This document shows positions 1 to 64,000 of a stretch of DNA of 64,000 nucleotides, in pieces; position 1 is the first letter of the stretch, and the number at the start of each line of letters is the position of its first letter. A program made the translations under genes and the position numbers. This DNA is from Roseovarius indicus (lineage in GTDB: Bacteria > Pseudomonadota > Alphaproteobacteria > Rhodobacterales > Rhodobacteraceae): contig NZ_CP031601.1 in assembly GCF_008728195.1 (NCBI RefSeq), positions 1 to 64,000 of the forward strand. Reading direction: 5' to 3'. The notes under the pieces are model-generated. The model was not told the origin of the DNA. It made no database searches and worked only from the letters and a program-made list of their open reading frames with translations.

Positions 1-1185
1 ATGCGGCCGATATCGCACGCCCATCTGCGCGTGGTCGAGCGTCCTGAGGCGTCTGTTCCCGGCAGGCCCGTCAACAAGTGGGAGCTCCTCCGCGAGCTGT
101 CCAAGGCACAGGCGGCCTTTGGGGTTTCCGAGCGCGATCTGACCGTTCTTCAGGGGCTTCTCAGCTTCTTTCCGGACGATGCGCTTGGCGGGAACACCGA
201 AATGGTCGTCTTCCCATCCAACAAGGCGATCTGCGAGCGGCTGAACGGCATGCCTTGCTCGACGATGCGCCGTCACCTCGCCCGGTTGGTAGAGGCACGC
301 TTGCTCATGCGGCGCGATAGCCCCAATGGGAAGCGGTATGTGCGCAAGCGTGGCGAAGATCGGGTGGCCTTCGGCTTTGATCTCTCCCCGCTCTATTGCC
401 GGGCCGAGGATATTGCACGGGCTGCAGAGGCTGTGCGTGAGGCCGAGGACCGTGTGCGGCGACTGAGGGAGGTAGTGAGCCTTATGCGTCGCGACTTGGC
501 CGCTCTGGCGGAGTTCGGCGAGGAGATCCAGCCCGGGCTTGGCCTGTGGGACCAGCTCCGCGACAAGGCAGCCCTCACCGCCCGCGCTCTTCGCCGCAAA
601 CTCTCGCTTGAGGATCTGTCGGCATTTCGGACTGAACTGGAGACCCTTCTTGACCAGGCGCGTAATGTGATTGACGGTCCTGAAACAGAAGAAATGAACA
701 CCAATGATGCCCAATGTGAGCGTCACCATCATAATTCAAATAAAGAATCTATAGATCTTGAACCTGCCTTAGAAAAAGGCGGGGCGGCGGGACGCGCGCC
801 TGATGATGATACGGGTGAGCCCGTGGCTGACCTTGAAGAGCCTGACACGAGGCGGGTGCCGAAAATCCCTCTCCACCTGGTAATCGCCGGCTGTCCCTCG
901 CTCAAGACTTTCTATCAGGGCGACATTCGACACTGGCACCAACTTTTCGACGCGGCTTGTCATGTAAGGCCGGCCATGGGGATCAGTGTTTCTGCGTGGG
1001 AAGAAGCGCAACGCTGCATGGGACCAGAGCAAGCCTCGATCGTCGTCGTGGCCATGCTGGAACGTTTCTCTGACATCAGATCACCGGGTGGATACTTGCG
1101 GGCGCTGACGTCCAAGGCCGCGGCGGGCGAATTCTCTTGCGGTCCGATGGTCATGGCTTTGATCGGTCGGCGAAGTGCGGCTTAA
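1..1185 (+). CDS. repC: Plasmid replication initiator RepC (repABC family)
   Basis: The 394-residue product matches the RepC family in length and layout: a winged-helix-rich N-terminal half (residues about 25-125, including a segment running FPSNKAICERLNGM followed by MRRHLARLVEARL), a charged helical middle (about 130-220), a low-complexity acidic linker (about 225-280) and a second conserved domain to the end. RepC is the essential initiator of repABC plasmids and acts at an AT-rich origin inside its own gene; such a tract is present at about 680-775. repA and repB, which normally precede repC in one operon, would lie upstream and are not in the window. The window opens exactly on an ATG, so a slightly earlier start cannot be excluded. 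The stop codon lies inside a parS-like palindrome. Confidence 0.93.
   Translation: MRPISHAHLRVVERPEASVPGRPVNKWELLRELSKAQAAFGVSERDLTVLQGLLSFFPDDALGGNTEMVVFPSNKAICERLNGMPCSTMRRHLARLVEARLLMRRDSPNGKRYVRKRGEDRVAFGFDLSPLYCRAEDIARAAEAVREAEDRVRRLREVVSLMRRDLAALAEFGEEIQPGLGLWDQLRDKAALTARALRRKLSLEDLSAFRTELETLLDQARNVIDGPETEEMNTNDAQCERHHHNSNKESIDLEPALEKGGAAGRAPDDDTGEPVADLEEPDTRRVPKIPLHLVIAGCPSLKTFYQGDIRHWHQLFDAACHVRPAMGISVSAWEEAQRCMGPEQASIVVVAMLERFSDIRSPGGYLRALTSKAAAGEFSCGPMVMALIGRRSAA
680..775. other. Candidate replication origin (AT-rich tract inside repC)
   Basis: This stretch of repC is markedly richer in A and T than the GC-rich sequence on both sides and encodes a low-complexity linker. In repABC plasmids the origin of replication maps to an AT-rich segment within repC. 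The assignment rests on position and composition only. Confidence 0.5.
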
Positions 1186-1243
1186 CAGCTGTTAAGTTTC
1201 AACGCCGCGGTGCTCAGTTGGCATGACTTAACAGCTGTTAAGT
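1181..1243. promoter_or_regulatory. Two parS-like palindromes downstream of repC
   Basis: A perfect 16-bp palindrome, CTTAACAGCTGTTAAG, occurs at 1181-1196 and again at 1227-1242, the second inside an 18-bp palindrome (1226-1243). The core agrees with the palindromic RepB/parS pattern of repABC plasmids (TTNNCNGCNGNNAA), differing only at the outermost base of each arm. The first copy contains the repC stop codon. They are probably centromere sites bound by the RepB encoded upstream of the window. Confidence 0.7.
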
Positions 1244-1353
1244 CGCCTCTTGGCAACCATACGATCATCGAGAGGGAAAGGAGTGTTGGTTTGAGGGTGA
1301 CGGGAAATGAGATCGGGAGAGTGGCTTCCGGCGCCCGTCGTGGAGAAGATCTG

Positions 1354-3114
1354 ATGACGAAAGCTGTCCAGAAAATCACCCTGTCCCCGTCCCGGGATAT
1401 CCCTTTTGACAAACTGGTGTTGAGTCAGTCCAACGTGCGGCGCATCAAGGCTGGCGTGTCCGTCAAGGAACTGGCCGAAGACAGCGCCCGCCGCGGCCTC
1501 TTGCAGAGCCTGAGCGTGCGGCCCGTGTTGGCTGACGATGGCACCGAGACCGGCAAGTCGAGATCCCGGCCGGTGGCCGTCGGTTCCAAGCATTGTCCCT
1601 GCTGGTGAAGCATAAGTGTTTGGCAAAGACCACGCCCATTCCCTGCATCGTGCGCGATGCTGCGTCCGACATCCTGGCCGAGGATGATTCCCTTGCAGAA
1701 AACATGCATCGCGTCGCCCTGCACCCGCTCGACCAGTTCCGCGCGTTTGTGGCGCTGCGGGATAAGGGCCAGAGCGATGCAGAGATTGCTGCCGCCTTCT
1801 TCGTGACGCCACAGATCGTGAAGTAGCGCCTGAAACTCGCTTCCGTCGCCCCTGCCCTGCTTGAGGTCTATGCCGAGGATGGCATGACGCTGGAGCAGCT
1901 CATGGCCTTCACCGTGAACCCCGATCACGCGCGTCAGGTTCAGGTCTGGGATGTGATCCATTCATCCTGGAACAAGGAGCCATTCCAGATCCGGCGCATG
2001 CTGACCGAGACCTCGGTCCGAGCGTCCGACCGGCGCGCGGTCTTTGTGGGTGTTGAGGCCTACGAAGAGGCGGGCGGCACGATGCTGCATGACCTCTTTC
2101 AGGGCGATGACGATGGCTGGCTCGAGGACCCTGCCCTGCTCGATCGGCTGGTGACGGAAAAACTCCAGGCCGAGGCTGAGACGGTTGCGGTTGAGGGCTG
2201 GAAGTGGATCGAAGTCGCGCTTGACCTGCCCTACGGCTACAGCTACAGGCTGCGGTCCCTATCCGGCGATCCGGCACCGATGACGGATGAGGAAGGTGCG
2301 GCCCATGCCAAGCTGCTCGCCGAGTATCGGGCGCTGGAAGAGGAATACGCGGGTCAGGATGAGATCCCCGACAAGGTCGACACGCGGCTTGGCGTATTGG
2401 AAGCGGAGATGGAAAGGATCGAGACCCGGCCGTTGATCTTCGACGCGGAGGAGATCGGGCGGGCAGGGGCGTTCGTCACGCTCGACCGCTACGGCGCGCT
2501 GGCCGTCTATCGCGGCTATGTGCGGTCAGAGGATGAGCCTGTTGAGGAGGCAGCGGTCCAGGATGATACTGATCCTGCGGTGGCGGGGCAGGGTGCTGAT
2601 CGTGATCTCACCGATGGCCATGGCAGTGCCGCTCCTGGCGGAACCATCATTATGTCGGGTGGCCAGCCGATCGGAGCTGACTTCCCGGAGGATGAGGATG
2701 ACGGAGCGCTGAAGCCACTGCCCGAGCGGCTCGTAATCGAGTTGACGGCACACCGGACGCTGGCGCTGCGTGAAGCGATCGGGCGCTCGCCCGACGTGGC
2801 GTTGATTCTGCTGCTGCTGAAGATTGTGACGGACACCTTCCGCACTTCCTCTGCTTCGGGAAGCTGTCTCGAAGCCTCAGTGCGTCACATCTACATGCCG
2901 GCGCAGGCGAGCGATCTGAAGGACAGCGTGGTGGCAAAGCTGGTCGACGAGCGTCATGCGCCGGAACGATCTCGTGGCGCTGGACGATGAGGACCATGCC
3001 GAAGGGCAGGGGGCGGATGCCGAAGCGGCTGACAGCGTCAGTGAAGCTGACCTTCCTGCATTTCTGACGGATGACCTGCCTGCTGAAGGCGCGTCGATGC
3101 TGGCCTCGGAATAA
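1354..3114 (+). pseudogene. Decayed ParB-like nuclease-domain protein
   Basis: Three reading-frame segments together give one ParB-like protein. Residues from the ATG at 1354 carry the typical N-terminus (NVRRIKAG, then a KELAEDSARRGLLQSL segment). A frame change near 1560 leads into a segment with AEDDSLAENMHRVALHPLDQF (1659-1740). An in-frame TAG follows at 1824-1826, the body continues to about 2958, and another frame change leads to an end at 3114. It resembles the intact 660-residue ParB-like protein at 23784-25766 in layout but is shorter, so internal material has also been lost near 2830-2960. With two frameshifts and a stop it cannot make a full product. The family is common on Rhodobacterales plasmids and is distinct from canonical RepB. 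Confidence 0.8.
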
Positions 3115-3126
3115 CGTGATCCAGCG

Positions 3127-3147
3127 GGGGGCGGAGATTCCGCCCCC
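3127..3147. terminator. Strong hairpin between convergent genes
   Basis: A 9-bp perfect GC-rich stem (3127-3135 with 3139-3147) with a 3-base loop lies between the decayed ParB-like gene and the end of the sensor kinase gene on the opposite strand. There is no clear T run, so it is at best a weak intrinsic terminator. Confidence 0.5.
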
Positions 3148-3270
3148 AATCACCCTATAGTGTAATAATATCAATGGGATGAGTGCGATTACTCGCATTC
3201 AGAATGAAGAATCATGTCTACAACAACCATCATCGACACCGCACCCCTCGGGGCGCTGCGACGTGAGACT

Positions 3271-4638
3271 TCAAGGCCAATGCTCCCGATCTTTCACATG
3301 GGCATTTGGAGCATCCGTTGGCAATCTGACGGATGCCTGAAATCCAGAAGTTTCACCGGGACGTGGTGACTGGAGCAAGAGAGAGGTTTCGATCCGTTCT
3401 GCGATGGCTGAGACGATAGCGAGGCCAAGCCCGCTACCATCAGTTTTTGCATCTGCCCTCTCGAAGCGCCCTGTCAGGCGTTCGAGTGTTTGGGTTGCTA
3501 CCGCGGGGCCCTCGTTCGCCACGATCAACTGCCCGTCGCTCGTGAGTGTAACCTCGACTGGGGCATTCTGCGCCCCGTGGCGTAGGGCGTTTTCCACCAG
3601 ATTCCGGCACAGAATTCCCAATGCGTCGGGGTCGATATCAGACAAGACAGGCGTGTCCGGCAAGTTCAACATAAGGCGCCCGTTCTCTGTGCTGCGCGCA
3701 ATATCTTCCACCACGACCCGAGTGATGGTTCTGACATCAGCGCTCTGGTCCATCCGAAGTCTACCGCCTTCCGCCCGCGCAAGCTGCAGGAGACGTTCGG
3801 ACAGCCGAGCGAGACGCTTGAGCGTCGCCTCGATCTCGGCGGCGCGCGCGTCGATGGTCGGATCTTTGGTCTCTGACCGCAGTCGCTGCGCCTGGGCGAT
3901 AGCGCCCGCCAATGGTGTCCTTAGTTCATGAGCCGCATTGGCTGCAAAACTTCGCTCAGCCTCGAACGCGTCGCGCAACCGAGCCAAAAGGCTGTTCAAG
4001 GTTGCAGCCAGCGGGCCGATTTCCGTCGGCAGGTCGGCCGCGGGTACTTCTGACAGGTCGCGCACGCCGCGCGCTTCAAGCCGCGTACGGAACCGATGGA
4101 GAGGGGCGAGGCTAAAGCGCACAGCGAGAATAATCGACGCGAGCGCCAACGGCAGCACAACCAGCAGCGGCAGGCCAAGGCTCATCTGGATTTCCCGAGC
4201 AACCGAAGCGCGATGCGCCAACGGTTCGGCCACGGTGATGCTGATCGTCCCCTGGAGCGCCGCGTCGCTGTAGAGGCGATGTGTGGCGTTCTGCCCAAAT
4301 CCCGGACCATCGTATGGAGGAAACACGGCAGGGTCCGCCGCATGGGATTGCAGCAAAATGCGTCCCTCGGCATCGCGTACGATGTAGGTGAAGAACTCGT
4401 CATGCTCCCGGATCGGCGCGAGGCGCTGCGTCACACCCTGATCTTCTCGCCCGACGATGTCGGTCACGGCCAGCGGCAGGATGCGCTCGGCGGTTTCGCG
4501 TAGGGCGCTGTCGAAGACCTCATCCATCTCGCCCCGAACGATCACCGCGGTAACCGTGGCGGCGGCGAGCCAGAGGATCGTCAGCACAAGGCCGAGTGAC
4601 AAGCCGAGCCGTACCTGAAGGCTGGATGGCCACATCAT
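3271..4638 (-). CDS. Sensor histidine kinase (QseC/PmrB-like)
   Basis: A membrane-bound sensor kinase of about 455 residues paired with the response regulator upstream. It has an N-terminal membrane segment (about 10-35), a periplasmic region, a second membrane segment (about 160-185), a HAMP-like stretch, the H-box AANAAHELRTPLAG with the phosphorylated His near residue 237, an N-box (NLVENALRHG) and a G-box (GSGLGLAIV). The start chosen at 4638 overlaps the regulator stop by 4 bases (ATGA), indicating translational coupling; an adjacent ATG at 4635 is possible. The signal is unknown; because the divergent operon is full of metal and redox genes, a metal or redox cue is the natural guess. 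Confidence 0.9.
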   Translation of the reverse strand: MMWPSSLQVRLGLSLGLVLTILWLAAATVTAVIVRGEMDEVFDSALRETAERILPLAVTDIVGREDQGVTQRLAPIREHDEFFTYIVRDAEGRILLQSHAADPAVFPPYDGPGFGQNATHRLYSDAALQGTISITVAEPLAHRASVAREIQMSLGLPLLVVLPLALASIILAVRFSLAPLHRFRTRLEARGVRDLSEVPAADLPTEIGPLAATLNSLLARLRDAFEAERSFAANAAHELRTPLAGAIAQAQRLRSETKDPTIDARAAEIEATLKRLARLSERLLQLARAEGGRLRMDQSADVRTITRVVVEDIARSTENGRLMLNLPDTPVLSDIDPDALGILCRNLVENALRHGAQNAPVEVTLTSDGQLIVANEGPAVATQTLERLTGRFERADAKTDGSGLGLAIVSAIAERIETSLLLQSPRPGETSGFQASVRLPTDAPNAHVKDREHWP

Positions 4639-5294
4639 GGCTTGCCCAGCCGGTAACCCATGCCGCGCTCGGTCTCGATGATGGCGCTCCCCAGTTTCTT
4701 GCGCAGGCGGCTCACGTGCACCTCGATGGTGTTGCTCTCGACTTCGGCGTCGAAAGCGTAGAGCTTCTCCTCCAACTGCGCCTTGGACAGGAGCTGCCCG
4801 GGACGCGCCAGGAAGGCCTCGAAGAGCGCCCATTCCCGCGCCGTCAGCGGCACATGTCTGCCATCCCGATGGACGCTGCGCGCGGCAAGGTCGATGTCGA
4901 GCGGTCCGTGGGTCAGGATCGGGTTGGGGTTGCCGCTGTAGCGCCGCGCGACCGATCCGATCCGTGCCGACAGTTCCGACAGGTCGAAGGGCTTCACAAG
5001 ATAGTCGTCAGCGCCCGCATTGAGGCCTTCGATCCTATCGGACACCTGGTCGAGCGCCGTCAGGATGATGACCGGCGTCACGTCTCCACGCGTCCTGAGG
5101 CCCTTGAGGAACCCGATACCACGTCCGTCTGGCAGCATGAGGTCGAGCAGGAGCAGGTCGTAGGAGGTTGCGCTCATCGCGTCTGCCGCCGCGTCTAGCC
5201 GCGTGACCCAGTCTACTGACTGGCCATCAGCTGCGATCTGGTCGCGCACGGCAGCGCCAAGAGTCGTGTCGTCCTCGATCAGCAATATGCGCAT
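4635..5294 (-). CDS. OmpR-family response regulator (QseB/PmrA-like)
   Basis: A 219-residue two-domain regulator. The receiver domain has the acidic pair (E7-D8-D9), the phosphoacceptor D51 in LLLLDLMLPDGRG and the Lys of VKPFD; the C-terminal winged helix contains LTAREWALFEAFL and EVHVSRLRKKLG. The start at 5294 (MRILLIEDD) is the standard N-terminus of the family. It is co-transcribed with the kinase that overlaps its end, and is divergent from the PepSY gene at 5440. A direct repeat with an 11-bp period in the divergent spacer, found again before the second PepSY gene, is its probable binding site. Confidence 0.92.
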   Translation of the reverse strand: MRILLIEDDTTLGAAVRDQIAADGQSVDWVTRLDAAADAMSATSYDLLLLDLMLPDGRGIGFLKGLRTRGDVTPVIILTALDQVSDRIEGLNAGADDYLVKPFDLSELSARIGSVARRYSGNPNPILTHGPLDIDLAARSVHRDGRHVPLTAREWALFEAFLARPGQLLSKAQLEEKLYAFDAEVESNTIEVHVSRLRKKLGSAIIETERGMGYRLGKP

Positions 5295-5373
5295 GGTCGT
5301 ACCCGTCCTTTCCTGATGTCCCTCCATGATCCGTCTGGCTGACACGAAGCTGAAGCTTGTGGGTCGAGCCCCT

Positions 5374-5388
5374 TCAGGCTGCCGTCAG
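5374..5388. promoter_or_regulatory. Probable response-regulator box, copy 1
   Basis: TCAGG-N6-TCAG (5374-5378 and 5385-5388) forms a direct repeat with an 11-bp period, the spacing bound by OmpR-family dimers. It lies 66 bp before the first PepSY start and about 80 bp from the regulator start on the other strand. The same arrangement recurs at 7222-7237, with shared interior TGCC. Confidence 0.5.
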
Positions 5389-5439
5389 CTTCGCGGCGCA
5401 TGAATGGCATCAAGAGGCGAGCCACTAGGAGTGTGCCCC

Positions 5440-5757
5440 ATGAAGAAGACATTGACAATTATCGGCTTTCTCGCGGTCTTTCCGGTCGGCGCGGCGCTGG
5501 CTGACGACGATTGCTTCGTGCCGATGGCCGACTGGCAGCCGCGCGATGCTGTTGCCATGCTGGCTGAGGAAAATGGTTGGACGGTGCGCCGGATCAAGAT
5601 CGATGACGGCTGCTACGAGATCGATGGGAGGGATGCCGAGGGGCGTGCGATCGAGGTGACTGTCCACCCGGCCACGCTGGAGATAATCGAGTTCGAATAC
5701 GAGGACGACGAGGATGATCGCCGCGAGCGGGATCACGAGAGACGCGACGATGACTGA
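5440..5757 (+). CDS. Secreted PepSY-domain protein
   Basis: A 105-residue periplasmic protein with a signal peptide (MKKTLTIIGFLAVFPVGAALA, cut after residue 21 or so) and one PepSY_2-type domain. It carries a conserved WQPRDA, NGWTVR and DDGCYEI series and ends in an acidic-basic tail rich in Asp, Glu and Arg. It is a paralogue of the protein at 7282-7662, sharing most of these motifs. Such small PepSY proteins often accompany two-component systems and metal or redox membrane proteins; their exact role is not settled. Its end overlaps the next gene by 8 bases. Confidence 0.85.
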   Translation: MKKTLTIIGFLAVFPVGAALADDDCFVPMADWQPRDAVAMLAEENGWTVRRIKIDDGCYEIDGRDAEGRAIEVTVHPATLEIIEFEYEDDEDDRRERDHERRDDD

Positions 5758-7099
5758 TGCAGCGCGTCGCGACGGTAATGTCCCGGTGCCGGGCCTGCCG
5801 CCACTCTCCCGGCTTTCCCTAAACTCTCCTCTAGCTCTGACGGGCCCGGTGCTGGTTGCGTTGCCATGCCTGCTGGCGGCACTGATCGGGTTCAACACCT
5901 ATGCGCCCTATGGCGCGGATGCAGCACTTGGCATTGCCGTCGGGGCCGCGGCAGTTGTCGCGATGGCACAGACCCTGATCCTCGCCGCACGGCCGCCGCT
6001 GGTGGAACCATTGTTCGGCGGTCTCGATCGCATGTACCGTTTCCACAAGTGGCTTGGTATTTCCGCAATGGTCCTGATGATCCTGCACCAGCAGATCGAG
6101 CCGGATTTCGAGCGTTTGGTGCGTGAAACCTCTCTTGGTGAACTTGGTGAAGAGGCGGGCGAACTTGCCTTCAACGCGCTTCTCGCCCTGGTTGCTGTCA
6201 GCTGGTTCCGGAGATTGCCCTTCACCCCACTGGAAATCCCCTATCAGATCTGGCGGTTCAGCCATCGTTTCATGGGGGCCCTTTTTGCAATCGTGGTCTT
6301 TCACCAGTTCTTCGTCGACCTGCCGACAGAGGTAGATCCATCGCTCTCGGTGCTTCTAAACACATTTGGCATCGCGGGAGTGATCGCGTGGATATTCACC
6401 GAGCTGGTCGCCCCGTACCTGCGGCGTAGAGAATTCACCGTCACAGAGATCAGCCAGACCAAGGACACCACCACGCTAACCCTCCGCCCCGAGGGGCGGG
6501 CCATGCGGTGGCGGCCGGGGCAATTCGCCTTCTTCCGCGCGCCAGAGGCAGGACTGTCCGAGCCGCACCCCTTCACGATCGCCAGCGCCCCGCGCCCTGA
6601 CGGCACCCTGACGTTCTCCATCCGGGGCTTGGGTGGCTGGACACGAAGCCTGCTCGCCATCTTGCGGACCGGAACGCGCGTGCAGGTCGAAGGGCCATAT
6701 GGACGGTTCAATTTCCGCAAGGGCGGTGCGCGCCAGATATGGCTGGCGGGCGGCATCGGTATCACGCCGTTCCTCGCCTGGGCCGAAAGCCTGAGCGAAG
6801 CGGATAGCCGCGACATTCACCTCATCCACTGCGTTCGGACACAAGAGGAGGCGATTGGGGTAGAGACGCTGCGCGCTGCGGCTGCCCGCAACCCGAGGTT
6901 CAGTTTCGAGGTGGTCGTTACGACGCGCGATGGCAGGCTCACGGCCGAGCGCCTGATTGGCGCGGTCCCTTTCGCGATCCGGCAAGCCGATTTGTGGTTC
7001 TGCGGCCCAACCGGTCTGAAGGACGGGATTCTCAAGGGCTTGAAAGCACAAGGCCAAACGCCTCGCCGTGTCCGCTTCGAGCAGTTCGAATTCACCTGA
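5750..7099 (+). CDS. Ferric-reductase-like membrane flavohaem oxidoreductase
   Basis: A 449-residue membrane protein. The N-terminal half has about six membrane helices of the ferric-reductase type with candidate haem-binding His residues (FHKWLG, LHQQIE, HRFMG, FHQFF). The C-terminal half is a ferredoxin-NADP-reductase module, with an FAD-binding segment (HPFTIAS) and a nucleotide-binding segment (GGIGITPF), and ends FEQFEF. It should pass electrons from cytoplasmic NAD(P)H through FAD and haem to an acceptor in or beyond the membrane, plausibly metal ions or the flavin proteins downstream. It overlaps the preceding PepSY gene and is followed by a terminator-like hairpin. Confidence 0.85.
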   Translation: MTDAARRDGNVPVPGLPPLSRLSLNSPLALTGPVLVALPCLLAALIGFNTYAPYGADAALGIAVGAAAVVAMAQTLILAARPPLVEPLFGGLDRMYRFHKWLGISAMVLMILHQQIEPDFERLVRETSLGELGEEAGELAFNALLALVAVSWFRRLPFTPLEIPYQIWRFSHRFMGALFAIVVFHQFFVDLPTEVDPSLSVLLNTFGIAGVIAWIFTELVAPYLRRREFTVTEISQTKDTTTLTLRPEGRAMRWRPGQFAFFRAPEAGLSEPHPFTIASAPRPDGTLTFSIRGLGGWTRSLLAILRTGTRVQVEGPYGRFNFRKGGARQIWLAGGIGITPFLAWAESLSEADSRDIHLIHCVRTQEEAIGVETLRAAAARNPRFSFEVVVTTRDGRLTAERLIGAVPFAIRQADLWFCGPTGLKDGILKGLKAQGQTPRRVRFEQFEFT

Positions 7100-7157
7100 A
7101 CGCGGGGCAGGGCGCATAGCCATGCCAGCCCTGTAGCCTGCGCTCGCATCTTTTTTT

Positions 7158-7181
7158 GGCCCCGCCCTCATCGGCGGGGCC
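7158..7181. terminator. Bidirectional-looking intrinsic terminator
   Basis: A perfect 9-bp stem (7158-7166 with 7173-7181, loop of 6) is preceded by seven T and followed by ATTTT. It sits just after the ferric-reductase-like gene and separates it from the second PepSY transcription unit, which has its own regulator box. Confidence 0.75.
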
Positions 7182-7221
7182 ATTTTCCTGACGGCAAGCT
7201 GAAGCAGGAATCGCTGGGGCG

Positions 7222-7237
7222 TCAGGATGCCCTCAGG
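7222..7237. promoter_or_regulatory. Probable response-regulator box, copy 2
   Basis: TCAGG at 7222 and 7233, an 11-bp period, matching the copy before the first PepSY gene (both contain TCAGG, one variable base, TGCC, one variable base, TCAG). It lies 60 bp before the start of the second PepSY gene. Confidence 0.5.
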
Positions 7238-7281
7238 TCGGGGTGCCAGATTGGTCTCATCAAACGAAAGGACCCCTTGCC

Positions 7282-7662
7282 ATGAAAAAGACCCTGACCG
7301 CCCTTGCCCTGATCGCACTTTTGCCCGCCGGCGCTGCGCTGGCCGACGACGATGATTGCAATGCGCCCCGTGACCAGTGGCAGCCGCGCGAGGCCGCCAT
7401 GCAGATGGCCGAACAGAACGGTTGGACGGTGCGCGACTTCGAGATCGACGACGGCTGCTACGAAATCGAAGGCCGAGACCAGGATGGCCGCGAGATCGAG
7501 GTGAAGCTCGATCCGGCGACGCTGCAGATCGTCGAGATGGACTACGAGGATGATGACGACGACCGCGGTGGCGCCCGCAATCCCGCGCCCGCTGGAACGG
7601 TCGCTCCTCCGCAGAACGGCCTCTTCGGAAACGGCGCCCCTCCGCAGGTTCAGGTGAACTGA
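7282..7662 (+). CDS. Secreted PepSY-domain protein (second copy)
   Basis: A 126-residue periplasmic protein with a clear signal peptide (MKKTLTALALIALLPAGAAL) and a PepSY_2-type domain. It shares WQPREAA, NGWTVRDFEIDDGCYEIEG and DPATLQIVE with the copy at 5440, so the two are products of duplication. A Pro- and Gly-rich tail follows an acidic DDDDDR run. The start at 7282 sits after a purine-rich stretch and gives the intact signal peptide. It begins the second transcription unit of the redox operon and is probably controlled by the adjacent regulator box. Confidence 0.85.
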   Translation: MKKTLTALALIALLPAGAALADDDDCNAPRDQWQPREAAMQMAEQNGWTVRDFEIDDGCYEIEGRDQDGREIEVKLDPATLQIVEMDYEDDDDDRGGARNPAPAGTVAPPQNGLFGNGAPPQVQVN

Positions 7663-7697
7663 ACAGCTCCGAAGCACCCTGAACAAGGATCATTCCC

Positions 7698-8168
7698 ATG
7701 AAATCACTTCTCGCAACGCTCGCGCTTACCACCGCACTCACGCTTCCCGGCCTCGCTATGGCACGGCCCGTGACGCTCACAACCACCCTTAACAACTATG
7801 GCGGCGACGGCGCTTACCTCGCGCTTTACGTAACCGACGCCTCGGGCGCCTATGTCGGCAGTCTCTGGATGGCCGGCGACAAGTCCAAGTACTACGAGCA
7901 TCTTAGCGACTGGTACCGTGCCACGGGCGGCGATACCGCGGAGGTAAACGGCATCACCGGCGCCAGCGTCGGCGCGGGCCGCAGTCTCGAAATCACGCTT
8001 GATCTGGCCGATGCGCTGTTCGATGCGGGCTACACGCTGCACATCGACGCGGCGGTCGAGGATATGCGCGACAGCCCGAACGAGGTGGCCGTGCCGCTGA
8101 CGACGGCGGGCGCGGGCACTCCGGTGACCGGGCGGCGCTACATCGCCAACTTCTCCTACGACATGTGA
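7698..8168 (+). CDS. DUF2271 periplasmic protein with flavinylation-like motif
   Basis: A 156-residue protein with a signal peptide (about 1-22, ending GLAMA) and a single DUF2271 domain. Residues 84-90 read NGITGAS, close to the D-G-x-(S/T)-G-A-(S/T) motif on which ApbE attaches FMN covalently to Thr or Ser; Thr87 would be the linked residue. DUF2271 proteins have been associated with ApbE-type flavinylation and PepSY reductases, and both are encoded immediately downstream here. I infer that it is an extracytoplasmic FMN electron carrier fed by the reductase encoded at 8180. The Asp normally opening the motif is Asn here. Confidence 0.8.
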   Translation: MKSLLATLALTTALTLPGLAMARPVTLTTTLNNYGGDGAYLALYVTDASGAYVGSLWMAGDKSKYYEHLSDWYRATGGDTAEVNGITGASVGAGRSLEITLDLADALFDAGYTLHIDAAVEDMRDSPNEVAVPLTTAGAGTPVTGRRYIANFSYDM

Positions 8169-8179
8169 GGGGCAGGGCC

Positions 8180-10387
8180 ATGATCCGTATACTCCATCGC
8201 TGGCCGGGTCTTCTGGCACTCGCGCTCGTCACGATCCTGAGCCTGAGCGGCGCTGCGCTCTCGGTCTTTCCGGCAGTCGAGCGCATCACCGCGCCGCAGG
8301 TGGAGACTGGCCTGACAGTCGCCACCCTCGCGGACCGCATCCAGGTCGTCTATCCGGGCGTCGAGCAGATCCGGCGGTCGCCCTCCGGTCGGATCACCGC
8401 CTATTGGTTCGATCAGGGCGCGCCGGGTGCTGCCGTGATCGACCCGGCGACGGGCGCGGGCGTGGCCTCGGCCGACCCGAACCAGGCCCTTCGCTGGCTC
8501 ACCAACTTTCATCGCTCGCTCTTCCTCGGAGATGGCGGGCGTATCGCCATGGCCGCCGGGGCCGCGGCGATGCTGGTCCTCTCGCTCTCGGGTGCTATGC
8601 TGGTCGCGCGACGGGCGGGCGGATGGCGGCACTGGTTCGCGTCCTTGCGCGGTCCGTTCGCGGGCAGGCTGCATGTCGAGATCGCCCGGATCGCCGTCAT
8701 CGGCCTCGTTCTGTCCTCCACCACCGCCCTCTGGATGACAGCCTCCACCTTCGATCTTCTGCCGGACGGTAGCGTCCTGCCGGCTGATCCCACCGAAGTG
8801 AGCGGAGAAATTGGGTTCGCTCTCGATCAGATGGCCACGCTGCTGCAGGCCCCCGTCGCCGAGCTGCGCGAACTGAGCTTTCCCTATCCCGGCGACGCGA
8901 CGGACGTGTTCACACTGAAGACCGACCGGGGCACCGGCTATCTTGACCAGGGAACCGGCGCGCTCGTGGCATGGGCCGACCTGACCGGGTGGGAGCGCGT
9001 CTCGGAAACCATTTACATGCTGCACACGGGGCAGGGGGCCGCGACGCTCGGCCTTGTGCTCGGGATGATGGCGCTCGGAGTGCCGGCGATGGGCGTGACC
9101 GGCGTCTTGATCTGGCTTGCCGGGCGGCGCGGGCGGCCGCGCATCCGGGGCAACCAGCCCGCGGGCCGTGCCGAGACGATCATTCTTGTCGGCAGCGAGG
9201 GTGGCAGCACCTGGGGCTTCGCCGCGACCCTGCATGCCGCGCTGACGGCAGCGGGGCAGGGCGTCCATGTTGGCCCGATGTCGGGCTTCGCGCCAGAGCG
9301 CTACGCCCGTGCCGAGCGCATCATCCTGCTCGCCGCGACCTATGGCGATGGTGCCGCTCCGTCCTCGGCGAAGGGCTTTCTCGACCGGCTGAACGCGTCG
9401 GCCCCTGTGCCTGATATCCAGATGGCCGTGCTCGGCTTCGGCGACCGCAGCTTTCCGGCCTATTGCGCCTTCGCCAACGCCGTTGCGGCAGCGGCGCAGG
9501 CGAAGGGCTGGGCCGAACTCATGCCGCTGGACACGATCGACCGCCAATCGCCACAGGATTTCGCGCGCTGGGGCCGCGCTCTTGGCGAGGCGCTTAGCAT
9601 CTCTCTCGAGCTTTTTCATCAGCCCGTCTCGCCGCGCACCGAAACATTGAACCTCGTCTCGCGGCGCAACTACGGGGCCGAGATGCAGGCGGGGGCCGCG
9701 ATCCTGCGCTTCGCCCTGCCGCGCGCAACGCCGTGGCAGCGGCTGACGGGCACGGGCTTCGCACGGTTCCAGGCGGGCGACCTGATCGGCGTCCTGCCGC
9801 AGGGCAGCCCGGTGCCGCGCCTCTATTCGCTGGCCTCGGGCCGGCGCGACGGGTTCGTCGAGATCGTGGTGCGCAAGCATCCGGGCGGTCTGGCCTCGGG
9901 CCAGCTGACCGCGCTGGAACCGGGCGATACGGTCCGGGCCTTTCTGCGGCGCAATCCCGGCTTTCACGCCGGTCGCGGTCGCACCCCGCTGATCCTGATC
10001 GGGGCGGGCACCGGCATCGGGCCGCTGGCGGGCTTCATCCGCGGCAATGCGCGGCACAGGCCCGTGCACCTGTTCTTCGGCATGCGGCATGCGGACAGCG
10101 ATTTCTTCTATGGCGAGGAGATGGCCGGCTGGCAGGCAGAGGGGCGGTTGACCCGGCTTGTCACGGCCGTCTCGCGCGGGACGCTTCCGCATTACGTGCA
10201 GGACGCGCTGCGTGGAGAGGCCACCGAAGTTGCGCGTTTGCTTCGCAACGGGGCCCGCGTGATGGTCTGCGGCGGGCGCGACATGGCCATGGGTGTGACC
10301 GATGCGCTGGCCGAAATTCTCTCACCATTCGGGTTGACGCCCGCAGTTCTGAAGGCGGAGGGGCGGTATGTCGAAGATGTCTACTGA
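8180..10387 (+). CDS. PepSY transmembrane / flavodoxin / FNR fusion reductase
   Basis: A 735-residue membrane electron-transfer protein (start at MIRILHRWPG). Domains in order: a PepSY_TM region with about four membrane helices (1-315: HRWPGLLALALVTILSLSGA, a helix near 120-140, another near 175-195, and one near 285-310), a flavodoxin-like FMN domain (about 335-480, with GSEGGSTWGFA and ATYGDGAAP), then FAD- and NADPH-binding domains of the sulfite-reductase/cytochrome P450 reductase type (RLYSLASG, GAGTGIGPLAGFIRG, VCGGRDMAMGV). The flow would be NADPH to FAD to FMN to the membrane part and on to periplasmic carriers such as the DUF2271 protein. It overlaps apbE by 20 bases. Confidence 0.88.
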   Translation: MIRILHRWPGLLALALVTILSLSGAALSVFPAVERITAPQVETGLTVATLADRIQVVYPGVEQIRRSPSGRITAYWFDQGAPGAAVIDPATGAGVASADPNQALRWLTNFHRSLFLGDGGRIAMAAGAAAMLVLSLSGAMLVARRAGGWRHWFASLRGPFAGRLHVEIARIAVIGLVLSSTTALWMTASTFDLLPDGSVLPADPTEVSGEIGFALDQMATLLQAPVAELRELSFPYPGDATDVFTLKTDRGTGYLDQGTGALVAWADLTGWERVSETIYMLHTGQGAATLGLVLGMMALGVPAMGVTGVLIWLAGRRGRPRIRGNQPAGRAETIILVGSEGGSTWGFAATLHAALTAAGQGVHVGPMSGFAPERYARAERIILLAATYGDGAAPSSAKGFLDRLNASAPVPDIQMAVLGFGDRSFPAYCAFANAVAAAAQAKGWAELMPLDTIDRQSPQDFARWGRALGEALSISLELFHQPVSPRTETLNLVSRRNYGAEMQAGAAILRFALPRATPWQRLTGTGFARFQAGDLIGVLPQGSPVPRLYSLASGRRDGFVEIVVRKHPGGLASGQLTALEPGDTVRAFLRRNPGFHAGRGRTPLILIGAGTGIGPLAGFIRGNARHRPVHLFFGMRHADSDFFYGEEMAGWQAEGRLTRLVTAVSRGTLPHYVQDALRGEATEVARLLRNGARVMVCGGRDMAMGVTDALAEILSPFGLTPAVLKAEGRYVEDVY

Positions 10388-11348
10388 GCGCGCGCGCATC
10401 GTCCTGAACGGCCCCACCATGGGCACGCGCTGGTCGGCCCTGTTCTTCGCGGATCGGGGCCGCGACACGGATGCAATCCGTGCCGCCCTTCAGGCGGTTG
10501 TCGACGAGGTGGACACGCAGATGTCGACGTGGAACGCGGAGAGCGCGCTCATGCGGATCAACGCGGCGCCGGTGGGCGATTGGGTGGTGGTGCCGGAGCA
10601 ACTGCGGGCGGTCCTGCGCCTCGGGCTCGAGATCGGGCGCGCCTCGGGCGGGGCCTTCGATATCGGAATGGGCGATGCGGTGACGGCCTGGGGCTTCGGG
10701 CCCGGGGCCGCCGCGCCCGAGGGTATCCGCGCCGCGATGGACGCCCCCCGCCGCCCGGCGCAGGAGGTGCTGGAGATCGAGGGGATGCAGTTGCGCAAGA
10801 CCGCGCCCATTGCGCTGGATCTGAACGGCATCGCCAAGGGCTATGGCGTCGACCAGCTCGCCGAGACCTTGCGCGATCATGGGATTGCCGACGCCCTTGT
10901 CGGCATCGACGGTGAGATGCGTGCCATGGGCCTGCGCCCCGATGGCGAGGCATGGATCATCGCGGTAGAAGCGCCGGACCCTGATCGCCGGACGCCGCAA
11001 TCGGTTCTGGCGCTGCAGGACGCCGCCGTCGCGACATCCGGTGACTACCGCCATTGGGTGGAGGTTCAGGGGTGCCGCCTGTCGCATACCATGGATCCGA
11101 GACGTGGCGCGCCGCTGATCGCGCCGCCCGCCTCCGTCACCGTCGTGGCCCGCACCTGTGCCGAGGCCGATGCTTGGGCGACGGCGCTGATGGTGCTCGG
11201 TGCGGAGAGGGGTGCGGACCTCGCAAGACAACGTGGACTCGACGCCCTGTTTCTTCTGCGCGATGATGAAGGCAATGCAATGGGCGTGGGAGTCGGGCGT
11301 CTTTTTTCCGAAGAACCAGCGGCAATCGCCTCAGCCGGGGGAAGATGA
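10368..11348 (+). CDS. apbE: FAD:protein FMN transferase ApbE
   Basis: A 326-residue ApbE family protein that moves FMN from FAD onto Thr or Ser of target proteins in a magnesium-dependent reaction. Visible family motifs: MGTRWS near the N-terminus, ASGGAFDIGMGDAV, LDLNGIAKGYGVD and the substrate loop VATSGDYRHW followed by SHTMDPRRGAP. The obvious partner is the DUF2271 protein two genes upstream. Oddly, no signal peptide or lipoprotein signal is visible at the N-terminus, although many ApbE proteins are exported. Overlaps the genes on both sides (20 and 4 bases), so the operon is translated as a coupled unit. Confidence 0.92.
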   Translation: MSKMSTERARIVLNGPTMGTRWSALFFADRGRDTDAIRAALQAVVDEVDTQMSTWNAESALMRINAAPVGDWVVVPEQLRAVLRLGLEIGRASGGAFDIGMGDAVTAWGFGPGAAAPEGIRAAMDAPRRPAQEVLEIEGMQLRKTAPIALDLNGIAKGYGVDQLAETLRDHGIADALVGIDGEMRAMGLRPDGEAWIIAVEAPDPDRRTPQSVLALQDAAVATSGDYRHWVEVQGCRLSHTMDPRRGAPLIAPPASVTVVARTCAEADAWATALMVLGAERGADLARQRGLDALFLLRDDEGNAMGVGVGRLFSEEPAAIASAGGR

Positions 11349-13261
11349 GCCGCATGGAACAGACCCGTACCGATCGCTTCAAGACCGCACTCCTGCTGAT
11401 GGCCGCAACCGGGCTGATCGTGGGACTCGCATTCTACCTTGCGGGCCAACCAGAGATCGCGACCCTGATCTGGATTGCAGGAGTTGTTCCCGCGCTGGCA
11501 GCGCTTGTGGTCGAAATCGTCCGGAGCATTGGGCGCGGCGAGGTGGGCCTCGATATCGTTGCCGCGCTGTCGATGTCGGCGGCGCTTGTCTTCGGCGAGA
11601 CCTTGGCTGCGGCTGTCGTCGCAGTCATGTATTCTGGAGGCACTTTCCTCGAAGCCTTCGCTGAGGGCCGTGCACGTCGTTCGATGAAGGATCTTTTATC
11701 CCGCGTACCCCGGACCGCGACGCGGCACCGGAACGGCGGTCTTGAGGATGTGCCTCTCGAGGAGATCGCACCGGGCGATCGCCTGCTGATCCGGCAGGGT
11801 GATGTCGTTCCCGTGGACGGCACGGTGGCGTCCGACACCGCCTTCCTCGACACCGCGGCGCTGACGGGTGAGTCCCTGCCAGTCCGGCTGGCGCGCGGGG
11901 CCGACGCCATGAGCGGATCGACCAACGCGGGCGAGGCCTTCGACCTGACGGCGACGCGCGAGGCCAAGGACAGCACCTATGCCGGGATCGTTCGTCTAGT
12001 GGAGGAAGCGCAGGCGTCCAAAGCGCCGATGTCCCGGCTGGCCGACCGCTGGTCGCTGGGCTTTCTGGTCGTCACCGTCAGTATCGCCTTCGCGGCCTGG
12101 TGGTTCACAGGCGATCCGATCCGCGCGGTCGCCGTGCTGGTGGTCGCCACGCCCTGTCCGCTGATCCTTGCCGTGCCGGTCGCACTGGTCGCGGGTCTCT
12201 CGCGTGCGGCGCATTTTGGCGTTTTGATCAAGGGCGCAGGGCCGCTCGAGACAATGGCGCGCATCCGTACGCTGATCCTCGACAAGACGGGGACGCTGAC
12301 AGATGGCCGTCCGCAGATCATCTCGATCGACAGCCACGATGGCATGACCGAGGACGACATCCTCCGCCTTGCCGCCGCGCTCGATCAGGCATCGAAACAC
12401 CCTGTGGCGCAGGCCATCGTCGCTGCCGCAAAGGCGCGGGCCTTCACACTGCCCGTTCCGACAGAAGTGGCTGAGATCCCGGGCGAAGGGGTCTTGGGTC
12501 GTGTGGAGGACCGCGAGGTGATCGTCGGCGGCGACGGCTTCGTGGCGTCCCGTGTCGGGCGGATGGTGGGCGATCACCCCGCCAAGGGCGCCGGATCGGT
12601 CCTTGTCGCAGTGGCAGTTGACGGTCACATGGCCGGGCACCTCGTCATGTCCGACCCGCTGCGCGAGGGAGCGGGTGCCATGCTGGACGGTCTGCGCCGT
12701 CAAGGGATCGCGCGCATCCTTCTGGCTACTGGCGACCGCGCGGACGTGGCCGAGCGCGTGACCGAGGGGCTGGGCCTCGACGGGCTGCGGGCCGGTCTGA
12801 CGCCGGATCAAAAGGTGTTACTGGTGCTTTCCGAGCATAAACACGGGCCGGTGATGATGGTGGGTGATGGTGTCAACGACGCGCCCGCCCTGGCCGCAGC
12901 CGATGTAGGCGTGGCAATGGGGGCACGGGGCGCCGCGGCCTCGGCCGAGGCCGCCGACGTGGTGCTGCTCGTCGACCGGATCGACCGGCTGGGGCCCGGC
13001 ATCGAGATCGCGCGGGCCTCGCGGCGGATAGCGGTCGAAAGCGTTGTCGCCGGGATCGGCCTGTCTGTCATGGGCATGATCGCGGCCGCTTTCGGCTACC
13101 TCACGCCGGTCCAGGGCGCGCTCCTGCAAGAAGTGATCGACGTTGCCGTGATCCTGAACGCCCTGCGCGCGCTGCGCATCGCGCCGCAGGAGCCAGCTAC
13201 GGGCAAACCACAGGCCATCACGTCAGAGCAAGGTGACATCGTTCAAGGAGCCACGCCATGA
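11345..13261 (+). CDS. Heavy-metal-type P-type ATPase
   Basis: A 638-residue P1B-like ATPase. It has an actuator motif (LTGESLPV), the phosphorylation site DKTGTLTDG with Asp313, a nucleotide-binding domain containing the HP of SKHPVAQ, and the hinge MVGDGVNDAPALAAADVGVAMG. The ion-path motif in the sixth membrane helix reads ATPCPLILA (residues about 268-276), a TPCP form instead of the CPC or SPC that define the better-known metal specificities. No N-terminal metal-binding domain is present. Metal and direction are therefore open; location between ApbE and a VIT-family Fe/Mn transporter suggests iron, manganese or another divalent cation. Start and stop both overlap neighbours by 4 bases. 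Confidence 0.88.
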   Translation: MSRMEQTRTDRFKTALLLMAATGLIVGLAFYLAGQPEIATLIWIAGVVPALAALVVEIVRSIGRGEVGLDIVAALSMSAALVFGETLAAAVVAVMYSGGTFLEAFAEGRARRSMKDLLSRVPRTATRHRNGGLEDVPLEEIAPGDRLLIRQGDVVPVDGTVASDTAFLDTAALTGESLPVRLARGADAMSGSTNAGEAFDLTATREAKDSTYAGIVRLVEEAQASKAPMSRLADRWSLGFLVVTVSIAFAAWWFTGDPIRAVAVLVVATPCPLILAVPVALVAGLSRAAHFGVLIKGAGPLETMARIRTLILDKTGTLTDGRPQIISIDSHDGMTEDDILRLAAALDQASKHPVAQAIVAAAKARAFTLPVPTEVAEIPGEGVLGRVEDREVIVGGDGFVASRVGRMVGDHPAKGAGSVLVAVAVDGHMAGHLVMSDPLREGAGAMLDGLRRQGIARILLATGDRADVAERVTEGLGLDGLRAGLTPDQKVLLVLSEHKHGPVMMVGDGVNDAPALAAADVGVAMGARGAAASAEAADVVLLVDRIDRLGPGIEIARASRRIAVESVVAGIGLSVMGMIAAAFGYLTPVQGALLQEVIDVAVILNALRALRIAPQEPATGKPQAITSEQGDIVQGATP

Positions 13262-13959
13262 GCCGTCTATCACATTCTGAAATCCATATGGTGCATCGCA
13301 TCGGCTGGTTGCGGGCCGCCGTTCTCGGAGCCAACGATGGTCTTGTCTCGACCGCGAGCCTCGTCGTCGGCGTCGCGGCCGCAGGCTCCGGCAAGCCCGA
13401 GGTCATGATCGCCGGGCTGGCCGGGCTTATGGCTGGTGCGATGTCGATGGCGGCGGGGGAGTATGTCTCGGTCAGCTCGCAAACTGACGCCGAACAGGCG
13501 GACCTCGCCCGAGAGAGCCGTGAACTCGAGGAAACGCCCGAGGCCGAGCTCGAGGAACTAACCCTGATTTATGTTGAAAGGGGGCTGGACCGCGACCTGG
13601 CGAAAAAGGTTGCCGTGCAACTGACTGAACGCGACGCGCTCGGATCGCATGCGCGCGACGAGCTCGGCATTTCGGAAACCTTTACCGCCCGCCCTATCCA
13701 GGCGGCTCTGGTGTCCGCACTGACCTTCGCCGTTGGGGCGGTGCTGCCCCTGATCGTCGTGCTGCTGGTCTCGGAGGCGCAGATCGCTCCCCTGGTGGCG
13801 GGATCGACGATCCTTGGCCTTGCGGTTCTTGGCGGATTGGGCGCTTCGGCCGGCGGCGCAGGCGTCGTCCGTGGGGCCACGCGGGTCACGCTATGGGGAG
13901 CGCTTGCAATGGCGGCGACAGCCGGGGTCGGTGCGCTGTTCGGGGTCGCCGTAGGCTAG
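13258..13959 (+). CDS. VIT1/CCC1-family iron/manganese transporter
   Basis: A 233-residue membrane protein of the vacuolar iron transporter family. The first helix region has the family pattern LRAAVLGANDGLVSTASLVVGVA; an amphipathic, Glu-rich cytoplasmic stretch (about 75-130, AEQADLARESRELEE and onward) corresponds to the metal-binding loop of VIT proteins; and three further helices follow (about 150-230). The family moves Fe2+ or Mn2+ out of the cytoplasm. The ATG overlaps the ATPase stop, so it is the last firmly coupled gene of the redox/metal operon. Confidence 0.9.
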   Translation: MSRLSHSEIHMVHRIGWLRAAVLGANDGLVSTASLVVGVAAAGSGKPEVMIAGLAGLMAGAMSMAAGEYVSVSSQTDAEQADLARESRELEETPEAELEELTLIYVERGLDRDLAKKVAVQLTERDALGSHARDELGISETFTARPIQAALVSALTFAVGAVLPLIVVLLVSEAQIAPLVAGSTILGLAVLGGLGASAGGAGVVRGATRVTLWGALAMAATAGVGALFGVAVG

Positions 13960-13964
13960 AGTCA

Positions 13965-14255
13965 ATGGGGTGTACCCGAACCCCGCTCCGGCTGCTTGTT
14001 GCGGCAACGCTCGTCAACATCGTGCTGATCATCGAGGTGCCACAGATCGAGTCGCAGCGCGTGGGGTCAGAAACCCATGTCCGCAAATGGGTCATGCTGG
14101 ACGAGATCAACACCGATATTCTGGAGCGGTCCTATGTCTGGGAGGACCGCACGCCCATCGGCACGTTCAGTTCCGTCTTCACATCCAAAATCCAGTCCAG
14201 CCTGATCGCGCTTGCCAGGTCGGGCGGGGCATCGATTGTTGATCGGCTGAAGTAG
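13965..14255 (+). CDS. Small hypothetical protein after the VIT gene
   Basis: A 96-residue reading frame starting 5 bases after the VIT stop. It has one hydrophobic N-terminal segment (LRLLVAATLVNIVLIIE) that could be a membrane anchor, followed by a soluble stretch. I do not recognise a family. The tight spacing supports translation with the operon, but codon support is modest and it may be spurious. Confidence 0.45.
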   Translation: MGCTRTPLRLLVAATLVNIVLIIEVPQIESQRVGSETHVRKWVMLDEINTDILERSYVWEDRTPIGTFSSVFTSKIQSSLIALARSGGASIVDRLK

Positions 14256-14283
14256 TCTCAATCACCGCAGGGGCTACCCAGCT

Positions 14284-14577
14284 TCATTTGTTCCCATCGA
14301 TCCATTTTGACATCAGCCCCTTGTCGCGGAAACACTCATCCGGGACGGCGCGGCGTTTGATCCGGGCGAGACGCTCGGCGAAGGCGACCTGCTTCGATGT
14401 CGGGCGGCTGTCCTGCGCGCCCGGGTTCAACTTGGCTTGTGCGTCGATCCAGGCGCTCAGGGACCGCCGATCTTGCTGAACCTCCCACGGCAAAAGCGTC
14501 TGGGTGCGCAAGGCCAGCGCGCGCGCATAGGCGATCTGCTTGGGCGTCGCGGGCAGGGCGTAAGTGGTGCTTTCCAT
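14284..14577 (-). CDS. Small protein with duplicated TPKQ-type motif
   Basis: A 97-residue protein built of two similar halves: residues about 10-45 (ATPKQIAYARALALRTQTLLP, then SLSAWIDAQ) and about 57-95 (PTSKQVAFAERLARIKRRAVP, then LMSKWID). The repeated S/T-x-K-Q-x-A-x-A-x-x-L-A unit resembles short proteins common on Rhodobacterales plasmids. No function is known to me. It is oriented against its neighbours. Confidence 0.65.
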   Translation of the reverse strand: MESTTYALPATPKQIAYARALALRTQTLLPWEVQQDRRSLSAWIDAQAKLNPGAQDSRPTSKQVAFAERLARIKRRAVPDECFRDKGLMSKWIDGNK

Positions 14578-14929
14578 CGGGGATCTCCCTTCTTAGCGTG
14601 GTTCTTAAAATAGAACATAACAGGAACAAAATCAAGCCACCTGCGGAAATCATGGGGTTTGAGAGGAAGAGGAGGGCCGGGGGAGGTCAGGCCTGAGGAT
14701 GCCCGAAAGAGGGTGTCCGGGCCTGATCCTGTTCCTCATTGGGGTCTGATGCCGGAAAGTGCAGGATTCTGCGTTCTCATGAGCTTCGCATTTAACAATC
14801 TCCGGCATCAGATCCCTAAAGAGTGAAAGTGTCCTTCGGGTTTTGTGACTGATGGATGAGGGCCTTCGGGGTCCCTCAGATGGGTCCGGGCCGGGTTCCG
14901 GTCTGCCGTTCCTGATGAAGGGCATTCCC
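14578..14929. other. Intergenic stretch with a spaced inverted repeat
   Basis: No convincing gene was seen. The region holds a 16-bp inverted repeat (14741-14756 and 14801-14816, 15 of 16 positions paired) separated by 44 bases, giving a 76-bp symmetrical unit. Confidence 0.5.
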
Positions 14930-15400
14930 ATGCAAACAGGTGTCTTGCGCGTGTTGCGCGCGACCGCCGCCTCCTGGTGGCGGCATAGAGATCTGCGCCG
15001 AACTGGCCAGACGTTGCTGGCACAGCGGCTCGAACGCCAGACCGTCCTGCGTGATCTCGGCTATCTCAGGCAGGCGGCGAAGCTGCCGAATGCCCATGTG
15101 ATCTGCGGAGAGGGCGGGACATTCATCCACCTCGGCTTGACCACCGTGTCGAGTTTCGCACCGATCGAGCGCTTTCCCTTGGCCGCTTTTGCGGTCGCAC
15201 GTGGCACGCCGTTCATCGATATCCGACCCGTCACCGATGTCATCGCCTTCGCGAACCTGCCGCGGGTTGCGCGGAACGGATCGGTCGACCCTGACTCTTC
15301 GGGTCCCGGCAAGTCCGTGTCGCTGACCACCTACATCCACATGGTCGAAGCCCTCGGTGCCAGGATCGCCAACGATCCGCGCCCCTGTCGGTCAACCTAG
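14930..15400 (+). CDS. Hypothetical plasmid protein
   Basis: A 156-residue product of unknown function. The N-terminal third is basic and helical (VLRATAASWWRHRDLRRTGQ); the middle has a more hydrophobic strand-rich part; no catalytic motif is apparent. The ATG at 14930 is preceded by GAAGGGCATTCCC, the same kind of leader found before several other genes here; an in-frame ATG at 14915 is possible. It lies just upstream of the interrupted ardC gene and is probably part of the same accessory module. Confidence 0.6.
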   Translation: MQTGVLRVLRATAASWWRHRDLRRTGQTLLAQRLERQTVLRDLGYLRQAAKLPNAHVICGEGGTFIHLGLTTVSSFAPIERFPLAAFAVARGTPFIDIRPVTDVIAFANLPRVARNGSVDPDSSGPGKSVSLTTYIHMVEALGARIANDPRPCRST

Positions 15401-15441
15401 TCACCACTCCCTCTCACCAAAACTCGAAAAGGAGGCCAACC

Positions 15442-16179
15442 ATGGCCCGATCCCGTACGCCCAAATTCGATGCCTCAGAGGTCATCACAAACGAAATCAT
15501 CCGCATCATCGAGCGCGGCGTCCTGCCGTGGCGCAAGCCCTGGACCGCAGGTGGCAGCTCTCGTCCCCTGCGCGTGGGCGGAGAACCCTACCAGGGAGTG
15601 AACAACTTCCTGCTGACGATGCGGACCGTGATGGCGGGCCACAGCTCTCCCTTCTGGATGACGCTGCCGCAGGCCAATGCGTTGGACGCAAAGGTCCGCA
15701 AGGGCGAGAAGTCCTCTGTCGTCGTTTACTACGGTCAAAGCCGGAGAGACGCCGGCGATGAGCATGTTCACAGCGACGGGGATGATCACTCCGAGGAAGC
15801 CCGTATCTTCCGCTTCCAGAAATCCTACCGTGTGTTCAATGCCTGCCAGATCGAGGGCTTGCCCGACAGCTTCTACCCTGACCCAGAGCCCGCGCCCAAG
15901 CATCCGCCGTCCGAGCCGATCCCGCACATGCAGGCGTTTTTCGATGCCATCGACATCACAACCGTCTTCACGGGCACGGAGGCGTACTATTTGCCCCCCG
16001 TGGACAAGGTCTACATGCCATCCATCACACGGTTTCAGGACCCGCGCAATTTCTACGGGGTCTGGGCGCATGAGCTGGCCCATGCCACGAAAGCCCCGCA
16101 TCGACTGAACCGTGATTTCGGGTTCTCGAAGTTTGGCAACACGTCCTATGCGCGCGAGGAAATCGTCGCGTTATCTTGA
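15442..16179 (+). pseudogene. ArdC-like antirestriction protein, 5' part, split by an element
   Basis: Residues 1-243 form the N-terminal single-stranded-DNA-binding domain and most of the zincin-like metallopeptidase domain of an ArdC-type protein, including the zinc motif HELAH (in WAHELAHATK). The reading frame runs into the inserted element just after GTCGCG at 16165-16170 and ends at a stop 9 bases later. The missing 3' part is at 22702-22917: joining the two across one copy of GTCGCG restores REEIVAELASVFLG in frame. ArdC proteins protect incoming plasmid DNA from restriction during conjugative transfer. The split copy is probably inactive because the C-terminal helices are separated. 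Confidence 0.88.
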
Positions 16180-16184
16180 CAGTC
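16171..16184 (+). repeat. Left terminal inverted repeat of the trio element
   Basis: TTATCTTGACAGTC, matching the complement of the right end at 12 of 14 positions. Flanked outside by the 6-bp direct repeat GTCGCG. Confidence 0.75.
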
Positions 16185-16233
16185 TGCACCGCATGCCGCC
16201 TTGCCGTAGGATGGGTGACAGGCGTCGACGGTA

Positions 16234-16297
16234 GGCAGTTTTCAGGCTGGCCGCCGCGCTTACCAAAGAGCTGGCGGCGGCCAGCCTGAGAACTGCC
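16234..16297. repeat. Long inverted repeat before the recombinase genes
   Basis: Two 23-bp arms (16234-16256 and 16275-16297) pair at 22 of 23 positions around an 18-base spacer. It sits between the left element end and the first recombinase start. It could be a recombinase-binding or attenuator structure; a strong hairpin here would also shield the element from outside transcription. Confidence 0.7.
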
Positions 16298-16344
16298 GGG
16301 CCGAAGCGTGCACCGGGTGGGGGCATGGGGAGGGTTTTGCGCTG

Positions 16345-17694
16345 GTGTCGATTATTTCTGTTTGCGAGCGTCGCGAGGCCGGGGGTCTCGACGCGCATGT
16401 GCCGTTGATCCTGCGCGGCGACACGCTCTACGACCCCGATCTGGATCGCTTCTTTCTCGACCTGCCGCTATCGGGGATTCGATCACGGCATTCGCTTCGC
16501 GCCCAGGCCTATGATGTGACAGTCTGGCTTCGCTTTCTCGATGCCTGCGGCAAGACCGTATGGGCTGCGACCCGCGACGATGTCGAGGCTTATCATCGTG
16601 CGCGCCGGCGCGGCGATGCTGGTCAGCGGATCACGGCGGCAAGCTGGAACAGGGCCGTCGCCAGCCTTGATCGCCTCTATCGCTGGGGCGAGCGGCAAGG
16701 GCTGATCGCCGAGGCACCGTTCAACCGTCGTGCCGTGTGGCGACCGGCGCAGGGTGGACGTCGCGGAATGATCGCCGCGCGCAACGACGCCTATGAACGT
16801 GTTGCGAAGCGGTCGGATGTCCGGTTCGTCACGATGGACGACTACCGCATCTTCCGCGAGGTCGGTCTGCGCGGCCTCGCGCCTGACGGCAGCGAACGCC
16901 CCGGCGCACGTGATCGGAACGGATTGCGCAATGCGCTCTTCGCCGATCTGCTCGTCACGACAGGTTTGCGACTGGAAGAAGCCTCAGGTCTGCTCGCCGG
17001 TGATCTCTCGGTCATCGTTCCGGACGGCGATGAGAACCGGCAGCTCTGGCTGCGCCTGCCGCCGCCGCTCACCAAGGGCGATCGCGGACGAAGTGTTCTG
17101 GTCCCACGCCGGCTGCTTCGTCAGATCGCGGCCTATATCGATGTCGAGCGCGCGGCAGGCGCGGCCAAATTCGTCGCGCGCGATGGCGCGGCGCGCTTTG
17201 ACCGGCCGATCCATATCACCGACGCCGGTCTCGACCGCATGCGCGATGTCTGCACGCCAGAGGAACGATGCCGTCTGATCCTGTGCAACGAGAACGGAAC
17301 GCCGCGCGAGCCCGCGGCGCTATGGCTGACCGAGGTCGGACAGCCCGTTCGACCCAATTCCTGGGAGGTGATCTTCGCCCGCGCCTGCAAGCGCTGTAGA
17401 GACTATGGTTTCTCGTTGTCGATCAGCCCGCACCAGCTGCGCCACACCTTCGCGGTCCATATGCTCGCTTTGCTGATCCAGGAGCGTCTGCGCGAAGCCG
17501 CATTGCCGGCGGGGCCGATGGAGAGCTACCGGCTGATCCTTGGCGACCCGCTGCAGCAGGTGCAACGCCTGCTCGGCCACGCGAGTCTCGCCACCACCTA
17601 TATCTATCTCGACCATATCGCGACCCGCGCCGATACGGTGGATTCGGCGGTCGAGGAGTTGCTGGCACTGCTGCCGGGACCGCAGGGCGCATGA
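16345..17694 (+). CDS. Tyrosine recombinase 1 of the trio
   Basis: A 449-residue phage-integrase-family enzyme. The N-terminal SAM-like core-binding domain spans about 35-125 (LRAQAYDVTVWLRFLDACGK); the catalytic domain holds TGLRLEEASGL (first Arg), ISPHQLRHTFAVHML (HxxR), LLGHASLATTYIYLDHI (His and the nucleophilic Tyr). All expected catalytic residues appear present. The start is a GTG at 16345 after a GGGAGGG stretch; no in-frame ATG gives a better N-terminus. Its stop overlaps the next gene by 4 bases, so the three recombinases form one coupled operon. Confidence 0.88.
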   Translation: MSIISVCERREAGGLDAHVPLILRGDTLYDPDLDRFFLDLPLSGIRSRHSLRAQAYDVTVWLRFLDACGKTVWAATRDDVEAYHRARRRGDAGQRITAASWNRAVASLDRLYRWGERQGLIAEAPFNRRAVWRPAQGGRRGMIAARNDAYERVAKRSDVRFVTMDDYRIFREVGLRGLAPDGSERPGARDRNGLRNALFADLLVTTGLRLEEASGLLAGDLSVIVPDGDENRQLWLRLPPPLTKGDRGRSVLVPRRLLRQIAAYIDVERAAGAAKFVARDGAARFDRPIHITDAGLDRMRDVCTPEERCRLILCNENGTPREPAALWLTEVGQPVRPNSWEVIFARACKRCRDYGFSLSISPHQLRHTFAVHMLALLIQERLREAALPAGPMESYRLILGDPLQQVQRLLGHASLATTYIYLDHIATRADTVDSAVEELLALLPGPQGA

Positions 17695-19478
17695 GCGGGC
17701 GTCCCCGCAAGGGCAGGCCCGTTGCTTTCGCGCGCGTCACGCCGGAGCGAGCCAAGCCCGATCCGGTGCTCGGCCTCAGGTTCGTCATCGAGGCGCGGCA
17801 TGGCGGGACCGTCCTGGTTGACATGACCAATCTCGATCCTCGTCCGCTCGCTATCGCCTTTGCCAGCGCGTTGCGCCGGTCGGCCGCGCTCGGCGGCCCG
17901 ATCGGTGCGGCCAGCGTCATCAAACAGTATGTAAACTCCTATCGCCGTTTCTTCACCTGGCTTTCCGATGAGGCGGGGGAAGTGGACGGGCCCGAAGACA
18001 TGCGCACAGCCCATGTCGACCGTTTCGCATCGGCACTCGAACGCGGGGGAATGGGGGCGATCTACCGGCATGTGACGGTCAGCAAGATCGTCAATACGCT
18101 GCGTGCGATAGAGGCGGATCGGCCCGACAGTATCACGCCCGGCCTCCATGAGCGGTTGCGCTATACAATGGCGACCTCGGCGGGACGCTCGACCCCGCGT
18201 GATGCCTACAGCCCCTTCGTCGCCCGCGCGCTGCGCGACGCGGCCCGTACGGACGTGGAAGCGATATTCCGCCGGATCGGCGCCGAGGATCGGACCGATG
18301 AGGGCGATCCGGTCATTGCCGGAGCGCGGGCCGATGTCGAAGCTCTCATCGCGCACGATGGAGCCGTTCGGACCGAGAGCGTCGAGCTGCGCCGTCTCTA
18401 TTTCATGCGCTTGCGGCGCGGTTTGCCGATCAGCACGCTGATCGACGACCTGCATCGTCGGCATCATCTGCACGTCACCGATCTGCCGCCATTGCTCGTG
18501 CTGCTTGCTCTCGATACCGGCCTCGAGCCGGAATGCCTGAAGGCGCTGACGGTCGATTGCCTGGCCAATCCCTCCGCCGGAACCGTCGAACTGCGATACC
18601 TGAAGCGACGCGCCGGCGCCGCCGGGCACAAGAGCATGCGCGTGCGCGACGGCGGCCTCGGCACGCCGGGTGGCCTTCTCCGCCGGCTGATCGAGATCAC
18701 GACCGTCGCCCGTCAGCATCTGCCCACCGATTGTCTCTGGGTATACCACAACGTCGGCGGTCTCCATGCTGGCATCCGTCATCCGCGCGAACGCCTCGAC
18801 GCCTGGGTGGCACGGCACCGGATTGTCGATGAGGACGGCAAGCCGCTCCATCTTCTGCTGTCCCGGCTTCGCAAAACCCACAAGGCGCTGTGGTACACCA
18901 AAACCGAGGGGTACATCGCCCGCTTCGCGGTCGGCCACACGCCCGAGGTCGCGGCGCGCCACTACGCCGATCTGCCATCGCTGCGGCCCCTGCACGAGGC
19001 CACCGTCGCCGATGCCTTCCACGACGCTGTCGTCGCCGCGATGCCGACCATCCTCCCGCCAGCAGCCGAGAAGACGCTGCGCGAAGCGCCCGAACAGGCC
19101 GGGCCGCTGATGCCGCCGGATGCGGTCGGTTCCATTCTCGATGGGGAGCAGGATCTCTGGCTCGCCGCCTGCGCGGGGTTCCATAGCAGCCCCTTCGCCG
19201 AGGCCGGCTCGCCATGCCAGCAGCCGTTCTGGGGATGCCTCCATTGCCCCAACGCCGTCATCACCGCCCGCAAGCTCCCCGCGATCATGGCCTTCCTGTC
19301 CTTCGTCGAAGACCAGCGGCAGGGGCTTCCCGGTCCCGACTGGATGGTCAAGTTCGGGCAGGTTCATGCCCGGATCGTCCATCAGATCTTGCCCGCGTTT
19401 TCCGATGCCGTTGTCGCCGAAGCGCGGTTACGCGCCGTGGAGGAGCGCCTCTATCTGCCTCCCGAGGCGCGCGCATGA
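17691..19478 (+). CDS. Tyrosine recombinase 2 of the trio (altered first Arg)
   Basis: A 595-residue integrase-like protein. The C-terminal catalytic fold is recognisable (LLSRLRKTHKALW near 385, GHTPEVAARHYAD with Tyr near 425), but where active recombinases have TGLRxxE this one reads DTGLEPECLKAL, so the first catalytic Arg is replaced. After the catalytic domain comes a C-terminal Cys-containing segment (GSPCQQPFWGCLHCPNAVIT) that could bind zinc; a related CPNA motif ends recombinase 3. It may be a structural or DNA-binding partner instead of an independent enzyme. Overlaps both neighbours by 4 bases. Confidence 0.85.
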   Translation: MSGRPRKGRPVAFARVTPERAKPDPVLGLRFVIEARHGGTVLVDMTNLDPRPLAIAFASALRRSAALGGPIGAASVIKQYVNSYRRFFTWLSDEAGEVDGPEDMRTAHVDRFASALERGGMGAIYRHVTVSKIVNTLRAIEADRPDSITPGLHERLRYTMATSAGRSTPRDAYSPFVARALRDAARTDVEAIFRRIGAEDRTDEGDPVIAGARADVEALIAHDGAVRTESVELRRLYFMRLRRGLPISTLIDDLHRRHHLHVTDLPPLLVLLALDTGLEPECLKALTVDCLANPSAGTVELRYLKRRAGAAGHKSMRVRDGGLGTPGGLLRRLIEITTVARQHLPTDCLWVYHNVGGLHAGIRHPRERLDAWVARHRIVDEDGKPLHLLLSRLRKTHKALWYTKTEGYIARFAVGHTPEVAARHYADLPSLRPLHEATVADAFHDAVVAAMPTILPPAAEKTLREAPEQAGPLMPPDAVGSILDGEQDLWLAACAGFHSSPFAEAGSPCQQPFWGCLHCPNAVITARKLPAIMAFLSFVEDQRQGLPGPDWMVKFGQVHARIVHQILPAFSDAVVAEARLRAVEERLYLPPEARA

Positions 19479-21691
19479 CCGCGCCCGCCCTTGCCCGCGC
19501 GCACGCGTTCGACGATCGGCCCGTGCTGGCGTGCGCGCCGCTCAAGCCGGGCCATGCCCGCGAGGACCTGTCGCGCGTCGGCGATCCAAGCTGGGATCTG
19601 GGTCCGGCCGTCTTCCGCGAGAACGCCCGGCGCTGCCACGTCACCGTGCATTTCGACGTGCTGGAAGATGCCGATGTGCAGGCAATGATGCGCGCCTATC
19701 TCTATGCGCGTCTCAATGTCGACCTTCCCGGCCATCGTCCGAAGCTGCCGCCCAGCTGTGTGCGGCAGGCGTTCAACCGGGCGCGGCGCTTCTTCGCCTT
19801 CGTCCGCGAACGATTGGGCGCGCTGGACCTTGCCCGCATTGATCCTCCGCTGATCGACGCCTATGCACGGCATCTCCGAGACGACCCGGCAAGGCGGCCC
19901 GTCATTGTCGGGCAGCTTCTCGAGGTCGTCATCGACTTCTATCTCTACCGCGAGCACCTTCCCGGCGGCGGCTTGTCGTTCGAACCGTGGGACGGGCGGC
20001 CACCCGCACGCGTCGCGGGCTATCGTCATGTTCCCGAGAACCGGACCCCGCGCATCCCCGAGCCGATCATTGCGCCGCTTCTGGCATGGTCGCTGCGCTA
20101 CATCACGGTATTCGCAGGGGACATTCTCGCCGCCCGGCGTGAGCTTTCCCGGCTCGAAGCGCGCCGCGACCGGCTCTCCGTTGCGGAACAGGGATTGCCG
20201 CATGCGGAGCGCCGCCGCCGGCAACGGCAGCGACTGGCGCGCTATTTCCGGTCCCGCGCGCGGCAGGGCCGGGGCGTGCCGGTCTGGGCAAGCCCACCCA
20301 ACGGTTCCGCATCCGTCGATCCGGTAAGCGGGGAGCTTCTGCCCGTCGTCAACGTGCAGCTTCTGCATCTACACGTCGGCGTCGATGCCGCCAGGGAGCC
20401 GGCGATGCATCTCGCTCTCGCCGGCGGCGCGTCCGATCTCATCGCTGCCGCCATCGCGGATATCGGGATCGAACCCGGCGGCATGGATACGCCGATCTCG
20501 GTCGATGCCGATCTCGGCCGGCCATGGCGGCACCGCTTTGATGCCAAATCCCTCGTCCTGGAAGAGCGCATGCTGCAGGCAGCGGCCTACGTGGTCTGCG
20601 CCTATCTGACCGGTATGCGCGATTGCGAGGTGCAGGCGATGCGCCGGGGATGCCTGACGCTTGCGCGCAGCGAGGACGGCACCGTGTCACGACACCGCGT
20701 CCGTTCCACTGCGTACAAGGGAAAGGGGGCCCGGGGAGCGTCGGCGGAGTGGGTGACCATCGAGCCCGTCGCCCATGCGATCGGGGTGCTCGAACAGTTG
20801 ACCCGGCGCGCGGCTGTTGCCCATGGTCTCGATACGCTCTGGCCCGTGCTGTCAGTGACGCGAAGGAGCAAACCGCACGTCTCCGCCGAGATCGTGCGCC
20901 AGATAAACGCCTATCGTGACCACCTGAACAGGCTGTTCGGGACGGAAGAGGCGCCCGCCATACCGCCCGGGCCGGACGGTAAGCCCTGGCGGATCACGAC
21001 CCGCCAGTTTCGTCGCACGATCGCATGGCACATTGCCAACCGTCCCTTCGGAACGGTGGCCGGCATGATCCAGTACAAGCATGCATCCGTCGCCGCGTTC
21101 GAAGGCTACGCGGGTAGCAGCGCCTCGGGTTTCCGCGCCGAGGTCGAGGCGCAGCGCCGGCTCGGTCAGATCGACGATCTGCTCGAGTATTTCGACAGGC
21201 GGCGCGGCGGGGCTGACCTTGGCGGGCCGGCCGGTCCTCGTGTCGCGCGTACCCTCGACGAGACAGCCACCGAGCTCGGGCCATTGCCGCCGATGATCGC
21301 GGACCGGTCCCGTCTGCGCATCATGCTCGCCAGTCTGGCCCGCACCCTGCATGTCGGACCGCTTGCCGATTGCTTCTTCGATCCGGCAACCGCCCTGTGC
21401 CTCAAGCGCGTGACGGATGCCGCGGCAGGCCGCCCGCTGACAGCGCTTTGTGAACCGACCCGCTGCCCGAACGCCTGCATCGCGGAACATCACAGGCCCG
21501 TCTGGGAGCGAAGTGCTGATGAGGCACGCATGTTGCTGCGCGAGAAGCGGCTGCCCGGATTGCAGCGGGCCGCGCTCCAGCAGGAGGTTGACCGGATCGA
21601 GGGTGTGCTGGCCCGGATCGCGCCCGAGGGCGCGACGCCGCCCGTTCGGGCGGCGGTAAAGGGAGAGGGAGCTTGGGATCGGGGTGAGTGA
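19475..21691 (+). CDS. Tyrosine recombinase 3 of the trio
   Basis: A 738-residue integrase-like protein, starting at the ATG that overlaps the previous stop. It has a long N-terminal region, then catalytic elements: LTGMRDCEVQAMRRG (first Arg), WRITTRQFRRTIAWHIA (second Arg, with Gln in place of the usual His-like position) and YKHASVAAFEGYAG (Tyr). The C-terminus carries ALCEPTRCPNACIAEHH, a Cys/His cluster related to that in recombinase 2, followed by a helical tail. The size is about double that of an ordinary integrase. It is the last recombinase gene before the passenger ardC. Confidence 0.85.
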   Translation: MTAPALARAHAFDDRPVLACAPLKPGHAREDLSRVGDPSWDLGPAVFRENARRCHVTVHFDVLEDADVQAMMRAYLYARLNVDLPGHRPKLPPSCVRQAFNRARRFFAFVRERLGALDLARIDPPLIDAYARHLRDDPARRPVIVGQLLEVVIDFYLYREHLPGGGLSFEPWDGRPPARVAGYRHVPENRTPRIPEPIIAPLLAWSLRYITVFAGDILAARRELSRLEARRDRLSVAEQGLPHAERRRRQRQRLARYFRSRARQGRGVPVWASPPNGSASVDPVSGELLPVVNVQLLHLHVGVDAAREPAMHLALAGGASDLIAAAIADIGIEPGGMDTPISVDADLGRPWRHRFDAKSLVLEERMLQAAAYVVCAYLTGMRDCEVQAMRRGCLTLARSEDGTVSRHRVRSTAYKGKGARGASAEWVTIEPVAHAIGVLEQLTRRAAVAHGLDTLWPVLSVTRRSKPHVSAEIVRQINAYRDHLNRLFGTEEAPAIPPGPDGKPWRITTRQFRRTIAWHIANRPFGTVAGMIQYKHASVAAFEGYAGSSASGFRAEVEAQRRLGQIDDLLEYFDRRRGGADLGGPAGPRVARTLDETATELGPLPPMIADRSRLRIMLASLARTLHVGPLADCFFDPATALCLKRVTDAAAGRPLTALCEPTRCPNACIAEHHRPVWERSADEARMLLREKRLPGLQRAALQQEVDRIEGVLARIAPEGATPPVRAAVKGEGAWDRGE

Positions 21692-21742
21692 CGGGATGAG
21701 GAGAGCGGGAGAGGCCTGCTCCGCCCGTCCTGGAGACCTGTC

Positions 21743-22645
21743 ATGTCCCGCTCTTCCTCATCGGCCGGGCGCGCCGATGTTTATAACCGTATCACCACCG
21801 AGATCATCGCCGCCATCGAGGCAGGCACCGGCGACTGGCGTGCGCCCTGGTTCCACGACGGGAGCAGCATCGCGCGTCCGACCAACGTTTCATCCGGCAA
21901 GCGCTATCGCGGCATAAACACTTTGGCGCTCTGGGCCACGGGCTTTGCCGCCGGATATGGCGACGGTATCTGGGGAACGTACAAGCAATGGCAGGATGCC
22001 GGCGCGCAGGTGCGTAAAGGAGAACGCTCCACCACGGTCATCTTGTGGAGGGAGATCAAGGTTTCCCAGCAGGCCGACGACGAAGACGATGATGACGGGC
22101 ATCGACGGATGTTCGCCCGCGCATTTTCTGTCTTCAACATCGCTCAAGTGGACGGGTACGAGCGCCCGGCGACCCCTGTGCTGCCCGAGGCTGAACGCCT
22201 TGCCCATGCGGAAGCGTTCATCACAAACCTGGGCGTCAAGACTGAGTTCGGTGGATCGGAAGCCTATTATCGCCCGTCGGCCGACACCGTGTTCATGCCG
22301 CCGTTCACTTCGTTTCGCGATGCCGCGTCGTTCTACGGTGTCTGGCTACACGAGAATGGTCACGCCAGTGGCGCAAAGCACAGGCTCGACCGCGACCTTT
22401 CCGGTCGCTTTGGTTCGGCCGCCTATGCCGCCGAAGAATGCTGCGTGGAAATTCTCAGCGGGCTGGTCCTGGCAGACCTCGGGATCGCCCACCATCCGCG
22501 CCCCGATCATGCCGCCTATATTGCCTCGTGGCTCAAGGTCCTGAAAGACGACCCCAAGGCCATCTTCACCGCCGCCAGCAAGGCGCAGCAGGCGGCCGAC
22601 TGGATGCATGCGCAGCAGCCCCATGCAGAGGAGGTAGCGGCATGA
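21743..22645 (+). CDS. ArdC-type antirestriction protein carried by the element
   Basis: A complete 300-residue ArdC-like protein: N-terminal DNA-binding domain (residues about 8-130: VYNRITTEIIAAIEAGTGDW and WGTYKQWQDAGAQVRKGERS) and C-terminal zincin-like domain with the zinc motif HENGH (in WLHENGHASG) and the family ending DHAAYIASWLKVLKDDPKAIF. It lies inside the recombinase-trio element, which itself has interrupted another, clearly different ArdC gene. Its presumed role is protection of transferred DNA from restriction. The stop codon overlaps an ATG that opens a short frame running across the element end. Confidence 0.88.
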   Translation: MSRSSSSAGRADVYNRITTEIIAAIEAGTGDWRAPWFHDGSSIARPTNVSSGKRYRGINTLALWATGFAAGYGDGIWGTYKQWQDAGAQVRKGERSTTVILWREIKVSQQADDEDDDDGHRRMFARAFSVFNIAQVDGYERPATPVLPEAERLAHAEAFITNLGVKTEFGGSEAYYRPSADTVFMPPFTSFRDAASFYGVWLHENGHASGAKHRLDRDLSGRFGSAAYAAEECCVEILSGLVLADLGIAHHPRPDHAAYIASWLKVLKDDPKAIFTAASKAQQAADWMHAQQPHAEEVAA

Positions 22646-22917
22646 CCAAAACCGTTCTCATTGCCGAAAAATTTCAGAATGGGGCTGGACTGTCAGGATA
22701 TGTCGCGGAATTGGCCTCGGTGTTCCTGGGTCAGACGCTCGGCTTCACGGCGCATACGCTCGAGATGAATGCCGCCTACCTCCACAACTGGTTGCGCGTC
22801 CTTCGGTCAGACAAGGGTGCGATCTTCAAGCACGCCGCGGATGCGCAGCGCGCCTGCGACTATCTGATCGCCAGATCGGAGGTGGGCAGGGCAGGGCGCA
22901 GTGCCGAGGCCGCCTGA
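22642..22917 (+). pseudogene. 3' part of the split ardC, fused to element end
   Basis: From 22702 on, the frame encodes the missing C-terminus of the ArdC interrupted at 16170 (VAELASVFLGQTLGF, then LHNWLRVLRSDKGAIFKHAADAQRACDYL). The element supplies an ATG at 22642, overlapping the passenger ardC stop, and 20 residues that read through the right inverted repeat into it. A 91-residue hybrid could therefore be made by translational coupling; whether it does anything is unknown. The reading frames on the two sides of the element agree exactly. Confidence 0.8.
22688..22701 (-). repeat. Right terminal inverted repeat of the trio element
   Basis: GACTGTCAGGATAT, complementary to the left end with two mismatches, followed directly by the second GTCGCG copy at 22702-22707. 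Confidence 0.75.
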
Positions 22918-22940
22918 CCACACGGAGAACGGAGACACCC

Positions 22941-23150
22941 ATGTCACGTAAGGAACCCAAAACGCTGCGGGTGGCCTGCTTCAACGACGGCCGCCGCAAG
23001 ATCATCACCTTCAAGCGCGGTGCCTATTGGTGGAGCGCTGCCGAGGGCGCTTATCCGCTCTCGGCAGCGCTCGAGAGCATCACGGACCAGGGCGGCTGGA
23101 TCGAAACCATCCCCAACCCGAATTACAGACCCAAAGGGCTGTTCGGGTAG
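22941..23150 (+). CDS. Small hypothetical plasmid protein
   Basis: A 69-residue basic protein (KTLRVACFNDGRRKIITFK, then WWSAAEGAYPL) ending in a Pro-rich tail. A good ribosome-binding sequence (AACGGAGAC) lies before the ATG. I do not recognise the family; it sits between ardC remnants and the DUF3768 gene and is likely part of the accessory module. Confidence 0.6.
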   Translation: MSRKEPKTLRVACFNDGRRKIITFKRGAYWWSAAEGAYPLSAALESITDQGGWIETIPNPNYRPKGLFG

Positions 23151-23238
23151 GGCGCCTTCGGCCTCGATTCATCCGCCAAGCGGAAAAGAAAAAGCGGGCT
23201 TTGAGAAGGGTGTTTCAAACCTCTCAAAGGAGATCCCC

Positions 23239-23628
23239 ATGTCCATGACCGTTCAACCCCAGCCAGACCGTCCGGATCCGAGTGTGATCGCGGCGCAGAA
23301 CGACGCGTTTCGCAAGCTCGCGTGCCTTGGAGTGCCGCCCGCGCAGCCCATCCAGGGCCGGATGCATGTCACCCGCTCGCTTATGGAGGCCGATGACGGC
23401 TTCATGGCCGAGGCGGTGAAGGCCACCGGTGAGTTTGCAACATTCGAGCCTGAGAATGATCCCGAGGGATGGCACGATTTCGGGGCGGTCGAGATCCGGG
23501 GCGAGACCGTGTTCTGGAAGATCGATCTCTATGAAGCAGACTCGGATTTCCGCTACGGGGCTGAGACCCCGGACAATCCCGCCACCACCGTGCGCGTGCT
23601 GACCATCATGCTGGCGCGCGACTGGTAG
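23239..23628 (+). CDS. DUF3768 domain protein
   Basis: A 129-residue protein matching the DUF3768 family: N-terminal IAAQNDAFRK, central MHVTRS and FEPENDPEGWHDFGAVEI with VFWKIDLYEAD, and a C-terminal TRVLTIMLA-like end (VRVLTIMLARDW). The family occurs widely on alphaproteobacterial plasmids with no known activity. The ATG follows AAAGGAGATCCCC, and a hairpin terminator follows the gene. Confidence 0.8.
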   Translation: MSMTVQPQPDRPDPSVIAAQNDAFRKLACLGVPPAQPIQGRMHVTRSLMEADDGFMAEAVKATGEFATFEPENDPEGWHDFGAVEIRGETVFWKIDLYEADSDFRYGAETPDNPATTVRVLTIMLARDW

Positions 23629-23664
23629 GGCAGGGGACACCCCCTCCTGACACCCCAGGCGATG

Positions 23665-23704
23665 AAGGCCCACTGACCCCTCAAAGGGCAAGTGGGCCTT
23701 TTGT
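23665..23704 (+). terminator. Intrinsic terminator after the DUF3768 gene
   Basis: A 10-bp stem (AAGGCCCACT at 23665-23674 with its complement at 23691-23700) followed by TTTTG. The A-rich and T-rich flanks make it usable on both strands. Confidence 0.75.
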
Positions 23705-23783
23705 CGTTGTGATCCCTGAAGCCGGGGATCGGTTACGCGCGTGAAGGCGCGGGCCACACCTCACCCACCTGGAAGGATATCCC

Positions 23784-25766
23784 ATGACCACAAGCTTTGC
23801 CCCTCTCACCGTCGCCATCAGCGATCTCACTGCGCATCCCGCCAATGTGCGCAGCAACTCTTCGGAAACCTACGACCCCGAGAACATCGCCCATCTGAAA
23901 GCCAGCATCGCTGTTCTGGGTCTCCTGCAGCCGCTCCTGGTCCAGAAGCTCGACGGCAAATACGCTGTCCTCGCCGGTGGCCGACGCCATGCAGCCCTGA
24001 AGGAGCTGGTCGCCGACAAGGCCGCGAAGGGGTTCACCGCGAAGACCAAGGTCGACTGCCGCCTTGTGCCGGAGAAGTGCGACGTCACCACGGCGCTGTC
24101 GCTCGCCGAGAACATCACCCAGGCACCGATGAACGCAATCGACGAGTTCGAGGCTTTCGCGCGGATGATGGAGGTCGATGGCCAGACGCCTGAGACCATC
24201 GCAATGACTTTCGGCACGACCGTTGCCGCCGTGAAAGGCCGGTTGCGCTACGGGCTGATCCACCCCGATATCCGCGCCGCGGCCCGGGCGAAGACGATCA
24301 CGCTCGACACGATGAAGGCCTTTGCCGAGCACCCGAGCCAGGAGGTTCAGCGCGAGGTCTACGAGGCGCTCACCAAGGAAGACAGCTATCTGCAGGCCTA
24401 TACCGTCCGGCAAGCGCTCAAATCCCGCGGCGTGCAGGTCAGCGACGATATCGGAGCCTTCGTGCGCGCGGACTACGAGGCCCTCGGCGGTGCTGTCGCG
24501 GCTGACCTTCTGGAAGAGCATTCCGTGCTCGAGGATGCAGCACTGGTCGAGACCATCTTGCTCGAGAAGCTCGGTGCCGCTGCCGAAGAGGCCCGTATGA
24601 GGCTGGGCTTCGCCTGGGCCGATGCGATGGTGCGCTATGATTACGCGACCATGGCCGACTATGGCCGCGTCTATCCCGGCCCGATCGTGCCGGATGCATC
24701 CGCCCAGAAGCGCATCGATGAGATCACTGCCGAGCTTGATAAACTGCAGCTCCAGATGGAGGATGAGGGGCTCGAGGACGGTGCCTACAATGCCCTTTAC
24801 GAGCGCGTGGACGCTCTGGAAGAGGAAGCCCGCGATCTGCAGGAGGCTTACAGCACCGAGGACCTCGCGCGGTCCGGGGTGATCGCGTCGTGGCAGGGTG
24901 GGCAGATCACGCTCCATGTTGGTCTCGTCCGCCCGGAAGACACCGTGAAAGAGGAGGGCGCGCGCGGCTCTTCGGCTAGCCCGACCGGGGAAGAGGCCCC
25001 GGACGCCGGCGAAATCACCTATCCAGCCTCACTGGCCGAGGACCTCAAGACCGAGCGGGCCATGGCCCTTGGCGCCGCGATGGCGCTGCATCCGGAAGCC
25101 ACGCTCGATCTGACGCTCTTCAAGCTGGTGAGCGACGTTCTGGCCAGCGGCATGAGTGTCACGCAGGCGATCAAGATCGATGCCCGCAAGGAATACCGCA
25201 ACCACGCCAAGATGGACGAGATTGACGAGACCTCCCTCGCGCAGGTGGCCGCGGCGCATGATGTGCTGGACCTCTCGTGGCTCGATGATACCCGCCCGCC
25301 CGCCGATCAGTTCGCGGCGTTTCGCGCGCTGGAGGCCGGCGAGAAGGCCAAGCTCGTGGCCTATGCCACGGCCAGCACCACGCAGTCCTGCTTCGCGCGG
25401 GACCGCCAGCGCGACAGCCTGATGCATGCGTTCGAGATCGAGATCATGCCCGATATCCGCGCGCATTGGACGCCGAACGCGGCGCTCTTCAATCGCTTCA
25501 AAAAGGCATGGCTCCTGAAGATCCTCGGCGAGGATCTGGGTCTGGCCCAGGAGGCGGTGACGCTGGCCTCGTCGAGCAAGAAGGAGATCGTGGCCTTCTG
25601 CGACAAGCTCTTTGCAGAGCCGTTCGCCACACTCACGGACGCGCAGCGCGCTGCCGTAGCCGCCTGGTGCCCGCCGATGATGCAGACCGCCGGTGTCGTC
25701 TGTGATGAGGCGGAGCCCGCCTCGGAATCTCCCGAGCCTGACAGCGAGGTCGCGCAAGCGGCCTGA
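23784..25766 (+). CDS. Large ParB-like partition/nuclease-domain protein
   Basis: A 660-residue protein with an N-terminal ParB/sulfiredoxin-type domain (residues 15-110: HPANVRSN, LGLLQPLLVQK, VLAGGRRHAALKEL, SLAENITQAPMNAIDEFEAF) and a KorB-like helix-turn-helix (about 125-160). A long C-terminal region of unknown fold follows, with a coiled-coil-like stretch near 305-355. It is much longer than chromosomal ParB and has no ParA beside it, so a role in plasmid gene control or DNA processing is as likely as partition. It is the intact relative of the decayed gene at 1354-3114. Confidence 0.85.
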   Translation: MTTSFAPLTVAISDLTAHPANVRSNSSETYDPENIAHLKASIAVLGLLQPLLVQKLDGKYAVLAGGRRHAALKELVADKAAKGFTAKTKVDCRLVPEKCDVTTALSLAENITQAPMNAIDEFEAFARMMEVDGQTPETIAMTFGTTVAAVKGRLRYGLIHPDIRAAARAKTITLDTMKAFAEHPSQEVQREVYEALTKEDSYLQAYTVRQALKSRGVQVSDDIGAFVRADYEALGGAVAADLLEEHSVLEDAALVETILLEKLGAAAEEARMRLGFAWADAMVRYDYATMADYGRVYPGPIVPDASAQKRIDEITAELDKLQLQMEDEGLEDGAYNALYERVDALEEEARDLQEAYSTEDLARSGVIASWQGGQITLHVGLVRPEDTVKEEGARGSSASPTGEEAPDAGEITYPASLAEDLKTERAMALGAAMALHPEATLDLTLFKLVSDVLASGMSVTQAIKIDARKEYRNHAKMDEIDETSLAQVAAAHDVLDLSWLDDTRPPADQFAAFRALEAGEKAKLVAYATASTTQSCFARDRQRDSLMHAFEIEIMPDIRAHWTPNAALFNRFKKAWLLKILGEDLGLAQEAVTLASSSKKEIVAFCDKLFAEPFATLTDAQRAAVAAWCPPMMQTAGVVCDEAEPASESPEPDSEVAQAA

Positions 25767-25775
25767 GTCCTCACG

Positions 25776-25807
25776 CGACCCGCGCGAGGCATTTCCCGCG
25801 CGGGTCG
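25776..25807. terminator. GC-rich hairpin after the ParB-like gene
   Basis: An 11-bp perfect stem (25776-25786 with 25797-25807) around a 10-base loop, without a T run. Confidence 0.45.
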
Positions 25808-25838
25808 ACCCTCCCACACCCAACCGAAAGACATCCCC

Positions 25839-26432
25839 ATGGCTATTCTCAAGTTCTCTGCGTCCGCTGTTGCGGCACAGATCGCCCATGCGCGCGCCTG
25901 CAAGACCTTCCTGCCCAACTGGAACGGGCCCGTGGACAGGCCCGCCCTGATCCTGATCGTCGGCAATGGTGTGCATCTGCGCTCAAACGGCATCGATGGC
26001 ACGACCACCCGTATCGTCACCACCGAACAGGCAGATCCCTCCTTCGCCTTCGCCGACGGCATGAACCCGTTTCGGGATACCGACTGGATGGCGCAGCGCC
26101 GCATGGCGTTTCGCGATCTGACCGGCCAGTTCTACACCGACATCCTGGATGACGTGCAGGTGCTCATCGACCGGGGGCGGGGGGCGATCCGGCTCGCCAC
26201 CGATGGCCACAGCATCCGCGTCTTCGTACGCCGGGCCTCGGATTATCTCATCGGCGGGACCTACGAGGTGCCCTCGGGCCTCGGCGGCACCTTCCGGGTC
26301 ATCCTCAAGGATGCCTGCGATACCTTCGCGATCGTGCAGAACTGCGGCAATTGCGAGGATTTCGACGCCATGCAGCCCTACCGCGTGCCGCTCGATGCGC
26401 TGATGGAAATCGATGACCGGAGGGCGGCGTAA
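25839..26432 (+). CDS. Hypothetical plasmid protein
   Basis: A 197-residue protein of no recognised function. It has no signal peptide or membrane segment; the sequence is mixed alpha/beta with a C-terminal pair of Cys (VQNCGNCEDFD). The ATG follows AAAGACATCCCC. It is a regular neighbour of ParB-like and DUF6927-like genes in Rhodobacterales accessory modules, as far as I recall. Confidence 0.7.
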   Translation: MAILKFSASAVAAQIAHARACKTFLPNWNGPVDRPALILIVGNGVHLRSNGIDGTTTRIVTTEQADPSFAFADGMNPFRDTDWMAQRRMAFRDLTGQFYTDILDDVQVLIDRGRGAIRLATDGHSIRVFVRRASDYLIGGTYEVPSGLGGTFRVILKDACDTFAIVQNCGNCEDFDAMQPYRVPLDALMEIDDRRAA

Positions 26433-26534
26433 CGCGCCCTTTCTCAAACAAGCATCGCCAATACCCTGCCAGGCCTGCGGCCCTCTCGGGACATTGACGA
26501 CAACAATTTCCCCAATGAGAGAAAGGACTCTGAG

Positions 26535-27188
26535 ATGGGATGGCTCTTCTATACCGATCGCCGCGTCCAGACCTACGCGGATGAGAAAGCGGAGATTGCC
26601 CGGCTCTGCACCTTCGAGAGCGACAGGCGCAAGACGGAACTGGTCAAAGCCTGCAAGGTGGGTTCGACTTGGTACGCGGCGGCAAAGGTCACAAGTATCG
26701 ATGGCTCGCCGGTCGAGGACACGACCTATGTGACCGATGCGGATGGCTCCATCACGTTCGGTGCTGTCTTCCTCACCCGATACGATGACGGCTGCTGGGG
26801 CTACAAGGACATGGAGGAAAGTGCTGGCCCGAACGAGTCTCGTGCTCCCCTTGGGCTGATCGAGCTCCTCTCCGACCTGAAAGACCCGGACAGCTATGCC
26901 CATGCCTGGCGCCAGCGCTGCCAGGACTGGGCTGCGATCCCGGACTACGAGGAAGGCGACAAGATCAGGCTCGCAGCACCTGTGACGCTCACCGATGGCA
27001 GTACCTGCCAGATTGTCACCGCGACCCACTACAGGCGCGGGCGGCAAAAGCGCCGCTGCTACCGCATCGAGGAAACTGGTGGGCTCGTACGCCTGTCGAA
27101 GGCCTCGCTTGCGGGTTCGGAGCTGCTCAGCTCCGCGAAAGGTGCGGCTAGCCCGGTGCTGGCGGAGTTCCTGGCGGGGCGAAATTAG
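26535..27188 (+). CDS. DUF6927-like hypothetical protein
   Basis: A 217-residue protein beginning MGWLFYTDRRVQTYADEKAE, the N-terminal pattern of the DUF6927 family as I recall it. The middle holds a conserved-looking strand-rich part (VTDADGSITFGAVFL) and the end is basic. Function unknown. Good ribosome-binding sequence (AGAAAGGACTCTGAG). It ends the left half of the accessory module, just before the toxin-antitoxin pair. Confidence 0.65.
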   Translation: MGWLFYTDRRVQTYADEKAEIARLCTFESDRRKTELVKACKVGSTWYAAAKVTSIDGSPVEDTTYVTDADGSITFGAVFLTRYDDGCWGYKDMEESAGPNESRAPLGLIELLSDLKDPDSYAHAWRQRCQDWAAIPDYEEGDKIRLAAPVTLTDGSTCQIVTATHYRRGRQKRRCYRIEETGGLVRLSKASLAGSELLSSAKGAASPVLAEFLAGRN

Positions 27189-27245
27189 GTCCTGCGCCGG
27201 ACGGTTCATCGACCTGCCCGGCGACAGCAGATCCTGCGGCTTGTC

Positions 27246-27275
27246 TTGACAAGGCAATGCAAATGCATTACCTAT
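27246..27275 (+). promoter_or_regulatory. Promoter and operator of the toxin-antitoxin operon
   Basis: A consensus -35 (TTGACA, 27246-27251) is followed at the right distance by a -10-like TACCTAT (27269-27275). Between them is an inverted repeat, AATGCAAATGCATT (27256-27269), well placed for autorepression by the antitoxin. Confidence 0.6.
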
Positions 27276-27312
27276 CGCGGGCAGCAAAGACCCTTTTCTT
27301 CAGGAGACTGCC

Positions 27313-27639
27313 ATGACAGCCCTCGCACAAGATGTCTCGAAACTCACGGATCGGTATCAGACGACCGTGCCGGCGGGTGTGCGCAAACAGCTCAAGCTGG
27401 GCAAGGGCGACCAGATTCGTTACTGCACCGAGCCGAGTGGCAGGGTCTATATCGAGCCCGTGCGCAGCGACGAGGAAGATCCCGTGCTCGGAGCCTTTCT
27501 CGATTTTGTCGAGGCCGATATCAAGGCGCATCCGGACCGCATTCGGGCGTTCGATGGGGCTTTGCATGACCGTCTTGCAGCACTGGTCGGAGACGTTGAC
27601 GTCGATCTCGATGCGCCGCTATCGCTCGAGGATGAATGA
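27313..27639 (+). CDS. prlF: PrlF-type antitoxin
   Basis: A 108-residue antitoxin with an N-terminal swapped-hairpin AbrB-type DNA-binding domain (LTDRYQTTVPAGVRKQLKLGKGDQIRY) and an acidic C-terminal half (DEEDPVLGAFLDFVEADIK) that would wrap the toxin. It neutralises the YhaV RNase encoded immediately downstream (ATGA overlap) and probably represses its own promoter through the repeat at 27256-27269. The pair likely stabilises the plasmid. Confidence 0.9.
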   Translation: MTALAQDVSKLTDRYQTTVPAGVRKQLKLGKGDQIRYCTEPSGRVYIEPVRSDEEDPVLGAFLDFVEADIKAHPDRIRAFDGALHDRLAALVGDVDVDLDAPLSLEDE

Positions 27640-28154
27640 CCGGCGATAGCGTGCCAGTCCAAGCGCCCCTTGTCGTAAACGGATGGTCGATTTATGCGCA
27701 TCCGCTCTTTCTGGACCAGATCGAAGGGCTGATCGAGGAAGTCGAGGCGCGTAAGGCACGCGATCCTAAGACCTGGCGCAAGAAAAACCCGACGAAACGG
27801 CTGGCCGCCATCTTCAAGCTGGTCACCGAGGCCATACCGGCAGATCCGGGTGCCGCCGCCTTCCGGCAAGGCGGCACACTCGGCGATCACCGCAAGCACT
27901 GGTTCCGGGCGAAATTCTTCCAGCAGTATCGGCTGTTCTATCGGTTCAACAGCGATGCAAAGGTCATCGTGGTGGCCTGGGTGAACGACGACAAGACCCT
28001 GCGCGCCTACGGCAGCAAGACGGATGCCTATGCGACGTTCAAAGGGATGTTGGAAGATGGCAATCCACCTGACAATTTCGACGCGCTCTTGAAAGAAGCT
28101 GCAGCGGCGGGCAAGCGGTTCGAAACTTCCCTTGAAGCGGTGCCCGATCGGTAA
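27636..28154 (+). CDS. yhaV: YhaV-family toxin (RNase)
   Basis: A 172-residue RelE-superfamily toxin of the YhaV type: LVVNGWSIYAHPLFLDQIE at the N-terminus, LGDHRKHWFRAKFFQQYRLFYRF in the core and VVAWVNDDKTLRAYGSKTDAY toward the end. YhaV cleaves mRNA; the basic core residues match the family. It forms a two-gene operon with the PrlF antitoxin. Confidence 0.92.
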   Translation: MTGDSVPVQAPLVVNGWSIYAHPLFLDQIEGLIEEVEARKARDPKTWRKKNPTKRLAAIFKLVTEAIPADPGAAAFRQGGTLGDHRKHWFRAKFFQQYRLFYRFNSDAKVIVVAWVNDDKTLRAYGSKTDAYATFKGMLEDGNPPDNFDALLKEAAAAGKRFETSLEAVPDR

Positions 28155-28710
28155 GTGGGGTCGAATGCTGGAAGGGGCAGAATCCTACGCTGAGGCTGTC
28201 CGTAAAGAGGTCGTTCTGCCCTACAATCTCCCGTCACCCTTGAGCCGAGTGAAATAAGCGACATTGGTGTGTCATATGGCTGGTACGATGAAATTCTCAG
28301 AAGTCCCTCCCTATCCGTACACCAGCCGTTCGCTGCATCGTGTACGAACTGGTAAGATGCGGACATTTCGGACTTACGCAGATGCGGCTTTTGCTGACGC
28401 AGCATCCGTTCGCAATTGCCGAACATGCTTCGTCGCGTTGTTGATCATGTCGCCAAACCCGTCATTGAGCTTGGCCCATACGGTCATCATCCGAACCGAG
28501 CATTCGCTACACCAAGCGGGAACCTGAGGGGAGCGGTCGGCCTGGTCTTGCTGGTCCGATAAAGTCCTCGTCGCGGTTGACCAATAGCTTCGTGGATTTC
28601 TTGGTCGGATGTAACCCTTCGCTCCGTGGCCGCTATGACAGCGGGGTATGAGCCGGAGGGGCGATTGAATTGGAATGAAGTGACAGGACGTAGCACTGGA
28701 TGTTCACAAC
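28155..28710. other. Gene-free stretch with a possible old transposon end
   Basis: No credible gene was seen in this 556-bp stretch between yhaV and the Tn3-family transposon; reading frames here are short and lack family resemblance. At 28157 the sequence GGGGTCGAATGCTGG, followed by GGCAGAAT at 28176-28183, resembles the start and the inner GCAGAAT part of the Tn3-family repeat at 28711, so it may be a relic end of a related element. Confidence 0.4.
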
Positions 28711-28748
28711 GGGGTCGAGTCCGGCTGAGTGCAGAATAGGGCGCTAAG
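28711..28748 (+). repeat. Left 38-bp terminal inverted repeat
   Basis: Matches the complement of 37210-37247 except for one base (C instead of T at repeat position 34). Preceded by ACAAC. Confidence 0.95.
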
Positions 28749-28872
28749 GGTTTTTAGCCCGGATTGCCAGCATAATGACCCTTCGCCGCGCCGTACACGA
28801 AGTGGTAAGACCGGACTCTGCTGCAGCTCGCAGCAGGCTGCCGAAGATCCGCTTTTCCCGGGTGACTGTGAC

Positions 28873-29691
28873 TTACTGGAATCGTTTCCGTAGCATGTTG
28901 CTGAGTGCGTCAACGATTGTCACGGTGGCCAAGATGACGATCAGAACGGCCGACACCTGGGGATAGTCCAGCAGGCGCAGCGATCCGACGAGTTCGGTTC
29001 CGATCCCGCCTGCACCAACCATTCCCATGACGGTCGAGGCGCGGAAATTGTATTCCCACCGATACATTGTGACGTCAGCGAATTGCGGGAAGACCTGGGG
29101 CATTACACCATGGGAGATAACTTGAAGAGACGTGGCGCCAGAGGCTTCGGCGGCTTCGATGGGCGCGGGATGCGCGTGTTCGATGGCTTCGGCGAAGAAC
29201 TTGCCGACCATGCCAATCGAATGCAGGCCCAGGGCCAGCACGCCCGGCAGCATTCCAAAGCCAACGGCGGCAACGAAGATGATGCCCATGATGAGTTCGG
29301 GGATGGAGCGTAGCGTGTTCAGCACGAGGCGCGCAGCCTGATAGGCCCATTTGTTCGGTGTCGTGTTCCGTGCCGCAAGAAAGCCGAGCGGGACCGACAG
29401 GACGACGGCCAGTGCGGTGCCGGCCACCGACATGGCGAGCGTTTCGATCATTGGCTCGACCCATTGACGCCAGCGGGTGAAATCGGGCGGCACCATTTCG
29501 GCGAAGAGCGTGCCGATAGCGGGCAGACCGTCGGCCAGCCGCCCGCCATCGAGCATTCCGGTCAGCCAGAGACAGAGGACAATGATCGCCACGATGCCTC
29601 CGATCTGGAGAAGGAGACGCCGCCGCCCTTTGCGATCCGCCGCAAGAATGGTGTCGGCGGTTTGGGGCGTATTGGTCTGGGCAAGGGTCAT
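28873..29691 (-). CDS. ptxC: Phosphite ABC transporter permease
   Basis: A 272-residue PhnE/PtxC-type permease (start at MTLAQTNTPQ, after GAGGAGACGCC). It has an N-terminal membrane helix (about 28-47), a cluster of further helices, and the permease loop EAAEASGATSLQVISHGVMPQVFP that contacts the ATPase (EAA motif). It ends with TVTIVDALSNMLRKRF, typical of the family. It forms the membrane channel of a phosphite (or phosphonate) importer with the binding protein and ATPase encoded just upstream on the same strand; the adjacent dehydrogenase identifies phosphite as the likely substrate. Confidence 0.92.
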   Translation of the reverse strand: MTLAQTNTPQTADTILAADRKGRRRLLLQIGGIVAIIVLCLWLTGMLDGGRLADGLPAIGTLFAEMVPPDFTRWRQWVEPMIETLAMSVAGTALAVVLSVPLGFLAARNTTPNKWAYQAARLVLNTLRSIPELIMGIIFVAAVGFGMLPGVLALGLHSIGMVGKFFAEAIEHAHPAPIEAAEASGATSLQVISHGVMPQVFPQFADVTMYRWEYNFRASTVMGMVGAGGIGTELVGSLRLLDYPQVSAVLIVILATVTIVDALSNMLRKRFQ

Positions 29692-29713
29692 CGCGGCGTC
29701 TCCTCTTTTGGGA

Positions 29714-30589
29714 TCAGTCGGTTTGCAGATTGCTGCGGATATCGCGGATGATGTCGTAATCGGCATCCGTGATCGCGGCGAAACCGTCCGCCTTGAATGG
29801 GCCAAGAACCGCATCGCCGACCTCGGTGCCGGGTTCAAGATCAAGAAAGGCGTTGCGGATGCTGTCCTGCAGCTCCTGCGTCATGTCGGTGCGCATGACC
29901 CATGGGTACTGCGGAATATCGGCGGAATATCCCAGGATCACCAGATTGTCGGGGTTCACCGTGCCGCGCTCGACGAGGCGTTCAAAGATTGGACGGCTCA
30001 GGCCACCGACCTGGGCGTTGCCAAGTTCGACGTTGCGGGCCACGGCGTCATGGGCGCCGGTGAAGTTTTCGTTATAATCCTCGCCAGTCGCGACGTCTTC
30101 AAGCAGCATCGTGTATTTCGGGGCGAAGTGGCTTGATGTCGATGCCTGATCGCCAAAGGCGACGTCCACGCCGGACCCTTCGATATCTGCGATGGAACTG
30201 ATGCCCGCCTCCGCGTTAGCGATGAGGACTGCCTGATAGGTCGTGCTGCCACCGCTGATACGGGCCGCGAAGGGCTCGATATCTAGGTCGCTGCCGTCCA
30301 TGCGATCCTTTGCGATCGTATAGGAAGCGGGGCCGAAATAGGCGACGTCGATGCGGCCAAACCGCATGGCTTCAATCATCGATGAATAGTCGGTTGTGAC
30401 GATCAGATCGATGTCTCTGCCGAGCGTCTCTTCGAGATGCGCGGCAAGAGGTTCGTTGTCCTGGATCACGGTCGCCGCGTTTTCGTCGGGCAGAAGTGCC
30501 ACGCGCAACGTATCAGGATCATGGTCACCGGCGGCGAAGGCGGCGCCAGCCAGCAGAGTCGCGGCGATGGCGTAGGTGGTCGATTTCAT
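29714..30589 (-). CDS. ptxB: Phosphite-binding periplasmic protein
   Basis: A 291-residue PhnD/PtxB-type substrate-binding protein with a signal peptide (MKSTTYAIAATLLAGAAFA). Family motifs seen: TLRVALLPDENA, TTDYSSMIEAMRFGRIDVAYFGPASY, and DVAFGDQASTSSHFAPKY with GAHDAVARNVELGNAQVGGL. The start at 30589 follows a GGAG sequence; 22 bases separate the stop from ptxC. It would deliver phosphite to the ptxC/ptxA transporter. Confidence 0.93.
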   Translation of the reverse strand: MKSTTYAIAATLLAGAAFAAGDHDPDTLRVALLPDENAATVIQDNEPLAAHLEETLGRDIDLIVTTDYSSMIEAMRFGRIDVAYFGPASYTIAKDRMDGSDLDIEPFAARISGGSTTYQAVLIANAEAGISSIADIEGSGVDVAFGDQASTSSHFAPKYTMLLEDVATGEDYNENFTGAHDAVARNVELGNAQVGGLSRPIFERLVERGTVNPDNLVILGYSADIPQYPWVMRTDMTQELQDSIRNAFLDLEPGTEVGDAVLGPFKADGFAAITDADYDIIRDIRSNLQTD

Positions 30590-30614
30590 CTTTGGGTCTC
30601 CTATGATGATGAAC

Positions 30615-31445
30615 TCAAGTCGCATCCTGCCCGGTCGATCCATAGATCTGGGTCAGGACAGTTTCGGAAAGCTGTGTGGGCGGGCCGTCGAAGACGATCT
30701 GCCCACCGGCGAGGCCGATGATCCGGTCCGCAAAAGCCTTGGCGTAATCGAGCTGGTGCAGACTGACGATCACCGGAATGCGGTCTTCCTTGCAGATCGA
30801 GCGCAGGACGTTCAGCACGCGCTCGGATGAGGCCGGATCGAGCGACGCTACAGGCTCGTCGGCGAGGATCATCTTCGGCTCTTGAGCCAGCGCACGCGCG
30901 ATGCCGACGCGCTGCTGCTGGCCACCCGAGAGGCTGTCGCAGCGCGTCAGCGCTTTTTCGAAAAGGCCCACGCGTGTCAGGCACTCAAGGGCCAGCCGTC
31001 GTTCCTCTTCCGAGAAACCAACAAGGGTGCGCCAGAAGGAATGCCGCCCAAGCCGGGACAAGAGGACATTGTGCATTGCCCCCATCCGGCCGATAAGCTG
31101 GTGTTGCTGGAAGATCATCGCCGTATCGCGGCGATGCGCCCGGATGGATTGAGTCGCATCCAGCGTTCCGATCTCCCGTGACAGGACCGCCCCGGATGTG
31201 GGCCGCACGAGCAGATTCAAGGTGCGCAGCAAAGTGGATTTGCCCGCGCCTGAAGGACCCAGCAACACCGTCAATTCGCCGTCTTCGAAATCAACGGTCG
31301 TCGGCTGCAATGCGACCGTGCCGTTCGGATAGATCACTTCGACCTGGTCCAGGCACAGGATTGGTGCCGCATCCGTCTTCGTATCGCTCCGATCAAAAGC
31401 CATCTGCTGCTGTCCCATATCGACCGATTCCCCTTCGTCACCCAT
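30615..31445 (-). CDS. ptxA: Phosphite ABC transporter ATPase
   Basis: A 276-residue PhnC/PtxA-type ATPase: Walker A GPSGAGKST, signature LSGGQQQRVGIARAL, Walker B KMILADEPVASLDP and switch His in VIVSLHQLDYA. It powers import by ptxBC and leads the minus-strand operon ptxA-ptxB-ptxC. An internal ATG at 31418, preceded by AAGGGGA, may be the true start. Transcribed divergently from ptxD. Confidence 0.93.
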   Translation of the reverse strand: MGDEGESVDMGQQQMAFDRSDTKTDAAPILCLDQVEVIYPNGTVALQPTTVDFEDGELTVLLGPSGAGKSTLLRTLNLLVRPTSGAVLSREIGTLDATQSIRAHRRDTAMIFQQHQLIGRMGAMHNVLLSRLGRHSFWRTLVGFSEEERRLALECLTRVGLFEKALTRCDSLSGGQQQRVGIARALAQEPKMILADEPVASLDPASSERVLNVLRSICKEDRIPVIVSLHQLDYAKAFADRIIGLAGGQIVFDGPPTQLSETVLTQIYGSTGQDAT

Positions 31446-31536
31446 TCTGCTACGCGATCAAAGCAACAGAATTATTACATATTGCGATTACCCTCTTGCC
31501 TTGATAGCAATGCGAAAAAAGGAAGGGATGACCTCA
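31446..31536. promoter_or_regulatory. Divergent promoter region of the phosphite genes
   Basis: This AT-rich 91-bp spacer between ptxA and ptxD must hold both promoters. ATTGC at 31481-31485 and its complement GCAAT at 31507-31511 make an interrupted inverted repeat suitable for a LysR-type regulator; the ptxE-type gene downstream is the candidate. Exact -35 and -10 elements could not be fixed. Confidence 0.4.
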
Positions 31537-32535
31537 ATGCGCGAAAAAATCATTGTGCCGAACTGGATCGAGGACGAGACACTGGCCACCCTACGGATGG
31601 TCGGCGAGGTCATTTCGAATGACAGCACAGAGCCGTTATCGTTCGAACGGCTGAAAGAGGTTTGTGCGGACGCAACTGCACTGATGGCCTTCATGACGGA
31701 AGCGGTGGACCGCGCATTTCTCGAAGCCTGCCCGCATCTGAAGATCGTGGCGGGGGCACTGAAAGGCTTTGACAACATTGATGTCACTGCCTGCACGGAT
31801 CATGGCGTGTTGGTCACGATCGTGCCCGATCTGCTGACCGAACCGACGGCGGAACTCACGCTTGGGCTGATGATCGCTCTGACCCGGAACATGCGGGACG
31901 GCGATACGCACATGCGGACGGGCACCTACGCTGGATGGCGCGCGCGCTTTTACGGGGGCACGTTGCAGGGCGCTGTGGTCGGCGTCATCGGCGCGGGGGC
32001 TGTCGGGCGCGAAACACTGCGACTGCTATCCGGCTTTCGGGGAACGCGGCTTTATCACGATGTGACGCCACTGGATCCGACAACCGAGAAAGCGCTGAGC
32101 GCGCGCAAGGCTGCGCTGGACGAAATCGTGGCCACATCGGATTTCGTTGTTCTGGCGGTTCCTTTGACCGAGGCGACGCTTGGGATGGTCGATGCCGCAT
32201 TTATCTCCCGCATGAAACCAGGGGCCTGCCTGATAAATCCTGCGCGCGGCAGCCTGGTCAATGAAGCCGACGTCGCATCCGCGCTCGAAACCGGCCATCT
32301 GGGTGGATACGCTGCCGACACCTATGAGATGGAAGACTGGGCCAGGCCCGACCGTCCACAGCACGTCCACCCCGCCCTGTTGGCTTCGGAGAAAACCGTT
32401 CTGACACCGCATATCGGATCGGCTGTGGTTGAGGTGCGGCGCGCCATCGCAGCCTCGGCGGCGGACAGCATTATCACAACGCTCAAAGGCGACCTACCCG
32501 AGACAGCGCTGAACCCCCAAGTCCTGAAAGGATAA
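31537..32535 (+). CDS. ptxD: Phosphite dehydrogenase (NAD-dependent)
   Basis: A 332-residue D-2-hydroxyacid-dehydrogenase-family enzyme that oxidises phosphite to phosphate with reduction of NAD+. It closely follows the known PtxD pattern: LMAFM, GALKGFDN, PDLLTEPTAEL, nucleotide loop GVIGAGAVGRETL, YAADTYEMEDWARPDRP and TPHIGSAV; catalytic Arg, Glu and His positions fall in NPARGS, the EMEDWA region and TPHIGS. The start at 31537 lies 9 bases after GGAAGGG; upstream ATGs at 31510 and 31528 are less well placed. The ptxE-type regulator gene follows within 5 bases. Confidence 0.95.
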   Translation: MREKIIVPNWIEDETLATLRMVGEVISNDSTEPLSFERLKEVCADATALMAFMTEAVDRAFLEACPHLKIVAGALKGFDNIDVTACTDHGVLVTIVPDLLTEPTAELTLGLMIALTRNMRDGDTHMRTGTYAGWRARFYGGTLQGAVVGVIGAGAVGRETLRLLSGFRGTRLYHDVTPLDPTTEKALSARKAALDEIVATSDFVVLAVPLTEATLGMVDAAFISRMKPGACLINPARGSLVNEADVASALETGHLGGYAADTYEMEDWARPDRPQHVHPALLASEKTVLTPHIGSAVVEVRRAIAASAADSIITTLKGDLPETALNPQVLKG

Positions 32536-32540
32536 GTGTG

Positions 32541-33404
32541 ATGCTGAACCTGAGCCTTGTGCGGAGCTTTGTCGGTCTTGTCGAAGCGGGTAGTTTCCAT
32601 GGCGCTGCGACCCGCTTGAAGATCGCACAACCGACAATTTCCCAGCATTTGCAAAAGCTTGAAGAGGATTTAGGCGTTCCACTGATCGAGCGTAGTCATG
32701 CTGGCAGCCGTCCGACACGGCATGGCGAACGCTTCCTGCCTCATGCGCGCCATCTGTTGAAATCTGCTGCACGCGCCGAGACCATCGCGCGCGACGACAG
32801 TCTGATCGTTGGGTGCAGTGGCAATATCGCCAGCTACTATATGGCCAAGGCGTTCAAAGGGTTTCTGGACGCGGAGGACTGGCGAGGCCGGTGGGAAATC
32901 ACCTCGGCACCCAATCCCCGCATCGCCGAGATGCTACTGAGCCGGGAGATCGACATTGCGGCAATGGAATGGCCCCTTTCACACCCGGATGTCGCGGCAG
33001 AGCGGTGGCGCAGCGCGGAGATGATCGTGATCCTGCCCACCGACCATCCTTGGGCGGGCCGCCGCGAGATCACCGTCGAGGAGTTCCTCACACTTGAAAT
33101 GATCGGCGGGGAAAGTGGATCCGGCACCGGCACGCTCCTGCGCGATGTGTTGGGCGACAGGGCCGGCGAACTGCGCACGCGCGCGAATGTCGGATCGACC
33201 GAAGCCGTCAAACAGGCTGTCATGTCCGGCTTGGGTGCTTCTATCATTCTCGCCGAAGCTGTAACCCATGAAATTGATACCGGCGCACTGATCGGTATTT
33301 CCATCAAAGGAATGGCGATGAAGAAGACATTCTTCACAGCCCGCCTGAAGACGATCAGAGACGACGAAATCGCAACAAAGCTGTCCCGCTTTCTAACTGG
33401 CTAG
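32541..33404 (+). CDS. ptxE: LysR-family regulator of phosphite genes
   Basis: A 287-residue LysR-type transcription factor with an N-terminal winged helix (LSLVRSFVGLVEAGSFHGAATRL, AQPTISQHLQKLEEDLG) and a substrate-binding-like effector domain (from about 90). Position directly after ptxD matches ptxE in characterised phosphite operons. A GTG 3 bases earlier is an alternative start. It would act on the divergent ptxA/ptxD promoter region. Confidence 0.85.
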   Translation: MLNLSLVRSFVGLVEAGSFHGAATRLKIAQPTISQHLQKLEEDLGVPLIERSHAGSRPTRHGERFLPHARHLLKSAARAETIARDDSLIVGCSGNIASYYMAKAFKGFLDAEDWRGRWEITSAPNPRIAEMLLSREIDIAAMEWPLSHPDVAAERWRSAEMIVILPTDHPWAGRREITVEEFLTLEMIGGESGSGTGTLLRDVLGDRAGELRTRANVGSTEAVKQAVMSGLGASIILAEAVTHEIDTGALIGISIKGMAMKKTFFTARLKTIRDDEIATKLSRFLTG

Positions 33405-33609
33405 GACCGATCCGCAAACTGGCGCACGACTACATTTGATCTATGTAATGCAAAGCAATCACTCGGTGGCGGTTGGTCAGCACGGATCTTGATCCTGCCC
33501 GTTTCACTGAAGCCACCATCCATGCAGATCGCAGCATTGGTCAAAGTGGGCTTGGAGTCAGATTTCGCTGGCTGCTGATGAATGACCGGTGTTGTCGCTG
33601 CACGAGGTT

Positions 33610-36506
33610 TCATGGGTTTTCCATCATCCGCCTCCACCGATATTCACCTGTGAGGATAATATGTGCCCATCCGAGGGGCGAGATATGTGAGAGAAGATAT
33701 GCGGGTGTATCGAGCCCAGCATTTTGTCGCGCGGCGACCGCAAAACCGAGTTGCTTGGTGTTCCAATAGATGATGATGGCGGTGAGCAGGTTCAGCCCTG
33801 CGATGCGGAAATGCTGGCCCTCAGTTGTACGGTCGCGGATTTCGCCTTGGCGACCGATCCGCAGTGCGTTCTTCAGGGCATGATGTGCTTCTCCTTTGTT
33901 GAGGCCAATCTGTGCGCGGCGCTGCATATCGGTATCAAGTAGCCAATCAATGATAAACAGCGTCCGCTCGATACGTCCGATTTCACGAAGGGCAATGGCC
34001 AGATCATGTTGCCGTGGCCGTGCTGCCAGTTTCTTCAGAAGCTGGCTCGGTTGCATTCTCCCGGAGAGCATCGTCGCGATGCAGCGCAACACGTCCGGCC
34101 AGTTGGCGATAATCGTGTTTTCGCGGATGCGGTCACCGGCCAGGCCTTTTAGTTCGTTCGGGACCCCATGACGATCAAAGACATGCAGCCGCTTTGAAGG
34201 TAAGTCCTTGATGCGCGGGATGAACCGGTAGCCGAGCAACGAGGTGGCCGCAAAGACGAGGTCTGTGAAGCCGCCCGTATCTGCGTATTGTTCTTTGATC
34301 CGTTTGCCGCTCGGGTTCATTAGCAGACCGTCCAGAATGTACGGTGCCTCGTTCACTGTAGCTGGGATCACCTGTGTGGCGAAGGGGCCATATTGATCTG
34401 ATACATGGGTATAGGCTTTCAGGCCGGGCTCATGGCCGTACTTCGCATTGATCAGATTCATCGCCTCGCCCTGGCGTGTGGTGGGAAAGAACTGACCGTC
34501 ACTGGAAGCGGTTTCACCAGCACCCCAGTATTTTGCCATTGGCAACCACGCCTGCGCCTCGATCACCATAGCCAGTGCCCGATTGATGGCCTCACTTTCC
34601 ACGTGCCAGTTTGAGAGCCGGGCCAATTGCTTAAAGTTATGGGTACTGCTCGCCCCGGCCATTTTGCTGAGTCCAAGATTCAGACCCTCTGCGAGAACAA
34701 CATTCAGCATGCCAAGCCTGTCTTTGCACGGTGCCCCGGTACGCAGATGGGTGAAGGCGTCAATGAACCCTGTGTCATTGGCCACCTCCGTGAGCATATC
34801 TGTGATCCGCACTTCTGGCAGGCGACGATAGAGGTCCAGGATCAGGCTATCGGCTTCAGCGGGAACGTCAGCTTCAAGGCGTTCGACGCGCAATCGCCCA
34901 TCCTCGATGATCCCGCCTGGGAGGGCGCCGTTCCTGACTGCCTTGGCAAGCCTGTGCAGCCCGTCGTCCAGCCGTTGTTTTCGATCTGCAAGCCAGACTT
35001 CCGGCTTCAATGGCATCGACAATCCCATAGTCTGCGCGGCCTCGACCGGAACCAGAGCCTGTTTCAGGTCGCTGTAGCGGCGAGAATGAGCAAGCCAGAC
35101 ATCACCGGATCTGAAGGCCTCACGCAGATGGAACAGCACCGCGACAACCCAGAGACGGTCCCGGTTCGTTTCGGGGTCGCTGAGATGCCCTCGCCATTTT
35201 GATCGGGGCTGAAGAAATGGCGCAGAGCGGCTTGGAATATCTTGCCTGTCGCGGATCACATCGGCCGCCGCAAGCAAAGGCTGAGCCACACTGGCCCCTG
35301 TGATGTCCAATGTTGCCAGCATTCGGGGGCATAGAGCTTGAACCGATGATACCCCTGCTCGACATAAGCCAGTGCACCCGCCTTGACGGTCTTACTGAGT
35401 GACCTTGCTGTTGCAACGAGGTTTTCCAGAGCATCCCAGCCACAAGATGCATCCACGGCACCGGCGATAGCCACCTCATCTCCCTTGGCGATCAACAATG
35501 TCGTGCCCAGAGTCTCAAACCCGGCCAGGGTCGCCGCGATCTCCGATTGCGCCGCGGTAACACGGGCATCGCAAATCCTCTTTGCCTCCCGCCAGATTGA
35601 GCCAACGATCCGGTCATGTGTTTCGACAACGGTATCTGCGATGGCAGCCGACCACTCAACGACGCAGGTGGCAAGGATGGCCAGTCGTCGATCACTGGTG
35701 ATGTCCCGCAATCCATCCGTAAAGTAACGTTCCCCCTGGCGGCGAAGGCGTGTGACCCGATGTGCGGGAATGTCGTCCAGGATTGTTGGCGACAACGCGA
35801 TCCCCTGCAGGAATTCCAGCCGGTCGAGCTGGCGGTTGATATCGGCAGAGTTCTTGCCCACCTCGAATTGTCGCAACCAGATGAAGCGGCTGATCCGGCT
35901 ATCAGCGTCTTCATTGAGCAAACCGTTAAGTTTGGCTTTCATTTCGAGGTCGAGACGTGCCGCAATGCGAGCCTCGATCCGTTGTTCGGCCGCAACCAAT
36001 GCGTCAGCACAGTGTCGTTCTATGACCGACAGGCCGGGCAGGACAACCTGTCGCCTGCGGCATTCCTCCACAAACCCGCGAACCAAACCCTCACTCGATT
36101 GAGCCGCCTCGGCGTGCTGGTCCAACCACCTCTGCATTTTCTTGGCATGTTTGCCAGCAAACATCTTGTAACCGTACATCTTACGCAGTGAGCCGAGATG
36201 TTCTCGTCGTGTCTTCTCACGGGCGGCATATTGCAACAGGTCATCTGGTTTCAGTCCAATTTGAGCGGCTATGAACCGGGACACAGGTTCCGGTATAACT
36301 TCGCCAGCCTTCAGCAAACGGCCCGGAAACCGAAAGGCACAAAGCTGAAGCGCAAAGCCGATTTGGTTTTCTGGTCGCCGCCGTGTGCGGATATGTTCAA
36401 TGTCCTCATCATCCAGGGTGTAATGCCGCAGCAACGCCATCTCCTCTGTAGGGAGATCAAAAAGTGCCGCGCGTTGTCGCGCGGTCAGAACCGCTCGATG
36501 TGCCAT
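33610..36506 (-). pseudogene. tnpA: Tn3-family transposase, frameshifted
   Basis: Two overlapping frames (36506-35256 and 35322-33610) together encode one full-length Tn3 transposase of about 960 residues. The first frame has the N-terminal DNA-binding part (FALQLCAFRFPGRLL). The second has the DDE catalytic core (SSDGQFFPT, VSDQYGPF, YADTGGFTDLVFA with Asp, and EIRDRTTEGQHFRIAGLNLL with Glu). The join falls at a run of five G (35325-35329; five C on the coding strand); one extra base would restore YAPRMLATLDITGA. It is either a real inactivating deletion, a sequencing error in a homopolymer, or a recoding site. The product acts on the 38-bp ends. Confidence 0.88.
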
Positions 36507-36631
36507 CGGATTGTTCTTTCGTTAGGAGATGTGGTCTTTGAAAGTAGACATATTGAGACATCACGCGTGCCATGTCTTTTTCAATGTCTCAATATGGTTG
36601 TCGCATGAACCCTTAATATATTCGAGACCCC
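36507..36631. promoter_or_regulatory. Putative res site and divergent tnpA/tnpR promoters
   Basis: The AT-rich spacer between divergent tnpA and tnpR contains a perfect 13-bp inverted repeat, CATATTGAGACAT at 36549-36561 and its complement at 36584-36596, the kind of subsite bound by serine resolvases. In Tn3 elements the res site lies in this spacer. Confidence 0.7.
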
Positions 36632-37183
36632 ATGGCCAAAGTCGGATATGCCCGCGTCAGTTCAGTCGGACAATCTCTAAACGTGCAGCGTGAAAAACTG
36701 AGCGACTGTGACAAACTGTTCGAAGAAAAGCGCAGCGGCACCACCGATGCCCGCCCTCAGCTCAAGCAATGTCTGAATTATGTCCGTGAAGGCGACCAGC
36801 TGATTGTAACGCGCATCGACCGACTGGCCCGATCCACTTTGCACCTATGTCAGGTCGCGGAGACGCTGCGCGAAAAGGGCGTCGATCTTGTCGTCCTCGA
36901 CCAGAACATCGACACATCCGATGCAACTGGTCGTCTGTTGTTCAACATGCTGGGTGCTATCGGCCAATTCGAGACTGAGATCCGGGCCGAACGGCAAATG
37001 GACGGAATCAAGAAGGCGAAAGATCGCGGCGTTCAGTTCGGCAAACGGCCTGCGCTCACCAATGATCAGATCGCAGAGCTCCGCGAAAAACGCGCTCAAG
37101 GTAAGCTGATCAAAGACCTCATGGCTGAATACAGCCTCTCTAAGGCCACCATCTATCGCTATCTCACCGAAAACGCGGCCTGA
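36632..37183 (+). CDS. tnpR: Serine resolvase of the Tn3-family transposon
   Basis: A 183-residue resolvase/invertase. The nucleophile is Ser10 or Ser11 in GYARVSS; the catalytic domain also has the Arg pair in TRIDRLARS; a helix-turn-helix ends the protein (LIKDLMAEYSLSKATIYRYL). It resolves cointegrates at the res region lying immediately upstream. Transcribed away from tnpA, as in Tn21/Tn501-like layouts reversed. Confidence 0.93.
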   Translation: MAKVGYARVSSVGQSLNVQREKLSDCDKLFEEKRSGTTDARPQLKQCLNYVREGDQLIVTRIDRLARSTLHLCQVAETLREKGVDLVVLDQNIDTSDATGRLLFNMLGAIGQFETEIRAERQMDGIKKAKDRGVQFGKRPALTNDQIAELREKRAQGKLIKDLMAEYSLSKATIYRYLTENAA

Positions 37184-37209
37184 GCTCGACTACAGAAGCC
37201 CAATCCAGG

Positions 37210-37247
37210 CTTAACGCCCTATTCTGCACTCAGCCGGACTCGACCCC
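37210..37247 (-). repeat. Right 38-bp terminal inverted repeat
   Basis: Complement of the left end with one mismatch, followed by the target duplication ACAAC at 37248-37252. Confidence 0.95.
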
Positions 37248-37290
37248 ACAACAGGCGAAGTGGCGCTGGATTTGCACTCTGAAGCTAGAT

Positions 37291-37307
37291 TGCAAGCAGA
37301 ACTTGCA
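37291..37307. promoter_or_regulatory. Palindrome before the hydrogenase regulator gene
   Basis: TGCAAG-CAGAA-CTTGCA is a perfect interrupted inverted repeat 16 bases upstream of the regulator start. It could be an operator. The transposon end lies only 43 bases further upstream, so most of any original promoter has been displaced. Confidence 0.4.
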
Positions 37308-37322
37308 TAAATAGTTCTCTTT

Positions 37323-38828
37323 ATGCAAAGAATGTTTGCTGATACTGATCCGGCAATCATCAGTGGCAACGGAGGTCCAAGCACCTTGTCGAATATATCT
37401 ACGGTTCTTATCAAGTCCAAGGACAAGGCTTTGACCCTGTCCGCTTCCAGCGCTCTGAGCGAATTGGATGGGTATCGGCTGATCTTTTGCGAGGATGATA
37501 ACTCCGCAAAGAGCCGCCTTGACGAAGTGAACGTGGACCTCATTCTCTATGACGTCGATGAGGATGATTTTGGACCGGACAACGCGTTGGCGCGGTCTCG
37601 CTTGTCTCATACCGCGTGTTGGCGCATTGTTATTTGCGAAAAAAATGAAATGAGCTGCGGCGCGCAACTCTGCGAAGATACGGCGTCCTATTTGTATCTT
37701 GCCAAACCGGTGCAAGAGCAGCAGATCCGCATCGTCGTCAAGCGCGCCCTGGAACACGCCGAGCTGTCGCGCCGGCACCGGATACTGAGCAGAGAGCTCA
37801 AGCTGTCGCTGGATGACGAGATTTTCAACGACGAGGAAGGCGGATCGGTTCAGGGTGGCGTTTCACGCTTTGAAAGACTGGTCTATGCAAGCCCCAAGAT
37901 GGCCGAAGTTGTCGCCGAGGCGAAAGTCGCGGCCTCCACGGGCATGCCGGTCCTGATCCGAGGCGAGACGGGCACCGGCAAGGAGCTTTTGGCGCGCGCC
38001 ATTCACTTTAACTCGGATCGCGTGAATTCACCCATGCACAGCCAGAATTGCGGCGGTGTGTCTGACGATGCCTTGTATTCCGAGCTGTTTGGCCACATGC
38101 GTGGCGCCTTTCCGGGGGCGATTGCGGATCGGCTGGGCCTTTTTCGGGCGGCTGATGGGGGCACGGTGTTTCTGGACGAGGTGTCAGAAGTATCACCGCA
38201 TTTTCAGGTGGCCCTTTTACGCTTCCTGCAAGAGGGCGAAGTCAAACCACTTGGTTCAGACAAGACACTGTACAGCAACGTGCGGATCATCGCGGCATCC
38301 AACCGTTCAATTGAGGAGATGGTGGAAAAAGGCAGTTTCCGCCGCGATCTGTATTATCGTTTACGCGGGTTTCAACTGGAATTGCCACCGCTTCGCGACC
38401 GGACCGACGACATCCCGGTGCTGACACAGTTCTTTGTTGAGAAATATGCCGGTGTGGTTGGTCGCCGGGTATTGGGTGTCACATCTGACGTTCTGAAGCG
38501 GTTGGAGTATTACCCATTTCCGGGCAATGTCCGCGAGCTGGAAAGCGAAGTTCAGCGCATGGTCGCGGTTGCGGAACAAGGTGGATATGTTGCTCTACGA
38601 CATTTATCGGAAAAGATCGCGCGCACGCCAATCGAAAACGGCGAGGACGCAGCTTTCGTGCCATCCGGTGTAACGCTTAAAGACAAGGTCGAACATTTGG
38701 AGCAGGTCGTTTTGACCAAGGCGCTGGAGGCGTTTCATTGGAATCAAAGTAAGGTCGCGGAAGAATTGGGCTTGTCACGAGTCGGGCTGGCAAACAAGAT
38801 CAAGAGATACGGTCTGCGCAAAGGGTAA
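37323..38828 (+). CDS. HupR/HoxA-like response regulator (AAA+ activator)
   Basis: A 501-residue NtrC-family activator: degenerate receiver domain (residues about 25-145, candidate phosphoacceptor D77 in LILYDVDEDD, Lys of LAKPV), AAA+ domain (Walker A GETGTGKELLARAI, Walker B GGTVFLDEV) and a Fis-type helix-turn-helix at the end (NQSKVAEELGLSRVGLANKI). The loop that touches sigma-54 reads GAFPGA (261-266) where GAFTGA is normal, so sigma-54 contact may be lost. HupR of Rhodobacter capsulatus controls hydrogenase genes with the housekeeping sigma factor, which fits. Located at the head of the hydrogenase locus, it should control it; a partner kinase is absent. Confidence 0.88.
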   Translation: MQRMFADTDPAIISGNGGPSTLSNISTVLIKSKDKALTLSASSALSELDGYRLIFCEDDNSAKSRLDEVNVDLILYDVDEDDFGPDNALARSRLSHTACWRIVICEKNEMSCGAQLCEDTASYLYLAKPVQEQQIRIVVKRALEHAELSRRHRILSRELKLSLDDEIFNDEEGGSVQGGVSRFERLVYASPKMAEVVAEAKVAASTGMPVLIRGETGTGKELLARAIHFNSDRVNSPMHSQNCGGVSDDALYSELFGHMRGAFPGAIADRLGLFRAADGGTVFLDEVSEVSPHFQVALLRFLQEGEVKPLGSDKTLYSNVRIIAASNRSIEEMVEKGSFRRDLYYRLRGFQLELPPLRDRTDDIPVLTQFFVEKYAGVVGRRVLGVTSDVLKRLEYYPFPGNVRELESEVQRMVAVAEQGGYVALRHLSEKIARTPIENGEDAAFVPSGVTLKDKVEHLEQVVLTKALEAFHWNQSKVAEELGLSRVGLANKIKRYGLRKG

Positions 38829-38831
38829 GAC

Positions 38832-39056
38832 ATGGACGATGACGCGCCTGCCACGAAAGTCATTGGTTTCCCCTATGCCCGATCCGGACTGGCCAAGACC
38901 CGGTCCAAGCCGCGCAATCTGGGCCTGACCGCCATGTCAAAGGCCGTTGCTCCTTCGGGCACGGGCGCCAGGGGCCATTGGTGCAAGAGCTGCAAGGGGA
39001 TCTGGTACAGCTACTTCGGAGAGGCCGAATGCCCGGCTTGCGGGCGACGGGGCTAA
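38832..39056 (+). CDS. Small zinc-ribbon protein of the hydrogenase locus
   Basis: A 74-residue protein with a basic N-terminal half and a C-terminal zinc ribbon: WCKSCKGIWYSYFGEAECPAC, that is Cys-x2-Cys-x12-Cys-x2-Cys. This is the same Cys spacing as the zinc domain of HypA, which is missing from the HypA encoded at 52598. It starts 3 bases after the regulator stop. It may supply the zinc module to the maturation machinery in trans; alternatively it is an ordinary rubredoxin-like or RNA-binding ribbon. Confidence 0.7.
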   Translation: MDDDAPATKVIGFPYARSGLAKTRSKPRNLGLTAMSKAVAPSGTGARGHWCKSCKGIWYSYFGEAECPACGRRG

Positions 39057-39288
39057 GCCCTGTCAGCTGTCAGCCAAGTTTACATTCCCCCATGGCAACT
39101 TAGTTTTCAGTTTACACTTTGTTACCAGAAATCGCCGCGCTGACCGCTAGTGTTGATTTGCTCGACTGTGCGCAACGGTACACACTTCCACCATAAATGC
39201 CGCGACTTTCGCAGGGTCGACAAGCAACAAGCCTGGCTCTGAGGCGAGGATGTCGCGGCAGGAATGATAGTCTTTGGGAGGAAGAAAA
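39057..39288. promoter_or_regulatory. Upstream region of the hydrogenase structural genes
   Basis: This 232-bp spacer should hold the structural-gene promoter. No convincing sigma-54 element (TGGCAC-N5-TTGC) was found. It contains a short direct repeat TGTCAGC-TGTCAGC (39061-39074) and an interrupted inverted repeat TTGC/GCAA (39157-39175). None is conclusive. Confidence 0.35.
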
Positions 39289-40251
39289 ATGGCAAACCTG
39301 TTGTGGCTTCAGGGGGGCGCGTGTTCCGGCAACACGATGTCTTTCCTGAATGCAGAGGAACCAAGCGCATGTGATCTGGTCACTGACTTTGGGATCAACG
39401 TCCTTTGGCAACCCTCCCTCGGGCTTGAACTGGGCGATCAGGTCAAAGCGATCGTCGAGAAGTGTATTTCTGGCGAGATCAAGCTGGACATCTTTGTCTT
39501 CGAAGGCACCGTCATCAATGCGCCGGACGGCACCGGCGAATGGAACCGGTTCTGCGGGCGCCCGATGAAGGAGTGGGTGAAAGAGCTGTCAGCGGTTGCT
39601 GATTTTGTCGTGGCGATCGGCGATTGCGCGACCTATGGCGGCATTCCGGCGACGGCGCCGAACCCGTCCGACAGCGTCGGCCTGCAGTTTCTCAAGCGCG
39701 ACAAGGGCGGCGCACTGGGTGAAGGTTTTGCCGCTAAATCCGGATTGCCTGTCATCAATATTCCGGGTTGTCCGGCACACCCTGACTGGGTAACGCAGAT
39801 TCTGGTGGCGGTTGCCACGGGTCGGGCCGGTGATCTGACGCTGGATGAATTCCATCGCCCCAAAACGTTCTTTTCCTCTTTCACGCAGACCGGGTGCACG
39901 CGCAACATGCATTTTGCCTACAAGGTGTCGACCACGGCGTTCGGCCAGCGCAAGGGGTGCCTGTTCTACGATCTGGGGTGTCGTGGTCCTATGACTCACA
40001 GCCCCTGCAATCGCATCCTGTGGAACCGCCATTCGTCAAAAACCCGTGCGGGTATGCCCTGCCTGGGCTGTACCGAACCGGAGTTCCCGTTCTTTGATCT
40101 GGCGCCGGGAACGGTCTTCAAGACACAAACCGTCATGGGTGTACCCAAGGACATGCCCGAGGGCGTGGACAAGAAGGGTTACATCAAGCTCACCTCCGCC
40201 GCCAAAGGCGCGGCACCTGCGTGGGCAGAGGAAGATATCTTCGTAGTCTAA
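39289..40251 (+). CDS. hupS: [NiFe]-hydrogenase small subunit (group 2a-like)
   Basis: A 320-residue iron-sulfur subunit without a Tat signal, as in cytoplasm-facing group 2 enzymes. Proximal cluster ligands: C12, C113, C161, but the second Cys of the usual CxxC is Asn15 (CSGN). At the distal cluster the usual His is Gln200 (QTGC, C203), with C224 and C231. Medial ligands C240, C258, C261. These losses predict [3Fe-4S] at proximal and distal sites as well as medial, the pattern reported for the mycobacterial high-affinity hydrogenase Huc. KGCLFYDLGCRGPMTHSPC has six residues between C224 and C231 where most enzymes have five. Start at 39289 follows GGGAGGAAG. Confidence 0.93.
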   Translation: MANLLWLQGGACSGNTMSFLNAEEPSACDLVTDFGINVLWQPSLGLELGDQVKAIVEKCISGEIKLDIFVFEGTVINAPDGTGEWNRFCGRPMKEWVKELSAVADFVVAIGDCATYGGIPATAPNPSDSVGLQFLKRDKGGALGEGFAAKSGLPVINIPGCPAHPDWVTQILVAVATGRAGDLTLDEFHRPKTFFSSFTQTGCTRNMHFAYKVSTTAFGQRKGCLFYDLGCRGPMTHSPCNRILWNRHSSKTRAGMPCLGCTEPEFPFFDLAPGTVFKTQTVMGVPKDMPEGVDKKGYIKLTSAAKGAAPAWAEEDIFVV

Positions 40252-40273
40252 CTGCGAATTGGGAGAGAGAATT

Positions 40274-41875
40274 ATGTCTGCAGCAGTAGAAACACTCGAC
40301 ATTTCGCCGGTTGGCCGCGTCGAAGGCGATCTGGATGTCCGGGTCGATATTGAAAACGGCGTTGTCACCAACGCCTGGACCCACGCGGAGATGTTTCGCG
40401 GGTTCGAAGTCATCCTGAAAGACAAGGACCCCCAAGCCGGTCTGGTCGTCACGCCGCGCGCCTGCGGGATCTGCGGTGCGTCACACCTGACCTGCGCAGC
40501 CTGGGCACTCGATACTGCCTGGGGCACCACCGTGCCGCGCAACGCCATTCTGGCGCGCAACCTCGGCCAGATCGTGGAATCTCTGCAGTCCCTGCCGCGC
40601 CACCATTATGGGTTGTGGATGATCGACTATACCAACGAAAACTACGCGATGAGCCCGTTTTACGAGGAAGCCGTCAAACGCTATTCCCCGTTTACCGGCA
40701 CATCCTATGAAGCAGGCGTGACAATCTCCGGCCGTCCGGTCGAGATTTACGCGCTGTTGGGCGGTCAGTGGCCGCATTCGTCCTTCATGGTGCCTGGCGG
40801 CGTCATGTGTTCTCCGACACTTACGGATATCACCCGCGCCTGGTCTATTCTGGAGCATTTCCGTCAGAACTGGATCGAGCCACTGTGGCTCGGCTGCTCA
40901 ATGGAGCGTTACGAAGAAATCCAGACCTTGGAGCAATTCGAGGCATGGCTGGACGAAAAGCCCGAGCACGCCAATTCTGATCTGGGCCTGTTCTGGCGCA
41001 TGTCCAAGGACATTGGCCTTGACCAGTACGGTAAAGGCCACGGCCGGTTCACCACATGGGGGTATCTGCCCCACGAGGACAAGTATCAGAACCCCACGAT
41101 TGATGGTCGCTCAGATGCGGTGATCATGAAATCGGGCATCTACGACGGTGCATCCGACACATTCAGCCCGATGGACCAGTCCTTTGTCCGCGAAGACACG
41201 CAGCACGCCTGGTACGACGAGGCGGCGGGTGCGGTCCACCCGTTCGACCGCACCACGAACCCAGTGAGCAAGAACCCCATCGACCCGGAGGGCAAGTATT
41301 CCTGGTCGACGGCCGTGTCGCATGCCGAAAGCGGTCGCCTCGAGGCCGGCCCGCTGGCGCGGCGTCTGGTGGCGGGCAATGACACGGGCCATGACTTCCA
41401 GCACAGCGACGGGTTGGTGCTGGATATGTACCGCAAGATGGGCGGTGCTTCGACGATGCTGCGCCACTTTGCGCGGATGCACGAGCTTTGCATTCTCTAT
41501 CGCGAAGCCGAACGCAATTTGCGCGAGTTCCAGTTGAACGACGAATGGTATATAAAGCCAACTGAAAAAGACGGACAGGGCTGGGGTGCGACCGAGGCGA
41601 TTCGCGGTGCGCTGTGCCATTGGATCGATGTACGCGACGGCAAGATCGCCAATTACCAGATCATCGCGCCGACGACATGGAATGTTGGGCCGCGTACATC
41701 TGACGGCGCCCGGGGGCCAATCGAAGAAGCGTTGATCGGCACGCCGATCAAGAACAGCGCGGATCCGGTCGAGGTCGGTCACGTTTGTCGATCCTATGAC
41801 AGTTGCCTTGTGTGTACTGTTCATGCGCATGATGCCAAATCCGGTGATGAACTGGCACGCTTCCGAACAGCCTGA
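40274..41875 (+). CDS. hupL: [NiFe]-hydrogenase large subunit (group 2a-like)
   Basis: A 533-residue catalytic subunit. Nickel ligands: C64 and C67 in RACGICGASH near the N-terminus and C511 and C514 in SYDSCLVCTVH near the C-terminus, followed by a 16-residue tail after His517 that the maturation protease should remove. The C-terminal motif is DSCLVC where the common form is DPCxxC. With the unusual small subunit and the neighbouring Rieske/NHL/TPR genes, this fits group 2a. It would oxidise H2, perhaps at trace concentrations. Starts 22 bases after hupS. Confidence 0.94.
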   Translation: MSAAVETLDISPVGRVEGDLDVRVDIENGVVTNAWTHAEMFRGFEVILKDKDPQAGLVVTPRACGICGASHLTCAAWALDTAWGTTVPRNAILARNLGQIVESLQSLPRHHYGLWMIDYTNENYAMSPFYEEAVKRYSPFTGTSYEAGVTISGRPVEIYALLGGQWPHSSFMVPGGVMCSPTLTDITRAWSILEHFRQNWIEPLWLGCSMERYEEIQTLEQFEAWLDEKPEHANSDLGLFWRMSKDIGLDQYGKGHGRFTTWGYLPHEDKYQNPTIDGRSDAVIMKSGIYDGASDTFSPMDQSFVREDTQHAWYDEAAGAVHPFDRTTNPVSKNPIDPEGKYSWSTAVSHAESGRLEAGPLARRLVAGNDTGHDFQHSDGLVLDMYRKMGGASTMLRHFARMHELCILYREAERNLREFQLNDEWYIKPTEKDGQGWGATEAIRGALCHWIDVRDGKIANYQIIAPTTWNVGPRTSDGARGPIEEALIGTPIKNSADPVEVGHVCRSYDSCLVCTVHAHDAKSGDELARFRTA

Positions 41876-41943
41876 TGTTTATGTTTGGCCGGCGGATCAA
41901 ATCTGCCGGCCAAACGACATCCGGCAATTAGGGAGGAAGCTGA

Positions 41944-42330
41944 ATGTCAGAAAATCCGGAAGCATCAATAACCCAAGCGCAGCGCCAGGCCTACTTGGAC
42001 AGATATGGCCTGACACCCGCCGAAGCGGGGCATGAAATGCTCCTCCAGATGATAGAGGACCATTTCGCGGAAGGACTGGAAACCAAGGTCGAGCCTTTTC
42101 CGGAAACGGATCGTGAATTCGGTGCGCTGCTTGACGAATTGCGGCCTCTGAGCGCGGATCAGCTGCGCGAAAAACTGGTGATCTCAGGCTGGCTTTTGCA
42201 GCCCTACGGCGAAGACGAGATGCGGTGCCAGGAATGTATGTACTACCTGGTGCACAAGCGCTGGTGCGACCTGCCAGAACTTGATCTCCCGGCAAAGCCG
42301 GAATGGTGGTGCCGTCTGTGGCGGATCTGA
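41944..42330 (+). CDS. HiPIP-like iron-sulfur protein A
   Basis: A 128-residue protein whose C-terminal 35 residues carry four Cys (C95, C98, C108, C123; C-x2-C-x9-C-x14-C) in a setting like a high-potential iron-sulfur protein: CQECMYYL, then a Cys followed by DLPEL, then PEWWCRLWRI. The N-terminal 90 residues are helical and contain no Cys. No export signal is seen, unlike ordinary HiPIPs. The next gene encodes a paralogue. I infer an electron carrier or cluster-bearing stalk for the hydrogenase; a structural role like the HucM scaffold is possible. Confidence 0.75.
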   Translation: MSENPEASITQAQRQAYLDRYGLTPAEAGHEMLLQMIEDHFAEGLETKVEPFPETDREFGALLDELRPLSADQLREKLVISGWLLQPYGEDEMRCQECMYYLVHKRWCDLPELDLPAKPEWWCRLWRI

Positions 42331-42343
42331 AAGGAGCGCTGAC

Positions 42344-42655
42344 ATGGATGATGACGAGACTCGCGCAACAATCGCCGAGATGCTGGCTTCGGGTCTGGAA
42401 ACCGAGGTCTGGCCACGGGCCGGAACCAGCGAAGAGGTCAATGAAATCGTGGCGCGCCTGCAGGTCGAGGCAGGTCAGGATCTGGAAAAGAAACTCGTCA
42501 TCGCCGGTTTCACCGATCACACGATCGAGGCTGACGAGATTGAGCAACCCTGCGAGACCTGCATGTACTACAAGGTCCATGCGAAATTCTGCGAATTGCC
42601 GGAACTGATGGTGCCGGTCGAACCGGAATGGTCCTGCCGCCTGTGGCGGATCTGA
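42344..42655 (+). CDS. HiPIP-like iron-sulfur protein B
   Basis: A 103-residue paralogue of the preceding protein: C70, C73, C83, C98 with identical spacing, sharing CMYY-VH-, CELPEL, PEW-CRLWRI. The helical N-terminal part is also related (LEKKLVIAG here, LREKLVISG there). A start at 42344 follows AAAGGAGCGCTGAC and lies 14 bases after the preceding stop. Its stop overlaps the protease start. Confidence 0.75.
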   Translation: MDDDETRATIAEMLASGLETEVWPRAGTSEEVNEIVARLQVEAGQDLEKKLVIAGFTDHTIEADEIEQPCETCMYYKVHAKFCELPELMVPVEPEWSCRLWRI

Positions 42656-43128
42656 TGCCGCTTGATGTTGTCGTCATCGGATGCGGCAACCCAAACCGAA
42701 GCGACGACGGCGTCGGTCCGCATCTCATCGCTCAAATGCGCGAAAACGGCGTGCCGGAGCACACTCGCATATTCGACGGCGGAACCGACGGGATGTCGGT
42801 CATGTACAGCGCACGCGGCGCCACGCATCTGATCATTGTCGATGCCCGGGTCCCCGAAGGGTCGCCGGGCACCATTTATGAGGTTCCTGGAGAGGTTCTG
42901 GAAGCACCGCCCAACAACAGCCTGAACCTGCATGATTTCAGGTGGGATCATGCGCTTTACGCAGGACGCCGTATCTATGGTGATGCGTTTCCCAAGACGA
43001 CATCGGTGCTGTTGATCGAGGCCGCGACGCTGGAGCTTGGGTTAGGCCTGAGCGACGAGGTTTCTCGCGCGGCGCGGACGGTTGAGTGCCGCATTCGGGA
43101 CCTGATCGATACGTGGTCGGAGGCATGA
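42655..43128 (+). CDS. hupD: Hydrogenase maturation protease
   Basis: A 157-residue nickel-dependent endopeptidase of the HyaD/HupD type: VIGCGNPNRSDDGVGPHLI (substrate-binding Asp), DGGTDGMSVM and LIIVDARVPEGSPG, then LHDFRWDHAL. It removes the C-terminal tail of the large subunit after nickel insertion. It overlaps both neighbours (1 and 4 bases). Confidence 0.92.
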   Translation: MPLDVVVIGCGNPNRSDDGVGPHLIAQMRENGVPEHTRIFDGGTDGMSVMYSARGATHLIIVDARVPEGSPGTIYEVPGEVLEAPPNNSLNLHDFRWDHALYAGRRIYGDAFPKTTSVLLIEAATLELGLGLSDEVSRAARTVECRIRDLIDTWSEA

Positions 43129-43445
43129 GCACGATCGCGATCAGGGATGGTGCGATCTATCTGCCTTGCGCCGTGGTGGACACCTATTTCCGCGGCATTG
43201 ATGCGGTCATCGTACTGATCCAACAGGATGAATTATTGGTGATGCCCGTGCATCAGGCAACCGCCGGAGGGTGCCTTTTGAAGGTCCGGAATGCTGCAGG
43301 TGATCGGGTGGTTCAGGCCCGTGATGTTTTCCAGGATCAAGACCTTCTGGACTTTGCAACCGACAGCCTGACCGTCGCGTGGCAGGCCAGCAAAGGGGCG
43401 CTTTGTGCAGAATTGAAGCCGGATCAGCGCGGCGAGGATGTGTAA
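43125..43445 (+). CDS. Hypothetical protein of the hydrogenase locus
   Basis: A 106-residue mixed alpha/beta protein (start MSTIAIRDG, ATGA overlap with the protease). No cofactor motif is evident apart from single Cys. I do not recognise the family. The coupling to hupD and position before the TPR gene suggest a hydrogenase-related role. Confidence 0.65.
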   Translation: MSTIAIRDGAIYLPCAVVDTYFRGIDAVIVLIQQDELLVMPVHQATAGGCLLKVRNAAGDRVVQARDVFQDQDLLDFATDSLTVAWQASKGALCAELKPDQRGEDV

Positions 43446-43549
43446 ACTAAGTTTTCTATAAACCAAGTAAGTTGACAGCGCCCGCTTTGAGTGCTTTTCT
43501 CGGTCGAACACAGAAATCGAACCAGATTCGATTCGAGGGAGAAACCGGT

Positions 43550-44551
43550 TTGACGAATATCAGTCGTGCTCAGCAGCAGGTGCAGGCGGCCATGACCGCG
43601 GTCGAAACGGCTGCGGCGACGCAGGCCGAAAAGGCCGAGATGCTGATGGAAATCGCGATGGGGCTTCAGCAGAAACCCGAACGTGCCGAAGACATCTTTG
43701 CTGCCGTGGATCTCTACAAACTTGCCATGGATCTTGCGCCGGAAGGCGAAGTTCTGGGGGTCGCCCGCATTCGTGCGCGTATGGCCACAGCGCTGATGGC
43801 CGTGCCCGCCGAAGATGCGACGCAGCTAAAGGAAGCGAAATCCGAAATAGAGATCGCGCTTGCAACCCTGACTGCGGAAGGGTCGGACGCCGAAGTGGCC
43901 GAAGCCGAAATGAACCTTGGTCTGATCTGCCAGACACTTGCGGGCATGCATCTCTTGCCGATCCAACCTGCCATCAGCGCCTATCAGCGGTCGCTCAGGA
44001 CCTTCGACAAGACCAACTACCCCAAGGAATTCGCGGTCCTGCAAAGCAACCTGGCCACGGCGTTCCTGTCCATGCCGTTCACCGACCAGTCCGGGAAGAT
44101 GCGCGAGGCGCTGGCAGTGCAGGCCTTTGAAGAGGCGTTGACGGTCGTCAACCTGATAGACCATCCCAACGAATACGCGATGCTGCAAAACAACCTTGGC
44201 AACGCGCTGCAGTACGTGTCCTCGTCTCACCGGGTGGAAAACGGATATCGCGCTCTAGAGGCTTATGATGAGGCGCTCAAGGTGCGCACCATCCGCGACA
44301 TGCCCGAAGAATATGCCAACACCATCGCGAACAAAGCCAATTGCCTGTCGAACCTGCCGGACGATCCGCAAAATCCCGACGGCGGCAACTTTGGCAACCT
44401 GACCGAAGCGGTGCGTCTGCTGGAAGAAGCGCGCGGCGTATTCGCCAAGCGCGGGGCCGGCGAAAAGGCACAAGCAGTAAGCGAAGCCATTGCCGAACTG
44501 AACGCGGCCCTTGGCCCATCAACAATTCTGGAACGGAGCGGATTACAATGA
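43550..44551 (+). CDS. TPR-repeat protein of the hydrogenase locus
   Basis: A helical repeat protein of about 333 residues with tandem TPR-like units (for example FAVLQSNLATAFLSMP, YAMLQNNLGNALQYVS and YANTIANKANCLSNLP, each about 50 residues apart). A TTG start at 43550 follows GAGGGAGAAACC; the frame extends back to another TTG at 43472. No signal peptide. TPR proteins occur beside group 2a hydrogenases in Nitrospira and related loci and probably serve assembly or oligomerisation. Confidence 0.8.
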   Translation: MTNISRAQQQVQAAMTAVETAAATQAEKAEMLMEIAMGLQQKPERAEDIFAAVDLYKLAMDLAPEGEVLGVARIRARMATALMAVPAEDATQLKEAKSEIEIALATLTAEGSDAEVAEAEMNLGLICQTLAGMHLLPIQPAISAYQRSLRTFDKTNYPKEFAVLQSNLATAFLSMPFTDQSGKMREALAVQAFEEALTVVNLIDHPNEYAMLQNNLGNALQYVSSSHRVENGYRALEAYDEALKVRTIRDMPEEYANTIANKANCLSNLPDDPQNPDGGNFGNLTEAVRLLEEARGVFAKRGAGEKAQAVSEAIAELNAALGPSTILERSGLQ

Positions 44552-44567
44552 TGAATGGAGAATACAG

Positions 44568-44762
44568 TTGAGCGCTATAGTCGTAATTTTGGCCCTGGTC
44601 GCCGGCCTGGCCGCCGCCTTGGGTGCAGGGGCCTTGTCGGGTCTGCGCATCGGTAAAGATGCACTGGGCGCAGAGCTGGCCGCCTATATGGGCGCGCTTT
44701 ACGGCGGGCTTGCAGGTGGCGGCGCAGTTGTCGTGACCACGCTTGTTCTTTTGCTGATCTAG
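44568..44762 (+). CDS. Tiny two-helix membrane protein A
   Basis: A 64-residue protein from a TTG start with two hydrophobic segments: residues about 3-22 (IVVILALVAGLAAALGAGA) and about 43-63 (GLAGGGAVVVTTLVLLLI). The loop between them is Gly- and Ala-rich. It may anchor the hydrogenase, which lacks a membrane subunit of its own, or its Rieske partner. The start codon is uncertain. Confidence 0.6.
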   Translation: MSAIVVILALVAGLAAALGAGALSGLRIGKDALGAELAAYMGALYGGLAGGGAVVVTTLVLLLI

Positions 44763-44771
44763 GAGGTCGCC

Positions 44772-44993
44772 ATGCTGGGAATGGCCATGAATTCTGCAAA
44801 ACTGTTTTTTGCAGGCAAGCTTTTCAAAGACAACAAAACCGTGGTCCGACAGTTGATGATGGGGGCTGGCGCCGGCGTGATCGCCGGTATCGTCATCGGG
44901 TTGTTTGCACCGATCTGGGTGGCAGCCATCGCCGCAGGCGCTGTAAGCGGCGCTGTGCAGCCTGTGTTGTTCAAAGATCTGAAATACGCATAA
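44772..44993 (+). CDS. Tiny two-helix membrane protein B
   Basis: A 73-residue protein with a basic N-terminus (KLFFAGKLFKDNKTVVRQ) and two adjacent membrane segments (about 30-47 and 49-64, rich in Gly, Ala and Ile). It follows AGGAGGTCGCC, a strong ribosome-binding site. Unknown family; with its neighbour it probably forms a membrane attachment for the locus. Confidence 0.65.
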   Translation: MLGMAMNSAKLFFAGKLFKDNKTVVRQLMMGAGAGVIAGIVIGLFAPIWVAAIAAGAVSGAVQPVLFKDLKYA

Positions 44994-44996
44994 GCA

Positions 44997-45866
44997 ATGC
45001 CGGATGCCGCATCTCTTGAAGGCGAAGAGCCGACTCTGGATCGCCTGATCGGCGATCTGAAGGCGCTTGAAATGCTGGCAGACGGCTGGGATGAGGCGGC
45101 CCGCAACGGAGCCCATGCAAGGGCTGAAGCCGTAGATGCATTGAACAAGGAGGCGTTCCGACGGTTGATCGGAGCGCTTAAGGACAACCCAGAGTTTGGC
45201 AACGCCCTGAAAGAGGCGGCCCGGGATGAAGTGGTCTACGCCGTGTTGCGCCGCCACGGGATATTGCGGCCATCGCTCTACGAACGGGTCGAGGCGGCGC
45301 TGGAAACGGTGCGCCCGAGCCTGGTCAGCCATGGCGGCGATGCCGAGGTCGCTGCGGTCGAAGGCAAGCGCGCAGAAATTCGGTTTCTGGGTGCCTGTGA
45401 TGGGTGCCCGGCGTCACAACTGACGTTCTATGCGGGTGTCAAAAAGGCCATTCAGGATCAGGTTCCCGAGATCACCGAAGTGAAACAGGCCAAGGGTCTG
45501 GGCGGTGGCGGGTCGGACGGCGTTCAGTTCACGTCGCCCTTTGCAAATTACGGCGACAACGAGTGGACAACGGCGCTGCCGCTGGATGATCTGGCCGATG
45601 GCGAAACGCGCTTTATCGACATCGACACTCATTCAGTGATCATCACCCGCTTTGCCGACAAGGTAAGCTGCTTCAAGAATGCATGCGCCCATATGGGCCT
45701 TGAGATGACCCAAGGCGATATCATCGAGACGATCCTGTCCTGCCCGCATCACGGGTTTCGATATGCGCTTGAGAGTGGCGAGTGTTTGACTGCTCCCGAG
45801 GTGCAATTGCAGCCGCACGCGGTGCGGGTCAAAGGCCCCAATATCGAAGTGAGGATTATCGCGTGA
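44997..45866 (+). CDS. NifU C-domain / Rieske fusion protein
   Basis: A 289-residue fusion. After a helical N-terminal part (1-85), a NifU-like domain (about 90-160) carries ACDGCPAS, the CxxC that holds a labile cluster. The C-terminal Rieske domain (about 185-285) has CAHMG and CPHHGF, the Cys-His pairs of a [2Fe-2S] centre. Such Rieske/NifU proteins accompany group 2a hydrogenases and are candidates to receive electrons from the small subunit and pass them toward the respiratory chain. Its stop overlaps the GTG of the next gene. Confidence 0.9.
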   Translation: MPDAASLEGEEPTLDRLIGDLKALEMLADGWDEAARNGAHARAEAVDALNKEAFRRLIGALKDNPEFGNALKEAARDEVVYAVLRRHGILRPSLYERVEAALETVRPSLVSHGGDAEVAAVEGKRAEIRFLGACDGCPASQLTFYAGVKKAIQDQVPEITEVKQAKGLGGGGSDGVQFTSPFANYGDNEWTTALPLDDLADGETRFIDIDTHSVIITRFADKVSCFKNACAHMGLEMTQGDIIETILSCPHHGFRYALESGECLTAPEVQLQPHAVRVKGPNIEVRIIA

Positions 45867-47041
45867 AAGTCTCGCTGTCCCGCTCGTTCAGCCCGCAAAA
45901 GGCGCCCGGCACCATAACCCCCGGTGCGCCGTTGTTGGGTGGGCAGGGCGCCCGCGTCATTTTGGGCAGCGACGGCGGTTCACTTGTACAGGCGATCACG
46001 CCCGCGCCGCACCTGATGTTCGGGCCGCGCGGCGTGTGCCTGCATCCGGACGGCTCGCTTTGGGTGTCAGACACGGGGCATCACCGGGTGCTGGGATGGA
46101 AAACCGTCCCGACAAATGACGACACACCTGCCGATATTCTTTTGGGTCAGCCCGACTTTGGCCGCGAGGGCCGAAACGCCAAGGGCCCGGTGGCTGCGAA
46201 CACCGTGAATGTGCCGACCGGGATCGTTGCATTTCGGGGTGGGCTGGCCGTGGCCGACCCGTGGAACCACCGCGTGCTGATCTGGCGCGAAACGCCCACC
46301 GGTCCCGACCACGAGGCTGATATCATTCTTGGTCAGCCTGACGCCCACAGCGCACTGGCAAATTTGGGTCTGTCGCATGCGCGCGCTGATACGATGCACT
46401 GGCCTTACGGGGTCTCGGCGGATGGCAATCGGTTGATCGTATGCGACACCGGAAACCGCCGTGTGCTGATCTGGGACGATCCGCAAACCACGGGTCAACC
46501 GGCGGATCTGGTTCTGGGACAGCACGATTTCACCTGCCGGGATGAAAATGCGGGCGGGGCGGTTTCGGACGTATCGATGCGCTGGCCGCACATGGCCATC
46601 GTCTGGCAAGGCGGTCTGGCGGTGGCAGATGCCGGCAACAACCGGGTGATGATATGGGATGCGTTTCCCGGCCAGAACGGCACCCAATGCGACACGGTGC
46701 TGGGACAGGCGGATATGACCGCCTGCGACCACAATATGGCGTCGTATTATCCCACGTCACAAGCGATGAATATGCCCTATGCGCTGGCAACACTTGGGTC
46801 GACGCTGGTGGTGGCTGACACGGCCAATTCACGACTTCTGGGATTTGAGGATACCGGTATGGCGGCCCACGCCGACCGGCTGACGGCGCAGCCGGATTTT
46901 GCGGCCAAAGGCGACAACCGCTGGGGCATTGCCGAGCGCGATACGGTGTGCTGGCCCTATGGGCTGTCTGCTCTGGGCTCGACGGTGGCGGTGGCCGACA
47001 GCGGCAACAACCGCATTCTGATCTGGGACGCGGCGACATGA
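45863..47041 (+). CDS. NHL-repeat beta-propeller protein
   Basis: A 392-residue protein made of repeated units with the pattern (V/A)ADxxNxRVLIW or VSDTGHHRVLGW, about 45-60 residues apart (near 65, 130, 195, 255, 320, 375), that is an NHL-type six-bladed propeller. It starts at a GTG overlapping the previous stop (GTGA) and has no obvious signal peptide. NHL proteins are found in other group 2a hydrogenase loci; the role is unproven, perhaps a docking platform. Confidence 0.88.
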   Translation: MKVSLSRSFSPQKAPGTITPGAPLLGGQGARVILGSDGGSLVQAITPAPHLMFGPRGVCLHPDGSLWVSDTGHHRVLGWKTVPTNDDTPADILLGQPDFGREGRNAKGPVAANTVNVPTGIVAFRGGLAVADPWNHRVLIWRETPTGPDHEADIILGQPDAHSALANLGLSHARADTMHWPYGVSADGNRLIVCDTGNRRVLIWDDPQTTGQPADLVLGQHDFTCRDENAGGAVSDVSMRWPHMAIVWQGGLAVADAGNNRVMIWDAFPGQNGTQCDTVLGQADMTACDHNMASYYPTSQAMNMPYALATLGSTLVVADTANSRLLGFEDTGMAAHADRLTAQPDFAAKGDNRWGIAERDTVCWPYGLSALGSTVAVADSGNNRILIWDAAT

Positions 47042-49383
47042 CCGGTGCCCGCTTCACCGTTTCTGGTCAGGTTCAGGGCGTAGGCTTTCGCCCGACGGTC
47101 TGGCGGCTGGCGCATGAAATGGGCCTGACGGGCGATGTGAAAAACACCGGCGAAGGCGTAGTGATCCAGCTTTGGGGGGACCATGTCGCAACCTTTCCAG
47201 ACAGGCTGCACAGCGCACTGCCGCCGCTGGCGCGCATCGAACGGCTCGATGTCACACCCCTGACCGACCCAGCCCCTTGCGGATTTGAAATCACCGCATC
47301 GCAAGAGGGCGAGATGCGAGGCAATGTGACGCCAGATGCCGCAACCTGCGCCGATTGCCTGGAGGAAATCCGCAATCCGTTTGAGCGGCGCTATCGCTAT
47401 CCGTTTGCCAATTGCACCAATTGCGGGCCGCGCTTTTCGATTGTGCAGGCCGCTCCCTATGACCGCGCTAAAACAACCATGGCGCCGTTTGATTTCTGTC
47501 CACCTTGCGAGGCGGAATATTCCAACCCGGTCGACCGCCGCTTTCACGCGCAGCCGGTGGCCTGTGGCCGGTGCGGACCGAACATCTGGATCGAGAAACT
47601 TGGCAAGGGCGCGGTGAATCTCGAAGCGTTTTCAATGCTGGATGACGTGGATGCCACCGGCGGGATGATCATGAATGGTCACATCGTCGCAATCCGGGGT
47701 CTGGGCGGTGTGCATCTAGCTTGTGACGCCACCAACGCCGCGGCCGTGGCCGAATTGCGCAGGCGCAAATCGCGCACGGGCAAGGCCTTTGCCCTGATGG
47801 CCCGCGATCTGGATGTGGTGCGCGCGTATTGCGAGGTGTCGAAGATCGAGGCCGATCTTCTGTCGAGCCCGCAAGCACCTATCGTTCTGCTGAAGGCCAA
47901 GCCCAACGGTCTGCCAAGCGAGATCGCGCCGGGTCTGGATCGTCTTGGCGTAATGCTGCCCTATACGCCGTTCTATCACATGATCCTGCGGCGCATCGGG
48001 CGCCCGGTGATCATGACCAGCGGCAATCCTTCGGGTCAGCCGCAATGCATCGACAATCAGGAAACCCGCGACCGTCTTGCCGATATCGCAGATTTCGCCT
48101 GTCTTCATAACCGCGACATCGCCAACCGGATCGATGACAGTGTTGTGCGCGTCGATCTGGGCCGTCCGCGCGTGCTGCGCCGGGCGCGTGGATATGCGCC
48201 GCAGGGGCTTGAACTGCCAGCCGGGTTTTCCGACGCGCTTGAGGTTCTGGCGCTCGGTGCGGAACAGAAGAACACATTCTGCCTCGTCAAGGACGCCCGC
48301 GCCATCATGTCCCAGCACATGGGCGATCTGGAGGATGTGGCCACAAACGCGGATGTGACGCGCAATCTGGGTCTATACGAAAACCTCTTTGATCATGCTC
48401 CAGATATAATCGCTGTCGATCAGCATCCGCAATACCTGTCCACGCAGCGCGGGTTCCAGATGGCAGGCGACCGGCCTGTGATCCAGGTACAGCATCACCA
48501 CGCGCATATCGCCGCGTGCCTGGTCGAGAACAACCGGCCCCTGAGCGCAGAACACGTGCTAGGCATCGCGCTGGACGGCACAGGCCTGGGGGATGACGGC
48601 ACGATCTGGGGCGGTGAATTCCTGATCTGCGACTACCACGGGTATCGCCGGGTCGGCTGTCTGAAACCAGTTGCACTGCCCGGCGGTGTGGCCGCCGTGC
48701 GTGAGCCATGGCGCAATGCCTATGCGCATCTGATGGCCGAGATGGGCTGGGGCGAGTTTGCAATCAACTTTCCCGATCTGGAGGTCTTCAGCCGTATGCG
48801 GGACCTGCCTCGCGACACTTTGGATGCGATGATCAAGTCTGGAACGAATTCGCCCTTGGCGTCGTCCTGTGGCCGGCTGTTCGATGCCGCTGCCGCGATT
48901 GCAGGCATCGCTTGGGACCGGCAGAATTACGAGGGCGAAGCCGCGATCCTGTTCGAGGCCGCCCTTGATCCTGACGCGCTGAACGAGCCAGATGATCTGG
49001 CCTATCCGTTTTCAATACCGCTGATGGGCGGCAAGGGCATGCCCTATATCGAGCCGCTGGCCGTCTGGCGCGCCATGCTGGGCGATCTGGTTCTGCAGAC
49101 ACCCATTGGCACGATTTCGGCAAGGTTTCACCGGGGATTGGCCCGCGCCATTGTCGAAATGGCGGTGCGGCTGACCAAAGACACGGCCATCGACACCGTC
49201 GCCCTGTCGGGTGGCTGTTTTCAAAACGCGACGCTGTTCGCGCTGGTTCATCAAGGCTTGGAAGGAGCAGAGCTGACGGTTCTGAGCCATTCCGACTATC
49301 CGGCGAATGACGGCGGTATTTCACTGGGGCAAGCCGTGATTGCCCTGGCAAACACACAAGGGGAGGACGCAAAATGTGCCTAG
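47038..49383 (+). CDS. hypF: Carbamoyltransferase HypF
   Basis: A 781-residue maturation enzyme that makes the cyanide ligands of the active-site iron from carbamoyl phosphate, with HypE. Domains in order: acylphosphatase (VQGVGFRPTVWRLA), zinc-finger region (CADCLEEI, CTNCGPRFS, CPPCEAEY), YrdC-like nucleotide-binding domain (about 200-380) and Kae1-like carbamoyltransferase (HHHAHIAACLVEN; ALDGTGLGDDGTIWGGEF; LSGGCFQNATL). Overlaps the NHL gene by 4 bases and hypC by 10. Confidence 0.95.
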   Translation: MTGARFTVSGQVQGVGFRPTVWRLAHEMGLTGDVKNTGEGVVIQLWGDHVATFPDRLHSALPPLARIERLDVTPLTDPAPCGFEITASQEGEMRGNVTPDAATCADCLEEIRNPFERRYRYPFANCTNCGPRFSIVQAAPYDRAKTTMAPFDFCPPCEAEYSNPVDRRFHAQPVACGRCGPNIWIEKLGKGAVNLEAFSMLDDVDATGGMIMNGHIVAIRGLGGVHLACDATNAAAVAELRRRKSRTGKAFALMARDLDVVRAYCEVSKIEADLLSSPQAPIVLLKAKPNGLPSEIAPGLDRLGVMLPYTPFYHMILRRIGRPVIMTSGNPSGQPQCIDNQETRDRLADIADFACLHNRDIANRIDDSVVRVDLGRPRVLRRARGYAPQGLELPAGFSDALEVLALGAEQKNTFCLVKDARAIMSQHMGDLEDVATNADVTRNLGLYENLFDHAPDIIAVDQHPQYLSTQRGFQMAGDRPVIQVQHHHAHIAACLVENNRPLSAEHVLGIALDGTGLGDDGTIWGGEFLICDYHGYRRVGCLKPVALPGGVAAVREPWRNAYAHLMAEMGWGEFAINFPDLEVFSRMRDLPRDTLDAMIKSGTNSPLASSCGRLFDAAAAIAGIAWDRQNYEGEAAILFEAALDPDALNEPDDLAYPFSIPLMGGKGMPYIEPLAVWRAMLGDLVLQTPIGTISARFHRGLARAIVEMAVRLTKDTAIDTVALSGGCFQNATLFALVHQGLEGAELTVLSHSDYPANDGGISLGQAVIALANTQGEDAKCA

Positions 49384-49667
49384 GAATTCCAGGACAAATT
49401 ACCGAGATCTCGGATGCGACCCGCAAGCTCGCCATGGTCGACATCTCGGGCGTGAAACGTGAGGTCAACGTGGCCTGCATCGCGGGTGATGACCCGTTGG
49501 AGGACTTGATTGGCACGTGGACCTTGATCCATGTCGGTTTTGCCATGAGCAAGATCAACGAAAAGGAAGCGGCCCTGACACTGGAGGTCCTGCGCGAACT
49601 TGGCGAAGCGCAGGAAGAGATAGAGGCGATGCGGGCCAGTGCGGCCATGCTGTCGGAAGCGTCATGA
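49374..49667 (+). CDS. hypC: Hydrogenase maturation chaperone HypC
   Basis: A 97-residue chaperone beginning MCLGIPGQI; the N-terminal Cys2 binds the iron-ligand unit and the large-subunit precursor together with HypD. Ends in a helical tail. Overlaps hypF and hypD. Confidence 0.95.
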   Translation: MCLGIPGQITEISDATRKLAMVDISGVKREVNVACIAGDDPLEDLIGTWTLIHVGFAMSKINEKEAALTLEVLRELGEAQEEIEAMRASAAMLSEAS

Positions 49668-50803
49668 AATACGCTGATGAATTCCGCGATCCGGTGGCCG
49701 CCAAAGGCGTGCTGGCTGCCATCGAACGCGTGACCAACGAGATCGGAGCGACCAAGGAAAAGCCGGTTCATATCATGGAGATTTGCGGCGGGCATACGCA
49801 CGCGATCTTTCGCTATGGTCTGGACAAGCTGACCCCGCCGGGGCTGGAGTTCATTCACGGCCCCGGCTGCCCGGTTTGCGTCCTTCCGATGAGCCGCGTG
49901 GATGAATGCGTACAGATCGCCGAAGATCCGAATGTGATCTTTACAACCTTTGGCGATGCGATGCGCGTGCCGGGCACCAAGAAATCCCTCATGCAGGCCA
50001 AAGCCGACGGCGCCGATATCCGCATGGTCTATTCGCCGCTGGACGCGTTGGAACTGGCGCGCCGCAACCCCGACCGCGAGGTGGTGTTCTTTGGCCTTGG
50101 GTTCGAGACGACCACGCCTTCGACGGCCCTGTCGATCCTTCAGGCCGATACCGATGGGCTGACGAATTTCACTATCTTCTGCAACCACATCACCGTGCCG
50201 CCGCCGATCAAGGCGTTGCTGGATGACCCTTATATGGTCTTGGATGGTTTCGTGGGCCCGGGCCATGTGTCGATGGTGATCGGCACCGAACCTTACCAGT
50301 TCATCGCGCGCGACTATGGCAAACCCATCGTGGTGGCGGGGTTTGAACCGCTTGATCTGTTGCAATCGGTGCTGATGGTGCTGGAACAAATCCGCGATGG
50401 CCGTGCCGAGGTGGAAAACCAATATGCGCGGATCGTGCCCAACGAGGGCAACCCGGTATCCATCGCCGCCTGCGAGCAGGTCTATGAGCCGCGCCCAACC
50501 TTTGAATGGCGCGGTCTGGGTGAGATTGATGAAAGCGGATTGCGCATTCGCGACCGGTACAAGGCATACGATGCCGAGGTGAAATTCAACATCGGCTACG
50601 GCCGCAACACATCGTTCACAGAAGAACAGGAAGGTTGCGCCTGCGGCGACGTCATGACCGGGCGGATCAAGCCCCACGCGTGTCCGCAATTCGGCAAGGG
50701 CTGCACGCCCGAGATGCCGCTGGGGGCCCTGATGGTCAGCTCGGAAGGGGCCTGCGCGGCCTATTACCAATATGGCGGCCTTGATCTGGAGCCGGTAGAA
50801 TGA
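49664..50803 (+). CDS. hypD: Iron-sulfur maturation protein HypD
   Basis: A 379-residue protein that builds the Fe(CN)2CO unit with HypC. Signature parts: EICGGHTHAIFRYG, HGPGCPVCVLP, and the C-terminal Cys set of its [4Fe-4S] cluster (CACGDVMTG, HACPQFGKGCTP, GACAAYY). Start overlaps hypC stop by 4 bases and its stop overlaps hypE. Confidence 0.95.
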   Translation: MKYADEFRDPVAAKGVLAAIERVTNEIGATKEKPVHIMEICGGHTHAIFRYGLDKLTPPGLEFIHGPGCPVCVLPMSRVDECVQIAEDPNVIFTTFGDAMRVPGTKKSLMQAKADGADIRMVYSPLDALELARRNPDREVVFFGLGFETTTPSTALSILQADTDGLTNFTIFCNHITVPPPIKALLDDPYMVLDGFVGPGHVSMVIGTEPYQFIARDYGKPIVVAGFEPLDLLQSVLMVLEQIRDGRAEVENQYARIVPNEGNPVSIAACEQVYEPRPTFEWRGLGEIDESGLRIRDRYKAYDAEVKFNIGYGRNTSFTEEQEGCACGDVMTGRIKPHACPQFGKGCTPEMPLGALMVSSEGACAAYYQYGGLDLEPVE

Positions 50804-51846
50804 ACGCGATGGACCGCCAGCCCAGACGCGTCGTTGCCGACAAGGTGACGATGGCCCATGGCGGGGGCGGCAAGGCGATGCGCGACCTGATCGAGGATGT
50901 GTTCACATCGGTCTTCTGTCCGCCCGGCATGGAAGATCAAGCGCGGCTGATGGATGATGCGCTCACCGTACCCGGAGCGCGGCTGGCCTTTACGACGGAC
51001 GGGTTCGTGGTGTCCCCGATGGAATTTCCCGGTGGCGATATCGGTAAGATCGCTGTCTGCGGCACTGTGAACGATCTGGCTGTTGGCGGGGCGAAACCGC
51101 TGTGGCTGTCAGCGGCCTTTGTCATCGAAGAAGGTGTCGAGATTTCGACGCTGCGCCGGATCGCGGCGTCGATGCAAAATGCCGCCGATGATGCGGGCGT
51201 TGCCATTGTGACGGGTGACACAAAGGTCGTCGGCAAAGGATCAGGCGATGGAGTTTTTATCACCACATCCGGCATCGGCGTGATCGCGCCGGGCCGCGAC
51301 CTGTTGGCCGAAACCGTGCAGCCCGGTGATGTTGCCATCGTCAACGGCGTGCTTGGTGATCACGGTGCGGCCATCCTTGCCGCGCGCGGCGATATGGCGC
51401 TGAGCACCGAAATCCCGTCGGACTGCCAACCGCTCAATCATCTGATGGAGGCAATATTGTCTGCTGCCCCCGGCACGCGGGTTGCAAGAGATGCGACACG
51501 CGGCGGGCTGGCCTCGGCCCTGAATGAAATCGCCGATGCTGCCGGTGTCGGCGTTGAAATCGGCGAAGACGTTCTGCCTTTGCGCACCGAAGTCAAAGGC
51601 GTTTGCGAGATTTTGGGGCTGGATCCACTCTATCTGGCCAATGAAGGTACATTGGTGATCTTCGTTCCCGAGGATCAGGCCGACGCGGCGTTGTCCGCGA
51701 TGCACGCCACCGATGCGGGCCGCGAGGCCGTGATCATCGGCAAGGCCACCACCCAGCATCCCCGAACGGTGGTGATGAAAACTGTCTTTGGCGGTCTGCG
51801 CATTGTCGACATGCTGGTCGGTGAACAACTTCCGAGGATTTGCTAA
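50800..51846 (+). CDS. hypE: Carbamoyl dehydratase HypE
   Basis: A 348-residue AIR-synthetase-like ATPase that dehydrates the carbamoyl group on its own C-terminal Cys; the protein ends in the expected PRIC. N-terminal MAHGGGGKAMRDLIED and VTGDTKVVGKG motifs are present. Overlaps hypD and shares its last base with the next start. Confidence 0.96.
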   Translation: MNAMDRQPRRVVADKVTMAHGGGGKAMRDLIEDVFTSVFCPPGMEDQARLMDDALTVPGARLAFTTDGFVVSPMEFPGGDIGKIAVCGTVNDLAVGGAKPLWLSAAFVIEEGVEISTLRRIAASMQNAADDAGVAIVTGDTKVVGKGSGDGVFITTSGIGVIAPGRDLLAETVQPGDVAIVNGVLGDHGAAILAARGDMALSTEIPSDCQPLNHLMEAILSAAPGTRVARDATRGGLASALNEIADAAGVGVEIGEDVLPLRTEVKGVCEILGLDPLYLANEGTLVIFVPEDQADAALSAMHATDAGREAVIIGKATTQHPRTVVMKTVFGGLRIVDMLVGEQLPRIC

Positions 51847-52598
51847 TGGCCTTACTGGAAAATCTTACATTTCTTGATGCGTCGTCATCGTCTGGGTTCC
51901 TGGTTTTGGGTCTTCTGTTTGGCATGGTTCACGCCCTCGAAGCAGATCATTTGGCTGCGATCATTACGCTTAGCAGGGGCGGAAAAAACAAGCTCCTGCT
52001 GCGAGGCGCCGTCTGGGGCCTGGGTCACACGGCGACGTTGCTGATCATGTCCATTGGCGTGATTGTGTTCAGCCTCGTTCTCAATGAGCAGCGCGCGGCA
52101 ACGTTCGAATTTGCTGTTGGCGTCATGCTGGTTTTTCTCGGAGCACAGGTCGTGCACAGGTTTCGCAAGGACAGGCTGCACTATCACGTCCATCAACATG
52201 AGGGACAGGGGTATCACATGCACGTGCACAGTCACGCGTCCGATGTGGCCGACCATTCCAAAAGCTCGCATGCCCACGTACACGCCGAGCGATTTCCCCT
52301 GAAAGCCTTTTTCATTGGTCTGCTGCACGGCGCGGCCGGATCGTCCGGGCTCATCGTGCTGGCGGTCTCCAAAACTGGCGACCCCTGGCTGGCTGTCGGA
52401 TATGTCGGTCTGGTCGGCCTTGGGTCCGTTCTTGGCATGGCGGCCATGTCCGTTGTTGTCGGTTGGCCGGTGCTCCAGGCGCCGAAAATCGCAAAAGGCC
52501 TTCATACCGCCGTGCAGATGTCCATTGCTGCGGTCGTTGTCGCCATCGGCCTGTCAATCATGTGGGAAACCGGACCAGTGGCCTGGGGGACTGGTTGA
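51846..52598 (+). CDS. HX4DH nickel permease (NiCoT/UreH-like)
   Basis: A 250-residue membrane protein with six or so helices. The nickel motif HALEADH (His-x4-Asp-His) lies in the first helix region, and a His-rich cytoplasmic or loop segment (about 115-150, HYHVHQHEGQGYHMHVHSH) can bind metal. It is set between hypE and hypA and should supply nickel for the active site. The exact subfamily (NiCoT, UreH or HupE-like) is not certain. Confidence 0.8.
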   Translation: MALLENLTFLDASSSSGFLVLGLLFGMVHALEADHLAAIITLSRGGKNKLLLRGAVWGLGHTATLLIMSIGVIVFSLVLNEQRAATFEFAVGVMLVFLGAQVVHRFRKDRLHYHVHQHEGQGYHMHVHSHASDVADHSKSSHAHVHAERFPLKAFFIGLLHGAAGSSGLIVLAVSKTGDPWLAVGYVGLVGLGSVLGMAAMSVVVGWPVLQAPKIAKGLHTAVQMSIAAVVVAIGLSIMWETGPVAWGTG

Positions 52599-52840
52599 TG
52601 CACGAGCTTGGACTGGCCCGCAGCATTGCGGGTATCGCAGAAGAAAACGCCAAAGGGCGAAGGCTCAAGGAAGTCCGCGTGGCGATCGGCCCACAGGCCT
52701 GTGTGGAACGCGGCGCACTGACCTTTTGCTGGGATCTGGTGACCGAAAGTACCGCTATTTCCGGGGTGTCCTTGGGATTTATCGATGCGGACAACGACAC
52801 ATTCGTCGTACGCGAAATAGAATTTATGGAGGAAGCATAA
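52598..52840 (+). CDS. hypA: HypA-like nickel chaperone lacking the zinc domain
   Basis: An 80-residue HypA: the nickel-binding start MHEL and the body (RLKEVRVAIGPQACVERGALTFCWDLVTE) align with ordinary HypA of about 113 residues. The segment with two CxxC pairs is absent: the chain passes from VSLGFIDADNDT straight into the final strand FVVREIEFMEEA (VKELE-like in normal HypA). The zinc domain therefore looks cleanly deleted, not truncated from one end. A stand-alone ribbon with matching spacing is encoded at 38832. The gene overlaps the permease and hypB. Confidence 0.85.
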   Translation: MHELGLARSIAGIAEENAKGRRLKEVRVAIGPQACVERGALTFCWDLVTESTAISGVSLGFIDADNDTFVVREIEFMEEA

Positions 52841-53670
52841 TGTGTGGAGTATGCGGCTGCGCCGACCCTGCAAACGAGGTTTCGATGACCGATTCTCAAA
52901 CCGGCGTCAAAGTCCTGTTGCGGGACGATCATGCGCATGACCACGGACATGATCATGATCACGCGCATTCTCATGACGACCATCACCACGGTCATGATGA
53001 GCCGCATGTCCATGGCCCGGGCGGCGAGATCATTTCCCTGGAAACTGCAATTCTCGGCAAAAACAACGAAATCGCGACCCGCAACCGCGGCTGGTTCGAA
53101 GGGCGCGGCGTCATCGCCCTGAATATCGTCTCCTCGCCCGGATCCGGTAAGACTACGCTGCTTGAAGAGACGATCAAGCGCATGAAGGACAAAGCCGATA
53201 TCGCGGTCATCGAAGGTGATCAGATGACGTCGAATGACGCCGATCGTATCCGCGATGCAGGCGCCCGTGCCGTCCAGATCAACACCGGTGCCGGGTGCCA
53301 TCTCGAAGCGGATATGATTGCCTTCGCCGTACAATCTTTGGATCCCCAAACCGGGTCAATCCTGATGATCGAGAATGTGGGAAATCTGGTGTGTCCGGCC
53401 ATGTTCGATCTGGGCGAAAAGATGAAAATCGCTGTGATTTCAACGACGGAAGGCGAAGACAAGCCGACCAAATACCCACATATGTTCCGCGCCGTGGAAT
53501 GGGTCGTCATCAACAAAATGGATCTGGCTCCGCATGTGGATTTCGATGAAGAAGCCTGTCGGCAAAACATATTGGAGGTCAATCCGGGAGTGAAAATCTT
53601 CTGCCTGTCGGCCCGAACGGGGGATGGCATGGATGCATGGTGTTCGAGCCTGGCCGAATTGAAAGCCTGA
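52840..53670 (+). CDS. hypB: Nickel GTPase HypB
   Basis: A 276-residue GTPase that loads nickel with HypA. N-terminal CGVCGC metal site, a His-rich store (about 28-60, HDHGHDHDHAHSHDDHHHGH), P-loop SSPGSGKTT, EGDQMTSNDADR, metal-bridging INTGAGCHLEADM and the guanine motif NKMDL. Complete; it closes the hydrogenase operon. Confidence 0.95.
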   Translation: MCGVCGCADPANEVSMTDSQTGVKVLLRDDHAHDHGHDHDHAHSHDDHHHGHDEPHVHGPGGEIISLETAILGKNNEIATRNRGWFEGRGVIALNIVSSPGSGKTTLLEETIKRMKDKADIAVIEGDQMTSNDADRIRDAGARAVQINTGAGCHLEADMIAFAVQSLDPQTGSILMIENVGNLVCPAMFDLGEKMKIAVISTTEGEDKPTKYPHMFRAVEWVVINKMDLAPHVDFDEEACRQNILEVNPGVKIFCLSARTGDGMDAWCSSLAELKA

Positions 53671-54220
53671 AATTGAACGGATTGGTGAGTTACCTCTCCT
53701 GTCAAGTCACTGCTGTGAGACCCTCATCCATATCGTGAGTGCAGCGCACCAATCCGTGTAAAAAAAAGATCACCACCCAGCCGCAGATGGACTATCGAAT
53801 TGCGACCCCTCCACCTGCCGGATTATTTGCGTGCCTAGAGCGCCAATTTAGGGTGTGTACCTGCGCGCTGTTGAAAGCATTTAGCTGCTCCAATTTTGCA
53901 GCGGTCTGAACGGTCTTTGGTACGGCGAGCCATGAATTCGCCCCCGGCTTCTTGCAGCGACCAGAATGAGTGACCGGTTCTCCCGCTGCACTGCGGCACA
54001 AGCATTTTTGCTCGTGCAACATTTTTCACGCTGCGAGCGCGCGCAGCGAAAACTAAAGACTTCTGCAATGGGCTCGTTTGAGACCTTCGCGGCATCCCGC
54101 CTTAACGTCGGCAATGGCGTGAAAGGGCGTCTGTGCGCAGATGTTTTGGTCATCCCCATAATGTAGAGATCTCAAGAGTCTTATCGTCCGGGAAGTTTTG
54201 CTGTAACGTTCGATCGTCGC
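53671..54220. other. Gene-free stretch after hypB
   Basis: No convincing gene. An 11-bp inverted repeat (53677-53687 and 53747-53757, 59 bases apart) lies just after hypB and is followed by eight A; it could be part of a terminator or a remnant element end. Remaining frames on both strands are short, low-complexity and unlike known families. Confidence 0.5.
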
Positions 54221-54538
54221 GTGAACGGGGACTCTGAGTTGAAACAACCTTCAGATCGTAAACAGGCCTGCGACAAAGTCGATCTGTCCAAGGTCCATTC
54301 CTCCGACAGCCGATCTCGGGTCGCTCTGAGTGTTGCCGATATGCCTAGAGACCTAGGCGAGCTGCTGGATAGGGGCTTGAGGACCATTTCCGTGACCGCT
54401 GACATGAAATCTCATTATGCCTGGTTTCGGTCCAAGGTGGAGGAGGCGCTGAATGACCAGCAGGCCGCGACACCTCATTCCAACGTAATGAATCTTGTGC
54501 AGGCGGTGATTGATGAGAAGCGCCGCCAACAGTCTTGA
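54221..54538 (+). CDS. Antitoxin-like small protein without a partner
   Basis: A 105-residue protein from a GTG start. The last 45 residues (HYAWFRSKVEEALNDQQAATPHSNVMNLVQAVIDEKRR) resemble the C-terminal part of ParD/stability-determinant antitoxins, which normally read WFRxKVxEAL-DP-PxIPHxxVM. No toxin gene follows within 270 bp. The N-terminal half is unlike those antitoxins. It may be an orphan or a relic. Confidence 0.45.
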   Translation: MNGDSELKQPSDRKQACDKVDLSKVHSSDSRSRVALSVADMPRDLGELLDRGLRTISVTADMKSHYAWFRSKVEEALNDQQAATPHSNVMNLVQAVIDEKRRQQS

Positions 54539-54808
54539 ACAGTGCGTTCTGGTCTTACCTGGTACCTTCGTGCGTTTCGGGGTGTTTTGGTGGGTTGCCG
54601 CCGCTTCTTCTGTCAAAAAAAGTGTTTGCCGATCGGCTGCGTGACTTAGCCTTTGATTCGGACAAGGGCGGGTCGCGCTCGTAATCTGAAATTCTGCACT
54701 CACTCTCGTTGCCCAACCTCCGTCATAGCTTTCGGCGGAAACCCCAAAAAGTGTAGAGCGGGCTTTTTGTCCTTTGGAACTCAGACCCTGATCCAAAGGA
54801 AAATCCCC

Positions 54809-57800
54809 ATGTCCAAACCCAGAACGGCCAACCCGGCTCTCGCAATCTCCGAAGCCGATCTCGCCTCTGCGCTAGCGCTTATCGGCACAGAGATCCACCA
54901 CCAACCCCTGCGCAGCTCAGCGCTCGCGCGCGTCATGCGCGAGACGTTTCATGGCAGCGATGCCGGCGGTGCCTGGGACTGGCGTATGGCATATGACCTG
55001 ATGCAGGCCGCGGCTGTCCAGGTGCTGCTGCGTGGGGACGGCGTGGCAGGTGATGTCGCCGCTGCAAGGCTGCTTGCCTCGCGGCTGCTGACGGAAACGC
55101 GCCGGTCAGAGCAGCAGATCCGGCTGCAGCAGTTTTCCACTCCGCTGACTTTCGCGGCGCTGGTCTTGCGGGCGGCGGCGATCCGCAAGGGCGAGACCGT
55201 GTTGGAGCCCTCGGCTGGCACCGGTGCCCTGGCCGCTTTCGCCGCCCGGGCCGGTGCCACGCTTTTGCTCAATGACATCGACCCCTTTCGCCAGCGTCTC
55301 CTGCGCGCGGTTTTCGGCGGCGAGGTCACAGGCCATGACGGCGAGCATATCGATGATCTGCTGCAGACCCCGGTTCTACCCGACGTCGTGGTGATGAACC
55401 CGCCCTTCGCTTCCTCGGTCGACCGCTCCCGGGACAGGCACATCGCTGCCAAACATCTTATCGCGGCTGCAAAGCGCCTGGCACCAGGTGGGCGGCTGGT
55501 GGCGATCATGCCGCCGGGATTCACACCCGAACGCGATGCCGCGCATTGGTCACGCGCCTGCGGTCTCCTGACGCCGCGCTTGGCGTTGACGATGCCGGGG
55601 CAGGTCTACCGCAAGCTCGGCACATCTGTCGAAACCCAGCTGATGGTCTTCGACAAGGTGCAGGAGGACGGCGAAATGATCCGCGTCCCTGTGCGGGATC
55701 TGGATGAAGCCTTGGCATATGTCGATGCCGTGGCCGCAACACGGACCGAGATGCGCCCGGCCCAACGGGTTGAAGCGATCCCTCACGGGCGGCCGGTTCG
55801 TCCAGTAGCTGCCCCACGCAAGACCGCCGGTGCGCCTTTCGCCGCCTCCAAACCCCGCGCCAATGCTGCCATCCCGCTCAGCTTCACAAGCTTCGATGTC
55901 CCGCGCGACAACACGCCTGTCTCGGACATCTATGCGCGCTACCGTCCGCAGCGGATCGAGATCGCGGGTGCGCAGGAACATCCCACGCCGCTGGTCGAGA
56001 GCATCGCCATGGCCTCTGTCGCGCCGCCGGTGCCCTCAGGCGCGGCCAGTGCGGAATTGCGCCTGCCTGCACGGTTGATCGAGGAGGGAGATCTCTCCGA
56101 GGCGCAGCTCGAGACCATCATCATGGCACATGATGCCCATGGGCGTGATCTGCCCGGTCGGTTTACCATCGATGAGGACCAGACCAAGCTGACGCGCGCC
56201 GATGATGACCCGAATGCACGTGCCTATCGCCTTGGCTATTTCCTCGGCGACGGCACCGGTTGCGGCAAGGGGCGCGAATGCGCGGGCCTCATCCTTGTCA
56301 ACTGGCTGGCCGGGCGCAGAAAGGCGATCTGGGTCTCCAAATCCGCCACGCTTATCGAGGACGCGATCCGCGACTGGACCGATCTCGGCGGCTCGCCAGC
56401 CGACATCCAGCCGCTCTCCAAATGGAAACCGGACCAGCCGATCCCGATGGCCGATGGTATCCTTTTTGTCACCTACGCCACGCTGCGGTCCGCGGGCAAA
56501 TGCGGTACCACGCGACTGAGCCAGACCCTCGACTGGATGGGCGCAGATTTTGAAGGCGTCCTCGCTTTTGATGAGGCCCATGCCATGCAGAACGCGGCCG
56601 GGTCCGAGCAGGGCAGGGGGGTCAAACCCTCCCAGCAGGGCCTTGCTGGCCTGCGGCTGCAACTGGCAGCACCCCGCGCTCGCGTCTTCTATATCTCGGC
56701 CACGGGCGCCACGAGCGTGCACAACCTGGCCTATGCCGCGCGTCTCGGTCTCTGGGGGCAAGGCCCCGAATACCCTTTCCCGAGCCGCGAGAGCTTTGTG
56801 TCGGCGATGGAAGCCGGCGGTGTCGCCGCCATGGAGGTGGTCGCGCGCGATCTAAAGACGCTCGGGCTTTACACAGCGCGTGCCCTCAGCTTCGACGGTG
56901 TTGAATACGATGTGCTGGAACACGCGCTGACCCCGGCCCAGATCGAGGTCTATGACGCCTACGCCGGAGCGTTTCGCACCATCCACCACAATCTCGAAGC
57001 CGCGCTGATAGCGACCGGCGTCAACGACTCCTCGGGAGAGACCAATGCCTCGGCCGCACGCGCCTCGGCCAAGTCCCGCTTCGAAAGCACGAAACAGCGC
57101 TTCTTCAACCATCTCCTGTTGGGCATGAAGGCTCCAAGCATCATCCGCGCCATCGAGGACGATCTGGCGGCGGGCAAGGCTTGCGTCATCCAGGTGGTCT
57201 CGACGGGCGAGAGTCTGCTGAAACGCCGGCTTGAGACGATGGACCCCGAGGATGAACTCGTCGAGGGCGCGCTAACGCCGCGCGATTACGTACTGGGCTA
57301 CCTCGAACAGGCCTTCCCGATCCACGCGCAAAAGCTCGTGGAGATTGACGGCAACATGGTCGCGGAACCTTTACGGGATGAGACCGGGGCGCTCGTTGTC
57401 TCGCGCGAGGCGCTCGCCCTGCGCGATGCGGCCATGATGGAGTTGATGACGCTCGCCCCGATCCCCTCGGCGCTCGATCAGATCCTCTGGGCCTTTGGCG
57501 ACGAGGCCGTCGCTGAAGTCACTGGGCGATCTATCCGCCCTTTGAAGGCCGAGGACGGTCATCTCTTCATCGAAAAGCGCGCCGCCAGCAGCAATTCGTC
57601 GGAGACCCAAGCCTTCATGGATGGCGAGAAGGATATCCTGATTTTCTCCGATGCGGGCGGCACGGGCCGGTCCTATCACGCGGCGCAAACGGCGAAGAAC
57701 CAGAAACGGCGGCGGCACTATCTTCTGGAGCCCGGCTGGCGCGCGGATGCGGCCATCCAGGGGTTGGGCCGCACCCATCGCTCGGCTCAGGTCAGCGCGC

Positions 57801-59071
57801 CCTTCTTCCGCGTCTGCACCTCGGATGTGCATGGCGAAAAACGCTTCACCTCGACTATAGCCAAGCGCCTCGACCAGCTAGGGGCCTTGACCAAGGGTCA
57901 GCGCGAGACCGGCTCGCAAGGCATGTTCCGCGAGGAGGACAATCTCGAAAGCCCGATCGCGCGGGCCGCACTACGTGGGTATTTCGCCGATCTTGCCGCC
58001 GGGCGCGCTGAGGCGATGAGCTACAAGAGCTTCACCGACTGGACAGCCCTGCGGCTGATCGACAAGGACGGGGTGCTGCTCGAGGAGTTGCCGCCGATCC
58101 AGCGGTTTCTGAACCGGGTTCTGGCCCTGCCCATCCACATGCAGAACGCGCTCTTTGCCGAGTTCATGCGCCGGATTGCCGATCAGACTGAACGGGCGCG
58201 CGCGGCAGGCACGCTCGATCTCGGCGTGGAAACCCTGCGCGGCGAAAAGATCGAGCAGGTCTCCACAGAGGATCTCTGGACCTGCCCGAAATCCGGCGCC
58301 GTGACGCGGATCATCGGGCTCGAGGTGACGGACCCGGTCCATGTCTTGGGCGCTGAAGAGGCCATATCGCGCAATCCGGACAAGCTGCCGATGGTCAATC
58401 GCGCCTCCGGTCGCGCGGCGCTCATCTCGGCACGCCCGATGCAGATGTATGACGAAGACATCGTCACGCTGATGCGCAAGGTTGTGCGGCCAAACGGGTC
58501 GAGCTACCTGGAGGAGGCGCGGTTCACGTCTTCGGCCTGGGAAGACATCGAAAGGCCCGAGTTTGCAAAGCTTTGGGATGCCGAGGCTGCATCCCTGCCA
58601 AAAACCACCACAACCAAGCTCTACCTGCTGACCGGGCTCTTATTGCCGATCTGGAAGGACATTCCGACCACCAATGAACGCATCTACCGGGTCACGCCTG
58701 ACGGGGCGACGGCGATGATCGGGCGCACGCTGAGCGAGGAAGGGGCGGCAGCGCTGCGCGCCCGCTTCCTCGTGTCCAACCCGCAAACAGCGCAGGAGAT
58801 GCTGACCGCCGCCCTCGGCACCACCGCGCCTGTCGATCTGGGCCGGGGTCTCACCCTGACCCGTCGCCGTGTCGCAGGCGAGATGCGCCTTGAGTTGTGC
58901 GGCGTGGACAGGGGCATGATTGATGGCCTCAAGGCAATGGGGTGTTTCACCGAGATCATTGCCTTCCAGCTACGGGTGTTCCTGCCGCATGGGGACGGGA
59001 TCGACACGGGAAGCATTCTGGCCCGGATCGTGGGGCAGGAAGCCAGCATGACGTCAGAACAAGCCGCCTGA
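54809..59071 (+). CDS. N6-adenine methylase / strawberry-notch helicase fusion
   Basis: A 1420-residue protein. The N-terminal third is an AdoMet-dependent methyltransferase-like domain (VLEPSAGTGALAAFAARAGA; catalytic motif NPPF at 197-200). The middle and C-terminal parts form a strawberry-notch-type SF2 helicase: P-loop GDGTGCGKG (480-488), FDEAH (DEAH at 588-591), ISATGATS, and GLGRTHRSAQ (motif VI). Such giant fusions are widespread on alphaproteobacterial plasmids and conjugative elements; activities proposed include DNA modification of the transferred plasmid, but none is proven to my knowledge. Start at 54809 follows AAAGGAAAATCCCC. Confidence 0.88.
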   Translation: MSKPRTANPALAISEADLASALALIGTEIHHQPLRSSALARVMRETFHGSDAGGAWDWRMAYDLMQAAAVQVLLRGDGVAGDVAAARLLASRLLTETRRSEQQIRLQQFSTPLTFAALVLRAAAIRKGETVLEPSAGTGALAAFAARAGATLLLNDIDPFRQRLLRAVFGGEVTGHDGEHIDDLLQTPVLPDVVVMNPPFASSVDRSRDRHIAAKHLIAAAKRLAPGGRLVAIMPPGFTPERDAAHWSRACGLLTPRLALTMPGQVYRKLGTSVETQLMVFDKVQEDGEMIRVPVRDLDEALAYVDAVAATRTEMRPAQRVEAIPHGRPVRPVAAPRKTAGAPFAASKPRANAAIPLSFTSFDVPRDNTPVSDIYARYRPQRIEIAGAQEHPTPLVESIAMASVAPPVPSGAASAELRLPARLIEEGDLSEAQLETIIMAHDAHGRDLPGRFTIDEDQTKLTRADDDPNARAYRLGYFLGDGTGCGKGRECAGLILVNWLAGRRKAIWVSKSATLIEDAIRDWTDLGGSPADIQPLSKWKPDQPIPMADGILFVTYATLRSAGKCGTTRLSQTLDWMGADFEGVLAFDEAHAMQNAAGSEQGRGVKPSQQGLAGLRLQLAAPRARVFYISATGATSVHNLAYAARLGLWGQGPEYPFPSRESFVSAMEAGGVAAMEVVARDLKTLGLYTARALSFDGVEYDVLEHALTPAQIEVYDAYAGAFRTIHHNLEAALIATGVNDSSGETNASAARASAKSRFESTKQRFFNHLLLGMKAPSIIRAIEDDLAAGKACVIQVVSTGESLLKRRLETMDPEDELVEGALTPRDYVLGYLEQAFPIHAQKLVEIDGNMVAEPLRDETGALVVSREALALRDAAMMELMTLAPIPSALDQILWAFGDEAVAEVTGRSIRPLKAEDGHLFIEKRAASSNSSETQAFMDGEKDILIFSDAGGTGRSYHAAQTAKNQKRRRHYLLEPGWRADAAIQGLGRTHRSAQVSAPFFRVCTSDVHGEKRFTSTIAKRLDQLGALTKGQRETGSQGMFREEDNLESPIARAALRGYFADLAAGRAEAMSYKSFTDWTALRLIDKDGVLLEELPPIQRFLNRVLALPIHMQNALFAEFMRRIADQTERARAAGTLDLGVETLRGEKIEQVSTEDLWTCPKSGAVTRIIGLEVTDPVHVLGAEEAISRNPDKLPMVNRASGRAALISARPMQMYDEDIVTLMRKVVRPNGSSYLEEARFTSSAWEDIERPEFAKLWDAEAASLPKTTTTKLYLLTGLLLPIWKDIPTTNERIYRVTPDGATAMIGRTLSEEGAAALRARFLVSNPQTAQEMLTAALGTTAPVDLGRGLTLTRRRVAGEMRLELCGVDRGMIDGLKAMGCFTEIIAFQLRVFLPHGDGIDTGSILARIVGQEASMTSEQAA

Positions 59072-59192
59072 AAAGTCAAAGCGAGCTTCCGGTCGGGCGG
59101 CGTGGATCGGGATTTGCCCGGGCTGCGCTTTCCGGGCGCGGGCAGACCAATGCCACGCCCGGCCCCCCAAATTCAGACAAGAGGACAGACCC

Positions 59193-59579
59193 ATGACCAA
59201 TCCCCAGATCGACTATGCCGCAATGGCGGCTCAGTGGCGTGCAGAGCGCGAAACCACATTGAAGGCATCCCGAACGGAGCTGCTCGCGCAACTACGTGCG
59301 CTTGGCATCAGCGAGGTCACTGCCGAATACGAAGGCTATGGCGACTCCGGCAATGTCGAGGATGTGACGGTGCAGCCCGCAGAGGTCCAACTGCCGGAGG
59401 CGCTTGCCACAGAGGTTGGCGACTTCGCCTGGTCGCTCGCCTATCACCATCACCCGGGGTTCGAAAACAACGAGGGCGGCTACGGCACGCTGACCTGGGA
59501 CATAGCACTAGACAGCATTATCCTCGATCACGCGGACCGCTATGTCGAATGCTCGCACAGCTATGACGAGGGGCTTTGA
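59193..59579 (+). CDS. DUF6878-like protein
   Basis: A 128-residue acidic protein (DYAAMAAQWRAERE; VTAEYEGYGDSGNVEDV; YHHHPGFENNEGGYGTLTWD; ILDHADRYVE). This pattern agrees with the DUF6878 family as I recall it, which regularly follows the methylase/helicase gene on these plasmids. Function unknown. Its last bases are followed 1 base later by the next start. Confidence 0.75.
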   Translation: MTNPQIDYAAMAAQWRAERETTLKASRTELLAQLRALGISEVTAEYEGYGDSGNVEDVTVQPAEVQLPEALATEVGDFAWSLAYHHHPGFENNEGGYGTLTWDIALDSIILDHADRYVECSHSYDEGL

Positions 59580-59580
59580 G

Positions 59581-60042
59581 ATGGCCCATCCGCTTCATCA
59601 TGCTGAAAGCTCTGCCCGGAAATTCGGCGGGGTGCCGTCTGACTATCAGGCCGTGCACGATTGGTTTGACGCCTCGAAAGAGCACCTAGCGCTCTTCACG
59701 CACCGAGCCATGCGCCACCACGCTCAAGGCCTGTTCGAGGCCGAACGGGTTTTCGGCCTGACCCTGACCAATAGCGCGGGTCGGGACATTCCCGTGCGCT
59801 GGATTGGCGAGCAGCATATCCGTGAAGACTGCCAGGGCCGCATTCCGAGCATGGCGGACTGGCTGCGACGGATCCAGCCTGAGCCATGGATGGCCAACGG
59901 CCACATCGACCGGCATTCTGGCGATGAGCCCAGCGGCGACCCAAGGGTTGCCTGGGCCTCCGAGGTCGCCGCCGGAAGAACGGTTCTTGGCCTGAAGGAT
60001 TGGATGGCGGCGCGCGCGATGCAAGCGGCGCAGAGTGCCTGA
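59581..60042 (+). CDS. DUF6915-like protein
   Basis: A 153-residue protein with MAHPLHHAESSARKFGG and DWFDASKEHLALFTHRAMRHHAQGL near the N-terminus and IREDCQGRIPSMADWLR in the middle. I associate this with the DUF6915 family. Its His-rich first half could bind metal but no enzyme motif is established. Ends before a strong hairpin. Confidence 0.75.
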   Translation: MAHPLHHAESSARKFGGVPSDYQAVHDWFDASKEHLALFTHRAMRHHAQGLFEAERVFGLTLTNSAGRDIPVRWIGEQHIREDCQGRIPSMADWLRRIQPEPWMANGHIDRHSGDEPSGDPRVAWASEVAAGRTVLGLKDWMAARAMQAAQSA

Positions 60043-60077
60043 CAGGACCCGGCTTTTTGCCAATTGAATACCGCACG

Positions 60078-60103
60078 GAAGCCCGGTTGGACGACCGGGC
60101 TTC
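60078..60103 (+). terminator. Intrinsic terminator-like hairpin
   Basis: A perfect 10-bp stem (60078-60087 with 60094-60103) around a 6-base loop, followed by TTG. It separates the DUF6915 gene from the next one. Confidence 0.65.
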
Positions 60104-60142
60104 TTGCGTCGTTTCCCCACCATTCTTCGTAAGGAGGATCGC

Positions 60143-60445
60143 ATGACACTCGAAGACATCAAGGCCGCCGTCGATGCCGGGCAGACCGTGCATTGGGCCA
60201 ATACCGGCTACATTGTCCACAAGGACGGGCTCGGTCAGTACCTGATCACCTATGTGCCGAATGGTAGCTGCATCGGCCTGACAGACCGGAGCGGGCACCG
60301 GTTGAACGGAAAAGAGGTGGAGTTCTTCATAGCGCGATCCGAGGACGGCGCGGAAAATCCGGGCAGCCAATCAAGACCAGACGGGCAGGGGAGGGGTGTA
60401 GCACCCGGAGGCGTAGGTGCATTCCCACTCGGACGGCAGCGCTGA
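60143..60445 (+). CDS. Small hypothetical plasmid protein
   Basis: A 100-residue protein (MTLEDIKAAVDAGQTVHWAN, then YIVHKDGLGQYLITYVPNG) after GTAAGGAGGATCGC. The first 70 residues look like a small folded domain; the last 30 are Gly- and Arg-rich and may be disordered. No recognised function. Confidence 0.65.
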   Translation: MTLEDIKAAVDAGQTVHWANTGYIVHKDGLGQYLITYVPNGSCIGLTDRSGHRLNGKEVEFFIARSEDGAENPGSQSRPDGQGRGVAPGGVGAFPLGRQR

Positions 60446-60571
60446 GCCGGGGGGCGGGGCATAAAGGGAAAGCAAGCTTTCTGATTTGTGATCCCTCAAG
60501 GGGTCGAGAAAGTAATCCCGGATGCGCTGGCAAGAACGTCAGACACCGGCCAATCCAAAAGGAACTATCCC

Positions 60572-61294
60572 ATGTTCGCAGGAACCCTCACCCGCAATGT
60601 CGAGACCGCAGCCGCCGAGTACACCGGCATGATTCACTCGACGCGCTTTGATATCGCCATCCAGCTGGAAGCGCGGGCCAAGATGTCCGAACGCAGCCCG
60701 GATTACGACGTGACGGCGGTCAACAAGTCTGGCCGCAAGGTGCGCATCGGTACGGCCTGGAACGAGACCGGCACGACCAGCGGCAATCCCTACATCTCGA
60801 TGCAGATCGATGTCGGTTTGGGCCCGTTCCGCGTCAATGCCGTGCAGACGAAGGAAGCGCGCACAGCCCAGAGCGGCGAATTCGAGATCATCCCGCTGGT
60901 CTCGAACGGCCTGATGAAGTCCGGCTCGATCTCGGGCGAGCTCACCGCCATGGACGCCGACAACGCCTTCACCGGCTACATCGCCAACATGATGTTCGAT
61001 CTGGAGTTCATGCTGATCGAGAACGATTACAAGACCGAAGACACGCATCCGGACTACCGGATCGAGGTCAGTTCGCCGCGTGGCAAGCCGATCCGCGTTG
61101 GCTCGGCCTGGATGGCCAAAAGCAGCCGCACGGGCAATGACTACCTGTCGCTGCTGATCAACACGCCTGATGGCGACCTGCGCGTCAACGCTGTGCAAAA
61201 CGAGGAGCAGCGCGGTGGCCAGACCTTCTCGATCATCCCGTTCATCGACAGCGGTGAGCAGCCTCAGGACGCGGGGTTGTCATTGGTCGCATGA
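60572..61294 (+). CDS. Tandem DUF736 protein
   Basis: A 240-residue protein with two DUF736 units. Unit 1 spans about 1-110 (DYDVTAVNKSGRKVRIGTAWNE, YISMQIDVGLGPFRVNAVQ) and unit 2 about 130-230 (HPDYRIEVSSPRGKPIRVGSAWMA, YLSLLINTPDGDLRVNAVQNEE). Single-domain DUF736 proteins of about 100 residues are common on conjugative plasmids; a fused pair is less usual. Role unknown. The start at 60572 follows AAAAGGAACTATCC. Confidence 0.85.
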   Translation: MFAGTLTRNVETAAAEYTGMIHSTRFDIAIQLEARAKMSERSPDYDVTAVNKSGRKVRIGTAWNETGTTSGNPYISMQIDVGLGPFRVNAVQTKEARTAQSGEFEIIPLVSNGLMKSGSISGELTAMDADNAFTGYIANMMFDLEFMLIENDYKTEDTHPDYRIEVSSPRGKPIRVGSAWMAKSSRTGNDYLSLLINTPDGDLRVNAVQNEEQRGGQTFSIIPFIDSGEQPQDAGLSLVA

Positions 61295-61324
61295 CCAGCG
61301 CGCGAGAGAAGACGATCTGAACCG

Positions 61325-61358
61325 AAAGGGGAGCCGTGAGACCACGGTTCCCCTTTTT
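61325..61358 (+). terminator. Intrinsic terminator after the DUF736 gene
   Basis: A 14-bp stem (61325-61338 with 61343-61356, one G-T pair) with a 4-base loop and a T run. This is the clearest terminator in the window. Confidence 0.85.
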
Positions 61359-61448
61359 CCATGTCTGGCTGCACGAAGCACGCATCTGCTTGCGATCTGC
61401 TGAATATGATATACGATAATATATTATTGAATGGTCGAGGGTGGGCAC

Positions 61449-61952
61449 ATGGTGGCGAGACTGGGAAAAGCTCCGTGGTTCGAGAGCTTTGATGTAGACG
61501 CCGAGGTTGAAGAGCTTCTTGCTCATATCCAGCGTTGCACCGGATTTGCGCTGCCTGAACGACAGCGTGATGTCATCATGACCCATGCAAGGGCAAAGCT
61601 CGACAGGACAAGGCATGCATATCTGGAGGCCAAGGCGGCGGGAAAGCCGGTGTCCACATCGCGCCGCGCCTATCTGACCGACCTTCAGGACACGATCTTT
61701 ATGGCGATCCCGGAAGAGAACCTCGCGCGGATGCCCCTGAGCGATCAGGTTCTCAACGATCCATCATTTTACGCGGACGCCATGCACTATGCCGCCGCGA
61801 TCAGCGAGGATGAGCTCTTCATGGCGCTGTCCTCTTCGCTGAAGGACATGACCGTTCAAGACGCCCAGGCCTTTGTCTCAAAGCTCTGGCACGGCGCGAT
61901 TGACGACAATGCCCGCAAATATGCCGAAGCGTTGAAGCGCCCCGAGCGTTAA
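61449..61952 (+). CDS. Hypothetical protein
   Basis: A 167-residue mostly helical soluble protein with no recognised domain (VEELLAHIQRCTGFALPERQR; SRRAYLTDLQDTIFMAIPEENLARM). The ATG at 61449 follows GAGGGTGGGCAC; an ATG 18 bases earlier is also in frame. It stands alone downstream of an AT-rich stretch (61397-61430) that probably holds its promoter. Confidence 0.6.
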   Translation: MVARLGKAPWFESFDVDAEVEELLAHIQRCTGFALPERQRDVIMTHARAKLDRTRHAYLEAKAAGKPVSTSRRAYLTDLQDTIFMAIPEENLARMPLSDQVLNDPSFYADAMHYAAAISEDELFMALSSSLKDMTVQDAQAFVSKLWHGAIDDNARKYAEALKRPER

Positions 61953-62115
61953 ATCATGCCGCTGCGGCCTGGGAACACCGTGTAAGATCGGAGCCATTCT
62001 CTTGGCTTGAGCCCTACCGAGTTTGGCCGCCGCGAACCCCCTTTCCCGGAGGTGGCACCCTGTGCAGCGCGCGAAAGCCGTTGAAGGCGCTGTGGGGACG
62101 ACTACTGTCGCCAAC

Positions 62116-62715
62116 ATGATGAACCGGGATCATATGCGCGTCTTCTTCCGGCGCACCGCGGCGCTTGCCGCCTTTGTCGCGCTGCTCTGGGCGGTTCAGG
62201 TTGTCAATTGGATCACCGGCTACGGCCTGAACCCGGCCTTCGGCCTGATCCCCAGGCACGGCAGCGGGTTAGATGGTGTCATCGCTATGCCCCTCCTGCA
62301 TGGGAGCTTCTCGCACCTGATGGCCAATACGCCGCCGCTCCTGGTGATGGGTGGGCTGCTGGTGGCAACAACCACGCGAGGCTTGCTGTCGGTGAATGCC
62401 GTGGTGATCGGCCTCGGCGGTGCTCTTGTCTGGCTGTTCGGAAGCTCCGCCATCCATATCGGAGCGTCAGGGCTGGTCTTCGGCTGGTTCGGCTTCCTCA
62501 TCGCGCGCGGTCTTGTGGATCGCTCCCCGATCACGCTGGGCGCGGCACTGGTGGTCGGTGTCCTCTATGGCTCTATTCTCTGGGGCGTTCTTCCGGGCCA
62601 ACCCGGCGTGTCGTGGGAGGCGCATCTCTTCGGCGCTATCGCGGGCGCGGGCGCTGCGTTCCTAATCCGGACGCATGTCCATGCGCCGCGCCTCGGCAGC
62701 GTCGATCTGGACTGA
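62116..62715 (+). CDS. Rhomboid-family intramembrane serine protease
   Basis: A 199-residue membrane protein with about six helices. Rhomboid features: [14 protein letters not shown] in the second segment, the catalytic Ser in [11 protein letters not shown], and the catalytic His in [13 protein letters not shown]. It would cut membrane proteins within the bilayer. Several ATGs lie at the N-terminus (62116, 62119, 62134) and no strong ribosome-binding site singles one out. Confidence 0.85.
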
Positions 62716-62849
62716 AGCCGTACACTCGGCCGATTCCGGCCGTTCGATGAGCGCAAAGTTCGCCGCAGCGCGGCTTGCTCGAAGCTGACGTTTGTTAGTC
62801 CGAAGATTACCGATAGACGCGCAAAAATTGCTAGAAAATGTCGGGGTCT

Positions 62850-64000
62850 TCAGGTCCGCAATCTCGGCCGTAGCCTTGCATACAGCTGCACTTGAGCATG
62901 GTGCTCCAGTTCGACTACCAGCGCGAAGTTTTGACGGATCTCCTGATCCATAGCCCAGCCACCCACGCAACGTACTACCAGATGATATTCACCGCCATAT
63001 TGTGTTGTGTCGGCTGAGAACGATATCGAGGCGCTTTGGATTGTGTTTTTGTCGCGAGCGTTCTTCTTGGGCACCAGATCACAATCATATTTTCCCGCCA
63101 TCTCTGGGGGATCCGTTCCCTCTCCCACCCGAGAGCGAAAATACTCGAAGACGTGATCGACCGGGCAGCCCCGAATAAGGCGAAAATTCATACGCGTGCC
63201 GATATACTCTGCGCGGGTTCTTTTCACCGGAGGATCATACGCCAGAGAAACCCGAATAGTGCGTTTTCCTCCTGTCTGAAACTCAATCGGTATTGGCAAC
63301 CGATAGACTGCGAAATGGTCCAGTTCCAGACTGTCTTCCACGAAGTAAACAACGCGGTGATCATCCGAGTAGGCCGCACGCAAGGTGTCGACGAGGCCAA
63401 TACCATGGACTCTTGAATGATCACGCGCATCAAGAGCCAACAGTCGTCGAGTGGAAGCCTCTGGAACAGTCGCGGAATTCGCCAGAAGCGCTTTGATCAG
63501 ATTGGCTGATGCCCCGGGGAAACGTCTGACCAACTGCGCAGCCCTGTTCGCTAACATCGGTGCGGCGAAAGACGTGCCGCTTTTGCTTGTAAGCAATTGA
63601 CGCAAGAAATCGTGGTTTGTTGTAATCAGGCCTGCCGTCGCCAGATGAGGGGCCGTCTGCAAACGCCTCGCCACGGCATCAAAAACCATTGTCCCGCCAT
63701 AGTCGACGAAATCAGGTTTGGTCATGCCTCCGGCGCCTGGGCCAGTGCGCGTGAAAGGTGCAGGTTCATCTCGCTCGGTGATGGGCTGAATATGCGCATC
63801 AAATTCATGCTGAGGGCCAATGCCGTTTGCATGAGCCAATGCACCAACCGTCACGATGTTCGCGCCTCCAGCAGGTTCACATACACGGTTTGCGACTTCA
63901 AGGAGATAGCCCGGATATTGGGTCACGCCTTGCTCAACTGATGTACCGCCACGAGGGGGCCGGTTTCCCGCTGACACAAAGATCAGGACGTTCAACTCAC
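62850..64000 (-). CDS. Subtilisin-like S8 peptidase, partial (N-terminus outside)
   Basis: The C-terminal 383 or so residues of an S8 serine protease whose start lies beyond the window end. The oxyanion-hole Asn is in VSAGNRP and the nucleophile Ser in SGTSFAAPMLA, followed by a strand-rich C-terminal region of about 190 residues ending RLRPRLRT. The Asp and His of the triad must be upstream. S8 peptidases of this layout are often paired with an AAA+ ATPase gene in phage-defence pairs (IteA/IteS type); the partner, if any, is not in view. It runs toward the rhomboid gene. Confidence 0.85.
   Translation of the reverse strand, partial: ELNVLIFVSAGNRPPRGGTSVEQGVTQYPGYLLEVANRVCEPAGGANIVTVGALAHANGIGPQHEFDAHIQPITERDEPAPFTRTGPGAGGMTKPDFVDYGGTMVFDAVARRLQTAPHLATAGLITTNHDFLRQLLTSKSGTSFAAPMLANRAAQLVRRFPGASANLIKALLANSATVPEASTRRLLALDARDHSRVHGIGLVDTLRAAYSDDHRVVYFVEDSLELDHFAVYRLPIPIEFQTGGKRTIRVSLAYDPPVKRTRAEYIGTRMNFRLIRGCPVDHVFEYFRSRVGEGTDPPEMAGKYDCDLVPKKNARDKNTIQSASISFSADTTQYGGEYHLVVRCVGGWAMDQEIRQNFALVVELEHHAQVQLYARLRPRLRT

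Follow-up and report, generated by a model that had tools for sequence, protein, structure and literature searches.

The window (i.e., the whole stretch of 64,000 nucleotides that was analyzed) encodes, as judged from its sequence, a group 2a (Huc-type) [NiFe]-hydrogenase, HupSL, in a complete operon (37323–53670) carried as plasmid cargo, and near-identical copies of the 16.6-kb segment are found in six genera. We consider it quite probable that this plasmid-borne HupSL would feed respiration, that coupling would be provided by two small membrane proteins (tm1 and tm2), and that the unit would be mobile between plasmids.

On the forward strand, where repC and all genes of the operon lie, the reading frames of hupS (39289–40251; 320 aa) and hupL (40274–41875; 533 aa; PF00374, 1.9e-76) are open. 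The large subunits of [NiFe]-hydrogenases are recognized by the L1 (RxCGxC) and L2 (DxCxxCxxH) motifs and by a cleavable tail with its protease. In HupL the nickel motifs are RACGIC (residues 62–67) and DSCLVCTVH (ending at residue 517), a 16-residue tail extends past the His, and a gene for a hydrogenase maturation protease is present (42628–43128; TIGR00072, 4.8e-36). The top PDB match for both HupS (E = 6.6e-158) and HupL (E = 1.8e-178) is Huc of Mycobacterium smegmatis. The identity of HupL is 84% to the enzyme of Sphingopyxis alaskensis, 70% to one cyanobacterial enzyme, 53–55% to five HucM-type and Bacteroidota plasmid enzymes, 33% to the 2b reference and 26% to the 1d and 1h references. 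In a tree of 69 rows that took in references of groups 1d, 1h and 2b, and not 2e or 2f, HupL was grouped with 2a, apart from 1d, 1h and 2b (split support 92; outgroup branches very long). The tree and the identities bear out the group 2a-like assignment of an earlier note on this DNA. The operon also contains hucE (NifU/Rieske) and an NHL protein gene, which matches the description of group 2a operons (PMC7784904), and HupSL is the only [NiFe]-hydrogenase in the genome.

The same note had drawn attention to altered cluster ligands in HupS. Counted from the ATG at 39289, the motifs read C12-S-G-N15 and Q200-T-G-C203; Asn15 and Gln200 are thus real, and HucS carries identical letters at the aligned columns, which are occupied by Cys and His in the Cupriavidus group 1d and 2b small subunits. 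Among rows with E values for HupS and HupL no higher than 1e-100, column 15 is Asn in 41 of the 42 alpha/gamma rows (one gap) and column 200 is Gln in all 42; the 15 cyanobacterial rows have 11 Asn and 4 Asp, and 14 Gln and 1 Glu, at these columns, and the Asn/Gln pair is found in 3/3 HucM-type and 2/2 Bacteroidota rows. On these alignments, the pair is a mark of the whole of group 2a, most cyanobacterial enzymes included. The column counts rule out a ligand change peculiar to this plasmid. What does not stand is the earlier suggestion that the ligands single out an oxidizer of atmospheric H2, as the pattern is the rule across the group. The same ligands also occur in cyanobacterial enzymes with a different reported role, which counts against the reading favored here; cyanobacterial group 2a enzymes are tied to nitrogen fixation (PMC2974642, in excerpt).

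By analogy with Huc, HupS is predicted to contain three [3Fe-4S] clusters. The residues assigned to the quinone site of HucS, which like its ligands are taken from an excerpt of PMC10017518, are conserved in HupS as Lys212, Tyr227 and Tyr298. The high H2 affinity proposed here for HupSL follows from its near relative and not from the ligands: S. alaskensis RB2256 drew H2 down to a sub-atmospheric level, below about 0.5 ppm (PMC10305171, in excerpt). The same excerpt also describes two marine isolates that have group 1l hydrogenases and yet took up no H2 when tested, so the presence of a hydrogenase is no proof of its use.

Ahead of hupS are the genes for a sigma-54-dependent regulator of the NtrC family (37323–38828; PF00158, 2e-59; Fis-type HTH) and a 74-aa zinc-ribbon-like ORF (38832–39056), which is conserved across loci and matches no Pfam or NCBIfam family. 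Of 42 alpha/gamma loci, 39 have this ORF between their regulator and hupS genes, L019 with a weak match, while it was not detected in L011, L034 and L046; PLSDB lists no such gene for either pow41 or S. alaskensis. Control of hupS by the adjacent regulator is unproved, because no -24/-12 site was detected upstream of hupS at the threshold used. The only such site in 37200–39300 (one strand scanned) is at 37261, ahead of the regulator, and 20 are found window-wide on both strands; a sigma-54 promoter for hupS was rejected on these grounds.

The genes behind hupL encode four-Cys protein 1 (41944–42330; CxxCMYYxVHxxxCxLPEL...WxCRLWRI; alignment A2); four-Cys protein 2, its paralogue (42281–42655; probable start 42344); the protease; a 110-aa conserved protein (43113–43445; model pLDDT 86.6) for which the PDB fold search gave no match at E ≤ 0.001; a tetratricopeptide-like protein (43472–44551) with no Pfam match of its own, whose homologous ORFs are annotated TPR in Thermus and Sulfobacillus loci; tm1 and tm2; HucE, with NifU-like and Rieske domains (44997–45866; PF01106, 6.8e-21; PF00355, 5.3e-13); and an NHL-repeat protein (45863–47041; PF01436, 9e-25). 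The four-Cys protein 1 family is present in 39/39 fully covered alpha/gamma loci and was not found in the stretches searched of the HucM-type, Bacteroidota and cyanobacterial loci compared; its structure model has a pLDDT of 46.8. Alignment A2 omits row L008:12074-12379, a wrong reference, and its choice of rows differs somewhat from that of A1. The operon ends with HypF (47026–49383; TIGR00143, 7.5e-227), HypC (49374–49667; TIGR00074, 6.6e-23), HypD (49664–50803; TIGR00075, 7.9e-149), HypE (50800–51846; TIGR02124, 5.2e-129), a NicO-like probable nickel transporter (51846–52598; HflD in the pow41 record), HypA (52598–52840) and HypB, whose N-terminal part is His-rich (52840–53670; TIGR00073, 1.6e-82). 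Profile matches thus support the maturation and nickel genes noted earlier, that of the transporter being under the Pfam cut-off (PF03824, 2.3e-05). HypA has 80 aa and no usual C-terminal zinc ribbon (PF01155, 1.6e-11, profile positions 1–64 of 112; NCBIfam hypA under cut-off). A HypA split between this protein and the ORF at 38832–39056 is unsupported; Bradyrhizobium has the ORF beside a full-length HypA.

The pair tm1 (44568–44762; asr0689/asr0690-like) and tm2 (44787–44993) are small hydrophobic proteins; tm1 has two likely membrane helices, and helices were called by visual inspection and with the help of what is described for Nostoc (PMC2408588, in excerpt). The pair is present in 39/39 fully covered alpha/gamma loci and missing from the three HucM-bearing loci. 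For the first 50 named loci, the presence counts of the small genes rest on forward-strand ORFs and on profiles made from those same loci. HucM, identified as DUF1641, was detected in none of 19 genomes, that of the window included, nor in the S. alaskensis plasmid, while three positive-control records scored. A very divergent HucM could have been missed here, given that a Sulfolobales homologue shares 18% (PMC11018855, in excerpt). In tblastn searches against plasmids, HucM gave four records and tm2 only pow41; the latter search missed relatives found otherwise and was too insensitive. We propose that tm1/tm2 may take over from HucM and connect HupSL with the quinones of the membrane. The authors who described asr0689/asr0690 suspected a role in small-subunit maturation, not coupling (PMC2408588, in excerpt), and neither HucM nor tm1/tm2 was found in the Bacteroidota loci compared, so that tm1/tm2 are not the sole alternative to HucM. 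A literature search on Huc and ubiquinone returned nothing.

The hydrogenase segment is plasmid cargo. RepC is encoded at 1–1185 (PF03428, 3.2e-58; PF11800, 5.2e-37), and DNA at 84–104 kb of the RepC-bearing contig (144,735 bp) matches type IV secretion genes of other plasmids, which confirms the plasmid location; pow41 is typed as conjugative (MOBP, MPF_T). The assignment to Rhodobacterales also stands, three "same genus" relatives being identical over ~6.7 kb to Roseovarius sp. A-2, R. lutimaris and Roseovarius SP300. The near-clonal segment in common with Octadecabacter pow41 (37253–54811) is flanked by a PrlF/YhaV toxin-antitoxin pair and a strawberry-notch gene, and the same slot is filled by other cargo in two other conjugative plasmids. 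Between 37247 and 54648 the window and pow41 differ at 3 positions, and identity falls from 54812 on. Carriage by a Tn3-family transposon was rejected, since that element stops short of the operon, at 37247, and is missing from pow41, where the operon is nevertheless present.

Further copies are found in four more genomes, so that the carriers are the window genome, Octadecabacter pow41, Thiosulfatihalobacter, Nioella, Brevirhabdus and an Aestuariivita MAG; carrier strains include Octadecabacter sp. SW4 and Nioella nitratireducens SSW136. Over 16,561 bp, any two of the six copies are 0–5 substitutions apart, with two indels (12 bp and 1 bp) in the set, and HupL is identical at 533/533 positions, while the plasmid backbones differ by 0.2–13% and the rpoB regions are 79.6–85.1% identical. 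Because the copies are near-identical at such rpoB identities, the island seems to have passed between genera very recently, which is stronger evidence for transferability than the earlier note had.

Cross-contamination of assemblies, which would also produce such identity (zero differences over 16,561 bp in 2/15 pairs) and to which the two carriers on short contigs, one of them the MAG, would be open, is hardly credible: pow41 is a complete plasmid, the island is contiguous with mutually different backbones in the window, pow41, Thiosulfatihalobacter and Nioella, Brevirhabdus departs from the window on the right side, and indels vary between copies. It is very improbable that the enzyme recycles H2 from nitrogenase in the manner of its cyanobacterial counterparts. 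The subgroup, most ligands and the tpr-tm1-tm2-hucE-nhl accessory genes are common to both, and the extended hyp operon of Nostoc (asr0689–alr0693) likewise has two 2-helix membrane proteins, TPR, NifU-like and NHL proteins and hyp genes (PMC2408588, in excerpt). Cyanobacterial HupSL differs, however, in its nitrogen-fixation link, in the four-Cys proteins, which were not found in the cyanobacterial stretches searched, and in the Asp15 of 4/15 rows, and this explanation was rejected because nifD was over the cut-off in 0/6 island genomes (cyanobacterial control, 3.4e-243). Weak sub-cut-off matches in the window genome (4.7e-7) and the Aestuariivita MAG (2e-9) are presumably bacteriochlorophyll reductase genes.

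Two further explanations are each unlikely. A low-affinity hydrogenase, negligible in air and serving growth where H2 is abundant (vent, sediment, bloom), would fit lithoautotrophy in Brevirhabdus, which has RuBisCO; the other five carriers have no RuBisCO match, and the nearest tested relative, with a near-same operon, reaches sub-atmospheric H2 (PMC10305171, in excerpt). The operon might instead be a silent passenger, intact and unused on a successful plasmid, as its variable cargo slot and its rarity would allow: the left backbone is common to 206 PLSDB records, whereas a HupL of 60% identity or more is found in 11 records of that database, of which pow41 alone is from Rhodobacterales. The open genes and the invariant HupL on divergent backbones argue only weakly against this, because very recent spread explains them too.

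In the favored reading of a respiratory HupSL, the enzyme would be cytoplasmic and its host a marine bacterium related to Roseovarius, with the genes on a plasmid of RepABC type that is probably conjugative. H2 would be split by HupL, and electrons would pass through the putative clusters of HupS to quinone at Lys212/Tyr227/Tyr298 and on to aerobic respiration, supplementing heterotrophic growth. Maturation and activity would be aided by HucE and the Hyp proteins, and tm1/tm2 may place the enzyme at the membrane, within reach of ubiquinone, which we expect to be the host quinone instead of menaquinone. The unit would spread by conjugation and by homologous exchange among related plasmids via common flanks.

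Huc (HucSLM; PDB 7utd, 7uus) shares the HupSL family, Asn/Gln ligands and quinone-site residues, and the plasmid locus of M. intracellulare also has HucE, TPR-like and NHL genes; Huc differs in having HucM, where the window has tm1/tm2, two four-Cys proteins and the zinc-ribbon ORF. The nearest tested relative is that of S. alaskensis RB2256 (hucL, Sala_3198; HupS 90% identical), which is also plasmid-borne with the same regulator-to-HypB gene order and 80-aa HypA; it differs in that a SIS-domain gene is inserted between hypC and hypD, and in its 28.5-kb mobilizable (MOBQ) plasmid, whereas that of the window has RepC and putative transfer genes. In the 2023 report of marine H2 oxidation, the only isolate of three to consume H2 had a plasmid-borne group 2a enzyme. 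A plasmid-borne group 2a enzyme oxidizing atmospheric H2 is already published; two findings go beyond it, the recent spread over six genera and tm1/tm2 instead of HucM in alpha/gamma loci. A literature search on plasmid hydrogenase, Rhodobacteraceae and atmospheric hydrogen returned nothing.

More tentatively, a trace-H2 module may be sweeping marine Rhodobacterales on exchangeable conjugative plasmids, with a second Huc-type architecture in which tm1/tm2, not a HucM stalk, would join the enzyme to the membrane, suited to high-potential quinones (ubiquinone, plastoquinone) and not to menaquinone. The HucM versus tm1/tm2 split raises a testable question on quinone access in that half of group 2a which is made up of cyanobacterial and proteobacterial enzymes. 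If six genera share a 16.6-kb copy with hardly a mutation, trace-gas respiration would be exchangeable among marine Rhodobacterales, and the related backbones with other cargo offer a natural set-up to test its fitness value.

The small and large hydrogenase subunits HupS and HupL, which the earlier note had placed at 39289-41875, were both found there (39289-40251 and 40274-41875, respectively) and constitute the only [NiFe]-hydrogenase of the 6.17-Mb, five-contig genome. Contig C4, on which they lie and whose first 64 kb form the window, is 144,735 bp long, encodes RepC and has stretches that match genes for type IV secretion on other plasmids. Genomes rated as the same genus have loci identical over about 6.7 kb to Roseovarius sp. 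A-2, R. lutimaris and Roseovarius SP300, which makes the host a Roseovarius in that classification. Reading the window by ORFs and profiles revealed a compact operon (37323-53670) with all genes on the + strand, in the order of a sigma-54 regulator, a zinc-ribbon ORF, HupS, HupL, two four-Cys paralogues, a maturation protease, a 110-aa protein, a TPR-like protein, the small proteins tm1 (44568-44762) and tm2 (44787-44993) with two likely membrane helices each, HucE (NifU + Rieske), an NHL protein, HypF, HypC, HypD, HypE, a NicO-like probable nickel transporter, an 80-aa HypA and HypB. The zinc-ribbon-like ORF (38832-39056; 74 aa; motif GHWCxxCxGIWY...CPxCG) is conserved: 39 of 42 alpha/gamma group 2a loci have it between the regulator and hupS. 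It is absent from the PLSDB tables of pow41 (the Octadecabacter sp. SW4 plasmid) and S. alaskensis. HypA (52598-52840) lacks a zinc ribbon; its length of just 80 aa recurs in S. alaskensis and Novosphingobium, while HypA is full-length in the Bradyrhizobium locus, which sits on the deepest alpha/gamma branch of the tree.

Copies of this operon were sought by tblastn of PLSDB plasmids and by a scan of an 84,980-species genome collection. HupL was 100% identical over 533 aa in pow41, Nioella nitratireducens SSW136, an Aestuariivita MAG, Thiosulfatihalobacter marinus GL-11-2 and Brevirhabdus pacifica DSM 27767; the genome scan yielded 50 loci, of which four were at 100% and the next at 98%. Any two of the six copies are 0-5 substitutions apart across 16,561 bp, besides a 12-bp deletion, a multiple of three, inside tm1 of the Thiosulfatihalobacter copy and a 1-bp indel in that of Octadecabacter. 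No difference at all separates the window from the Aestuariivita MAG, or Nioella from Brevirhabdus. For the rpoB regions of these genomes (5.6-7.1 kb aligned), identity is 79.6-85.1%. Diverged hupSL DNA (78-84%) was found in three other genomes rated as the same genus, and Seohaeicola showed 88% identity over 14.6 kb; these 78-88% copies are older, diverged versions. Among family-level genomes, 48 of 394 matched at E<=1e-60, seven of them at least 87% identical (the window genome included, one partial) and the other 41 at 35-38%, while 4 of 398 Pseudomonadota genomes, the window genome among them, matched at E<=1e-150. The transferability proposed in the earlier note is supported, by stronger evidence than it offered, namely near-identical copies in six genera, which point to recent transfer.

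The left flank could be read on the contig in four carriers (the window, pow41, Thiosulfatihalobacter and Nioella), and in all four the operon starts after the same site. Over the 6 kb to its left, identity to the window is 99.8% for Nioella, 97% for pow41 and 94% for Thiosulfatihalobacter; farther leftward it is 87-97%. On the right side, pow41 falls to 92% identity from 54812, and the identity drop in Nioella, Brevirhabdus and Thiosulfatihalobacter begins between 55000 and 56000. Two further conjugative plasmids have this slot, bounded by the PrlF/YhaV pair and the strawberry-notch gene, filled with different cargo. Given this flank pattern and the other cargo in the slot, we infer that the operon probably moved by conjugation and that related plasmids also swapped the insert by homologous exchange.

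Further features were observed on the plasmids. A Tn3-family transposon (28711-37247; 8537 bp, 38-bp inverted repeats, 5-bp target duplication), for which pow41 has the empty site, carries a phosphite/phosphonate ABC transporter, a LysR regulator and a D-2-hydroxyacid-dehydrogenase-family gene that we take to be a PtxD candidate, and is perhaps a mobile phosphite-oxidation unit. A full-length copy, 95.1% identical, is found in plasmid pTHAF35_c of Labrenzia sp. THAF35, of another order; the transposase (33610-36506) is read as two overlapping ORFs here and is annotated as one in the Labrenzia copy. Beside the island in pow41 (locus L003, 34172-35220) lies a stretch that resembles an insertion sequence (IS630-like by eye) and shows an apparent TA duplication. 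The region 5714-13959 matches a ferredoxin-reductase-family protein, PepSY proteins and a heavy-metal P-type ATPase, and 1-24900 shows 95.7-95.8% identity over 74% among the 12 matches listed of 350 records.

The group 2a assignment was confirmed by tree and identities. M. smegmatis Huc was the top solved-structure match for HupS and HupL alike. HupL identity was 84% to S. alaskensis, 77% to a Bradyrhizobium plasmid, 70% to Calothrix and 53-55% to Mycobacterium intracellulare, Thermus, Sulfobacillus and the Hymenobacter and Runella plasmids; outside group 2a it was 33% to HoxC (2b), 26% to HoxG (1d) and 26% to the actinobacterial-type (1h) enzyme of pHG1. The tree had 69 rows. Group 2a accounted for 66 of them (support 92 at the split from the outgroup, a long branch), and the window row fell among these, in a 43-row alpha/gamma clade (support 99; a MAG labelled Acidobacteriota is one of its rows), which adjoins 18 cyanobacterial rows (support 88). 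The hupL matches of ten cyanobacterial genomes (G697, G625, G709, G674, G680, G678, G684, G654, G648 and G693) start only at codon 164/165, as we would expect from the excision element known to lie within hupL. Group 2a enzymes are known from 171 genera in 13 phyla, Alphaproteobacteria among them (PMC7784904), a plasmid-borne one with sub-atmospheric H2 uptake is already published (excerpts of PMC10305171), and a cyanobacterial-type enzyme was listed for S. alaskensis in 2010 (excerpts of PMC2974642). A near-clonal copy across genera was not found in the main text of the open-access papers searched. The enzyme itself is of a familiar kind and stands out by the striking mobility of its setting.

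Three [3Fe-4S] clusters had been predicted from Asn15 and Gln200 of HupS. Both residues are real and, by the match to the solved structure, have the same letters in HucS, for which three [3Fe-4S] clusters were reported from density maps and EPR (excerpts of PMC10017518). The argument is weaker than stated, since the column counts, with near-identical rows each counted, show a trait of the whole group 2a subgroup: Asn in 41 of 42 alpha/gamma rows (one gap) and Gln in 42/42, Asn in 11 and Asp in 4 of 15 cyanobacterial rows with Gln in 14 and Glu in 1, and both Asn and Gln in 3/3 HucM-type (Mycobacterium, Thermus, Sulfobacillus) and 2/2 Bacteroidota rows. The 1d and 2b references have Cys and His in these columns. 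HucS contacts menaquinone through the backbone of Lys212, Tyr229 and Tyr301 (excerpts of PMC10017518), the equivalents of which are Lys212, Tyr227 and Tyr298 in HupS. Because each of the 62 group 2a rows has Tyr at both of these positions and 58 have Lys in the Lys212 column (Arg in four cyanobacteria), the predicted quinone site, like the cluster wiring, is a group 2a property.

The membrane components differ within the group. On the M. intracellulare plasmid, the DUF1641 protein beside hucS was identified as HucM (7uus chain Q, E=2.9e-34). PF07849 matched the Mycobacterium, Thermus and Sulfobacillus records (3/3) but 0/19 whole genomes, of which 16 have the alpha and 3 the cyanobacterial enzyme; nor was it found in the S. 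alaskensis plasmid. Instead, tm1, tm2 and the four-Cys proteins occurred in all 39 fully covered alpha/gamma loci (of 42) and in 4/4 further loci, in which a HucM profile found nothing. In the three HucM-type loci tm1/tm2 were not found, and neither tm1/tm2 nor HucM was found in two Bacteroidota loci. Among cyanobacterial loci, 10 of 18 had tm1/tm2; in the stretch fetched for the other eight, the TPR and HucE genes were also not found. Since a Sulfolobales homologue shares only 18% identity with HucM (excerpts of PMC11018855), absence by profile is not proof. The pair corresponds to Nostoc asr0689/asr0690, each an 'unknown protein, 2 transmembrane regions', for which, with their neighbours, a role in HupS maturation was proposed (excerpts of PMC2408588). 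HucM-less group 2a enzymes are not mentioned in the excerpts of PMC10017518, PMC11018855 and PMC10792529, and the HucM versus tm1/tm2 alternative was not found in the main text of the open-access papers searched. The hosts differ too. The sampled HucM-bearing hosts use menaquinone, and those with tm1/tm2 use ubiquinone or plastoquinone; because quinone type splits in this way, we propose that tm1/tm2 may couple the enzyme to high-potential quinone.

Most likely, the enzyme would oxidize H2 in the cytoplasm and pass the electrons via the HupS relay to a quinone bound at the conserved site. M. smegmatis Huc depends on HucE for its activity (excerpts of PMC6883350), and mixotrophic use is reported for S. 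alaskensis (excerpts of PMC10305171). As no nifD was found over the cut-off in the six carriers and RuBisCO was found only in Brevirhabdus, the carriers likely use their hydrogenase mixotrophically.
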